In this document: positions 1 to 47,600 of the stretch, in pieces | Position numbering within the stretch: the first letter of the stretch is position 1 | Layout of the letters: the number at the start of each line of letters is the position of its first letter | Assembly (NCBI RefSeq): GCF_014696435.1 | Contig: NZ_JACJQG010000076.1 | Location: 1 to 47,600, forward strand | Source of the DNA: Calothrix anomala FACHB-343 | GTDB taxonomy: Bacteria > Cyanobacteriota > Cyanobacteriia > Cyanobacteriales > Nostocaceae | Length of the DNA stretch: 47,600 bases | Direction: 5' to 3' | Made by a program: the position numbers and the translations under genes | Notes under the pieces: generated by a model | What the model saw: the letters and a program-made list of their open reading frames with translations, nothing else | The model's database searches: none | What the model was told of the DNA's origin: nothing

Positions 1-168
1 CAGTCAACAGTCAACAGTCAACAGTCAACAGTCAACAGTCAACAGTCAACAGTCAACAGTCAACAGTCAACAGTCAACAGTCAACAGTCAACAGTCAACA
101 GTCAACATTCAACAGTCAACAGTCAACAGTCAACATTCAACAGTCAACAGTCAACAGTCAACAGTCAA
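1..168. repeat. Heptamer tandem repeat (CAGTCAA)n, about 24 copies
   Basis: A nearly perfect head-to-tail array of the 7-mer CAGTCAA fills the left edge. Two copies carry a CATTCAA variant, at 106-112 and 134-140. The array ends a few bases before the ligA stop codon. This is the short tandemly repeated repetitive (STRR) class known from heterocystous cyanobacteria. The same heptamer recurs at 23452-23488, and its complement TTGACTG recurs at 9483-9544. The array touches the window edge, so its full length is unknown. Confidence 0.95.
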
Positions 169-174
169 AAATGA

Positions 175-2226
<2,052 letters not shown>

Positions 2227-2353
2227 TTAGCAAATAAATTTAACGATGTTTTGCTAGTATAGCGACTGACTTTGAGGTTTTGAGTATTCCTCAAAATAGA
2301 GAATTTCGTTACAAGAGTAATTTATATTATCTAAAATCAGGGCAATAAAGACA

Positions 2354-3328
2354 ATGGAGCAATTTACCGCCTCAATTATTATTGCACACAGAGGCGCTAG
2401 TGGTTACCGTCCAGAACATACATTAGCGGCTTATGAACTAGCAATTGATTTAGGGGCTGATTATATTGAACCCGATTTAGTGGCAACTAAAGATGGTGTA
2501 TTAGTTGCGCGTCACGAAAATGAAATTTCGGAAACTACCGATATAACCCAGCATCCAGAATTTGCTGAACGTCGAACTACTAAAATTATTGATGGGGAAA
2601 GTAAGACAGGCTGGTTTACAGAAGATTTTACCCTAGCAGAACTGAAAACCCTGCGGGCAAAAGAGCGTATTCCCCAAGTGCGATCGCAGAATACAATTTA
2701 TGATGGATTGTTGGCAATTCCTACATTCCAAGAAATTATCGATTTAGCTAAAACTAAAAGTATTGCTGTTGGGCGGACTATTGGTATTTATCCAGAAACT
2801 AAACACCCGACTTATTTTCAATCTATCGGGTTAGCTTTAGAAGCACCTTTACTAGCAATTTTACAAGCTAACGGTTATCAAGGCGCAAATGCACCGATTT
2901 TTATTCAATCTTTTGAAGTTAGCAACCTCAAATATTTAGCGAGTAAAACTGATTTACCTTTAGTGCAATTGTTGAATAATACAGGTAAACCTTATGATTT
3001 TGTCGTTAATGCTGATGAGCGTACCTATTCAGATTTAGTCACAAAATCAGGTTTACAAGAAATTGCTGAATATGCACAAGCGATAGGAATTCATAAAAAT
3101 TTGATCGTTCCTATAGATAGTAATAAAAAATTGCTGTCTTCGACATCATTAGTTAGTGATGCTCATGCAGCATCTTTACTAGTCCATGCTTGGACATTCC
3201 GCAATGAAAATTTATTTTTACCTCTCGATTTTCAAGATAATCCGCAAAAAGAGTATGAGTTATTTTTCAGTTTAGGAGTTGATGGAGTATTTAGCGATTT
3301 TCCTGATACTGCAAATTTATTGAAGTGA
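2354..3328 (+). CDS. Glycerophosphodiester phosphodiesterase (GlpQ-type)
   Basis: Hydrolyses deacylated phospholipids (glycerophosphodiesters) to glycerol-3-phosphate and an alcohol. Seen: the GDPD active-site pattern with HRG at H12-R13, PEHT at 20-23, the metal ligands E39 and D41 in YIEPDL, and H54 in ARHENE. The insert with IYPETKHP is typical of the longer GlpQ subgroup rather than the short UgpQ type. The protein starts almost directly with the first beta strand and shows no signal peptide, whereas enterobacterial GlpQ is periplasmic. It may therefore be cytoplasmic or use another route. It stands alone, divergent from ligA. Its link to the phosphorus-scavenging gene at 33665 is functional only. 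Confidence 0.92.
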   Translation: MEQFTASIIIAHRGASGYRPEHTLAAYELAIDLGADYIEPDLVATKDGVLVARHENEISETTDITQHPEFAERRTTKIIDGESKTGWFTEDFTLAELKTLRAKERIPQVRSQNTIYDGLLAIPTFQEIIDLAKTKSIAVGRTIGIYPETKHPTYFQSIGLALEAPLLAILQANGYQGANAPIFIQSFEVSNLKYLASKTDLPLVQLLNNTGKPYDFVVNADERTYSDLVTKSGLQEIAEYAQAIGIHKNLIVPIDSNKKLLSSTSLVSDAHAASLLVHAWTFRNENLFLPLDFQDNPQKEYELFFSLGVDGVFSDFPDTANLLK

Positions 3329-3443
3329 GAGAGTTTTTCAGAAACATTACTGATCTCTATATAAATTAATATAGTTAAAATTTTTACTTGAAGCCAACCT
3401 CTGTGATGTCAATTTATAGTAGATAGCATAATTATTAATTAAT

Positions 3444-4247
3444 ATGGAACATACAAATAAAGACTTAGTTAATCAAGTGCTAATAAAAATAGGAAGAAAT
3501 GTATTGGTATTTCAGCAAATTGAAAAAGGACTGAAGCTTCTTCTCCCATATATACAACCAGATGATGCTAGACAGAGTATCAACATCTTTAGTAATTATA
3601 GAAAAGCCAACGAAAAGTCAACGCTTGGAAATCTAATCAACAATTTTATAGAGTGTTGCGATTATGATTCTGATTATTTTGTAGAAAATTTAAAAACAGT
3701 TGTTGCTAACCGTAATCAACTCATTCATCACTTTGGAGGCTTACAAGGTATGAATATCTTAGCCACTAAAGAAGGGTGTTTAAGTTGTATCAGTGAATTA
3801 GAAGTGCAATATAAAGAAGCACTATTTTTTTATAAAGACATAAATCTGTTTGTCATAGCTCTGCTTTACCATCTGCGGGAAATTTATGGCGAATCTCATT
3901 CACAACTAGATTTATTATACAAGCAACGTAGGGCGGAAGTTATCTCTGAGGTTGAATATATCAATCTCTTAGATCCATCAGATACAGGATGGGATAATAC
4001 AAAAATTGTTAAATTACTACGTTTAGCTGAAATAAACACAGAAAAAATAGGTGATATGACTTTACTGTCAAGAGCGGGAGATTTTATTAAAAGTCAAGAT
4101 CCTGAATGTACGCCAAAAAAGTACGGCATTAAAACCCTAAAAGGTATTTTGAAAGTTTCTGGTTTATTTGAAATTGTAGAAAGCCAAAATGAGCAGCAAA
4201 AGAGTGAATGCATTTTATATAAAAGCAAAGTTACACAAAATCCTTAA
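3444..4247 (+). CDS. HEPN-like domain plus C-terminal OST-HTH/LOTUS-type domain
   Basis: I do not recognise a named gene. The N-terminal half is helical and carries ANRNQLIHH at 88-96, an R-x4-H arrangement (R90, N91, H95) like the catalytic motif of HEPN ribonucleases. The C-terminal 65 residues (about 200-262) read like an OST-HTH/LOTUS winged helix: a helix ending LLSRAGDFIKSQDP, then PKKYGIKTLKGILKVSGLFEI, then a beta-strand ending. In known proteins LOTUS domains bind RNA or partner helicases, and bacterial ones are often attached to NYN/PIN nucleases. A HEPN plus LOTUS pairing suggests an RNA-targeting enzyme, possibly toxin-like or defensive. That role is inferred. The gene stands alone in an A+T-rich patch between the phosphodiesterase and the convergent aldo/keto reductase, with no visible antitoxin. 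Confidence 0.7.
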   Translation: MEHTNKDLVNQVLIKIGRNVLVFQQIEKGLKLLLPYIQPDDARQSINIFSNYRKANEKSTLGNLINNFIECCDYDSDYFVENLKTVVANRNQLIHHFGGLQGMNILATKEGCLSCISELEVQYKEALFFYKDINLFVIALLYHLREIYGESHSQLDLLYKQRRAEVISEVEYINLLDPSDTGWDNTKIVKLLRLAEINTEKIGDMTLLSRAGDFIKSQDPECTPKKYGIKTLKGILKVSGLFEIVESQNEQQKSECILYKSKVTQNP

Positions 4248-4338
4248 ATCTAGGATATTATGCCTTAATTAATATAAAAAATAGAGCATAAGATTTTTGT
4301 GCTGTTCATAAGAATTGATGTTTACCCAATATTATCAA

Positions 4339-5301
4339 TTAACTCCAAGCTCGATAAAATGTACTTTCTTGCCAAATATTATGAGTACGCTGTTCAATTT
4401 CTGCTAATTGCTGAATATTCAAAGGTTGATAAGAAATTGCTGCTTGCACATTCTCTTCTAACTGTTGCACGCTATCAGCCGGAATGATACAACAATGAAC
4501 CCCAGACTGAGATAAAGTATAACCTAAAGCCTGCTGTATATTATTTAAACCACCTGCTTGTAATAACTTTCCATAAGCCGGAACTTTCATGGCAATTACG
4601 CCTAAATTTTGCTGCTTGGCTAATGGTAAAACTCCCTGAATAAATGAGTCTGGATGATGATTTTCTACAGCATTAATCGGGATCAGTGTTGTATGAAATG
4701 GAAAGCGGCGAATTCCTTCAGCTATGACTTTAGTATCGCGATGTCCGGTAATTCCAGCAAATCGGACAATTTTTTGCTGGATTGCTTCTTCTAAAGCTTT
4801 GATTGCACCAGATTGACTAAATATTGTCTCAATTTCTTCATGAAAAGAAACATGATGTAATTGCCATAAATCTAAATAATTTGTATTAAGACGTTTCAAT
4901 GAACTTTCGAGTTCTCGCCATGCGCTGTCTCTATCTCTTTTGGCTGTTTTACTTGTTAAGAAAATCTGGCTGCGATAGGTTGGGAGTACTTTACCAAAAT
5001 GAATTTCACTTGCGCCATAACTGCGCGCTGTGTCAAAATAACGAATACCAAGGGCGATCGCTTTTTCAATAATCGCTACAGCTTCACGTTCTTTATCTGA
5101 TTTATCTAATGGTGTGTTTGTCCCTGCACCTCCTAACCCCAAAATCGGGACTTTTACGCCTGTAAGTCCTAAAATTCGTTCTGGCATTATTGCTGATGGT
5201 GTTCCAGAAGTATGATTTGCTAAGGTATCAGCGCCGACAATACCGCTAGCCATAGCAACAGTCGTTAGCAAGAAATTCCGCCTGGTTTTGCTGTTTTTCA
5301 T
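4339..5301 (-). CDS. Tat-exported aldo/keto reductase
   Basis: NAD(P)H-dependent oxidoreductase of the aldo/keto reductase TIM-barrel superfamily; substrate unknown. The ATG at 5301 is chosen because it places a twin-arginine signal (SKTRRNFLLTT, then a hydrophobic stretch to about residue 27) at the N-terminus. An AGAG lies just upstream. The open frame extends 54 codons further to 5463, but that extension has no domain character and contains a palindrome at 5435-5453. Seen: the catalytic Asp in YFDTARSYG, the Tyr in that segment, the Lys in LTSKTAK and the His in LWQLHHV. The family's NADP-binding C-terminal segment is degenerate (SQSGVHCCIIPADS). The product is probably periplasmic, folded before export. 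It is convergent with the LOTUS gene and divergent from the TPR gene. Confidence 0.85.
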   Translation of the reverse strand: MKNSKTRRNFLLTTVAMASGIVGADTLANHTSGTPSAIMPERILGLTGVKVPILGLGGAGTNTPLDKSDKEREAVAIIEKAIALGIRYFDTARSYGASEIHFGKVLPTYRSQIFLTSKTAKRDRDSAWRELESSLKRLNTNYLDLWQLHHVSFHEEIETIFSQSGAIKALEEAIQQKIVRFAGITGHRDTKVIAEGIRRFPFHTTLIPINAVENHHPDSFIQGVLPLAKQQNLGVIAMKVPAYGKLLQAGGLNNIQQALGYTLSQSGVHCCIIPADSVQQLEENVQAAISYQPLNIQQLAEIEQRTHNIWQESTFYRAWS

Positions 5302-5434
5302 ATATTCTCTAGAAAAAGTATAATTAATTACATTGAGATAGATATTCTCGACTGAAATATTATGGTGAGTTCTGGCTGGATTGAGCCGCAATATACAGTT
5401 ATAAGGACGGAAAATCGTTCTCAATTCATCTATC

Positions 5435-5453
5435 AAAGGGTGTAACCCCTCAT
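5435..5453. promoter_or_regulatory. HetR-type palindrome candidate
   Basis: AAAGGGTGTAACCCCTCAT contains the inverted repeat GGGT-GTA-ACCC followed by CTCAT. It closely resembles the published HetR-binding palindrome upstream of Anabaena hetP (core GGGTCTAACCCCTCAT). It lies about 135 bp upstream of the aldo/keto reductase start and about 180 bp upstream of the TPR gene start, so it could control either. The resemblance is from memory of the hetP site. Binding is not shown. Confidence 0.4.
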
Positions 5454-5630
5454 CCCAAATCACGTTGAAAATGCTACAAGTACAACCTTGGTAGGCGAAT
5501 TTATGTCGTCTATAATGAGCCTTTATTCACATCTTGCATTCTAGACAAGAAGAGACATGCTTTATGTAACTTAAGGTGTAACTTCCTATTGTTCTGGCTG
5601 ACTGTGAAATTGACTATCTATATAAATTTT

Positions 5631-7451
5631 ATGAATGCTGAAGATTTTTTGACTCAGGGTTTAAACAAAAACTTTCAAGGGGATTATCAAGGAGCGATCG
5701 CGGATTACAATCAAGCTATAGAACTGAAACCTCAGTTTGCAGAAGCTTACTATAATCGCGGGATGCTCGTTAGCAGCGAACTTCAAGATTATCACAGTGC
5801 GATCGCCGATTTTAATCGAGCTGTAGAAATTCATCCTGATTTTGCGGAAGCTTACTGCAATCGGGGAAATGTACGTTTTTTGTTACAAGATTACGAAGGC
5901 GCGATCGCCGATCATCAGCAAGCGTTAAAAATCAACGCCAATCTTGCTGAATCTTATCACAGTTTGGGTAAGGCTTATTTTGCCTTGGCAGACTACGATA
6001 CAGCCTTAGAAAATTTTCATCAAGCTGTAGAAATTAATCCTGTGTTATCTACTTATATTAATGTTGATATTGCCAATGCTTTCCACAATCGCGGTGTTGC
6101 ACGTTGCGATCGCGGCGATAATCAAGGAGCGATCGCCGATTTTAACCAAGCGTTACAGTTAAATTCTCACTTCGCTGCCGCTTACACCAATCGCGGTAAT
6201 GTATATCATATCCTGGGTGAGTATTTGCAAGCAATCAACGACCATAACCAAGCATTGCAAATCGATGGCAATTTAGCCGAAGCTTACCACAATCGCGGCA
6301 ATGCCCGTTATGCCTTAACAGATTGTCAAAGAGCAATTAAAGATTACAATCGCGCTTTAGAAATTAATCCTAATTTTGCTGGTGCTTATTATAATCGCGG
6401 ATTGGTGTACGCTCACCTGGAAGATTATCAGCAAGCGATCGCGGATTTCAATCGCGCTATCGAACTCAATCCTGATGATGTCCAAGCATATTACGAACGG
6501 GGTTTGGTACGCAGTGCTTTAGGCGATTATCAAGGAGCGATTAGCGACTATAACCACGCATTGCAAGAGAATCCCACCTTAGATTTAGTATACGGCTTAA
6601 GAGCTAATGTGCGTCGTCAATTAGGAGAATATCAAGAAGCAATTAAAGATAGTACAAAACTGTTGCAACTTAATCCTCTCATGGCTGAGGGATATTGCGA
6701 TCGCGCTGCGGCGAGACGCAGTTTAGGCGATTATCAAGGGGCAATCAAAGATTATGATTGGGCGTTGATGTTTAATGCCAACTTAGCTACAGCTTACTAT
6801 GGGCGGGGGATAGTTCGGGAAGCTTTGCAAGATTACCAAGGCGCAATTAACGATAATACCCAAGCCATCGAAATTGCTCCAGACTTTTCCCAAGCTTATT
6901 GTAACCGGGGTAACGTCCGCCGCCAAATTGGGGATGAACAAGGAGCGATCGCAGATTATGACCAAGCTATTGCACTAAATCCCCAATTAGTGGAAGCTTA
7001 TTATAATCGCGGTTCTTTGCTTTATGCGATGGAAGATTATGAAGGCGCGATTGACGATTATACCCAAGCCTTAAAGCTAAATCCTCATTCAGCTGCATTT
7101 TATAGCGATCGCGGTAATGCGCGTTATGCTTTAGAAGATTATGAAGGGGCAATTGCAGATTATAATCAAGCGATCGCTATTGAGCCTAGTTTTGCTGAAG
7201 ATTGGTTTAATCGTGGGCGTAGTCATTCATGGCTAGGCGATTTAGAAACTGCACTTAAAGATTTAAATCAAGCCTTACAATTGCAACCCCATTGGACAGA
7301 AGCTTATTTAGTACGTGCTGATGTTTACCGTAATTTAGGGGATTATGAAAAAGCGATAGCCGACTTCCAAGAATCTGCTGATTTATTCCATAAAGATGGT
7401 AATTTACAGTACTACCGCGAAATTCTCAATTTAATTGCTGAATTAGAATAA
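5631..7451 (+). CDS. Tetratricopeptide-repeat protein, 17 TPRs
   Basis: A scaffold of about 606 residues made almost entirely of 34-residue TPR units. I count 17, each close to the pattern AEAYYNRG...DYQGAIADYNQAIELNP. Unit 4 carries a short insertion (PVLSTYINVDI). There is no signal peptide, transmembrane helix or catalytic domain, so a cytoplasmic protein-protein interaction role is likely, with partner unknown. The ATG at 5631 begins directly at the first repeat (MNAEDFLTQG). An in-frame TTG at 5589 would add 14 hydrophobic residues and is less likely. HIP1 octamers fall repeatedly at the same two positions of the repeat, encoding AIAD and DRG. Confidence 0.9.
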   Translation: MNAEDFLTQGLNKNFQGDYQGAIADYNQAIELKPQFAEAYYNRGMLVSSELQDYHSAIADFNRAVEIHPDFAEAYCNRGNVRFLLQDYEGAIADHQQALKINANLAESYHSLGKAYFALADYDTALENFHQAVEINPVLSTYINVDIANAFHNRGVARCDRGDNQGAIADFNQALQLNSHFAAAYTNRGNVYHILGEYLQAINDHNQALQIDGNLAEAYHNRGNARYALTDCQRAIKDYNRALEINPNFAGAYYNRGLVYAHLEDYQQAIADFNRAIELNPDDVQAYYERGLVRSALGDYQGAISDYNHALQENPTLDLVYGLRANVRRQLGEYQEAIKDSTKLLQLNPLMAEGYCDRAAARRSLGDYQGAIKDYDWALMFNANLATAYYGRGIVREALQDYQGAINDNTQAIEIAPDFSQAYCNRGNVRRQIGDEQGAIADYDQAIALNPQLVEAYYNRGSLLYAMEDYEGAIDDYTQALKLNPHSAAFYSDRGNARYALEDYEGAIADYNQAIAIEPSFAEDWFNRGRSHSWLGDLETALKDLNQALQLQPHWTEAYLVRADVYRNLGDYEKAIADFQESADLFHKDGNLQYYREILNLIAELE

Positions 7452-7532
7452 GAAGTTGATGGGTTGCTAGATACCCCTTCCAGAAATCTACGGTGTACAC
7501 ATAAGTATTAACGCCTGAGCCAGTATCGTTTT

Positions 7533-7654
7533 GATCCCCCCTAACCCCCCTTAAAAAAGGGGGGAACTAGAATTAAAGTCCCCCTTTTTAAGGGGAGCCA
7601 CTGCATTGGGGGGGTTTCCCGACTTGTAGCAAGTGGCGTGGATTTAGGGGGATC
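7533..7654. mobile_element. MITE-like repeat with GATCCCCC termini
   Basis: The ends GATCCCCCCTAA (7533-7544) and TTTAGGGGGATC (7643-7654) are terminal inverted repeats. Inside are a C6/G6 hairpin separated by an A-run, a second CCCCCTTTTTAAGGGG palindrome, and a segment around CTTGTAGCAAGTGG. No coding capacity. This type of GATCCCCC...GGGGGATC repeat is common between cyanobacterial genes. It fills most of the gap between the TPR gene and the small gene at 7690. Confidence 0.65.
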
Positions 7655-7689
7655 TAACCATCCCTGTGGTACATTCCCTGGCGATATAT

Positions 7690-8082
7690 TCACACTTCAT
7701 TCTTCAGCAGCGCCGATTTTGCCTTTGCTTTTTTGATTCTAGTAGCTCTAGCTTTACGAATGCGATCGCTTTTCCGCACCCCACCTGCTATTTTATATTC
7801 GGAACTGTCGTTACCGTATCTACAAGCCACACCTAACAGTATTCTCTGAGACAGCTGATTTAAAGATTTTTCCATCACATTAAGTTCAGTTGTGCTGGTA
7901 TCAACTACTTCCAAAGCTTGATTATGAGCATCTAATTTCTGGCTTAATGTCTCAATTAGCTGCATCATCTTTTGTAAATCGCAAGCATCGCCAAAACTTA
8001 TATTTGGATCGATAGCTTGTAATCCCATAGCTCGCGCTTTCGCTTTTTCGAGAATCCGCGATGTTAATTTTTGACGCGCCAT
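7690..8082 (-). CDS. Conserved-looking small basic protein, function unknown
   Basis: Not recognised. It has 130 residues and a basic start (MARQKLTSRILEKAKARA). A central predicted coiled coil follows (about 38-80, LQKMMQLIETLSQKLDAHNQALEV and onward), then a very basic lysine/arginine C-terminal tail (RIRKARATRIKKAKAKSA). The composition suggests a nucleic-acid-associated or self-associating protein, which is inference. The start ATG at 8082 is the only reasonable one. It is followed downstream by the MITE-like element and has its own upstream region of about 250 bp shared with no divergent gene. Confidence 0.7.
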   Translation of the reverse strand: MARQKLTSRILEKAKARAMGLQAIDPNISFGDACDLQKMMQLIETLSQKLDAHNQALEVVDTSTTELNVMEKSLNQLSQRILLGVACRYGNDSSEYKIAGGVRKSDRIRKARATRIKKAKAKSALLKNEV

Positions 8083-8335
8083 AGATACAATCCTGTATAA
8101 AGTTCTACAGCTAGCTTGCCTTAATCAATCTTTATTTTGGTTCAGCATAATTCCCAGAATATTGTATGGTTAGCAACTAAATATGGGGAATATTACGTAA
8201 ATCAACGTAAGTACAGCACATTTTCCGAAATCCCGCCGTCACCCTCAAGGGTGCGGCTAATTGAACATAGAGGCGGAGCGCCTACCCTGCGGGCGTTATT
8301 TCGGGTAAAGGCGAGAATTGTGATAAAATCAGAAA

Positions 8336-9310
8336 TTAACTGTAAACTTGTGGATTCACACAATGAGGAAGACGATCGCCTTTTAACCCAGCAATCAAAT
8401 TTGCGATCGCCATTTCTGCCATTTTTTTTCTTGTTTGCTGACTAGCGCTGCCAATGTGCGGTGTAATTATTAAGTTATCTAAACTCAACAACAGACTATC
8501 CATTGGTAGGGGTTCGATTTCCGTCACATCCAAAGCGGCTGCGGCTATTTGTTTTTGCGACAATGCCCGATACAATGCATTTTCATCGATAATCGTACCT
8601 CTAGCGGTATTAATTAAGATAGCTGAAGGTTTCATTAATGCAAATTCGCGATCGCTCAACAAATGATAGGTGTCTTCACTGCCTGGTGTATGAATTGAGA
8701 TAAAATCAGATTCTTGCAGCAATTTTTCCAAACTAACAAATTCTGCATTCAGTAATTTCTCGACTTCTGGCGCGCATCTTTGTCTATTTGTATACAAAAT
8801 TTTCATTTCAAAACCTTGGGCACGACGAGCAACAGCTTGTCCAATGCGCCCTAATCCGATAATCCCTAAAGTAGCGCCTGCTACATCCGGGCCTAATAAT
8901 AAATCTGGTTCCCAAGTCTTCCACAAACCCGCGCGAGTAAACTTATCTGCTTCCACCACTCGCCTAGCTGCGCTCATAATTAGCGCCCAGGTTAAATCTG
9001 CGGTAGCATTGGTTAAAATACCAGGCGTATGACCAACAGGAATTTTTTTAGCTGTAGCTGCGGCAATATCGATGTTATCGTAACCCACCGCCATCTGACT
9101 AATAACTTTGAGAGAAGAAGCGGCGATTAATTCACAGTCAATTTTGTCAGTCAACAGACACAATAATCCATCAACCGCCTGAGCTTTAGCCAGCAGAATA
9201 TCATATGGTGGTGGTTGACGTTCCATCCATACTTCCACATTTGCGATTGTTTGTAGTTGTTCTAAACTAGCAGGTAAGCGGCGCGTGATAAAGACATGAG
9301 GTAAAGACAT
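8336..9310 (-). CDS. D-isomer-specific 2-hydroxyacid dehydrogenase (glyoxylate/hydroxypyruvate reductase-like)
   Basis: Reduces 2-oxoacids such as glyoxylate or hydroxypyruvate to D-2-hydroxyacids with NAD(P)H; in a cyanobacterium a photorespiratory role is plausible. Length is 324 residues, normal for the family. Seen: the Rossmann motif GIIGLGRIGQAVARR, the catalytic Arg in INTARGTIID, the Glu in the DVTEIEPLP segment and the catalytic His in ITPHIGSAS. The start ATG at 9310 gives the usual beginning (MSLPHVFITRRLP). The upstream gap to 9580 holds G-rich repeats and heptamers. Substrate and cofactor preference cannot be read with certainty. Confidence 0.93.
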   Translation of the reverse strand: MSLPHVFITRRLPASLEQLQTIANVEVWMERQPPPYDILLAKAQAVDGLLCLLTDKIDCELIAASSLKVISQMAVGYDNIDIAAATAKKIPVGHTPGILTNATADLTWALIMSAARRVVEADKFTRAGLWKTWEPDLLLGPDVAGATLGIIGLGRIGQAVARRAQGFEMKILYTNRQRCAPEVEKLLNAEFVSLEKLLQESDFISIHTPGSEDTYHLLSDREFALMKPSAILINTARGTIIDENALYRALSQKQIAAAALDVTEIEPLPMDSLLLSLDNLIITPHIGSASQQTRKKMAEMAIANLIAGLKGDRLPHCVNPQVYS

Positions 9311-9482
9311 ATATATTTAATATGCGAACACAACGGAAGGGGGCAAGGGAGACAAGGAGGACAGGTATTTGTGAATAATTGAGGATTGCTATAGTAGTTA
9401 ATTTATCTGTTGAGGAAAATTCTGCATAAAGCGATCGCAATCCACCTATATGAAATCATAAAAGTAAAGAACATTCTTGAAG

Positions 9483-9544
9483 TTGACCGTTGACTGTTGA
9501 CCGTTGACTGTTGACCGTTGACTGTTGACCATTGACTCTTGACC
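9483..9544. repeat. Heptamer array TTGACCG/TTGACTG, then CAATGCCC units
   Basis: Alternating 7-mers TTGACCG and TTGACTG run into TTGACCA and then into CCCAATGCCC/CCATGCC units ending at the start codon of the caspase gene (9581). A GGGAGACAAGGAGGACA repeat lies further upstream at about 9341-9364. Together these fill the 270-bp gap and leave little room for an ordinary promoter or ribosome binding site. Confidence 0.9.
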
Positions 9545-9580
9545 AATGCCCAATGCCCCATGCCCCATGCCCCATAACTT

Positions 9581-12500
9581 ATGTGCCCACGCGGAGTAAC
9601 AACCAGTAGCTCGACTCAAGCAAAGCAAACAATTGTCCCGAAATTGTGGTTATTACTGGTGGGTGTGAATCAATATCAAGATGCGGAACTTCCTTCTCTA
9701 CGTTACTCTGCAGTTGATTGTCAGGTACTTGCTGAAGCTTTAGCAGTTGCAACCAAGGAGCAATTTCCCCAAAAAGAGGTAAAGATTTATCACGACTTTG
9801 CCCAAAAATTGCCACTATTATCCACAGTGAGAACAAGTTTACAGGAAATTGCGGCTAATGTGCAAGCAATTGACACAGTTTTATTTTATTTTTCTGGTCA
9901 TGGGATATTACAACCAAATACTCAAGAAGCATTTTTGTGTTTGGCAGATACCCAAAAAGATAATCTAGAACAAACTGGTTTACCTGTTAAAGAACTTTTG
10001 GCACAGTTAAGCAAAAGCGGCGCACAAAATCAATTAGTTTGGTTAGATGCTTGTCATAGTGGCGGAATGACACTCCGGGGAGTTGGCGAAACTTTATTAA
10101 ATCCTACGCCGCAATTAGTAGAGGTTTTGCAACGCAATGCGGGTAAAAGTCAGGGTTTTTATGCTTTACTTTCCTGTGATGTGAATCAACTATCTTGGGA
10201 ATTTCCTGAATTAGGACATGGCGTATTTACTTATTTTTTAACGCGGGGTTTATATGGAGATGCTGCTGATGCTCAAGGCGTAATTTTTGCGGATGGGCTG
10301 TATCGCTATGTTTATCACCAGACTTTACAATATATAGATAAAACCAATCAACAATTACGCTTAATTAACCAGCAAAAACGCGGCAAGGGAGACACAGAAC
10401 TGAAGCGCGAATATCCCTTGCAAACGCCTAAGCGGATTGTCGAAGGAGTGGGAGAATTAATACTAGGTAAAATTCCCGTGATCGCTGAATCGAATTCTGT
10501 CAGACTAGCATTAGTAATTGAGGGATTCATCGGTTCTCAAGGCACGCGTGATTTTAGTAAGATATTAGTTGATACTGGCGATTTTGAATTGGAATATTTG
10601 CTGCGTTCAGGAGAAACAACTGGTAAAGATATTCGCCATGCAATTCAACAAGCTTTAGGTGTCTATTATCGCCAAGTAGAAAATGATGGCAAGACAAGGG
10701 GAGATGGAGAAAAGCCTGTATTCGCTCATCATCATGATGATGCATTTCCTCAACCTGTCTTGGATTTGCGGGAAACCTCACAGCTAAATTCAGAAGTTTA
10801 TTTGCATAATTCCCCGCATCCTCTACCAGAAGCTGCAACTATATTATTATATCTAAGGGGAAGATTAGAAGAAACTCCCACCGGAGAAGCTGCATTATTA
10901 ATAGCAGATGATATTTGGCTGAGTCGTTCTTGGTTAAAACAACAATTACGCCGTTCTCAAATAAACCAACAGATTATAATTTTAGATTTTCCTGTAGTAG
11001 CGACTAATGTATCTTCCCTGCAAGAATGGGTAGAGGATTTGCGCCTAGAATCGGAGAAAGGACAATGTATTATTGCGGGTACTTCGCCAAAAGACAATCC
11101 TGAATTTTTCGCCCAAACATTAATTGCAACTTTAAAAGCTGCTAATCAACAAGCTGGTTTATCTGTAGCAGGTTGGATTACCCAATTACAAGTGCAATTA
11201 GCAGCACAAACACAACGCCATCCATTTTTACCCTTGCATTTTTGGTTATCAGGAACTCAAGGCGTAATTGAAATTATCCCCGCAACAACTGGCGCACGCA
11301 GTCAGAAAAAATCGGCTTTAGATTTAAGAATTTGTCCTTACCGAGGATTAAAAGCTTTTGCGGCAGAAGATGCACAATATTTTTTCGGACGAGAATCTTT
11401 AACTCAGCATTTAATTAGTCAAATTGCTCATAAATCTTTCTTAGCTGTAGTCGGTGCTTCTGGTAGTGGTAAATCTTCCGTCGTGCAAGCAGGATTAATT
11501 GCTCAATTACGTCCGGGAAAACAATTACCTGGAAGTGATTCTTGGTTAATTAAAAGTATGCGTCCCGGTGCGCGTCCTTTGGCAGAGTTGGCGAGGCGGT
11601 TGGGAGAAGGGAGACAGGGGGGACAAGGGGGACAAGGAGGACAAGGAGGACAAGGGGGTTTGTCTTCATCGTCGCAGCTGGTGTTGGAGGGAATGCTTTA
11701 TCAGGGGGTGGAAGGCTTTGTTTATTGGTTGCGGAGTCGTCCTGAGTCTGTGGTAGTGTTGGTGGTGGATCAGTTTGAGGAGTTGTTTACCCTTGCGCCT
11801 GGTGAAGATAGACAGCGATTTTTAGAGTTGCTGCTGGGTGCAATGGAATATGCGGCTGATAAGTTTAAATTAGTAATTACTTTACGCGCTGATTTTATCG
11901 CTGCTTGTTTAGAAGTTCCAGCGCTGGCGAGTTTATTACAAGAATCTAGTATATTGGTTCCGCCGAATTTGAGCGATCGCGATTATCGTCGTGTCATTAT
12001 TAATCCAGCAGAACAAGTCAGCTTAAAAGTAGAGTCAGAACTAGTGGAAGTTCTGTTACAGGAATTAAACCACTCCGCTGGCGATTTACCACTGTTAGAA
12101 TTTGTTCTAGAACAGTTGTGGGAATTCCGCCAAGATGGAAAACTGACTCTCGCAGCTTATCAGCAACAGGTAGGTGGAATTAAAGGTGCGTTAGAAAGAA
12201 AGGCGCAAGCTGTTTACGAAAGTTTAGATTCTCCAGCGCAAGATTGTGCTAGATGGATTTTCCTCTCTCTCACCCAATTAGGGGAAGGTACAGAAGATAC
12301 CCGACGCAGAATATGGAAATCAGAGTTAGTGGTGCAAAAATACCCCGTCGCTTTGGTGGAAAGAACTCTGCAAGTATTAACTGCGGCTAAGTTAGTCGTG
12401 GTGAATGTGGATGATGAGGTTGTGAGTCGAGGAAATAAGGGAGATAAAGGCGAAGCTGTAATTGCTTCTCTACCTGCCTCATCTGTCACAATAGAAGTAG

Positions 12501-14902
12501 CTCATGAAATTTTGATTCGTCATTGGTCAACTTTGCGCTGGTGGTTAGAGGAAAATCGTAGTAGATTGCGATCGCAGCGTCAAATTGAACAAGCTGCAGC
12601 TTTATGGAAACATAATCAGGAGCAAACTGATTTTTTGTTGCAAGGTATCCGGTTAGCTGAGGCGGAAGAAATTTATATTAAATATACCGATGAATTATCT
12701 GAAGATGTACAAAGTTTTATTGCAGCTTGTTTAGCCGAAAGAAAACGCCAGCAATTTGCGCAAAAAAAGCGTCTGCGTCAAGCGCAAAGAGCAATTATTG
12801 TGATTAGTGTGTTGGGTATTGCGGCTAGTGGGTTTGGGGTTTTCGCTTATTTGCAAAAACAAGCAGCACAATTAAGGGAAATTTCTGCTTTAAATGCTTC
12901 GTCGGAAGCTTTACTATTATCCAATCAGCAATTAGAAGCTTTAATTGCTGGTGTAAAATCTGGGAGAGAAGTTAAACAAGTATCTACAGCAAATAAAGAA
13001 ATTCAATTAACAACCATTGCGACGCTTGAGCAAGCTGTCAGCCAATCTCAAGAAATCAACCGTTTACAAGAACACAGCCAACAAGTTAACGCCGTAAGTT
13101 TCAGTCATGATGGTAAAATAATCGCCTCTGCTAGCGATGACGGGACAATTAAACTTTGGCGCGCAGATGGTAAAATTCTCAAGACGATTACAGATAATCA
13201 AAGAGTTACATCTTTAGTTTTCAGTCACGACAATAAATTAATTGCTGCCAGTACGGGTAAATCTATCAAACTATATAATATAGATGGAAAAATCATCAAA
13301 GCTTTCACAGAACATACTGATATTATCAACAGCGTTGATTTTAGTCCCGATGGTAAAACGCTTGTATCTGCTAGCCGAGATAAAACTATAAAACTTTGGC
13401 GAACTGACGGAACTTTACTGAATACATGGACTGCTCATAATGGTTGGGTGAATACTATTAGCTTTAGTCCAGACGCTCAAATTATTGTTTCTGGTGGCGA
13501 AGATAATTTAGTCAAGCTGTGGCGCTTTAATGATGGGAAACTGCTGCAAACGCTGTCAGGACATAAAGAACGCATTACCTCTGTAAAATTTAGCCCAGAT
13601 GGAAAAATTATCGCTTCCGCTAGTGGCGATAAAACTATCAATTTATGGAATCGTCAAGGCAAAATTTTACAAACCCTTGAAGGACACACAAACCAAATCA
13701 ATAGTATCAGCTTTAGCCCAAATAGTAAAATGCTAGCTACTGCCGATGATGACGCAGTAATTAAAATTTGGCAGAATCAAAATCCATCCCAAATTGAATA
13801 TATCCTCAGCCAAACTTTAAAAGGACATGGTGGTGTAATTAATAGTCTTAGTTTCAGCCAAGATGGAAAAATGATTGCTTCTGCTAGCGCTGATAAAACT
13901 GTCAGACTTTGGGAAGTAAATAATGTAGGAAATACTTTAGATAAAGGTAAGTTTTACAGTGCCAATTTTAGCCATGATAACCAAATGTTTGCGTCTGCTG
14001 GATGGGATGGAATCATCAAAATCTGGAATAAAGATGGAAAATTAATTAAATCTATATCTGGAAATAAACAGCCAATTTATGCTGTAGACTTTAGCCCAGA
14101 TAATAAAATTATCGCTGCTGCCAGTGACGATAAAACAATTAAATTATGGAATATAGCCAATAATTCTCTACTTCATACCCTCACAGGAAATCTTGAGCGA
14201 GTAACCAGCATCAGTTTTAGCCCAAATGGTAAAATGTTTGCTGCTGGTAGCGCCGATAAAACTATTAAGATATGGCAACTTGCAGATAAAAAATTACTTC
14301 ACACATTAACAGGACATACAGACGCAATTAGCAGTATCACTTTTAGTAATGATGGTAAACTGCTAGCTTCTGGTAGTTACGATCATACGGTAAAACTTTG
14401 GCGCATTGATGGTAGCTTTGTCACAACTTTACAGGGAAATGGACTAGCGATCGCATCTGTGAAATTCAGTCCCGATAACACCATCCTCGCTGCTGCTAGT
14501 TTAGACAATAGCATCAAACTGTGGAACGTCGCCAACGGAACTTTAATCCACACCCTCACCGGACATTCCAGTGGTGTCACCAGCTTGAGTTTTCTCCCCC
14601 ATAGTCAAATAATCGCCTCTGGTAGCGTTGATGGTACGATTAAGCTGTGGAATATCCGCGATGCCTACGGCGGTAAACTACGCACTTTACTCAAAACTCT
14701 AGTCGGTCACCCTGGTAAAATTAATAGCATCAGCTTTAGTCCCGATGGTAATACCCTAATTAGCGCAGGTGAGGATAGCGGGTTAAAACTGTGGAATTTG
14801 AATTTAGCTGACTTACGCCAATACAGTTGCTTGCGTATCAAAAATTACCTAAAAAATAATCCCAATGTCAACGAGAGCGATCGCCATCTCTGCGATAATT
14901 AA
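9581..14902 (+). CDS. Caspase-like peptidase / STAND NTPase / 14 WD40 repeats fusion
   Basis: Signalling ATPase of 1773 residues with a caspase effector. Residues about 20-270 are a peptidase C14-type domain with the catalytic dyad H107 (FYFSGHG) and C158 (LDACHSGG), both intact. From about 582 a novel-STAND NTPase module starts (CPYRGLKAF...FFGRE), with Walker [10 protein letters not shown] (about 625) and Walker [13 protein letters not shown] (about 725). A hydrophobic helix near 1070-1090 ([20 protein letters not shown]) may anchor it in the membrane. Residues about 1160-1755 form 14 WD40 repeats, enough for two seven-bladed propellers that would sense a ligand. Known relatives are conflict or cell-death proteins in filamentous cyanobacteria; its trigger here is unknown. 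A glycine/glutamine tract (GGQGGQGGQ, about 680-694) comes from an expanded DNA repeat. The start is uncertain because no good ribosome binding site is seen. Confidence 0.93.
11610..11658. repeat. Intragenic GGACAAGG tandem repeat
   Basis: Five tandem 9-mers of the GGACAAGGG/GGACAAGGA kind lie inside the STAND domain coding region between Walker A and Walker B. They encode GGQ repeats. The same wording occurs between genes at about 9341-9364. Each unit is a multiple of three bases, so copy-number change keeps the frame. Confidence 0.85.
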
Positions 14903-14911
14903 AATAACTCG

Positions 14912-14957
14912 TAATGACTAATGACTAATGACCAATGACTAATGACTAATGACTAAT
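14912..14957. repeat. Heptamer array (ACTAATG/ACCAATG)
   Basis: Tandem 7-mers separate the convergent caspase and ArsR genes. The array supplies the last residues and stop codon of the ArsR-type gene (ending ISH), so the repeat has overrun its 3' end. Confidence 0.9.
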
Positions 14958-15299
14958 TCTTAAAGCATCTAACTGTTTCAATTGCTGTGACTGTTCTTCC
15001 AAACGAATCGAAAGACGCGCACACACTAATTCGCATATCTCAAAAATTAACGAATCGGTAATTTCATAAAACACACTCACCCCTTGCGGTTGACGCTTAA
15101 TCATCCCCGCTTTGGTGAGAATTTGCAGATGCTTGGAAACATTAGCTTGTCCCAATCCCGTAATTTTCATGATTTCTGTGACATTTTTGCTACCTGACCG
15201 CAAAGAACATAAAACTTGCAATCTGCTAATTTCCGATAACACTTTAAAATAATCAGCAATTTGCCCTAGAGCAGCAGGTGAATTTTCTAACATAAACAT
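14946..15299 (-). CDS. ArsR/SmtB-family winged-helix repressor
   Basis: A dimeric transcription factor of 117 residues that would repress its own region. Seen: the winged-helix core with recognition helix GLGQANVSKHLQILTKAG (48-65) and the beta-hairpin RQPQGVSVFYEI. The classical metal-binding alpha-3 ELCVC motif is absent. Cysteines sit at 31 (RLQVLCSL), 89 and 93 (FEICELVC). The pairing of a Cys in helix 2 with one in the last helix recalls the thiol/persulfide-sensing SqrR/BigR subgroup, which is only an inference. A palindrome at 15325-15347 lies immediately upstream. The divergent neighbour is a dienelactone hydrolase, the likely target. The C-terminus is encoded by the adjacent heptamer array. 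Confidence 0.88.
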   Translation of the reverse strand: MFMLENSPAALGQIADYFKVLSEISRLQVLCSLRSGSKNVTEIMKITGLGQANVSKHLQILTKAGMIKRQPQGVSVFYEITDSLIFEICELVCARLSIRLEEQSQQLKQLDALRISH

Positions 15300-15324
15300 T
15301 CGCTAATTTATATATATATTTATT

Positions 15325-15347
15325 ATATTACTATATGGTAGTATAAT
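15325..15347. promoter_or_regulatory. Candidate ArsR operator palindrome
   Basis: ATTACTA-TATGG-TAGTATAAT forms an imperfect inverted repeat (TACTA/TAGTA core, 5-bp spacer). It lies 26 bp upstream of the ArsR start and upstream of the divergent hydrolase. Size and position fit an autoregulatory ArsR-type operator in an A+T-rich promoter. Binding is inferred. Confidence 0.45.
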
Positions 15348-15488
15348 CTATTTTCTGCAACAGAGGCGTTGCATAATTGGGGAATGTAATTCATTTACCT
15401 GAAAATCGCGCTCAAATTGTTCCACTATTAGTCTTTGGTTCTGGGAAAACAGAAGAAATTACAGCAAACAGGACGCGGAGATAAAAAA

Positions 15489-16229
15489 GTGCAAATTACT
15501 AAGCGCAATATCGAATTAAGAGTAAATGACAGTTTAATGCGTGTTTATGTAGCAGCACCTAAACCAGCAGGACATTATCCAGGTATTGTATTTTACAGTG
15601 ATATTTATCAACTAGGTAGTCCCATCGTTCGCTTGGCGAACTACTTAGCAGGATTTGGCTATGTAGTAGCAGCACCGGAAATTTTTCATCGCCTAGAGTT
15701 AATTGGTACGGTGATAGAACCCGATGATTTAGGAAGAATGCGGGGAAATGATGATGCACGCCGAACTGCGATCGCGGATTATGATGCTGATTGTCGAGCA
15801 GTAATTGAATGGCTCAAAACCGATAGTGCTGTTGCTCCTGGTAAAATAGGTACCCTTGGCTTTTGTATTGGCGGACATTTAGCTTTTCGTGCTGCATTTC
15901 AACCGGAAATTACAGCTGCTGTCTGCTGCTATCCTACAGGCATTCCCAGTGGTAAATTAGGTCAGGGCGTAGCCGATACAATCCAGCGTTTTAGTGAAAT
16001 TAACGGCGAAATGCTTTTGGTATTTGGGACTCTCGATCCGCATATCCCAGAACCAGATAGACATAGGATAATTACAACCCTAGAAAATGCCAAAATCCCC
16101 CACAAAGTTCTAAATTATGAAGCAGAACATACATTTATGCGCGATGATGGTTATCGCTACGATGCGGTAGCTGCTACCTCAGCTTGGGCGGAAATTATCG
16201 CGTTTTTAGGCAATATGTTTGCCAAGTGA
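15489..16229 (+). CDS. Dienelactone hydrolase family protein
   Basis: An alpha/beta hydrolase of the DLH type, about 246 residues, acting on lactones or related esters; the true substrate is unknown. Seen: the nucleophile elbow GFCIGGH with a catalytic Cys, the acidic residue in FGTLDPHIP, and the His in YEAEHTFMRDD. The conserved IVFYSDIYQL...YVVAAPEIFHR start is present. The GTG at 15489 is preferred because GGAG sits 8 bases upstream and translation begins at the conserved VQITKRNIEL. A TTG at 15435 would add 18 unrelated residues. It is divergent from the ArsR-type repressor and likely under its control. Confidence 0.87.
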   Translation: MQITKRNIELRVNDSLMRVYVAAPKPAGHYPGIVFYSDIYQLGSPIVRLANYLAGFGYVVAAPEIFHRLELIGTVIEPDDLGRMRGNDDARRTAIADYDADCRAVIEWLKTDSAVAPGKIGTLGFCIGGHLAFRAAFQPEITAAVCCYPTGIPSGKLGQGVADTIQRFSEINGEMLLVFGTLDPHIPEPDRHRIITTLENAKIPHKVLNYEAEHTFMRDDGYRYDAVAATSAWAEIIAFLGNMFAK

Positions 16230-16307
16230 GGAAAATTCACCGAATTTAAGATTTTCTCAAGGTAATAGCAACTCACAGAAAACAACCAAAATAACCGAGA
16301 ATAATTG

Positions 16308-16402
16308 ATACCAATTTCAAAAGACAATGCGATAAATACACAAGCCTAAACCCTTGTCTTGTCCGCATTCTTAATTTTGAATTTTGAATTTTGAATTGGT
16401 AT
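16308..16402. mobile_element. MITE-like repeat with ATACCAATT termini
   Basis: ATACCAATTTCAAAA (16308-16322) and TTTTGAATTGGTAT (16389-16402) are terminal inverted repeats around about 65 bp of non-coding DNA, including a TTTTGAA heptamer run. It lies directly upstream of the DUF1499 gene, and its end supplies a spurious ATG at 16401. Confidence 0.55.
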
Positions 16403-16436
16403 GAGTGCTATTCCACCCTTGAGGAGTAAATTTATC

Positions 16437-16907
16437 ATGTCCGGTCTACTAAGAGCGTTTGTTCCCAAACTTTTGTTCAGTATAACTTTGGCAATATTTT
16501 TAACTCTGACTACTAATCCAGCTTTTGCTGCTAGCTTGGGATTAAATAATGGTTATCTTAGCTCCTGTCCGGCTTCAGATAACTGTGTTGTCAGTCAAGA
16601 TGCTGATGCTAAACACGCCATTAAACCGATTCCTTACCATGTAGATCGCAATGTAGCTAAAGAGACTTTACTTAAAGTACTCACCGTAGTTCCCCGTACA
16701 GAAGTTATAGAACAAACAGAGAATTACATTCATGCTCTATCTAAAAGCCGCATCTTCAAATTTGTTGATGATGTGGAGTTTTATTTTCCTGCTGATGAAT
16801 CTGTAATTCACGTGCGCTCGGCTTCACGGGTGGGAGAGTCGGATCTTGGCGTTAATCGCAGACGGATAGAGCAAATTCGCCTCGCTTTGCAAGATTTAAA
16901 AATTTAG
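16437..16907 (+). CDS. Exported DUF1499 domain protein
   Basis: Function unknown; DUF1499 proteins are widespread in cyanobacteria and plants. The 156-residue product begins with a signal peptide: hydrophobic LLFSITLAIFLTLTT, cleavage near PAFAAS. The DUF1499 core follows, with the conserved CPASDNCVVSQ segment and the ending VRSASRVGESDLGVNRRRIE. The ATG at 16437 is supported by GAGGAG at 16421-16426. The ATG at 16401 lies in the end of a MITE-like repeat and is rejected. The product is probably periplasmic or thylakoid-lumenal. It appears to be a single-gene unit. Confidence 0.85.
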   Translation: MSGLLRAFVPKLLFSITLAIFLTLTTNPAFAASLGLNNGYLSSCPASDNCVVSQDADAKHAIKPIPYHVDRNVAKETLLKVLTVVPRTEVIEQTENYIHALSKSRIFKFVDDVEFYFPADESVIHVRSASRVGESDLGVNRRRIEQIRLALQDLKI

Positions 16908-16979
16908 ATTATTCTCCAAGGAACTTCCGTGTAAAACCATCGCGCACAATGGATTGTGCAACTTAAAAGCAGAATAGCT

Positions 16980-17077
16980 TAGTGCTTCGTTTCATTAGTT
17001 GTGAGACGTTGGTGCTAGCTCAGATCCCCGACTTCTTATAGAAGTCGGGGATCTAGCAAACCAGGATAATTAATGAC
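16980..17077. repeat. Dispersed repeat, copy 1, with inserted hairpin
   Basis: Similar to 29906-29978: both share TAGT, a GTYTCA...TGAGAC stem, GACGTTG, CAGAT, CTAGCAA and GTTAAT/ATTAAT blocks. Here a perfect hairpin (AGATCCCCGACTTCT, loop TAT, then the complement, 17022-17054) replaces the 3-base TCC found in copy 2. The 305-bp gap 16908-17212 otherwise shows only repeat-like DNA (CACTAGTACAACACGGCG at about 17084-17101). Confidence 0.6.
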
Positions 17078-17212
17078 ATAAACCACTAGTACAACACGGC
17101 GTAAATCAAGCTACCATTTCATACAGTCATAAGCCTTGATGTATTAACCTTTTGACTTTTGACTTCCGCGTAGCGGTACTAGTTTCTGCTTTATACATTC
17201 TGGTAAAGAAAA

Positions 17213-18055
17213 ATGTCTGAATATCTAGCCAATCGTCAGCCAACCACAGAACAACTTCATGAATGGATTGATTATTTTCATACTAATGGCTTTCTGGTAA
17301 TTAACAATGTGTTAACACCAGAACAATGTCAGCTATTAAGAAACGATTTAGACGAAGCTCTCAAGCAAACTGAAGGTGAAAATTATCAGAAATCCAAAAG
17401 AATTATGAAAAGAATGTTTGAGCATTCTCAGCATAATTTAAATCTTTTTGCTTTAGAGCCAATCGTCACCTTTGCCGAACATTTAATTGGAGGAGCGAAT
17501 GGGGAAGGCTATTCAATAAATGATGGTATTCCTAATGCTAATGCAATTCATGTTATTCATAATAACTCATTTAAAATTCCTCCAGAAACTGACGGATTGG
17601 CTAAAAACACATGGCATCAAGACGATACACCACATGTTATCTCACTTGATGGTAAACCTTTAACTAACATTCGCTTAAATGTTTTAGCATTTACAGTGAA
17701 TTACTATTTAACGGATGTATTGTTTGTCGAAAATGGCCCTACTCAGGTAATTCCCGGTTCTCATTTATTTGGTAAGTTATGCAATGGCGATATTTCCGGA
17801 AATGAAGACAAAATTTATAGCTGCTTGGGTGCAATGGGTACTGCGGTTTGCTTTAATAATCAGGTATGGCATAGAGGCTCTAGAAACTCTTCTTCTATCA
17901 CTCGTTACATTACCCAAATTACCTATGCTAAGAGACTAGTTGGTCATAAATACGCACCATTTATGAATTATCAAATGCCTAGTCACTGTTATGAAGGAGC
18001 AGACCAGAGATTGAAGCAACTTTTAGGATTTTTACCCAACGGTGCTTATGGTTAA
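17213..18055 (+). CDS. Phytanoyl-CoA dioxygenase (PhyH)-family oxygenase
   Basis: A non-haem Fe(II)/2-oxoglutarate dioxygenase of 280 residues; substrate unknown. Seen: the N-terminal YFHTNGFLVINNVL start typical of PhyH, the iron-binding HxD in TWHQDDTPH, GPTQVIPGSHLFGK in the double-stranded helix, and the distal His in QVWHRGSRN followed by the Arg likely to bind 2-oxoglutarate (SITRYITQ). Bacterial members act in lipid, osmolyte or natural-product hydroxylation. There are no biosynthetic neighbours, so no pathway can be assigned. It stands alone, flanked by repeat-rich gaps on both sides. Confidence 0.88.
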   Translation: MSEYLANRQPTTEQLHEWIDYFHTNGFLVINNVLTPEQCQLLRNDLDEALKQTEGENYQKSKRIMKRMFEHSQHNLNLFALEPIVTFAEHLIGGANGEGYSINDGIPNANAIHVIHNNSFKIPPETDGLAKNTWHQDDTPHVISLDGKPLTNIRLNVLAFTVNYYLTDVLFVENGPTQVIPGSHLFGKLCNGDISGNEDKIYSCLGAMGTAVCFNNQVWHRGSRNSSSITRYITQITYAKRLVGHKYAPFMNYQMPSHCYEGADQRLKQLLGFLPNGAYG

Positions 18056-18477
18056 AAATAGGGGTTAGGATATAGGGGCTAGGGACTAGAGAAAAGGGAT
18101 TTTTAGCAAAATTATTTAACAGCAAAAAGGCTCACAAGCTCACCGGATAGGCTCTGGATATGAATTGTGTGTGAGGCTTCTGTTAAGCTTTAGTGAAAGC
18201 ATTGGCGAGATTTATGACTAGTCCCTCAAGATGGATATATTGAATCAGAGAATGGGAAGCATAACGAGAGTCAATCAGTTTTGGATTTTGGATTTACGAT
18301 TTTGGATTAACCTCTCCTTATAAAGAATAGGCTTAAATATTGAAAAATTTTTGTTTTTCTTCTGGGTTAACCCAGAGGCTTGAGACCAAATATTTTAGAT
18401 TTCAAATTTTCATTTAATCCAAAATCTAAAATCTAAAATCTAAAATTGCTTCGGTCAGGTAAAGAAAGCGATCGCTG
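18056..18477. other. Gene-free repeat-rich gap
   Basis: No gene seen. It contains TTTTGGATT units (about 18277-18310) and a run of AATCTAA heptamers (about 18416-18444), which are roughly inverted relative to each other (ATTTTGGATT against AATCCAAAATC). This could be another small repeat element. Confidence 0.6.
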
Positions 18478-18807
18478 ATGAAAGTAGTACCGTTGCTATT
18501 GATATTAATAAGTGTGTTATTCAATCCAGAGAATATCCGAGTGGCGATCGCGCAGGTGACATCAGACGGTACTACTAACACTTTAGTTCAGCAAAGTGGT
18601 AACAATTTCACAATCATCAATGGTAGTGAAAAAGGTAATAATTTATTTCACAGCTTCAGTAATTTTTCGATTCTTCAGAATGGTTCAGCAACTTTTGACT
18701 TAATTAATACACCAAATATTAAAACTATATTTAGTCGAGTTACAGGTGGCAAAATCTCCGATATTAATGGGTTTGGGTTCAATGCAGCTAGTTGCTTGAC
18801 AAATTAA
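18478..18807 (+). pseudogene. Truncated TpsA haemagglutinin (secretion-domain remnant)
   Basis: Only 109 residues. It begins with a signal peptide (PLLLILISVLFNP...AIAQ). The start of the filamentous-haemagglutinin/TPS secretion domain follows: NNLFHSFSNFSILQNGSATFD and then FSRVTGGKISDING. Intact two-partner-secretion exoproteins continue for hundreds to thousands of residues after this point. Here a stop follows a short unrelated tail (FGFNAASCLTN), only 4 bp before the end of the convergent response regulator gene. The rest appears deleted. No TpsB partner is visible. Confidence 0.7.
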
Positions 18808-18811
18808 ATGA

Positions 18812-19195
18812 CTATAAATTATTTTCCCAACCTAAAGTTTCCGCTACTTGATTAGAGATCGTCATCGGATTGAAAGGTTTAGCAATCACGCCAGCGACAC
18901 CCATTTGGGCAAAACGACGGCGATCGCTTGGTTGTACTTTGGCAGTTAACAGCACTACAGGAATAGATTGTGTATGGGGATCGGATTGCAGCCTTTTAAA
19001 CACCTCAAATCCATCCATATCCGGCATAGAAACATCTAAAATAATTGCATCCCACTTGCCAGATTGGACTACGATCAATGCTTCACTACCAGACTCAGCT
19101 GTACTGACTTCCCAGCCGGCAATTTCTTCTAAAGATACCTGAATAATCCGCCGAATATCCGGTTCATCATCAATTATTAACAGGCGTTTACTCAT
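18812..19195 (-). CDS. Single-domain response regulator
   Basis: A stand-alone receiver (CheY-like) domain of 127 residues with no output domain. Seen: the acidic pair in LLIIDDEPD, the phospho-acceptor Asp in AIILDVSMPDMDG, the Thr in VLLTAK and the Lys in IAKPFNP. The ATG at 19195 overlaps the stop of the sensor kinase by four bases (ATGA), and AGGGGAAATT precedes it, so the two are translationally coupled. It presumably receives phosphate from the kinase encoded upstream and acts through protein contacts. The 3' end abuts the TpsA remnant. Confidence 0.93.
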   Translation of the reverse strand: MSKRLLIIDDEPDIRRIIQVSLEEIAGWEVSTAESGSEALIVVQSGKWDAIILDVSMPDMDGFEVFKRLQSDPHTQSIPVVLLTAKVQPSDRRRFAQMGVAGVIAKPFNPMTISNQVAETLGWENNL

Positions 19196-22100
19196 AATTT
19201 CCCCTGGTTCACTGGCAACGTAAAATAAAAAGTGCTTCCTGTGCCAACAACGCTTTCTACCCAAATTTGTCCGCCATGCTGCTGGACGATACTTTTACAA
19301 ATTGCGAGTCCTAGTCCTGTTCCGCCTTTTTGGCGTGCATCAGAGACATCAACCTGTTGAAACCGATTAAAGATAGTTTCTAATTTATCGCTGGGAATCC
19401 CCCTACCTTGGTCTTGCACACAAAAGAGAATATAAGAATTATTATGAGCATTTTCTAACTCTGCGGTTAAGCAAACAGTGCTATTCACAGGAGAAAATTT
19501 AATGGCGTTGCTTAATAGATTAATCAGCGTTTGCACGATCGCATCTGGTGCAGCTGTCATCGTGACATTGAGGGGTTGGAATTCCAGAGTAATTACCGCT
19601 TGAGTAGCGATCGCTTCTACTGCTTCTATCGCCTGTTGCATTAAATCTGCTACTTCACAGCTTTCCATCACTAGCTGAGTTTTCCCAGATTCTAGGCGTT
19701 CTAAGTCGAGAATATCATTAACCAAACGTACTAGGCGATCGCAGTTATTCGCCGCAATTGTCAGCATTTCTTTGGCGCGTTCGGGACGCTTGTCAAAAAT
19801 TCCAGTAGTTAGCATTCCCAACGCGCCATTAATCGCTGTTAACGGCGTGCGTAGTTCGTGGCTGACGACAGAGATAAACTCGTCTTTCATTTGCTCAATT
19901 TGATGGCGATCGCTAATATCTTGCACTATTCCATGCCAAGCAATCTCGCCATTTTCCCACCTTTCTGGTCGAGAATTCGCCTCAATCCATTTAATCTTAC
20001 CTGAAGGGGTAATAATCCGCCATTCATGCTTGAACTGCTGCATATTTTCTATACTGTATGCCACTGCCTGCTGATAAGCCAAACGATCCTCAGGATGAAT
20101 CTGGTTATAGATAATGGAAGCATCTTCCAGCGCTGATGCTACTGAGATTTCATGAATTTCCTCAAAAGCCGGACTGAGGTATTCATAACGTACCGGGCCG
20201 CTGGGATATTCGACAACTGTATAAATTATTCCTGGGGAAGCGGCTGCTAAGTGCTGGAATCTTTCTTCGCTTTGCTGTAGAGCCGTAGCAATACGCTTAC
20301 TGTTTGTGATATCTGTTATCCGTACAAGATACATTGATTGTCCTGCCACTTCAATCATCTTGACTGCTAAATTGCCCCAAAAAGAATTTCCCTTTTTTGT
20401 GAGATATTCAATTTCTAGGCTCCAAAATCCCTGCTGTTCGATTTCCCTAGCAATTTCCGCTAATTCTTCCTCTGTAAATTGCCGTTTTTGCAGGATATTT
20501 CCTTGAAGTCCAATTAATTCTGCCTTACTATCTAGCTCAAACAAAGTCACAGCTCGTTGATTGCAATCGAGAATGCGTCTAGTTGGGGGTAGTTCTACCA
20601 AAAAGATAGCATCAGTGGATTCATTAAAAATGGCTTCTCGCAAGTCGCGGGCTGTTTTCAGTTCCAGTTCTACTTGTTTGCGTTCCGTGTAGTCTTTAAA
20701 TACAGAGAGAATGTAACGCTTACCTTCCAAATCAATCCATTCCGAAGAAATTAAGCCTATTTTCCGTTCCCCTGATTTAGTGTGCAATTCCAACTCAAAA
20801 TCCTGCACCCGTTGCTGAGTTTGTAATATATGACACATTTGTGAGATTGTCTCAGGTTTGGCAATTATTCCCAGTTCTAAAGGGGTATGGCCAATTACCT
20901 CTGCACGAGAATAGCCAGTCATTTCTAAAAAGCGATCGTTCACCTCTACATAGCAGCCTGTCTCGAAACTAATAATATGGGCAAAATCAGGCCCGTTACG
21001 GAAGATTTTGGCAAATTTATCTTCCGATTCATTCAGAGCAAGTTTAGCGCGGTCAAAAGCTTGTTTTAGGTCTTTGGCTGTCTGGTTGAATGATTGAGTA
21101 AGTAGCTTGAGTTCTGCGATCGCCATTTCTTCTGATAAAGGTTTTTGCCATTCCCCTTGGGCTAAAGCCTGACTAGCTTGACTCAAACGCACAATCGGCT
21201 TAGTAATTCTGCTCGCCGTAAATATACCAATAAATACAGTAGTAAATAATGTCAGCAAGCATAAGATATATGTATGAGCCTTACTAGCCTCCAATTCTCG
21301 CATAAAGTCAGATGCGGGAATGGCTGTCACCACTAGCCAATCCAATCCATAGCGATCGCGATAAGGAGCGATTTGTACAAACTGCTTGTGCCCATTGAGT
21401 TCTACACTCAGTTGAGTAGTGTTTTCTAGCTGACGCAAGTTACCGTATTTTTGCAGTATTTGTTGAGCGAGCGATCGCGTTTGTGCATCTTGGCTTTGGA
21501 TAGCTGGTAATCTTTGCGGTTCCCCTTGATTTTTTGGTATATAAGGCAATTCTAAAGTAGAACTAGCTACCAAATTTCCAGCGCGATCGATAATTAAAGC
21601 CTTTCCCGCAGGTGCAAAATTTAACTGATTTAAAAAAGTACCAATCTCCGATAAACCAATATTGGAAACAAATAATCCTTGAAATTCGCCAACATTGTTA
21701 TATACAGGAGCCATTGCTTGAATTACTAAGGTTGGTGCAATATCAGACACATAAATTGGCGACCAAACTTGTTTTTTTGCAGCTTTGCCATAACGATACC
21801 AAGCCAGCTGACGGTTATCAGAGTCTAGAGTATAAATTAACTTTTTAGGCTGTCCTTGAAAATCGACCAGATAATGTTTTCGTTTACCTAAATCAGTAGT
21901 TTTAATTTCCGCCAAAAAGACAGTACCAATTGCTAATTTCTCCCCGGTTAGACGATTGGCTATATCCACTACCTCTTGACTTTGAAGTCGTCCGTAACCA
22001 ATTTCTTCTCCCCGCTCATTGACATAAGTACTGCTACCTAACAAAGGAGATAGAGTTATTTGTTGCCACAAGTAACTTTGCAATTGCGTAAAATTTCGGA

Positions 22101-22362
22101 TATTTAATGCACCCTGCTTAACTGCTTGGGCGTTAATCGCCATTGCTCGCTGCTGAGTTTGTAAATAATTATCGAGGCGATCGCTAATTCGGTGGCTAAC
22201 TTCATCCATCAACTGATTAGCCAAATTCTCCACCGCTTGCTCGCCACTACGATAAGACAGATAGCCTACTAGCCCAACTGCCCCAATAGTTTGTAATACA
22301 AAAGGAATCACCAATACCCAACGTAGGGTAATTTTCGTCAACGGCAGACGGAGAAACAGCAT
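19192..22362 (-). CDS. Membrane sensor histidine kinase (Cache-HAMP-3xPAS-HisKA-HATPase)
   Basis: Two-component sensor of 1056 residues. Order: TM1 about 14-36 (WVLVIPFVLQTIGAVGLVGY); an extracytoplasmic Cache-like sensor to about 360; TM2 (ILCLLTLFTTVFIGIFT); HAMP (RITKPIVRLSQASQALAQG); PAS near 450, 580 and 710, the last with PAC (HEWRIITPSGKIKWIE); HisKA with phospho-His about 835 (VVSHELRTPLTAI); and HATPase with N-box LLSNAIKFSP, DQGRGIP and GTGLGLAI. It is co-transcribed and overlaps by four bases with its response regulator. Cache domains usually bind small molecules such as amino acids or organic acids; the ligand here cannot be read. The start lies in G+C-rich repeats without a clear Shine-Dalgarno sequence. 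Confidence 0.95.
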   Translation of the reverse strand: MLFLRLPLTKITLRWVLVIPFVLQTIGAVGLVGYLSYRSGEQAVENLANQLMDEVSHRISDRLDNYLQTQQRAMAINAQAVKQGALNIRNFTQLQSYLWQQITLSPLLGSSTYVNERGEEIGYGRLQSQEVVDIANRLTGEKLAIGTVFLAEIKTTDLGKRKHYLVDFQGQPKKLIYTLDSDNRQLAWYRYGKAAKKQVWSPIYVSDIAPTLVIQAMAPVYNNVGEFQGLFVSNIGLSEIGTFLNQLNFAPAGKALIIDRAGNLVASSTLELPYIPKNQGEPQRLPAIQSQDAQTRSLAQQILQKYGNLRQLENTTQLSVELNGHKQFVQIAPYRDRYGLDWLVVTAIPASDFMRELEASKAHTYILCLLTLFTTVFIGIFTASRITKPIVRLSQASQALAQGEWQKPLSEEMAIAELKLLTQSFNQTAKDLKQAFDRAKLALNESEDKFAKIFRNGPDFAHIISFETGCYVEVNDRFLEMTGYSRAEVIGHTPLELGIIAKPETISQMCHILQTQQRVQDFELELHTKSGERKIGLISSEWIDLEGKRYILSVFKDYTERKQVELELKTARDLREAIFNESTDAIFLVELPPTRRILDCNQRAVTLFELDSKAELIGLQGNILQKRQFTEEELAEIAREIEQQGFWSLEIEYLTKKGNSFWGNLAVKMIEVAGQSMYLVRITDITNSKRIATALQQSEERFQHLAAASPGIIYTVVEYPSGPVRYEYLSPAFEEIHEISVASALEDASIIYNQIHPEDRLAYQQAVAYSIENMQQFKHEWRIITPSGKIKWIEANSRPERWENGEIAWHGIVQDISDRHQIEQMKDEFISVVSHELRTPLTAINGALGMLTTGIFDKRPERAKEMLTIAANNCDRLVRLVNDILDLERLESGKTQLVMESCEVADLMQQAIEAVEAIATQAVITLEFQPLNVTMTAAPDAIVQTLINLLSNAIKFSPVNSTVCLTAELENAHNNSYILFCVQDQGRGIPSDKLETIFNRFQQVDVSDARQKGGTGLGLAICKSIVQQHGGQIWVESVVGTGSTFYFTLPVNQGKL

Positions 22363-22373
22363 AGGGGCAGGGA

Positions 22374-22466
22374 GCAGGGAGCAGGGGGCAGGGTGCAGGG
22401 GGGATAAGGAGGACTAATGACCAATGACCAATGACTATTGACTATTGACTATTGACCAATGACTAA
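22374..22466. repeat. GGAGCAG units followed by TGACCAA/TGACTAT heptamers
   Basis: G-rich 7-mers (GGGAGCAGGGAGCAGG and variants) run into ACCAATG and ACTATTG heptamers between the divergent sensor kinase and ccmK3 genes. This pushes the likely ccmK3 promoter into the remaining 90 bp. Confidence 0.85.
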
Positions 22467-22511
22467 GTATCCAAGAAAGTTGAGGCAAATGTCAAAATTG
22501 GGACTAAAGCC

Positions 22512-22521
22512 TCGTACAATT
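22512..22521 (+). promoter_or_regulatory. Shared 10-mer TCGTACAATT upstream of ccmK3
   Basis: The 10-mer TCGTACAATT lies 35 bp before the ccmK3 start. The identical 10-mer lies 43 bp before the ccmK4 start at 22901-22910. It may be a common promoter or leader element, or a relic of the duplication that made the pair. Confidence 0.35.
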
Positions 22522-22556
22522 GATATCACTTATATTTAGCTCAGGAGAATCTAGCC

Positions 22557-22868
22557 ATGCCAATGGCGGTTGGCGTAATAGAAACCTTAGGTTTTCCTTC
22601 GGTGTTGGCAGCAGCAGATGCAATGGTAAAATCTGCAGCAGTTACACTGGTGTATTATGGCCAAGCAGAAAGCGCTCGTTTGCTAGTTGCAGTTCGGGGA
22701 CAGGTTGCTGAAGTCAGAACAGCTGTGGAAGCAGGAATTGCCGCAGGTGAACAAGTAAAGGAGGGTACAGTAATTACCCATTACATTGTCCCCAATCCCC
22801 CAGAAAATGTGGAAACTATACTTCCTATCCACTTCACGGAAGACTCTGAACCCTTCCGTATGTTCTAA
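22557..22868 (+). CDS. ccmK3: Carboxysome shell protein CcmK3
   Basis: BMC-domain hexamer subunit of the beta-carboxysome shell, 103 residues. Seen: the BMC signature [34 protein letters not shown], and HYIVPNPPENVETILPI. It is assigned to CcmK3 rather than CcmK1/2/4 because the pore segment has the unusual YYGQAESAR and the VPNPPENV wording matches Synechocystis CcmK3. A good ribosome binding site (CAGGAGAATC) precedes the ATG. In other cyanobacteria CcmK3 does not assemble alone but joins CcmK4 in mixed hexamers, adjusting shell permeability. The pair sits away from the main ccm operon, as is usual for these two genes. Confidence 0.9.
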   Translation: MPMAVGVIETLGFPSVLAAADAMVKSAAVTLVYYGQAESARLLVAVRGQVAEVRTAVEAGIAAGEQVKEGTVITHYIVPNPPENVETILPIHFTEDSEPFRMF

Positions 22869-22900
22869 ACAAGTTTGCCATTAAAATTGGTAGCGAAGCT

Positions 22901-22910
22901 TCGTACAATT
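22901..22910 (+). promoter_or_regulatory. Shared 10-mer TCGTACAATT upstream of ccmK4
   Basis: Second copy of the 10-mer found before ccmK3. It lies in the 85-bp spacer between the two shell genes, followed by the Shine-Dalgarno AGGAG. Confidence 0.35.
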
Positions 22911-22953
22911 AACTTGTAACACCACCTAAGTTTATTCCTACAGGAGATTTTTA

Positions 22954-23304
22954 ATGTCATTACAGGCAGTTGGAGCGCTAGAAACTAAAGGTTTTCCTGC
23001 TGTGTTAGCCGCAGCAGATGCGATGGTCAAAGCGGGTCGTGTTACCCTGGTTGGTTATATCCGGGTTGGTAGCGCTCGTTTTACAGTCAATATTCGTGGC
23101 GATGTCTCAGAAGTTAAAACCGCTATGGCAGCTGGTGTAGAAGCTGCAGAAAATGTTTATGGTGGTACCCTGGAATCTTGGGTGATTATTCCCAGACCCC
23201 ATGAAAACGTTGAAGCTGTTCTACCTATTGGCTACACCGATGCCGTACAACAGTACAGAGAATCTGTGGAAAATCCAATTATCAGATCGTCCAACGGTCG
23301 CTAG
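22954..23304 (+). CDS. ccmK4: Carboxysome shell protein CcmK4
   Basis: BMC-domain shell subunit of 116 residues. Seen: [21 protein letters not shown], the pore region [26 protein letters not shown] and [17 protein letters not shown], all close to Synechocystis CcmK4. The tail after residue 100 ([19 protein letters not shown]) is polar and probably flexible. ACAGGAG precedes the ATG. It is downstream of ccmK3 with an 85-bp spacer and the same orientation, so co-expression is likely. It can form homohexamers and, with CcmK3, heterohexamers in related organisms. Confidence 0.92.
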
Positions 23305-24174
23305 ATTGAGATTTATCGTCTTTAGCTCCAACTAGAAACAAAATATTACCAGCTGCGCCTTGACAATTCACTCTTGCCAAGACGCAATTAAGCATGTCTT
23401 GACATATTTATTACCAATGTTTTTCATCTAAGCATAACTACTAATAAGACCTGTCAACAGTCAACAGTCAACAGTCAACAGTCAACAACTTGAACGGAAT
23501 AATTTATTTTTTGGAGTTCCCTTAGTATAAGTTTTGTCATCGTATGTGAGATACACATAGTAACTCAATGTAATATTGATGGGGTACAAAATTAGGAAAA
23601 CCTCAAGAAAAACTTTATTTATGAGAAAATTCTCGTCATAGATCCAGATATTACCCTCATGGGTACTATTAAATAGTCAGTAATCCTATTAGATAATGGT
23701 TGTATATCTTGCCGAAAAATAAAATTAGGTTGCCAAAATGATAGAAGAAAGTTAAAAAATGCTGAGATTCTCACACAGATGTGCTGGAAATCTGAAACTT
23801 ATATGTATCAAACTACGTCTGGATTTGAGGTGAATTTTATTTGCTCTGGCGATCGCGTCCACCATGTCAGCTTTTCTTAACCCCGCTGAAAAAGGTGTAT
23901 CTTAATTTACATACACTGCGCAGGTTGCTTTTCTCGAATGTGAATTTATTAAATTTACAAAAATTTATAATTTGCAAATCAGAGAAAAATTCCTTGAATA
24001 GTTGGGTTTTCAGTAGTTGGCAATCAAAAGTGAAAACTAGCAAAGGATATTTTCTGCATAAGTTTAGTCCTTTGAGACGTAATAAAAATGGAATCACTAA
24101 AAAATCTTCAACCAGAAGATTCAATTAGGGGCAGCTGCCAGTTAATAAGTTAAGTGCGAAAAATGGGGGTTGTA
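23305..24174 (+). promoter_or_regulatory. Long leader/promoter region of hetZ
   Basis: An 870-bp gap with no convincing gene. It contains a CAGTCAA heptamer run (23452-23488), then A+T-rich DNA with a perfect inverted repeat TACCC-TCAT-GGGTA at 23652-23665, about 510 bp before the hetZ start. In Anabaena PCC 7120, hetZ is known to be driven from a HetR-dependent promoter several hundred bases upstream, so this region should hold that control. The palindrome differs in orientation from the hetP-type HetR site. It is only a candidate. Confidence 0.5.
23452..23488. repeat. Heptamer tandem repeat (CAGTCAA)n
   Basis: Five copies of the same heptamer that fills 1-168, here in the gap between ccmK4 and hetZ. 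Confidence 0.92.
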
Positions 24175-25356
24175 ATGCAAACTTTAAAACAGGGTTTTGA
24201 GGAGTACAATCTCACTATGGCAACAGAAGCCAACAAACTGGCACAATATTGGCGACAACGTCTTGTGAGTGATTGTCCACAACAAAGTCAAACAGCCAGA
24301 GAAAGCATTGTCTTGTGGTTGTTGGGGCGCGATAACCAGCGCTTTGATATGCTTAATCCCAAGGAGCTTGAGATTGCCAAGCAAGCAATGGAATATCGTT
24401 ACCGGATTTTGTTGCAACGTTACTTGGGTACAGGTAGGGAACGTGCCTATCGTAACCTCATCTCCAGATTAGCCAGCTTAATGACCTTAAGGAACAAAAT
24501 TCAAACTTGGGTATCGTTAAGCCGCGATCGCCAACGTAGTGTCATTGATGTACTACAAGAAATCATTCAAGAATTATTACAAAGCGATTCCTACATTCAA
24601 GACCAAATGTCCTGTATCGCGGAAATTACCACCGATCGCAGGTTAAGAGATACTTTATTATTTGCCAGCATCGAGGAATATTGCTTGCGTCCAGTGCGCA
24701 ATCAACCCTTGCTAGTTTATCGCTTTGTCAATTACCTGCGCCGGACTCAACGGGGAGGCTTAACTCAAGTACCCAGCAGTGACTTGATTCGCCTAGTTTC
24801 CGAAGAAATCCTCACAGATGACAGCGATAATCGGATTAACTTGGTTGACAGTCAAGCGATCGCGGAATATGAAGAAGCACAAGAACTAGAACAGCAACAA
24901 ATCCTGCGTCAGTCCGTACAACAAGAATTTGAAGTATATTTACAAGAAAATCTCGGCACCGAAGCAGTAGAATGGCTGCGGCTGTATCTCCAAGGTAAGT
25001 CTCAAGACGAAATCGCCAAAGTCCTCAACAAGCAAATTAAAGAAGTCTACAGATTGCGGGAAAAAATCAGCTACCATGCTGTGCGCGTGTTTGCCCTCAA
25101 AGGTAAACCAGAACTGGTAGATAATTGGTTAGCAATTTCCTTGGAAGAACACAACCTGGGGTTAACACCTAATCAATGGCAGCAACTTTATGAGAAATTG
25201 TCTCATCAGGGACAGCAGATTTTAGATTTGCGTAAAGCTGGTAACTCCATTGAAGCCACCGCTCAACAATTAAAACTTAAAACCCATCAGGTGATGGGAG
25301 AATGGGCCAAAGTCTATCTCGCTGCTCAAGCCTTAAGAACTCAGGAGTCATCATGA
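24175..25356 (+). CDS. hetZ: Heterocyst differentiation protein HetZ
   Basis: Early regulator of heterocyst development, acting with HetR and HetP. The 393-400 residue protein has HetZ wording throughout, as I recall it: ANKLAQYWRQRLVSDCPQ, YRNLISRLASLMTLRNKIQTW, EEYCLRPVRNQPLLVYRFVNYLRR and the C-terminal helix-turn-helix-like LYLQGKSQDEIAKVLNKQIKEVYRLREKI. Order with patU downstream matches the hetZ-patU arrangement of Nostoc and Anabaena. The ATG at 24175 is preferred because GGGGG lies six bases upstream. GTG 24154, ATG 24163 and ATG 24217 (after GAGGAG) are alternatives. The long upstream region implies elaborate regulation. Confidence 0.9.
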   Translation: MQTLKQGFEEYNLTMATEANKLAQYWRQRLVSDCPQQSQTARESIVLWLLGRDNQRFDMLNPKELEIAKQAMEYRYRILLQRYLGTGRERAYRNLISRLASLMTLRNKIQTWVSLSRDRQRSVIDVLQEIIQELLQSDSYIQDQMSCIAEITTDRRLRDTLLFASIEEYCLRPVRNQPLLVYRFVNYLRRTQRGGLTQVPSSDLIRLVSEEILTDDSDNRINLVDSQAIAEYEEAQELEQQQILRQSVQQEFEVYLQENLGTEAVEWLRLYLQGKSQDEIAKVLNKQIKEVYRLREKISYHAVRVFALKGKPELVDNWLAISLEEHNLGLTPNQWQQLYEKLSHQGQQILDLRKAGNSIEATAQQLKLKTHQVMGEWAKVYLAAQALRTQESS

Positions 25357-25684
25357 TATCTCAGATGAAATACTGAAATAATACTGATATTAAAAGTTAT
25401 CTATTTAACATATGGAGACACTTAATATTCAGTATTACCAAACCTAACAGTGTTGAGTGGTAGATTTTGGATTTGGGATTTATCCCCAATCCACAATCCC
25501 AGATTTAACTAAGACGACATCCCTATCTACTTTACAAAAAATTAATTTGTATATTCTCATTTTCACTAAAAATTTGTCGTTAATTTAACTAGTGCTAACA
25601 TTTATAAAGCATCTTTATTTACTAAAACCTAACTAAGACGCACAATAGAAGGATAAGCAAATAAAAAAGTATTAAATACATCTT
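25357..25684. other. hetZ-patU spacer
   Basis: A 328-bp gap without a gene. It holds an inverted pair of repeat words (GATTTTGGATTTGGGATTTATCC against CAATCCACAATCCCAGATTT, about 25462-25509), then A+T-rich DNA that may carry a separate patU promoter. Confidence 0.5.
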
Positions 25685-26908
25685 ATGTTGTCTTCAGAAG
25701 GCAATTTTACTGATAACAAAGCGAACACGCCAATTACAGGCGAAATAAAATTCACTAATATTGACCAGTTACTGAGCGATCGCGATCGGATATTTTCGTT
25801 AATAGATAATTTATTGTCCTTAGAAGTTTGCCTATATCACCAAATTTTACCCTTAGAGTTAAAAGGCAATCAACTCATACTGGGTATGGTGAATGTAGAA
25901 GACACAGAAGCATTAGATTACGTTAACCGAATTTTTTCTTATATGAAGTTGACAATGGTGAGTCTGACAATTCCTAAGGAGATTCACCAATCTACCCTTT
26001 CAAACTACCTCAGCTACAAAAATACATCTTCCCTAAATCCTCAACCACAGCAGCCACAAGCTAACTCCAATGCTAATAACAACGCTGTTCCCCCAATAGA
26101 GCCAACAGAGCAAATTAATACCTATGCCACTACCTACATTGAGACAGAAGTAGAAATTCCCCCTGCTTCTTTGCACAAAGTAGATTTACCTGTAAAAGAA
26201 AATCGCCCTCCTGTGTCTCAACCTAGCACAACTAAGCCACAAGAGAGTGAATATAAAAAGACTACAGAGATGATCGCGCCAAATCACCTCAGTATCTCAC
26301 CATTACAAACCTCAGAGATATCCAGACCCCTAGAACTACTCACTCACCTACCACCAAGAAAATTACTAGAACAATTATTAGCCAGAGTCTTGCGCGGGGG
26401 AATTGGTCGCTTGTATTTGGAAAGACAGTACGATCAAGGGAGAATACTCTGGAGCGATAACGGAATTTTACAATCAGTAGTCGAAAATCTGTCTCTTGAT
26501 GTTTTCCAGAGCATTATTAATGAGTTCAAGAAATTTGCTGGTGTACCCTTGATCGCGCTTTCAGAAGCAAAACAGGTAGAGAAGGAATGTAAATATAGAA
26601 ATGACAATTTATTGTTACGCTTACGACTGATGCCGGGAATTTATGGTGAAGAAGCAACATTACAAGTATTGCGGGGAGCAGCGTTAAAATTTTATCAACA
26701 GCAACAGTTAAGTCGCCTCAGCCGCGATACCTTGGTCATGGCGCAAAAACTCAGCTTTAAGTTACACGAACTAGAAAAACGCTTGCTAATTAACAATACC
26801 AGTCAATCTGAGCAATTAAAAGCTATAGCTGCCATTACTAAAATAGTAGAAAATTTAGATAAACAACTCAATATTCTAGCAGCAGATACTCATCTGCCTA
26901 GAAAATAG
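25685..26908 (+). CDS. patU: Heterocyst pattern protein PatU (unsplit)
   Basis: Heterocyst-pattern regulator of 407 residues, recognised from its position directly after hetZ and its layout. An N-terminal GspE/MshE-N-like domain (about 20-120, LLSLEVCLYHQILPLELKGNQL) is followed by a proline/glutamine/asparagine-rich linker (about 120-225) and a C-terminal domain (THLPPRKLLEQLLARVL...GGIGRLYLERQ...LRLMPGIYGEEATLQVL) ending in coiled coil. In Anabaena PCC 7120 the gene is divided into patU5 and patU3; here it is one uninterrupted reading frame, as in Nostoc punctiforme. The split falls in the linker type of region in that organism, as I recall. No strong ribosome binding site is seen. Confidence 0.82.
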   Translation: MLSSEGNFTDNKANTPITGEIKFTNIDQLLSDRDRIFSLIDNLLSLEVCLYHQILPLELKGNQLILGMVNVEDTEALDYVNRIFSYMKLTMVSLTIPKEIHQSTLSNYLSYKNTSSLNPQPQQPQANSNANNNAVPPIEPTEQINTYATTYIETEVEIPPASLHKVDLPVKENRPPVSQPSTTKPQESEYKKTTEMIAPNHLSISPLQTSEISRPLELLTHLPPRKLLEQLLARVLRGGIGRLYLERQYDQGRILWSDNGILQSVVENLSLDVFQSIINEFKKFAGVPLIALSEAKQVEKECKYRNDNLLLRLRLMPGIYGEEATLQVLRGAALKFYQQQQLSRLSRDTLVMAQKLSFKLHELEKRLLINNTSQSEQLKAIAAITKIVENLDKQLNILAADTHLPRK

Positions 26909-27226
26909 TTAAAAAGAGTAATTAACATTTTAATTTGTCAGTAAAAACGCTGATTTCGATTGCCTGCATAATTGTTATGTTGTACTAGAATATTAGACCT
27001 AAATACTAATTTTTCATGCCTCAATTTTTCATCAAGAATCCTCAGATTAAAACTGAGATTTTAAGTTTCCATGTCTTGTTGGATTAAAAAAATAGGATAA
27101 ACACCTAATTATTTTCAATAAATTTCTCATCGTATTTTTACCGTATTCAGTAGCTGATTGCTGTGTGAAAAATTATCATATCCGCTCTAATGTTCTCCTC
27201 CTAAATCTATTTTTTACAGATATTTC
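26909..27226. other. patU-crp spacer
   Basis: A 318-bp A+T-rich gap. No gene, hairpin terminator or repeat family is evident. Probably the promoter region of the Crp-family gene. Confidence 0.5.
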
Positions 27227-27910
27227 ATGCATACTGAGGTTTTTAGTGAACTTTTCCCCTTACTAAGTACAGCCAATCCCCAAACTTTAGAATGGCTGTT
27301 AAACGTTGCAATTGAACACGAATACCCAGCAGAAAGAGCCGTTTTAATGGAAGATGCTTGGGGAAACGCGGTTTACTTCGTGGTTTCTGGTTGGGTAAAA
27401 GTCCGGCGCACATCCGGAGATAATTCCGTCGCTCTAGCTATTTTAGGTCGCGGTGATTTTTTTGGAGAAATGGCAGTTTTAGATGAATCTCCGCGTTCAA
27501 CTGATGTAATTGCTCTTTCGCCTGTAAAATTGCTGAGTGTTTCTCGCGAACGTTTTATTCAAATCTTATTTAAAGACCCGCATTTGCATCATCGCATGTT
27601 ACAACTCATGGTGCGACGAGTGCGACAAATCAACCTCCGCTTGCAAATGCGCTCTTCACCACCAGCAGTTAAACTAGCCCAAACTTTAGTAAGTTTAGGT
27701 GAAAACTATGGACAAAAATCTGAAAAAGGACGAGAAATTTTTAATATTCCCGTTAAAGATTTAGCAGAAGTCACAGAAATTAGTGTTGAGGAAACCAGCA
27801 AAATTATGGACAAGCTGGATGAAAAAGGCTGGATAGAAATTGACGATATTAATAATATTATTTATTTAGTCAATTTTAAACAGTTGATTAATTTGGCGGG
27901 GAAAGTTTGA
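27227..27910 (+). CDS. Crp/Fnr-family transcriptional regulator
   Basis: A 227-residue homodimeric activator. The N-terminal cyclic-nucleotide-binding fold includes a phosphate-binding cassette GEMAVLDESPRST. This keeps the Glu and Arg-Ser that contact cAMP in true CRPs, so cAMP binding is plausible. The long dimer helix (FKDPHLHHRMLQLMVRRVRQINLRLQ) is followed by a winged HTH (VKDLAEVTEISVEETSKIMDKLDEKGWIEI), whose recognition helix differs from E. coli CRP. Cyanobacterial relatives include SYCRP1 and AnCrpA; I cannot tell which it is. The gene is followed by a GGGCATT array and a hairpin. Its position after patU does not prove a role in heterocysts. Confidence 0.9.
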   Translation: MHTEVFSELFPLLSTANPQTLEWLLNVAIEHEYPAERAVLMEDAWGNAVYFVVSGWVKVRRTSGDNSVALAILGRGDFFGEMAVLDESPRSTDVIALSPVKLLSVSRERFIQILFKDPHLHHRMLQLMVRRVRQINLRLQMRSSPPAVKLAQTLVSLGENYGQKSEKGREIFNIPVKDLAEVTEISVEETSKIMDKLDEKGWIEIDDINNIIYLVNFKQLINLAGKV

Positions 27911-27912
27911 TA

Positions 27913-27968
27913 GTGGGGCATTGGGCATTGGGCGTTGGGCATTGGGCATTGGGCATTGGGCATTGGGC
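27913..27968. repeat. Heptamer array (GGGCATT)n
   Basis: About seven to eight tandem 7-mers, one variant GGGCGTT, directly after the Crp-family stop codon. Confidence 0.92.
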
Positions 27969-27992
27969 AGAGACGCGATTAATCGCGTCTCT
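27969..27992. terminator. Perfect 24-bp palindrome, possible terminator
   Basis: AGAGACGCGATT followed by its exact complement. It lies between the convergent Crp-family gene and the exported protein gene. This palindrome is a common dispersed repeat in cyanobacteria, where it may serve as a two-way terminator. The hairpin would have almost no loop. Confidence 0.45.
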
Positions 27993-28004
27993 ACAATTTT
28001 CATC

Positions 28005-28577
28005 TCATCTCCCTTGTCCCCCAATACCCTGTTGCTCCTGCTTGCAAATTCCACCTGTGAGAGTATAGTTATCTACCTGAACCCAGCTATCTTGACTTAA
28101 AGCCCAGAATCCGGTGACGATGTTGTAATCAGATTCACTACCGGTGACGAATCGGAGGGTTAAGGGTAGATATTGAGGTAATCTGCCAAATTTGATTTCT
28201 ACAAATTGTTTCTGATGGGCATCTCGCAGGCCAAAGGAACCATCTGTGATATTTTCGGATGTGCGCACGTAGGCTTTTAATTCATATTCAGTATTCGGCT
28301 GTAATTTAATGCGCTGACTAATACTATTCCAGCCAGTAAAATTGCGCATGGAAATATTATTTTTGCCGGAATTGCTATTTCCTGCTGCTAAATCAACAGT
28401 TATGTTACCTTCAGCAACCCAAGGACTGCTGACTGTGGGGCTAATTTGTTCTTCAAAGTCGCCATCTAATAGGGGACTGGGACAGGCGGCTGTTACTTTA
28501 GCAGAGCCAAGATAATGGATAATGCCAATAGTAATAAATAATGCAACTGTGCCGATCGCGAACTGTTTGCTAGTCAT
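28005..28577 (-). CDS. Exported protein with a CBM-like beta-sandwich domain
   Basis: Function not known. The 190-residue product has a signal anchor (FAIGTVALFITIGIIHYLG). After a Cys-Pro-Ser-Pro start comes a sequence typical of carbohydrate-binding-module-like (CBM4/9 or CenC fold) domains: LLDGDFEEQ, SPWVAEGNITVD, ITQRIKLQPNTEYELKAYVRTS-like wording (here ISQRIKLQPNTEYELKAYV) and SWVQVDNYTLTGG. Such domains bind glycans, but here no catalytic domain is attached. The ATG at 28577 is chosen because GAGG precedes it and the signal follows at once. The last residues (QGIGGQGR) are encoded by a G-rich repeat that overlaps the 3' end. Confidence 0.75.
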   Translation of the reverse strand: MTSKQFAIGTVALFITIGIIHYLGSAKVTAACPSPLLDGDFEEQISPTVSSPWVAEGNITVDLAAGNSNSGKNNISMRNFTGWNSISQRIKLQPNTEYELKAYVRTSENITDGSFGLRDAHQKQFVEIKFGRLPQYLPLTLRFVTGSESDYNIVTGFWALSQDSWVQVDNYTLTGGICKQEQQGIGGQGR

Positions 28578-28766
28578 TATATATTGACCTCTTGACTCAG
28601 GGGTATTACCCAAGCCAATGAGTATATAATATGTCTCGCAAATCTGGCTGAGGGAAATTACGGAAGGCTATAATTTGATTTATGAAAGCGATCGCACTAG
28701 CTTCACAATCAAAGATAGTTGAAAGTGCGATCGCTAATTAGCAAAATTCTCTAGAATTATCCTCAA

Positions 28767-29528
28767 TTATCGACCATTAGCAATTTTTCTTTCAATCACC
28801 GAAATCCGTTCTTGGGTTGCTGGATGGCTACTCAAAAATGATGGTGCAGAAGATTGACGAACTAATTTGCGCAAAAATGCAGGCATAGCCTTGGGATTAT
28901 ACCCAGCCCGGCGCATATACTGCAATCCCTTATCATCTGCATTAAATTCTGCTTCGCGGCTATTAGGTAAGTCTACAGCTAGCTGATAAGCTATAGCGGT
29001 GACAGCACTTTGATCTAAACCTGCTAGGGAAGCAGCACCTTGCGCCAGTTGTGTTTGTTTTAACTTATTAATTAAGTCATTGTTGCAAATATGGGCTATT
29101 TCGTGACCGATAACAGATGCTAGTTGGTCTTCATTATCCACCGCATTTAATAGCCCAGTGTGAACGTAGACATAGCCACCTGTAGTTGCAAAAGCATTAA
29201 TACTAGAGTCGCGAACTACATAAAAGCGAAAAGGAATTTGAGAGCAATTACTAGCTTTAGCTAAACGTTGACCAACGCGATTAACATAAGCGTTGGTTTT
29301 AGAATTAGAATCCAGTCGGTAATTTTGTTTTACCTGTTGATGAATATTTTGTCCCAGGGCGACTGTTTGCTGTGGAGAAATGTTGGACAGTTGTAACAAC
29401 TGCACGCCATTAAATATTAGCTGTTGCCAAGGAAGTGCACTGGCTGGTTCAAGAGAACTCAAGCCAATAGTACAAGCAGTACCTAAACCAAGGATTAAAG
29501 AAACACCTTTATGCATTCTCGATTTCAT
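28767..29528 (-). CDS. M48-family zinc metalloprotease
   Basis: A secreted or periplasmic BepA/LoiP-like peptidase of 253 residues. It has a signal peptide (SLILGLGTACTIGLSSLEPASA), then the M48 catalytic domain. Seen: zinc site HEIAH (H142, E143, H146), third ligand in SREAEFNAD (about E194), the FATTGGYVYVHTGLL strand before it, and FLSSHPATQERI near the end. The family degrades misfolded outer-membrane proteins. The ATG at 29528 is used; the in-frame TTG two codons upstream is less likely. It has no TPR extension and is not obviously part of an operon. Confidence 0.92.
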   Translation of the reverse strand: MKSRMHKGVSLILGLGTACTIGLSSLEPASALPWQQLIFNGVQLLQLSNISPQQTVALGQNIHQQVKQNYRLDSNSKTNAYVNRVGQRLAKASNCSQIPFRFYVVRDSSINAFATTGGYVYVHTGLLNAVDNEDQLASVIGHEIAHICNNDLINKLKQTQLAQGAASLAGLDQSAVTAIAYQLAVDLPNSREAEFNADDKGLQYMRRAGYNPKAMPAFLRKLVRQSSAPSFLSSHPATQERISVIERKIANGR

Positions 29529-29682
29529 AATCAAAAATCAAACGTATACGAGTAATAAACAGCAAAATTGATTTTTACCTTTGCGGCTAAATTAAGTTTT
29601 TTGATAATGAGAAAAAATCAAAATGATCCAGTTTTATAAAGGTGTATTAATTGCTCAATTCGATGAGTTATGTACGTTTAAT

Positions 29683-29813
29683 ATATATAAGACTTAAGCA
29701 AAATCATGAAAAAACGAACCGCGTAGACGCGGAGCGGCTTCCCGCAGGGTAGTACGCAAAGAACACGAAGTAAAGAGGGTTTGGAAGAGTTATTGCGTAA
29801 GTCCTATATATAT
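29683..29813. mobile_element. MITE-like repeat with GGACTTACGCAA-type ends
   Basis: ATATATAAGACTTAAGCAA (29683 onward) and TTGCGTAAGTCCTATATAT (ending 29811-29813) are 19-bp imperfect inverted repeats around about 90 bp. The interior carries the frequent Nostoc word CGCGGAGCGGCTTCCCGCAGGG. No coding capacity. This lies in the 537-bp gene-free region upstream of the SnoaL-like gene. Confidence 0.6.
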
Positions 29814-29905
29814 TTATTTTAACGAAAAGTGTTGTAAATAAAGCCAGCATAAAGGAATAATTTTACTGCTGAACTAACCCTGTCAGTATCAGTCTCTAGC
29901 ATTAC

Positions 29906-29978
29906 TAGTACTGAGTCTCATTGGTTGTGAGACGTTGATGGTGGTCAGATTCCCTAGCAACCCATGATAGTTAATCCC
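29906..29978. repeat. Dispersed repeat, copy 2 (no hairpin insertion)
   Basis: Counterpart of 16980-17077. It contains GTCTCATTGGTTGTGAGAC, able to form a 6-bp stem, then CAGATTCCCTAGCAACCC. The first copy has GTTTCA in the stem, which keeps pairing as G-U. The remainder of the gap to 30065 is A+T-rich and probably holds the promoter of the next gene. Confidence 0.55.
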
Positions 29979-30065
29979 AGTGTGAGATTATTTTTTTACC
30001 AGTTTGAAATCCAAATAGGGAAAGACAACGTATTCCTATTTAGATGATTTAAATATTAATCAATT

Positions 30066-30473
30066 ATGTCAGTGCAAGTTACTCTTTCTCCAGAAACTAT
30101 CCAAGCTGTGATTCAGCAATACTTTGCGGCTAGTCGTTCTGATGATAAAGCTGAGGGTATGGTTGTCTGTTTTGCCGAAGATACTGTCAGCTACGATCCT
30201 GTAGGTGCGCCAGCATTACAAGGCCATAGTCAACTACGGGAATTTTTTCAAGGGGTAGCAGCTTTGTTTACCAAGGTGGAACTCTATGAAGATTTTATTT
30301 CTATCAATGGTAATGAAGCGGCTGTTAAATGGATTGGTCGAGGTATCGGTCAAAATGGTCAGGCTGTGACTTTTGAGGGAATTGATTTATTTGAGTTCAA
30401 CAGTGAGGGTAAAATTCAATCAATGCGGGCTTATTGGAATCCGGCGGCGATGCTGGCACAATTGCAGAGTTAA
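30066..30473 (+). CDS. SnoaL-like / nuclear transport factor 2-fold protein
   Basis: A 135-residue protein with the cone-shaped NTF2/ketosteroid-isomerase fold: YFAASRSDDKAEGMVVCFAEDTVSYDPVGAPALQG at the start, then FEGIDLFEFNSEGKIQSMRAYWNPAAML at the end. Members bind or isomerise small hydrophobic molecules, but many are uncharacterised; the substrate here is not known. The start ATG at 30066 gives the usual length. The stop lies 38 bp before the alpha/beta hydrolase start in the same direction, so the two probably form an operon. Confidence 0.85.
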   Translation: MSVQVTLSPETIQAVIQQYFAASRSDDKAEGMVVCFAEDTVSYDPVGAPALQGHSQLREFFQGVAALFTKVELYEDFISINGNEAAVKWIGRGIGQNGQAVTFEGIDLFEFNSEGKIQSMRAYWNPAAMLAQLQS

Positions 30474-30511
30474 GGCTGATACTTGATTTGACCAAGAAAG
30501 CAGGCGAGAAT

Positions 30512-31573
30512 ATGCGATCGCGTTTAGGGCTAATTCTCAGTTTACTCGGACTATTTTTAAGTAGCTGGATTATCGTTCCAGCTCCTAACTTTACCTTGCT
30601 ACCTCTAGCTGTGGGTAGTCCAGAAATCAGCCCTATATTGTTAATTGGCAACTTAATTGCTTTATTGCTCTCATTTACTGCTAAAAAACAGCTTTTACTC
30701 GCTCGGATTGCAATTGGCTTTAGTTTAAGCGGAATTTTACTCAGTAGTCTGCCTTTATTACAGCTACCTAGCACAATTCAACAAGCAGAGGCGCAAATGC
30801 AACCTTTATTGAGTAATCTGCAAATTCCGGCTGATTTACAAGCCAAAATGCGCCGCCATCCCTTTGTGCTAGCTGATTTATTTACAGGATTAGCAAAACC
30901 CAAAGTTCGCCATCATCAACAAAATTTTGCTGCTGCTGATGGAACTCCCCTAAATATAGAAATTTATCAGCCTCTAACTACTGGTAAGCATCCAGCGATT
31001 GTCACTATTTATGGTGGCGCATGGCGTAGCGGTGAACCAGCGCAAAAAGCCACATTCAACCAATATATGGCAGCACAAGGGTATACAGTGGTGGCTATTG
31101 ACTATCGCCACGCACCCCAATATCGCTACCCCGCACAAATTCAAGATGTACAAGCTGCATTGAATTTTATATTGCAACAGGCAGCTAATTACGAAATAGA
31201 TTCTAGCCGCATTGCAGTTATTGGCTGGTCTGCAGGAGCGCATTTAGCATTATTAGCCGCATATCAGCCAAATACTACCCCAATTCGCGCAGTAATTAAT
31301 TACTATGGCCCGACAAATTTGTTACAAGGCTATAAAGAACCACCATCACCTGACCCTATTAATACCAAAGCTGTTTTAACAGCCTTTTTAGGTGGTTCTC
31401 CTGAGGAGGTAGAAACCCAGTATAAATTAGCATCCCCTATAAACTATGTAAAATCTAACTTACCGCCAACATTATTAATATATGGCGATCGCGATCATCT
31501 CGTAAAGCCAATTTTCGGTCAGCAACTATACCAGCGTCTGCAAAGTCACCAACGACTTTCTCAACGCATTTAA
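30512..31573 (+). CDS. Membrane alpha/beta hydrolase, C-terminally truncated
   Basis: An esterase/lipase-type hydrolase with three N-terminal membrane helices (about 1-95) and a cytoplasmic or lumenal hydrolase domain. Seen: the oxyanion region IVTIYGGAWRSG, the nucleophile elbow IGWSAGAHLAL and the acid residue in LLIYGDRDHLVKP. The catalytic His that normally follows some 30 residues later is missing. The frame leaves recognisable family sequence near QLYQRLQSH and stops after a short odd tail. Directly overlapping this tail, in another frame, begins the end of a DUF4331 protein. A deletion appears to have fused the two genes, so the hydrolase is probably inactive. ATG 30512 is chosen because AGGCGAG precedes it and the membrane helix starts there. 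Confidence 0.78.
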   Translation: MRSRLGLILSLLGLFLSSWIIVPAPNFTLLPLAVGSPEISPILLIGNLIALLLSFTAKKQLLLARIAIGFSLSGILLSSLPLLQLPSTIQQAEAQMQPLLSNLQIPADLQAKMRRHPFVLADLFTGLAKPKVRHHQQNFAAADGTPLNIEIYQPLTTGKHPAIVTIYGGAWRSGEPAQKATFNQYMAAQGYTVVAIDYRHAPQYRYPAQIQDVQAALNFILQQAANYEIDSSRIAVIGWSAGAHLALLAAYQPNTTPIRAVINYYGPTNLLQGYKEPPSPDPINTKAVLTAFLGGSPEEVETQYKLASPINYVKSNLPPTLLIYGDRDHLVKPIFGQQLYQRLQSHQRLSQRI

Positions 31574-31935
31574 TAGTATTCCTCCCTCAGCAGATTTAAG
31601 TTCTGCCGCTAAACCCGTAGGTGCAGAAGCTAAAAAGACACTCAAAGCCCTCGGTAATAATGACCAACGCGCTAATGCTCTCATTGGTGCCTTCCTTCCC
31701 GATGTCATGCGTATAGATACCACCGTCCCTAGCGGTTACGGTAACGCCCTCAATGCTAAAGGTAGCCCCATCACCGGGTAAAATCACCGACGATGTCATT
31801 GATATTACCCTCAGCGTTCTCACCAACGGAGCCGTAACTACAGATAACGTCTCCTACGAAGGTACTCCAGGTAACCCATCTCAAGGACACAAACCATTAG
31901 AACAGCAATTTCCCTATCTAGCTTTACCTAATTAA
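31548..31935 (+). pseudogene. C-terminal remnant of a DUF4331 protein
   Basis: From 31548 the frame reads NDFLNAFNSIPPSADLSSAA, then FLPDVMRIDTTVPSG and NALNAKGSPITG up to a stop at about 31780. In a shifted frame it continues KITDDVIDITLSVLTNG, AVTTDNVSYEG and FPYLALPN with a natural stop at 31935. This is the C-terminal part of DUF4331-family proteins in two frames. The first several hundred residues are absent; the 5' side is joined to the truncated hydrolase. It is broken by both the deletion and a frameshift near 31775-31782. Confidence 0.72.
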
Positions 31936-32057
31936 GACAGTACTCCAAAACTCCCCAAATTTAACCATTACCTCCCTCAATCAACAGCACAGAGGACGCA
32001 AATAAAAACCCTTTGCGCCCCTCTGCGTTTCCCTTCCCGTACCTCTGCGTTAAACCC

Positions 32058-32100
32058 ATGAACCAAATACAACTTTTTCACTAGATATCAAATTTATCTC
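32058..32100 (+). other. Detached start and signal-peptide segment of the HupE-like gene
   Basis: ATG at 32058 reads MNQIQLF before a stop. Removing one T from the CTTTTTC run (about 32073-32079) joins it in frame to TRYQIYLISFIGALLLTIGF, then STPSQAHWADLAVAEITVEP, a normal signal peptide leading into the downstream protein. See the entry at 32176. Confidence 0.6.
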
Positions 32101-32175
32101 ATCTCCTTTATCGGAGCATTATTACTAACAATTGGTTTTTCTACTCCAAGTCAAGCACATTGGGCAGATTTAGCG

Positions 32176-33156
32176 GTGGCTGAGATAACAGTAGAACCGA
32201 CAAAAACCGGAATTATTTTGACATTTCCTACAGGCTTAGTAGCAGACTCTGACGATAACCAGGATGGAAAACTCTCCACTAATGAAGTTACCAACCATCA
32301 AACAAAACTAGAGAAATTTTTAGGCGATCGCATTCGGCTGATCGATAATCAAGGCGGATCTGGTAAAATCGCTGTTACACCCACCAATAACTTACCAGCG
32401 AATATCCAGAGTAATACTAATACTCACACTACCCTAGAACTAACTTACACTTGGTCACAACCAGTTAGCGCACTCACTATCAACTACGATTTATTTTTAC
32501 CCAATGTCCCCACCGCCCGGTGTTTAGCTACTGTAATTCAAAGTGGAAAAACTCGCAATTTGGTATTTACTCCCGAACAGCAGGAATTTGCGTTAATTGA
32601 CGCTTCTATATGGCAACAAATCGGCAGTTTTATCTTGCTAGGTATAGAACATATTATCACAGGATATGACCATGTTTTATTTTTGATAAGTTTATTAATG
32701 TTAGGCGGTGGTTGGCGTTACCTGCTAAAAGTAGTCACAGCTTTTACTATTTCTCATTCCGTTACTTTGTCGTTAGCAGTATTGAATATTGTCAGTTTAC
32801 CAGTGCGCTTTGTTGAAAGTGCGATCGCACTCACAATAGTCTATGTAGCCGCAGAAAATTTTTGGCGTAAAGATATACGTGGACGTTGGTTGCTGACATT
32901 TATCTTTAGACTCATTCACGGGCTGGGTTTTGCTGGAGTTCTCAAAGAAATTCATCTGAGTCAGTCTAATTTGGCTGTATCCCTGGCTAGTTTTAATATT
33001 GGCGTAGAATTGGGACAAATTGCGATCGTTTCTCTCGCATTTTTGGTGTTGCGTACTATCCAAAAATATCCTTGGGAATTAAATCTGCGACGCTTGTTAT
33101 CTGGTTGTGTTGTCGCTATGGGCTTATTTTGGTTTATCCAACGAGCTTTTTATTAA
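32176..33156 (+). CDS. HupE/UreJ-like membrane protein (5' frameshift)
   Basis: Predicted metal-related membrane transporter of the HupE/UreJ type; substrate unknown. Seen: a soluble N-terminal portion (about 1-150 in this frame), then the characteristic LLGIEHIITGYDHVLFLISLL, FTISHSVTLSLAVL, FIFRLIHGLGFAGVL and FNIGVELGQIAIVSL, giving about six membrane helices with conserved histidines. The coding start given (GTG) is the first possible initiator in this frame. The natural start is probably ATG 32058, which supplies a signal peptide but is one base out of frame because of an extra T. The gene is therefore either newly inactivated, frameshift-expressed, or affected by a sequencing error. A hairpin at 33191-33221 may end transcription. 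Confidence 0.82.
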   Translation: MAEITVEPTKTGIILTFPTGLVADSDDNQDGKLSTNEVTNHQTKLEKFLGDRIRLIDNQGGSGKIAVTPTNNLPANIQSNTNTHTTLELTYTWSQPVSALTINYDLFLPNVPTARCLATVIQSGKTRNLVFTPEQQEFALIDASIWQQIGSFILLGIEHIITGYDHVLFLISLLMLGGGWRYLLKVVTAFTISHSVTLSLAVLNIVSLPVRFVESAIALTIVYVAAENFWRKDIRGRWLLTFIFRLIHGLGFAGVLKEIHLSQSNLAVSLASFNIGVELGQIAIVSLAFLVLRTIQKYPWELNLRRLLSGCVVAMGLFWFIQRAFY

Positions 33157-33190
33157 CCCTGCGTATATTTCAAAAATTATGCGATCGCAT

Positions 33191-33221
33191 TTGTAAGGGT
33201 GGGGTTACCTTGCCCTTACAA
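33191..33221. terminator. Hairpin downstream of the HupE-like gene
   Basis: TTGTAAGGG (33191-33199) and CCCTTACAA (33213-33221) form a perfect 9-bp stem, 35 bp after the stop codon. No strong T-run follows. The rest of the 508-bp gap is A+T-rich. Confidence 0.5.
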
Positions 33222-33424
33222 GTTACTTACTATAACATTTTTATAAGTTATATGATGCCTTAATTCAGGAAATATTGATATTGAATTAAATAAATTTACG
33301 GTGAAATAAGAGATTTTTATTTATTTACAAAATAAGTATTTTTATACGGCTAATAACTGCATAGTATTCTACATAACAGCTTAATACTTAAATTTAAATT
33401 AGCGAATCCTGATAATTCTAATCC

Positions 33425-33454
33425 TTTAACCTTACGCTAGCGATTTCTTAACGT
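33425..33454 (+). promoter_or_regulatory. Candidate Pho-box half sites
   Basis: TTTAACCT (33425-33432) and CTTAACGT (33447-33454) match the cyanobacterial Pho-box half site (roughly YTTAAYYW, the second with one mismatch). They are spaced by 22 bp, twice the 11-bp Pho-box period. They lie about 210-240 bp upstream of the phosphatase gene. A SphR/PhoB link would fit its function but is inferred. Confidence 0.35.
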
Positions 33455-33664
33455 TACCACGATAACTTGAACTACTGAAATAGATATTAATTATATAGAT
33501 ATGACTGAGGATGAGGATAAAATCAAGCCTCTAATTCTCTGCGCCTCTGCGTGAGACTAATTCATATATTTACTCAGCCAATAACAAACTTAAAAATTGA
33601 TAATTTATCGCTTTAAATAACCTCTCCTATTCTCTCAATCTATAATTCACCTCAGTACTAACAT

Positions 33665-36600
33665 ATGGTAACCACAAAAACAATTCGCTTTTCGCAATTC
33701 AATGCTTCCCTAAACCGGAATGCTGATGGTCAGTTAATTACTGATTTATCTACACCTAATAATAATCAGGCGAAAGCTGTTGCCGAAATTATCCAGCGTA
33801 GCAATCCTGATATATTATTAATCAATGAGTTCGATTACTTTTCAGCAAATCCTCAACAGGCGGTTAAATTATTCCAGCAAAATTACCTGGCTGTGAGTCA
33901 AAACGGTGCAAATACTGTTAATTATCCCTACTTTTATATCGCACCTTCAAATACAGGAATTGCTTCGGGATTTGATTTAAATAATGACGGTAAAATTGTC
34001 ACTACCCCAGGCGCATCTGGATACGGCGATGATGCTTTTGGATTTGGTAATTTTCCTGGTCAGTTTGGGATGTTGTTACTTTCCAAACATCCTATTGATA
34101 CTGCTAATATTCGCACCTTCCAAAATTTTCTGTGGAAGGATATGCCAGATTCTTTACTTTCTACAATTTCAATTCCTAATTCTAATACTCCTTGGTATTC
34201 TTCAGAAGAACAAAACGCTTTACGCCTTTCTTCTAAAAGTCATTGGGATGTACCAATTAAAATTAACGGTGAGACAATTCATGTTCTTTTGAGTCATCCC
34301 ACACCACCAACCTTTGATGGAAGCGAAGACCGCAACGGTAAACGCAATCATGATGAGATTCGCTTTTGGGCAGATTATATCACACCTGGTAAAGGTGATT
34401 ACATCTATGATGATGCAGGTAAAAAAGGCGGGATTGCTGCTGGTTCTAGCTTTGTGATTATGGGTGACCAAAATGCCGACCCTGTAGACGGTGATAGTTA
34501 CGACAATGCTATTCGCCAATTATTACAAAATCCTGGCATAAATACTAATGTCATTCCTAGCAGTCTGGGCGCATCGCAACAAGCGACTTTACAAGGTGGT
34601 GCAAACCTAAATCAACGGGGTAATGCTAATTTTGATACCGCAGACTTTGCGGATACTGCACCCGGTAATCTACGGACTGACTATGTATTACCTTCGGCTG
34701 ATTTGACTGTAAGCAATTCCGCAGTATTCTGGCCTGTAAATACTGACCCAAATTTTCCTTTGGTAGGTACTTTTCCCTTCCCCAGTTCCGACCATCGTTT
34801 AGTATATGCAGATGTGGAAGTGGGCGCAACCACAGCAGGGAAAACGATTCCCGATGTCGGATTTTTGGGACAAACTATATTACCTACAGGCTTTATTCCT
34901 CCTGGTGTAGCGGGGATAGTAAATGGTGTACAAGCGCCTTTGGGTGGGTTGTCTGGTGTCGCCTATGATGCAGCTAAAAACCAGTTTTATGCGATCGCTG
35001 ACGATCGCTCTCAATTTGCACCCGCCCGGTTTTATACTTTTACTACCGACCCTGAGAAAATCGCCACAGATGGGGTAATTTTTACCGATGTTACACCCCT
35101 CAAAGATGCTAACGGCAATTTCTTCTCTATTAATAGTCTTGACCCTGAAGGGATTGCGTTAACTAACAATGGTACAGTTTTCATCTCTTCCGAGGGTGAG
35201 GTAAATCCTGGTGCGGGTAGGGTGACTAATCCCTTTATTAAAGAATTTTCTCTCACTACGGGGCAAGAAGTCCGCAGTTTACCTGTCCCCACTAAATTTT
35301 TACCAGTAGTTGAGGACACTAACGGTAACAGTGTAGTAGATGCTGGCGATACCCAAAAAGCAGGTGTATATAATAATTTGGCGTTTGAAAGTCTGACAAT
35401 TACACCTGATCAAAAAACCCTATTTACCGCCACAGAAAACGCTTTATTTCAAGATGGATCAAGGGTTACCACTACAACCGGTAGCCGATCGCGGATTTTG
35501 CAATACAATTTGGTAACGGGACAGCCTGAAAAAGAATATCTTTATATTACAGATGCATCTGTCACCCCCAACCCAGCAACAGGATTTAGTGATAACGGCT
35601 TGGTGGATTTATTAGCGATTGATAATCGCGGGACATTACTAGCTGTAGAACGTTCTTTTGCGCAGGGTGTCGGGAATACGATTAAAATTTACGAAATTAC
35701 TCTGCAAGGTGCAACTGATATTAGCAGTATCGACTCACTCAAAGATTTCAGCGAAACTCAATTAGCGGCTATTCAACCAGCGCAAAAACGGCTAGTCTTG
35801 AATTTAAATGACCTAGATTTGCCGAATGGTACAGATAATATCGAGGGTATAGCTTTCGGTGCGAAATTAGCGGATGGGCGGCAATCTATCGTCTTGGTGA
35901 GTGATAATAACTTTAATCCAGCCCAATTTACGCAAATTTTGACTTTAGATGCAGATTTAGTACCTACCGCAGCGCCAAAAGTCGAAACTCGTCCGGATTT
36001 ATTTGACGATGAGACATTACCAACAGACCAGCGTGCGGATGCTGATGACCCTGCTATCTATATTAATGCTAATAACGCGGCTGATAGCTTAGTTCTTACC
36101 TCGGTGAAAAATGCCGGACTGCGGGTGTATGACTTGTCTGGTAAACTATTGCAAGAAGTGAATCCGGGGGGAATTCGCTACAACAACATTGATTTGCAAT
36201 ATGGTTTTAAATTAGGTAATGAAAAAATAGATATTGCTGTGGCGAGCGATCGCGGTAACGATAAACTAGCAATATTCAAGATAAATCCCAATCCCACGAC
36301 TCCCGGTAAGTACCTGGAAAATATCACTGATAGCAGCATTGGAACAATTTTCCAAGCACCACCTTTTCTTGCGCCTTATTCCTCATCTTCTCGCAGTTCC
36401 TACGGATTAGCTTTATATCGCAGTCCGATTACCAATGATTACTACGTCTTTACCAGTCGTCGGGAAACTGGAGATATCGCCCAGTTTAAACTAATTGACA
36501 AAGGTAATGGTAAAATTGGCGCGGAACGAGTACGAGAGTTTACCATTCCTTCACCCTCCGACTCTGAACGTTCAGCACAGACAGAGGGAATGGTTGTAGA

Positions 36601-39600
36601 CCAAGAAACTGGTTTTCTCTACATCGGTCAAGAAGATGTCGGTATTTGGAAATTCTCAGCTGAACCTAACGGCGGTACAACCGGTAAGTTAATTGATAAA
36701 GTTAAAGGCTTGGGTGGTAGTCACCTCACCGATGATGTGGAAGGATTGACTATTTACTACGGTAAAAATGGTACAGGCTATTTATTAGCATCTAGCCAAG
36801 GTGATAATACTTTTGTTGCTTACACCCGTGAAGGCAATAATGATTATTTGGGTAACTTTGCAATTGGTAGCAATGGCGCAATTGATAGCGTTCAAGAATC
36901 AGATGGTGCGGATGTTGTTAACGTACCCCTTGGCCCTAATTTTCCTTATGGTTTATTTGTAACTCAAGATGGTTCTAATGAACCAGCTAAATTAGTCGAA
37001 GATGATGGGGAGTTTGAAAATATCAATTCTAACTTTAAGTTAGTACCTTGGGAAAATATCGCTAACGCTTTACCCACACCTTTAAAAATTGACACCACTA
37101 GTTACAATCCCCGTAATCCTGTTGCACAACCTAAACTCACTATATATGACTTTAAAAACCTACCCAAATTAGGCACAACTTCCAAAGGTGAAGATATTTT
37201 CTTGGGTGGTTTTTCGGGGTTGTATTTCCAAGGAATTGCACCTAATGGTAATCTGCGATTTGTTACCCATACAGATAGAGGCCCTAATGGCGATTCTGTT
37301 GGTGCAAATCGACCATTTTATTTACCCAGCTTCCAACCAGAAATCGTTAATTTTGAACTCAACCGCACCACAGGCGAAATTACAATTACCAAACGCACCG
37401 GGTTATTCCGTCAAGATGGTAAAACTCCATTAACCGGATTACCAAATCTACAAGCTGGGGCGAATGGTACAGCTTATACCGATGAAATTGGCGTTGATTT
37501 AGATAATAAACCTCTACCTAACGATCCATTAGGTGCAGATTTAGAAGGAATTGTCGTGGCGGAAAATGGTGATTATTGGATGGTGGATGAATACCGCCCA
37601 GCAATTTATCATTTTGATAGTAAAGGTAAATTACTTGATAGATTTATCCCCAAAGGTACTGCAATTGCACCTAATCCCGATCAAAGTGCAGGTACTTTTG
37701 GAACTGAAATATTACCAGCAGTTTACGCCCAACGTCGCAACAATCGCGGATTTGAAGCCGTGGCTTTAGAAGGTTCTAAACTCTACGCCTTTATTCAAAG
37801 TCCAATTGATAACCCTGATGTCGCCAATGACGGAACTTCTAAAGCCTCTCGCAACCTGAGAATTTTAGAATTTGATATCATCAGCAAACAGGTGACAGGC
37901 GAATATTTATATCTTCTCGAAGGTTTACCCGCGACTGATAAAATTGGCGATGCAGTTTCTCTAGGTAAAGGTAAATTCGCAGTTGTCGAACGTGATGATA
38001 ATGGAACGTCGGCGGGGAATAAATTAATCTTCCAAATTGATTTAAAAGGCGCGACCAATATCAATAATCCTGCTAAATTTAGCTTACCATCTGGTAAAAC
38101 TATTGAACAACTAACTCCGGCGGAATTAGCTACAGCAAAAATTACCCCTGTCAGCAAAAACTTAATAGCTAATGCTGCACAGTTGGGTTACACCGGGGTG
38201 GAAAAATTAGAGGGTTTAGCATTAGTCGCACCCAACACTCTGGCATTAATTAATGATAACGATTTCAACGTTACCGGGAAAACTCCTGCGGAAAGATTGG
38301 GAATTTTAGAATTACCAAATAACATCGCAGTTACTAAACCCAAAACATCCCTAAACATCCTCTTAGTAAATGATGATGGTTATCAGGCGAAGGGTATCAA
38401 TGTTCTCTACAATAAATTAGTTGCAGCTGGTCATAAAGTCACATTAGTTGCACCAAAGCAACAACAAAGCGGTCAAGGTACAGCCCTGGATACTGATAAA
38501 TTTGGTAGACCTTTGGAGGTTGTCAATTATGAACCAAATAAATGGTATGTGGATGGTAAACCTGTTGTTACTACCTGGGCAGGAATCGATTATATCTTAA
38601 GAGATAATCCCCCAGATTTAGTGATTTCTGGAATTAATGAAGGAGAAAATCTCGGTTTAGAAGGGATTATTTCCGGGACACTGAGTGCTGCTGTATCTGC
38701 ATTAAATCGCGGTGTACCTGCGATCGCAGTCAGTGCGGGTGTTAAACTAGCAGAACGTAGCAAAGGTTACCCCAGTACTGATAAAGCCTACGATGTTGGC
38801 GCTAATTATGTTGTCGATTTAATTGCCCAATTACAAGCAAAACAAGGCAATAATTCAGCTATCTTACCAAAAGGCATCGGTTTAAATGTCAATATCCCCG
38901 CAACTGACAAAATTAAAGGTATAGCCTTTACAGAGTTTGATAGTGCAGGTAGTTTTGATTTCAAATTTGGGGAATTACCATCTAACTTTGGGACAGGTCA
39001 AGGTATACTTTATACCCAAAATTCTTTACCCAAGGGAACTAAGCCAAAGCCATTCTCAGAAGGCGAACAATTCTTAGCAGGTAAGGTGACAGTCACTCCT
39101 TTTGATGGCGATTGGGGTACAACTCCAGATAAACGCCAAGCACTGAGTTCTCTTGTTAACTTAGAAGTCCCTGGTTTAACGGATGAAATCAAACCTGCTA
39201 GCAAGGCGTTAAATATTTTGCTGGTGAATGATGATGGTTATCAAGCAAAAGGTATTGATGTCATCTACAAAGCTTTAACTGCTGCTGGTCACAATGTTAT
39301 CTTAGTCGCACCCAAAGACCAACAAAGCGGGAAAGGTACTTCCATCAACACCAACAAAATCTTTCAGAATACCGAAGTTGCAGAATTTGATACCAGCAAA
39401 AACAAATGGTATGTCGATGGTACTCCGGTTGTTACCACTTGGGCGGGATTAGATTACATTCTACCCAACAAAGAGAAAATTGCTAAACCAGATTTGGTCA
39501 TTTCCGGGATTAACGAAGGTGAAAACATCGGTTTAGATGCCATTTCTTCTGGTACAATCAGTGCGGCGGTGACTGCATTACAAAATGGTATTCCCGCGAT

Positions 39601-42463
39601 CGCAGTTAGCGCCGGAATTGACCTTGCTGGATTACAAACAGGCGACAAATCCAGCACCGAAAAAGCCTATGAAATCGGTGCGAGGCTGGTTGTTGAAGCA
39701 ATTAACCAACTCCAAGCCACTCAAGGTAGTAACGCAGATTTACTTCCCAAAGGTGTGGGTTTAAATATCAATATCCCCGCTTATAACCCGGATATACCCA
39801 AATTCAGCACAATTACGGGGGTAGCAGTTACCAAATTTGACCAAGCTAGCAGCCTCGGTTTAAAGGTTGGTGAAATTCAGCCGGGAGTTCCTGGCTTAAC
39901 TTTAGGCGCTTCCAGCAATACAGGCACAGGGGATTTATCATCGGAAGGGGGTAGATTCTTAGAGCGAAATATTACAATTACCCCCATCGATGGTAATTGG
40001 AGTGCAACCCCAACCAGCCGTGAACAAGTCGCCAACGCTGCTACACCCATCTCGGTAAATGGAATCGCTAGCGGTGACACCACCCACAACTCTACAGTTC
40101 TGTGGGCGCGGAGTATCTTCCCCGGAAAAGTAAAATTTGAATATTCCACTGATGCCAACTTTAGCGCGATCACCGGCACAAAAACCATCAATGTTACCAA
40201 TATCAACCAGCCAGTGAAAGTTAATGTTGGTGGTTTGCAAGCGGGAACCCAGTATTATTACAGAGTCACCGATGCAGCAGGCGCAACCGCCACAGGTAAA
40301 TTTAGTACGGCTGCAAATCTTGGTACAAAAGCAGGGTTAAAATTCGGTGTCTCTGGCGACTGGCGCGGCGAATTAGCACCCTATCCAGCTATTAGCAATG
40401 CAGATGAGGCGAATCTGAAATTCTTCTTTGAATTTGGCGATACCATCTATGCAGACTATCCTTCACCGGGACTGAGAAACCCAGACGGGACAGAAAAAGC
40501 CCAAGCTACAACTTTAGAAGATTACCGCGCCAAACAAGCAGAAGTCTACAGCGATCGCTATGGTAAAAATACTTGGCAAGATTTACGGGCTTCCACCTCT
40601 ATTTTGGCAACCATTGACGACCATGAAGTAGTCAACGACTTCCCCGGCGGTAAGAATTTAGCAACCGCCTCCGCCGCCGAACAAGCCTTATTCGGTGCGA
40701 CTTCCGGCTTAGTCAACGACTCGCCCCTCTACGAAAACGGTCTGCAAGCCTTCCAAGAATACAACCCCATCCGCGATCGCTTCTACGGTCAAACAGGTGA
40801 TGCCCGCACTGATGGAGAACGCAAACTTTACCGTTATAATACATACGGCAGTGATGCTGCCACCTTCGTTCTCGATGCCCGTTCTTTCCGAGATCCAGAA
40901 TTACCAGATGTTACTAATCCCAACGATCCGGCGCAAGTTGCTGATTTTCTGAGTAAGTCTTTTCAAGGCGATCGCACTTTATTAGGAAAGCAACAACTAA
41001 AAGACCTCAAACACGACCTCAAACAAGCTCAGAAAAATGGCATCACCTGGAAGTTTATCATGGTGCCAGAGCCAATTCAGAATTTAGGGGTGCTGGCAGC
41101 AAGCGATCGCTTTGAAGGTTACGCCGCCGAACGCACGGAAATTCTTAAATTCATCAACGATAACAACATCAGTAATGTTGTTTTTGTCACGGCTGATATT
41201 CACGGTACAGTAGTCAACAACCTCACTTACCAATTAGCGCCAGGTCAACCACAAATTGCTACCAGTGCCTTTGAAATCAGCACCGGTTCCGTAGCTTTCG
41301 ATGCACCGTTAGGCCCCACATTAGCAGACTTTCTCACCCCTGCCCAAAAAGCCTTATACAATTCTCTGCCTGTCGCCAATGATGCCGATAGTCTAGTCAA
41401 TGACAAAGACGATTTCATCAAACAGGCGATCAACGCTGGTTTAACTCCTCTGGGTTACGATCCTGTAGGCTTAAATAACAATCTCCTCCAAGCCAACGGC
41501 TTAATTAACGCCAAACTATTACAAGGAGATTACATCGCCACTCAAACTTACGGCTGGACTGAGTTTAATATTGACCCCCAAACTCAAAAGCTAACTGTTA
41601 CCACCTATGGTATAGAACCATACACCCGTGAGGAATTAGCCGCTAACCCCAGCGCAGTTACCAACCGTCAACCGCAAATTGTCAGCCAGTTTGAAGTAGA
41701 TCCCGCCAAAACATCAGAGATTCCAGGTTCTACCTACAATCTCCAGCCTGGTCAAACTATATCCACAAGTAACGGTGCGGATACTATCGAGGGTAGCCAA
41801 GACAATAATATTAAAACCGGTAACGGTGATGACACAGTATTTGCTGGTAGCGACTCTTTAGTCTCCACAGGTAATGGAAGCGATCGCGTTTTTGTGGGTG
41901 TGAATAGCCCTGCTAAAAATACTACTGTTAATGGTGATGCAGGTAACGATGAACTCACCGTAGTTGAAGCTAGTGGTAGCAATCGTCTATCTGGGGGTGC
42001 TGGTTCTGATACCCTGAAAGTAATTGAAGGTTCTCATCAATTCCTCTTCGGTGGTTCTGGTAACGACATCCTCACCAGTAACGGTAACAATAACCGACTT
42101 AATGGTGGTTCCGATGATGACACACTTTTCGCTAACACCAATGACACCTTACTAGGTGGTAATGGCGATGATATCTTATTTGCTGGACAAGGCGGTGGTA
42201 ATCGCCTAACTGGTGGTGCTGGTAGCGATCAATTTTGGATTGCTAATGCTAGTATTCCAATTAGTAAAAACATTGTTACTGATTTTACTCCAGGAATTGA
42301 CATCATTGGCCTTGGTGGTCTTGGATTAACTCAATTCAATGACCTAAATTTAATACAACAGTGTAGTGATACTTTAGTGAAAATTGGAAATTCGGAGTTA
42401 GCTTCCTTACGCGGAATTACCGCAAATACCCTCACTGCTAGTAACTTTACTTTCATGGCGTGA
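33665..42463 (+). CDS. Giant RTX exoprotein: EEP + phytase-like + beta-propeller phytase + 2 SurE + PhoD
   Basis: A 2932-residue secreted multi-phosphatase. Order (approximate residues): EEP nuclease/phosphatase 1-390 ([31 protein letters not shown]); phytase-like esterase 395-770 ([20 protein letters not shown]); beta-propeller phytase 775-1150 ([20 protein letters not shown]); second phytase-like esterase 1155-1555 ([26 protein letters not shown]); two SurE nucleotidases 1560-1840 and 1847-2125 (both [12 protein letters not shown] and ISGINEGEN); PhoD phosphatase with Fn3-like start 2128-2690 ([25 protein letters not shown]); RTX repeats 2695-2932 ([16 protein letters not shown]). There is no N-terminal signal; the RTX end implies type I export. 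Together the domains could release phosphate from DNA, phytate, nucleotides and phosphoesters. No ABC exporter genes are adjacent. Confidence 0.93.
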
Positions 42464-42492
42464 AAATACAGCCAATTGCAGATAATTAGTAG

Positions 42493-42526
42493 GGACACAA
42501 CAATATTGTGTCCTGATATCTTTTTT
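42493..42526 (+). terminator. Rho-independent terminator of the giant phosphatase gene
   Basis: GGACACAA, a 5-base loop, TTGTGTCC (42493-42513), then a T6 run at 42521-42526. It lies 30 bp after the stop codon. Confidence 0.75.
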
Positions 42527-42646
42527 GTCAGCTGGTAAGATCTATCCCCAATGGAGAGAGAATAACCCCCGAAGGGCGATCGGTTTTGTTACACAACTTA
42601 GCAAAACATCACCTACAAGCTGAATGAAGGGTGTTATATTCGGTTT

Positions 42647-42664
42647 GGTACGAAATGGGTACGG
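42647..42664 (+). repeat. 18-bp inverted repeat, left arm
   Basis: GGTACGAAATGGGTACGG. The reverse complement of 42850-42867 is GGTATGAAATTGGTACGG, identical at 16 of 18 positions. The two arms bracket the tRNA-Pro fragment and may be recombinase-binding arms of the attachment site. Confidence 0.55.
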
Positions 42665-42688
42665 TTCGCGTTAAGGTTCAAATGGGAA

Positions 42689-42720
42689 AGCCTGCCGAAT
42701 CCTGAAAAGGAAGGCAGGCT
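42689..42720. terminator. Strong hairpin 3' of the tRNA fragment
   Basis: AGCCTGCC (42689-42696) pairs with GGCAGGCT (42713-42720), with an inner CCT/AGG pair. It sits 15 bp downstream of the tRNA 3' end in the tRNA direction, so it may once have terminated the tRNA transcript. AGGGATTTT follows on the plus strand. Confidence 0.5.
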
Positions 42721-42734
42721 AGGGATTTTAATAA

Positions 42735-42782
42735 TCGGAGCGGCGGGATTCGAACCCACGACCTCCACTACCCCAAAGTGGC
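42735..42782 (-). tRNA. 3' half of tRNA-Pro(GGG): integration-site fragment, not a functional gene
   Basis: On the minus strand: anticodon stem CCACT/AGTGG, loop TTGGGGT (anticodon GGG), variable loop AGGTC, T arm GTGGG-TTCGAAT-CCCGC, acceptor 3' strand CGCTCCG and discriminator A. The expected 5' acceptor strand (CGGAGCG) and D arm are absent; the upstream sequence (GGCTTGCATAGAG...) cannot fold as a tRNA. A 3' tRNA half is the usual footprint left at the far end of an element integrated into a tRNA gene. The missing part is on the high-coordinate side, so the element extends to the right. Confidence 0.8.
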
Positions 42783-42849
42783 TCTATGCAAGCCTTTTAG
42801 CCCCATCCAGCAGCGATCCTAGCCAAGAATTTAAAAGCTTATTTCAATT

Positions 42850-42867
42850 CCGTACCAATTTCATACC
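42850..42867 (-). repeat. 18-bp inverted repeat, right arm
   Basis: CCGTACCAATTTCATACC, the partner of 42647-42664 with two mismatches. It lies 68 bp inside the presumed element from the tRNA fragment. Confidence 0.55.
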
Positions 42868-42982
42868 ACTCTAGCACTTAAATCGGCTGAAGGTCTAGGT
42901 ATTTAAAGAAATAGCTACAATCACTAGGCAATCAATCGAAGTTATCTGTGCGCCTGATTTAAGCAGCATTAGTCCTTTTAAT

Positions 42983-43993
42983 TTATTTAGCAGCTACAAG
43001 TTCTTTACTCTCTTCATTGGAATGTTGATTATTCTCCTGTTCTAACCTTTCAATGATTCGCTTAGATATTTCAGATACTTTTCGATATATCATGGTCTCA
43101 GCCTTAGTCTCCTCTAAGAATATCTTCCATGCTCTATCCAATGTTTTATCTAATTCTTCAATTCCTTTTACTTTAGGTTGGAGATTTTTCTTTAATGTTT
43201 CACCTGGTTTAACTCCAAAGATAATCCATTTACCTATGTACTCTCCATATCTCTGGCGTGTTTCCCTTGTGGTATAATGTTCTCTCCTAGCAAAATTCTG
43301 AGCAACAATTCTAATAGTTTTATTATAATCCTCAGCATTCAGTGATGCTTTAGATATAGAAGTTATACCTTCCGAATTAGCACCAAATTTCTGTGCTTCT
43401 AGGTGGGCTATCTCTGCTCCTCTCATACGCCTAGAATCATTATATTGAATCAACAATGGTAGTAGATAATCATCCCTTTTTATATCTATATAAATGGTTC
43501 TTACTGACTGCTCCAAATAATTATCAAATAATTTTTGTATTTGCGCTTCATCCTTGGATTTACTTTTAGCTAAGAGGGCGAATACATGAGCAATAGCAAA
43601 TATTCTATGTCTACCGCCAATCAAATAAATTTCTTTTTCTAAAACTCCCACTACAATATCAATGATTAACCATTGGTGTTCTATAAAAATTGAACGGGCA
43701 AGTTCTTTAACCCGTTCTGTTTTAATCTCATATTGCTTAAACTTTCCCTCACTATTAGGTAAGGCTTTTGTCAGAATTTCTCTCAATGTATAAGACTTTG
43801 ATCCCGGTATTGAAGTATAAAGCTCTTGATAATTTTTAGTAAAACTCTCTTTATCGTCTCCTTCAATATTTAAATCTACATCTGGCAATTCTTTAGATTT
43901 AATGAAACAAGAAGACTTTTTGTCTGAGGAGAGTTGTATAAACTTTCTGTAATTTAAATCACTTGAACTTTGAGGCGTTTGATTAGTATTCAT
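42983..43993 (-). CDS. ParB/sulfiredoxin-fold-like protein on the element
   Basis: Not a named gene. The product of about 336 residues carries a ParB/Srx-type segment: VKELARSIFIEHQWLIIDIVV, then EIYLIGGRHRIFAIAHVFALL, comparable to the LAxSI...YxLIxGxRRxxA pattern of ParB-like nucleases and partition proteins. GGRHR also recalls the DGQHR motif of DndB-like proteins. A long charged alpha-helical C-terminal part follows (KRIIERLEQENNQHSNEE). It may serve partition, plasmid-like maintenance, or a modification-dependent system; no ParA partner is visible. ATG 43993 gives the plausible start (MNTNQTPQSS); an in-frame ATG at 44110 adds 39 residues of uncertain character. No Shine-Dalgarno sequence is seen at either. 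No HIP1, unlike chromosomal neighbours. Confidence 0.65.
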   Translation of the reverse strand: MNTNQTPQSSSDLNYRKFIQLSSDKKSSCFIKSKELPDVDLNIEGDDKESFTKNYQELYTSIPGSKSYTLREILTKALPNSEGKFKQYEIKTERVKELARSIFIEHQWLIIDIVVGVLEKEIYLIGGRHRIFAIAHVFALLAKSKSKDEAQIQKLFDNYLEQSVRTIYIDIKRDDYLLPLLIQYNDSRRMRGAEIAHLEAQKFGANSEGITSISKASLNAEDYNKTIRIVAQNFARREHYTTRETRQRYGEYIGKWIIFGVKPGETLKKNLQPKVKGIEELDKTLDRAWKIFLEETKAETMIYRKVSEISKRIIERLEQENNQHSNEESKELVAAK

Positions 43994-44110
43994 GATCAAA
44001 TATCTAAATAATACAAATTTCAGTAAGTAATCAGAGGATTCTCTAACTAATTGCACTCGATTATCTACTGATAGATCTTCTATGAGCAATCTGGAACTGA
44101 GTATGTGCAT

Positions 44111-44499
44111 TGAGGCTAATCAGTTAGCAGATTTCTCATAATATATACTCTACCCATCAGTAATTCAGGTACGGTATTCACCCATTTGTATTAGTGTTTA
44201 CCGAAGGGTTATACCCCTCATGCTGCTGCTTATGTAGCCATGCTGATATATAAAGGTTCGTAATCTAGAATTTAGGGATAATTTATTAAGTTTCATTTAT
44301 ATCAGCCTACTGAGATACCTAAGCTTAAATTACCCAGATTCGAGCTTAGTCTAACAAAATAATTTATAAGATTCGCCTAAGAGAAAGCATAGTAATACTC
44401 ATTTAATTAAATGGCTAAGTAGGTAAATACGCGGTTAACATAATTTCTTAGTCTAGGTTAGGACAGATATAGCCTATTATTCCCTACTTATACTGTTAT
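44111..44499. other. Gene-free A+T-rich gap on the element
   Basis: No convincing gene. It contains the HetR-like palindrome at 44203-44221 and otherwise A+T-rich DNA that must hold the promoter of the ParB-like gene (leftward) and perhaps that of the small membrane peptide (rightward). Confidence 0.45.
44203..44221. promoter_or_regulatory. HetR-type palindrome candidate on the element
   Basis: GAAGGGTTATACCCCTCAT contains GGGT-TAT-ACCC followed by CTCAT, the same layout as 5435-5453 and as the Anabaena hetP site. It lies about 210 bp upstream of the ParB-like start chosen here (93 bp from the alternative ATG at 44110). It may instead be an element-specific operator. Confidence 0.35.
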
Positions 44500-44664
44500 A
44501 TGTCTAACTCTAAAAATCCCCAAGATTGGTTCTATTGGCCTATTCTTATCTTTGTATGGGTAGGTGGGTATCTTTTAATTAGACAAATCCCACTAGATAA
44601 TTATGGACTTAAACATTTAATACTATTTTGTATGATTTGCTTTACTATGGTCTTTTGTAAATAA
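44500..44664 (+). CDS. Small two-helix membrane peptide, 54 aa
   Basis: A 54-residue frame beginning MSNSKNPQDWFYWP, with two hydrophobic helices (ILIFVWVGGYLLI and LILFCMICFTMVF) joined by a short polar turn. No family recognised. Small membrane peptides of this shape occur as toxins, holins or regulators on mobile elements, but nothing here decides between them. No clear Shine-Dalgarno sequence. Confidence 0.45.
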   Translation: MSNSKNPQDWFYWPILIFVWVGGYLLIRQIPLDNYGLKHLILFCMICFTMVFCK

Positions 44665-44920
44665 TTATTTATTTAGGTAATTTGAGTAGCTATTTAACCT
44701 CAATAAACTCAGAACATTTAATATAAGTCAATCTTATTATTTATTTTTTAAAGGATGTAGCTCTTGCAGATTTGCCTCATAACTAGACAGAGCTATCTAT
44801 AGCCTAATCAGATTATTCTGATATCAATAATCCAATAATAACCGTAATTTTTAGGATGACATCGACAAAATTGATTATTTAGGATTAATATAAACGTTAA
44901 ATAACTACTTTTAAGCGCTT

Positions 44921-45193
44921 ATGGAGACTTTATTGGCTGGTTTAATAGGAAGGGTAGTTATAATTTTATTTGTAGTTGGTTTGTGTCTTTTAGCTTGGTT
45001 AGGAGAGAAAATTTTATTAATAATACCCAAGCCAGTTAGATTGTCAATCTACTTATTTCTGGTTACTTTTTGGGGGTCAGTTTGTTGGGAGTTGATAAGT
45101 AAAGGACAATGGGGAGGAGCTATCTTTGCCTGTTCAATTGAATTACTGTTCTTCTGGGGTTACCACATGATTGTAGAAGATCCTACAGCCTAA
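44921..45193 (+). CDS. Small membrane protein, 90 aa, unknown
   Basis: Unrecognised. Three hydrophobic segments: VVIILFVVGLCLLAWLG, LSIYLFLVTFWGSVCW and AIFACSIELLFFWGYHM, ending in an acidic tail (VEDPTA). The start ATG at 44921 gives METLLAGLIG. It lies 123 bp upstream of the PD-(D/E)XK-like gene in the same direction and might be co-transcribed with it. It may be an inner-membrane accessory or immunity-type protein, which is speculation. Confidence 0.6.
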   Translation: METLLAGLIGRVVIILFVVGLCLLAWLGEKILLIIPKPVRLSIYLFLVTFWGSVCWELISKGQWGGAIFACSIELLFFWGYHMIVEDPTA

Positions 45194-45316
45194 AGTTATA
45201 AATTAAATAAACCTTTAGAACCAAGCGCCCACTATTTGCTATTTATATTTCTCTATATTTGAGTAAATAGACTTATTCAAGTCTTATAAACTGTAAATCT
45301 CATATAGAGAAATATA

Positions 45317-46384
45317 ATGTTAAACATTAAAGAATCAATCTTATCTAGAGAACCAGAAGCAAATCTATCAACTCTTTCTGAGTTAATGCACCTGGTTGAT
45401 AAATATAATCTGAAGTGGGTTCCATCTAACCAAGGTAATGGGGCTTATTTTATTATGAGCCAACTTAGTGAAGCTAAGGGATTGGATAAAGAAGATTATT
45501 TAAAGAATTGGGCTAATTTGACGGGTAGTGTAGAAAACAACTCGTCAGAATCCACGACCTCTCTTTTACAGAGGTCGTCAGAATCCTTAGCTGGTAAGGC
45601 TTTCAAACTGGAAGGTGAAGAGCTAAGAAATTTCAAGGATAATTACTTCCAGGTTACTGGTGAATCATTAGGGAGAATTAATTCCCTTTGGGTAGGTGAT
45701 TGGCTTCACGGTTATGCATATCTAGTACAAGGTAATAGTGAGGCCGCTAAAGATTTCCAATCTCTAGGAGCTGAAGCTATTAAGAAAGGAGTAGATAGAG
45801 AGTTACCACCTATTGATAATGTAGATAGAAAATTACTATATAATTCTGGATGGAAGAAAGAAGCTGACCTACAAATAGCATTAAGTTATTTAGCCTCATA
45901 CACTCCATTTAAACTAACCTCTGAATTCCCCGTTGAAGATTATTCTGATAGCAAAACAGAAGTTAGACGCTTTGATTTATTTAGAGTGCAGCCACATAAA
46001 ACTAAAAGAAGTATTATATACTGCTTTGAATTAAAGAAAGATATTATTGATTACTATGATTTAATAGACGCTATAGAAGCCAAGAGATATGTTCAATTAT
46101 TAAAAGATAGATTCACAACTAAAGAGATTAAGATGTACCTTGTAGCCCCATTTGGAGGCACTGGAGCAGCTTTAGAGAAAGCTCAAGAGTACCCTGAAGT
46201 AGAAATATGGACTGTACAAAAGATGGCTTTATTCTTGAAAGAGAAAGTTAAAGCATACCATCCTAAAGATAAATATTTCGTGGACAATATTCTCTGTGAG
46301 ATGGATATAATTAAGAAATTATTAACCCTACCGTCTCTACCATCTAAGAATATAATTCCTCTAAACGGTAAAAAGGTCGCTTAA
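45317..46384 (+). CDS. PD-(D/E)XK nuclease-like protein
   Basis: No named family. The 355 residues contain a helix with E182 (KKEADLQIALSYLA), then RRFDLFRV with D220 and YCFELKKDI with E238-L-K240. This is the E...D...E-x-K arrangement of PD-(D/E)XK nucleases, followed by a helix (IEAKRYVQLL) that often carries a further conserved residue. The ending KMYLVAPFGGTGAALEKA...VEIWTVQKM resembles the last strand and helix of such folds. It could be a restriction-like or recombination nuclease carried by the element. The N-terminal region (1-130) is unassigned and includes an 11-residue insertion (76-90 region) made by a palindromic DNA repeat. ATG 45317 has a weak AGAG upstream. Confidence 0.6.
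   Translation: MLNIKESILSREPEANLSTLSELMHLVDKYNLKWVPSNQGNGAYFIMSQLSEAKGLDKEDYLKNWANLTGSVENNSSESTTSLLQRSSESLAGKAFKLEGEELRNFKDNYFQVTGESLGRINSLWVGDWLHGYAYLVQGNSEAAKDFQSLGAEAIKKGVDRELPPIDNVDRKLLYNSGWKKEADLQIALSYLASYTPFKLTSEFPVEDYSDSKTEVRRFDLFRVQPHKTKRSIIYCFELKKDIIDYYDLIDAIEAKRYVQLLKDRFTTKEIKMYLVAPFGGTGAALEKAQEYPEVEIWTVQKMALFLKEKVKAYHPKDKYFVDNILCEMDIIKKLLTLPSLPSKNIIPLNGKKVA
45542..45586 (+). repeat. In-frame 33-bp duplication carrying a hairpin
   Basis: TCGTCAGAATCC occurs at 45542-45553 and 45575-45586. Between them lies ACGACCTCT, loop CTTTTAC, AGAGGTCGT, a perfect 9-bp stem. The period is 33 bp, so the frame is kept, encoding SSES-TTSLLQR-SSES. Confidence 0.8.
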
Positions 46385-46409
46385 TCAATTAAATAGACAA
46401 AATAAAAGT

Positions 46410-46434
46410 CCCCCACTCTAACAAGAGATGGGGG
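46410..46434. terminator. Bidirectional terminator between convergent genes
   Basis: CCCCCA...TCT, loop AACA, AGA...TGGGGG (46410-46434), flanked by A-rich sequence on the left and ATATTT on the right. It lies between the convergent nuclease-like gene and the gene at 46443. Confidence 0.7.
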
Positions 46435-46442
46435 ATATTTCA

Positions 46443-46817
46443 TTATATAGAATTTCTTATAAAGTTTAATAATCTATTCTTCTCTCGCTTACTAATCTTA
46501 GTAGTAGACTCAACTACTAGCTCAACCTGAGGATACGTTAGATAATCTTCTGTTAATATAATTGACTGATTGCCGTCAATAATTTCTCCTGTCAAGGTAC
46601 ATTCGATTACCCCTAATCGCTTTCCTAAGATAGTTTTAATTACTTCCCATTGCCTATCAGGGTAAACATAACCTAAGCAGGTAATAACGTCTAGAGCATT
46701 AATATATTTATATTCAATATAATATTCTCCGTAAAGATAGAATGAAATTGGAATCAGGTAGTTCTTTTTATCTAAATAGAACTCTGTATATTGAGAAGCT
46801 GTAAATAAACTAAGCAT
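46443..46817 (-). CDS. Hypothetical protein, 124 aa
   Basis: Unrecognised. It begins MLSLFTASQYTEFYLDKKNYLIP, contains a tyrosine-rich stretch (YLYGEYYIEYKYINALD) and GYVYPDRQWEVIKTILG, and ends basic (KISKREKNRLLNFIRNSI). No signal peptide or membrane helix. Its amino-acid composition and A+T-rich codons fit the element rather than the chromosome. It is convergent with the nuclease-like gene and separated from it by a strong hairpin. It could be a small accessory protein; I assign no function. Confidence 0.6.
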   Translation of the reverse strand: MLSLFTASQYTEFYLDKKNYLIPISFYLYGEYYIEYKYINALDVITCLGYVYPDRQWEVIKTILGKRLGVIECTLTGEIIDGNQSIILTEDYLTYPQVELVVESTTKISKREKNRLLNFIRNSI

Positions 46818-46936
46818 ATAAAGATGCTACCTCACTTGGTTCTTGCAAACTAAGGTGAGTGAGAACTAACGTGCCCACTAATTAAGTTAATTTATTAATT
46901 AAGCTGTAGGGTGTAAATATCAAATATTGATTAGAT

Positions 46937-47083
46937 ATGGTAATTAGTCTGCCCTACCACTTAAAGAAAATTTTCTATAAAATAGACGCTTATACTTCAG
47001 ATGATTTAGCACCTAAAGATAAGATAGAACTGAAAGCTATGCATGATGCTCTAAGGGATATTTATCTATCAGTAAATTCCTGA
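46937..47083 (+). CDS. Small basic protein, 48 aa, unknown
   Basis: A 48-codon frame (MVISLPYHLKKIFYKIDAYT...KDKIELKAMHDALRDIYLSVNS) with amphipathic helix character and coding-like composition. It overlaps the 3' end of the convergent gene at 47062 by 22 bp. No family recognised and no clear Shine-Dalgarno sequence, so confidence is limited. Confidence 0.4.
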   Translation: MVISLPYHLKKIFYKIDAYTSDDLAPKDKIELKAMHDALRDIYLSVNS

Positions 47084-47494
47084 GATTCATCTAGCTTATT
47101 CCTAATAGGTCTGGTATGAATATTCTCTAGGTGTCTCGAACTATTGCTAGGGGGAGTACTTCTATCCCTGAAGTCTCTAGCTAAGAATCTAATATCTTCT
47201 CTCAGCCCATCAACTTTATTATCAACAGATCCAAGAGTGCTAATAATTTTAGCGTTCTCTTCAGTACATCTATTATTATGTAACTGATTATCTTTTAATA
47301 ATTCAGCCAAGGTATCTGAGATAGTCTTTAATGTTTCTGATTCTATCTTTTGTTTATTAACCCATTCTTGAATGGCGGGCTTTACACCCATCCAATTAGC
47401 TAATAAAAGTGCCCCTACTATGGAGATTATAACGCCTAAACCAACACCACCAGCCTGAAGTAAAACTTGGTCAACTATCTTATCTTGAAGATTA
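47062..47494 (-). pseudogene. Membrane-anchored coiled-coil protein, start lost to an IS insertion
   Basis: The frame from the first ATG (47391) reads MGVKPAIQEWVNKQKIESETL and a coiled coil (LKTISDTLAELLKDN...LGSVDNKVDGLREDIRFLARDF). The frame is open further upstream and encodes NLQDKIVDQVLLQAGGVGLG and VIISIVGALLLANW, a clear membrane helix joined directly to this sequence, so the real protein started beyond 47391. No ATG, GTG or TTG occurs in that upstream frame before a stop codon at 47521-47523. The break coincides with a putative IS end near 47495. The gene is therefore probably decapitated. A shorter product from 47391 remains possible. Function unknown; small membrane coiled-coil proteins can be phage- or plasmid-related. 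Confidence 0.55.
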
Positions 47495-47600
47495 GAGGGT
47501 GTTTGAAAAGTTTTTAGGGGTCAAATTTTATGCTAGCCGCCTCACCATAATACGGATCATAGCAAGGTAGATAAAGGTTTCTGAAGTTTCGGGTAATAAC
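47495..47600. mobile_element. End of a probable insertion sequence (IS5-like)
   Basis: The sequence starting GAGGGTGTTTGAAAAGTTTT looks like an IS terminal inverted repeat, and a transposase-like C-terminus reads inward from it. TTA/TTAG at the boundary would fit a short target duplication. The rest of the IS lies outside the window, so the opposite terminal repeat cannot be compared. Confidence 0.45.
47528..47600 (-). CDS. Transposase, C-terminal end only
   Basis: The minus-strand frame entering from the right edge reads LLPETSETFIYLAMIRIMVRRLA before a TAA stop at 47528-47530. The FIYLAMIRIMxRRLA ending is typical of IS5-group DDE transposases as I recall them. Only 23 codons are visible, so the family is tentative. 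Confidence 0.45.
   Translation of the reverse strand, partial: LLPETSETFIYLAMIRIMVRRLA

Follow-up and report, generated by a model that had tools for sequence, protein, structure and literature searches.

The window, meaning the whole 47,600-nucleotide stretch of Calothrix anomala FACHB-343 DNA that was analysed, contains a single gene that joins at least seven domains of families acting on phosphate esters. Sequence comparison suggests, with a probability of roughly 0.75, that the product is a Pho-regulated, exported multi-enzyme of the Nostocaceae that works outside the cell, freeing phosphate from a mixture of organic phosphorus compounds. The domains, their catalytic residues, a conserved promoter site, recurrence in other genomes, purifying selection, and modules that come and go at linkers among near relatives are the observations on which this reading is built. 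The features are as follows.

33425..33454, + strand: putative Pho box (SphR/PhoB site), TTTAACCTtacGCTAGCGAtttCTTAACGT, matrix score 15.7
33665..42463, + strand: multidomain gene, 2932 codons, single intact frame
33752..34795, + strand: EEP nuclease/phosphatase domain, aa 30-377 (PF03372, 1.7e-26)
34937..35914, + strand: Phytase-like (PF13449) domain 1, a beta-propeller (Pfam; model pLDDT 93.2)
36005..37114, + strand: beta-propeller phytase (BPP) domain, aa 781-1150 (PF02333, 5.5e-85; 1poo, 8.6e-71)
37202..38266, + strand: Phytase-like (PF13449) domain 2 (PF13449, 1.6e-53)
38357..38938, + strand: SurE copy 1, with D1570, D1571, S1602, and N1658 (PF01975, 3.4e-45)
39215..39838, + strand: SurE copy 2, with D1856, D1857, S1888, and N1950 (PF01975, 1.2e-45)
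40061..40309, + strand: PhoD N-terminal domain, aa 2133-2215 (PF16655, 2.1e-15)
40382..41314, + strand: PhoD catalytic domain, aa 2240-2550, conserved from D2232 (PF09423, 1e-46; 2yeq)
41867..42460, + strand: RTX-type C-terminal tail, aa 2735-2932, presumed to bind Ca2+ and to act as a type I signal (HemolysinCabind, 33.9 bits)

The original prediction of one multi-enzyme gene of 2932 codons is confirmed, and the interpretation attached to it is partly supported. An open reading frame check of the window returned an uninterrupted frame from ATG to stop at exactly these positions, encoding 2932 aa with no internal stops. In Pfam, where domains were called from whole-protein scores against curated cut-offs, every phosphate-ester family exceeded its threshold: Exo_endo_phos with 93.8 bits (best stretch 30-377; cut-off 24.5), Phytase-like with 477 bits in all over two stretches (306.4 and 183.9 individually; cut-off 27.6), Phytase with 286 bits at 781-1150 (cut-off 21), SurE with 298.6 bits in all over two stretches (156.3 and 157.7 individually; cut-off 22.1), PhoD_N with 57.5 bits (cut-off 30), and PhoD with 160.1 bits (cut-off 27). 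Solved structures were matched by the BPP domain (1poo, E 8.6e-71), by each SurE copy (2wqk/5ksq), and by PhoD (2yeq), while for the EEP part a sequence search of the PDB found nothing up to E = 1.

The claim that the active-site motifs are intact holds for the most part, with two substitutions as exceptions. In alignments of relatives, from which the record identical to the window was left out and in which some genomes are present twice, the EEP residues N13, E55, H211, D268, N270, D376, and H377, which we take to be the catalytic set, are retained in 88-90 of 90 rows. Twelve mapped BPP residues are retained in all 116 rows. Against 1poo, 13 of 14 positions assumed here to be catalytic or Ca2+-binding (E43, D55, D56, K76, R122, Y159, K179, E211, E227, D258, E260, Q279, D308, and D314) are identical, in a comparison of 38 aligned positions that assumes a numbering offset of 28 and in which several positions outside this list differ. 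The exception, Lys179, corresponds to R933, which is Arg in 110 of 116 relatives' rows; E783, aligned with E43, is variable, being Glu in 47 of 116. Compared with the Bacillus 3-phytase (1poo/3amr), a single 355-aa domain, the window's BPP retains most acidic Ca2+ ligands together with K76, R122, and Y159, and is 39.9% identical to a Bacillus velezensis copy.

The D, D, S, and N of SurE, presumed catalytic from the E. coli and T. maritima enzymes, are present in both copies and in 10/10 rows (9 distinct loci). They are shared with the 5'/3'-nucleotidases 2wqk and 5ksq, which differ from the window's copies in that the latter form a tandem on an RTX-tailed chain. In PhoD, D2259, Y2262, D2318, D2319, H2320, D2511, and H2513 are retained in 21/21 rows, and the arrangement of PhoD_N with PhoD, as well as the motifs GDTIYAD, DDHE, and ADIHG, aligns with Bacillus subtilis PhoD (2yeq). 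The second exception is found here: the Cys presumed to be an Fe ligand of Bacillus-type PhoD is replaced by Asp2232, itself invariant in 21/21 rows, and the window's PhoD, at 105.9 (110.3 in a second run), falls below the NCBIfam AlkPhosPhoDBac equivalog cut-off of 1000.

The description of two phytase-like esterases is borne out as far as two PF13449 domains above cut-off are concerned, but "esterase" overstates what the evidence indicates, namely a propeller fold in domain 1. The model of this domain reached a pLDDT of 93.2, its best fold matches among those listed were YjiK and other propellers, and neither PhoX nor a phytase relative appeared among the best 50 matches in either of two listings, an outcome still compatible with a relation to either. 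The two Phytase-like domains are 30.5% identical to each other and are best regarded as accessory propellers with putative activity only, their catalysis being unproven. A fusion of a cyanobacterial phosphatase domain with a phytase-like domain is also known from Psip1 (PMC11098088), although its phosphatase belongs to a different family, and the accessible part of that paper does not mention a comparable array.

The recurrence of the chain was assessed in 386 sampled cyanobacterial genomes, 38 of which carry a BPP domain, 34 of them in frames 1410 aa or longer; one BPP match containing stops (G159) was left out, as was the window's own record (L068) from the relatives' counts. The full domain order is found at 8 loci, window included, and recurs in independent genomes, some assembled in one or few contigs; Calothrix brevissima NIES-22 has this order too and is 98% identical to the window in the SurE pair; duplicate records (L053 = L141, L037 = L105, L045 = L130, and several other genomes also present twice) occur in the set. 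The whole repertoire on one chain, which had been called unusual, is therefore no one-off. Most BPP relatives, at least in this BPP-drawn set, lack SurE and PhoD, which means that a fixed set of modules is unnecessary. SurE and PhoD are present or absent among relatives 94-97% identical in BPP, and some of the nearest relatives without SurE or PhoD break off exactly at linkers. An EEP/Phytase-like/BPP core thus carries, as far as these sequences indicate, interchangeable C-terminal modules. The same modules also occur alone, as SurE proteins of 319-324 aa, a BPP protein of 450 aa, and GDPD genes beside BPP genes. No published description of the full-order chain was found in the accessible literature searched, a scope lying mostly outside subscription journals. 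In Nostoc carneum NIES-2107 the chain lies on a plasmid record, and 21 PLSDB records contain BPP, all less than 60% identical.

Estimates of dN/dS against four relatives (L075, L080, L077, and L047, with dS near saturation against the last) ranged from 0.04 to 0.27 over the modules, a row for L035 being left out as out of line, probably because of a wrongly assigned frame. SurE and PhoD, at 0.04-0.13, lie below the tail, at 0.20-0.27, and by this sequence measure the modules are under purifying selection, which, together with recurrence in independent genomes, argues that the structure of the chain is not due to chance. The SurE copies, predicted to be old duplicates, are 59% identical, and in a tree (in which L069 and L070 each enter twice under two names) the first copies of Nostocaceae chains form one group with support of 93 and no second copy inside. 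Second copies do not cluster together with support, and the order of many branchings is left open, such that the tree agrees with the prediction without proving it. Two stand-alone SurE genes exist elsewhere in the genome besides the tandem. SurE dimerises by C-terminal arm exchange, and in the chains covered here it comes as a pair; a model of the tandem, meant to show whether the two copies pair within one chain and built from six sequences that share 76-98% identity with that of the window, reached a pLDDT of only 47.0, a confidence too low for use.

Regulation by phosphate is suggested by the putative Pho box, which consists of three 8-bp repeats with 3-bp linkers, the middle repeat being weak, and lies 240 bp before the ATG. 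Its score, obtained with a matrix built from 28 published sites, is the highest in the window on both strands; of 2000 dinucleotide-shuffled versions of the upstream region, 1% scored as high. A Pho box at p < 0.05 was found in 27/37 relatives; the other 10, including the full-order L035 and L053, have no significant site within 500 bp, with only 220 bp of upstream DNA scanned for L053. Scores of at least 12 were obtained for 65 of 112 BPP genes, leaving 47 below that value, whereas among 501 other frames 31 did so (Mann-Whitney p 6e-19). Scanning 33157-33670 for promoters and terminators gave no signal stronger than in shuffles. One relative with a strong Pho box (score 16.95), L050, is taken to be nsp6490 (NSP_RS02895) of Nodularia spumigena CCY9414; according to the accessible parts of two reports, this gene is induced by P limitation, with log2 fold changes of 4.63 and 5.45, and is annotated as 'glycerophosphoryl diester phosphodiesterase (phytase domain)' (PMC3610870, PMC9846622). 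It shares the EEP-Phytase-like-BPP core with the window's chain, but has a split Phytase-like/GDPD block and DUF4114 where the window has Phytase-like 2, two SurE domains, PhoD, and RTX. Since GDPD stands in place of SurE and PhoD, its induction speaks for the core rather than for the exact chain of the window. The window's gene is probably switched on at phosphate shortage. An equation of the EEP part with the 'nucH' of Su 2007, judged from the accessible part of that work, was rejected: in two genomes, one of them covered by Pfam, the frame that follows the Pho box of this 'nucH' encodes a 2377-aa LTD/Ig/RTX protein without a match to the window's domains.

The RTX tail was predicted as export and calcium repeats; the whole-protein score exceeds the threshold (33.9 bits; cut-off 23), while every single HemolysinCabind stretch lies below the cut-off, indicating that the repeats are degenerate. 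The tail is conserved in near relatives and is 71% identical over 196 residues to that of a single further protein encoded in this genome, of PhoX/Phytase-like/GDPD make-up. Three type I exporter ATPases in the genome exceed the HlyB cut-off, a scan of 20 further frames in the window found no exporter gene, and no N-terminal signal peptide was seen by eye in the chain. Type I export by way of this tail is presumed and unproven, as are surface binding and channelling.

Combining these lines, we infer the activities, export, location, and cooperation of the chain as follows. At phosphate shortage, SphR/PhoB would bind 33425-33454 and switch the gene on; a type I exporter would read the RTX tail, and the chain would leave the cell and fold in outside calcium. 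EEP may then cut nucleic acids or further kinds of diester, the SurE pair would remove phosphate from the nucleotides so freed, BPP would attack phytate with calcium, and PhoD may handle diesters and monoesters.

An unlikely alternative to this scheme is that the chain is catalytic only in part, in BPP and perhaps EEP, with Phytase-like, SurE, and PhoD serving as binding or spacer units. The resemblance of Phytase-like 1 to YjiK and other propellers, the Asp for Cys in PhoD, and the gain or loss of SurE and PhoD among close relatives would suit it. Against it, SurE and PhoD keep their metal-binding and catalytic residues unchanged in all rows and show dN/dS values below that of the tail. Somewhat less probable still is a polyprotein, made or exported as one chain and then cleaved at linkers so that the enzymes act apart. 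Module losses exactly at linkers and the stand-alone SurE, BPP, and GDPD versions favour it, and a candidate processing protease is offered by an M48 peptidase-TPR frame that lies upstream of the BPP gene, 1.4-6.3 kb away and in the same orientation, at 14 of 118 BPP loci (12 distinct; the window is one of the 118); however, this frame is absent from the other 104 loci within the DNA covered, and the M48 gene found in the window (28767-29534) is a short one that runs opposite to the chain and is only distantly alike (85 bits).

Large RTX proteins are frequently adhesive or antagonistic, and the EEP domain is accompanied by two nucleotidases, features that could fit a secreted nuclease/nucleotidase with non-phosphorus ends, such as clearing DNA of the matrix or of rivals. 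We regard this as very improbable, given the Pho box, the phosphorus-starvation induction of nsp6490, and the fact that in the BPP-drawn set the phytase is nearly always joined with EEP or Phytase-like 1 while SurE is rare. An artefact of assembly or frame-joining, for which nothing but the unusual length speaks, has a negligible chance in view of the identical order in independent genomes and the purifying selection in each module.

The preferred reading, that of an exported phosphate-freeing multi-enzyme, may be extended tentatively, and with odds rather below even, to an evolvable 'phosphatosome' of the Nostocales, in which a Pho-controlled exported chain would combine a constant phytase core with enzyme cassettes (tandem SurE, PhoD, GDPD, and choice-of-anchor I) inserted in frame at short linkers. 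Swaps would then re-tune a strain's organic-phosphorus diet, separate genes would carry the same secretion tail, and linkage would let the nuclease feed the SurE pair. Organic phosphorus is important to many cyanobacterial blooms, and if the reading is true, a single gene would predict that phytate, nucleic acids, nucleotides, and diesters are all within reach together. A brief annotation, such as that of nsp6490, conceals further domains of such a chain. Chains that are nearly identical but differ in whether they carry SurE or PhoD, as in N. linckia FACHB-104 and Tolypothrix FACHB-123, provide a natural panel for the effects of modules and of their linkage.

Seven neighbouring genes of the window were compared with the fetched loci. 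Five of them, including HupE (32176-33156), a 375-aa frame (42983-44110), and Crp, matched either their own window copy alone or nothing; distant M48 frames in 14 loci were matched by the M48 gene, and the hydrolase at 30434-31573 has a further match in L074.

The gene at 33665-42463 on the forward strand was predicted to encode one multidomain chain, and it proved to be a single uninterrupted frame. In a Pfam search with curated cut-offs applied to whole-protein scores, all families listed below passed, which bears out the predicted nuclease/phosphatase (EEP), Phytase-like, beta-propeller phytase (BPP), SurE and PhoD parts.

Features of the window protein
33665-42463 (+), stop-free frame of 2932 codons
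aa 30-377, Exo_endo_phos (EEP)
two copies, Phytase-like (1 before, 2 after the BPP)
aa 781-1150, Phytase (BPP)
two copies, SurE
aa 2133-2215, PhoD_N
aa 2240-2550, PhoD
near aa 2793-2821, weak HemolysinCabind signal

For the predicted RTX repeats, HemolysinCabind passes on the whole-protein score but the signal is degenerate, with each individual stretch under the Pfam cut-off. Among solved structures, a Bacillus phytase was matched by the BPP (8.6e-71), SurE chains by both SurE copies, and 2yeq by PhoD; the EEP part gave zero matches to PDB sequences up to E = 1.

The active-site motifs, originally described as intact, are so for EEP, SurE and most BPP and PhoD residues, but two substitutions stand out. 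The BPP was mapped by alignment onto the Bacillus phytase 1poo, assuming that residue number equals chain index + 28. Of fourteen 1poo residues that we take to be calcium ligands or phosphate contacts, 13 are identical, the exception being Lys179, replaced by Arg933; several of the 38 positions compared differ outside these fourteen. Likewise, D2232 of the window PhoD is aligned at what is presumably the iron-binding Cys of Bacillus PhoD. Across aligned rows, in which some genomes are counted twice, the BPP residues D794, D795, K815, R863, Y913, E974, E990, D1024, E1026, Q1045, D1074 and D1080 are kept in 116/116, R933 is Arg in 110/116, and E783 (aligned to E43) is Glu in only 47/116. The DD, S and N of both SurE copies are kept in 10/10 rows (9 distinct loci), the presumed PhoD ligands D2259, Y2262, D2318, D2319, H2320, D2511 and H2513 in 21/21, and the presumed EEP motif residues in 88-90 of 90.

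Regulation was assessed with a Pho-box (SphR/PhoB site) matrix built from 28 sites published by Su et al. 2007 (PMC1906773). A putative Pho box at 33425-33454 scores 15.7, the highest value on either strand of the 47.6-kb window; when the upstream region was shuffled 2000 times, 1% of the shuffled sequences reached it. Among 37 relatives (300 shuffles each), 27 carry a putative site at p < 0.05, often near-identical in sequence, and the scan found none at that level in ten, including the full-order loci L035 and L053, the latter scanned over just 220 bp. A score of at least 12 was found upstream of 65/112 BPP genes and 23/40 separate GDPD/Phytase-like genes, compared with 31/501 other frames (at least 250 aa) of the same loci; the respective p-values, 6e-19 and 6e-15, overstate the case because several genomes are doubled and relatives are not independent. 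The gene nsp6490 of Nodularia spumigena CCY9414, which has the same EEP-Phytase-like-BPP core and is taken to be our locus L050, is induced under phosphorus limitation, with log2 changes of 4.63 (day 7) and 5.45 (day 14) (PMC9846622). The published 'nucH' Pho box also fronts a divergent Phytase-like/GDPD frame (L163:1-1537, L164:13584-14499) and may serve both genes.

On the best account, phosphate starvation would switch on the gene, and the product would be an exported multi-enzyme, a broad role that we put at roughly three in four. Activity of any given single domain is less probable than this, and the channelling along the chain that was originally suggested is doubtful. The case for the putative secretion route is the resemblance of the tail, together with the occurrence of exporters in the genome at large.

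Just one sequence encoded in the genome is related to the C-terminal tail (aa 2735-2932) along its full length, at 71% across 196 residues, the next best of 55 matches reaching 41% over 124. This relative ends a 1565-aa frame on contig 91 that contains a PhoX-like part, a split Phytase-like domain with GDPD, and RTX. The adjacent downstream gene, which encodes a complete PhoX, has strong Pho-box-like sites upstream (17.9 and 16.65); L071:3611-11323 covers both genes. For the 1565-aa frame itself, the 500 bp tested contain no such site (5.28), and the one further out, some 550 bp upstream, scores a weaker 12.2. In other loci the GDPD block forms part of the BPP chain or adjoins it. These data suggest that the two tail-sharing proteins jointly broaden the repertoire; in some relatives their counterparts are united as one chain. 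A stand-alone GDPD gene also lies at 2354-3328 of the window.

BPP is present in 38/386 genomes of a cyanobacterial phylum sample, 29 of the 38 belonging to the window's own family, and its frame is at least 1410 aa long in 34; the best 80 of 506 loci confirmed by a contig scan are all titled cyanobacteria. The 109 distinct BPP frames other than the window's (median 1836 aa, maximum 4421 aa) usually start with EEP-Phytase-like-BPP, followed by Phytase-like 2 and RTX (23), nothing found (10), RTX (7), or other variable parts, namely PhoD, GDPD, DUF4114, DUF11 and SurE pairs. Frames of 1043-1150 aa in L093, L095, L097, L098 and L106 start at Phytase-like 1, without EEP in frame. At least four of six enzyme-type families, a tally that includes choice-of-anchor I, occur in seven chains (five with four, two with five); the window chain has four. 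The complete EEP-PL-BPP-PL-SurE-SurE-PhoD order occurs at the window and at seven further loci, namely L035, L047, L053, L075 (Calothrix brevissima NIES-22, chain of 2942 aa), L080 (Nostoc sp. 106C), L159 and L160. RTX is directly terminal in five of these eight; L035 contains DUF4114, and L047 and L053 have DUF11-GDPD modules inserted ahead of the tail.

The SurE pair, aligned across 560 residues or more at 76-100% identity, was found in 13/218 genomes of the window's family searched at E up to 1e-60, with looser or single copies in 5 more. It lies between Phytase-like 1 and BPP in L157, L158 and L063, and ahead of BPP in L154. The Tolypothrix sp. FACHB-123 chain, 97% identical in the BPP, has neither SurE nor PhoD, those of N. 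linckia FACHB-104 and N. carneum are without PhoD only, and the alignment breaks of the nearest relatives fall at linkers, few residues long. Minimum changes on a 108-row BPP tree were SurE 7, PhoD 13, GDPD 10, Phytase-like 2 17 and EEP 16. Because the tree is quick (30/105 inner branches open), contig-end-cut frames were scored as lacking the module, and the counts are blind to gain versus loss, these data support frequent gain or loss of modules but not exact numbers. They would also fit a more novel view, in which the chain is evolvable and the swapping of cassettes tunes it, with a putative adaptive value. Stand-alone SurE genes occur at L155:9382-10353 (324 aa, 59% identical to the giant's SurE) and L156:9684-10640 (319 aa, 56%), and a plasmid record of Nostoc carneum NIES-2107 (L079, AP018181.1) holds a SurE-bearing chain.

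An M48 peptidase-TPR frame, a candidate processing protease for the chain or simply its neighbour, lies 1.4-6.3 kb upstream of the BPP gene in 14/118 loci (12 distinct records; L105:4321-6000 and 13 others), on the same strand in 14/14; its domains were assigned by Pfam on one of the 14 frames. The window's own M48 gene is short, distantly related and on the opposite strand. Elsewhere in the window, 9581-14902 encodes a 1773-aa NLR-like nSTAND1 NTPase with many WD40 repeats, possibly a defence or signalling protein.
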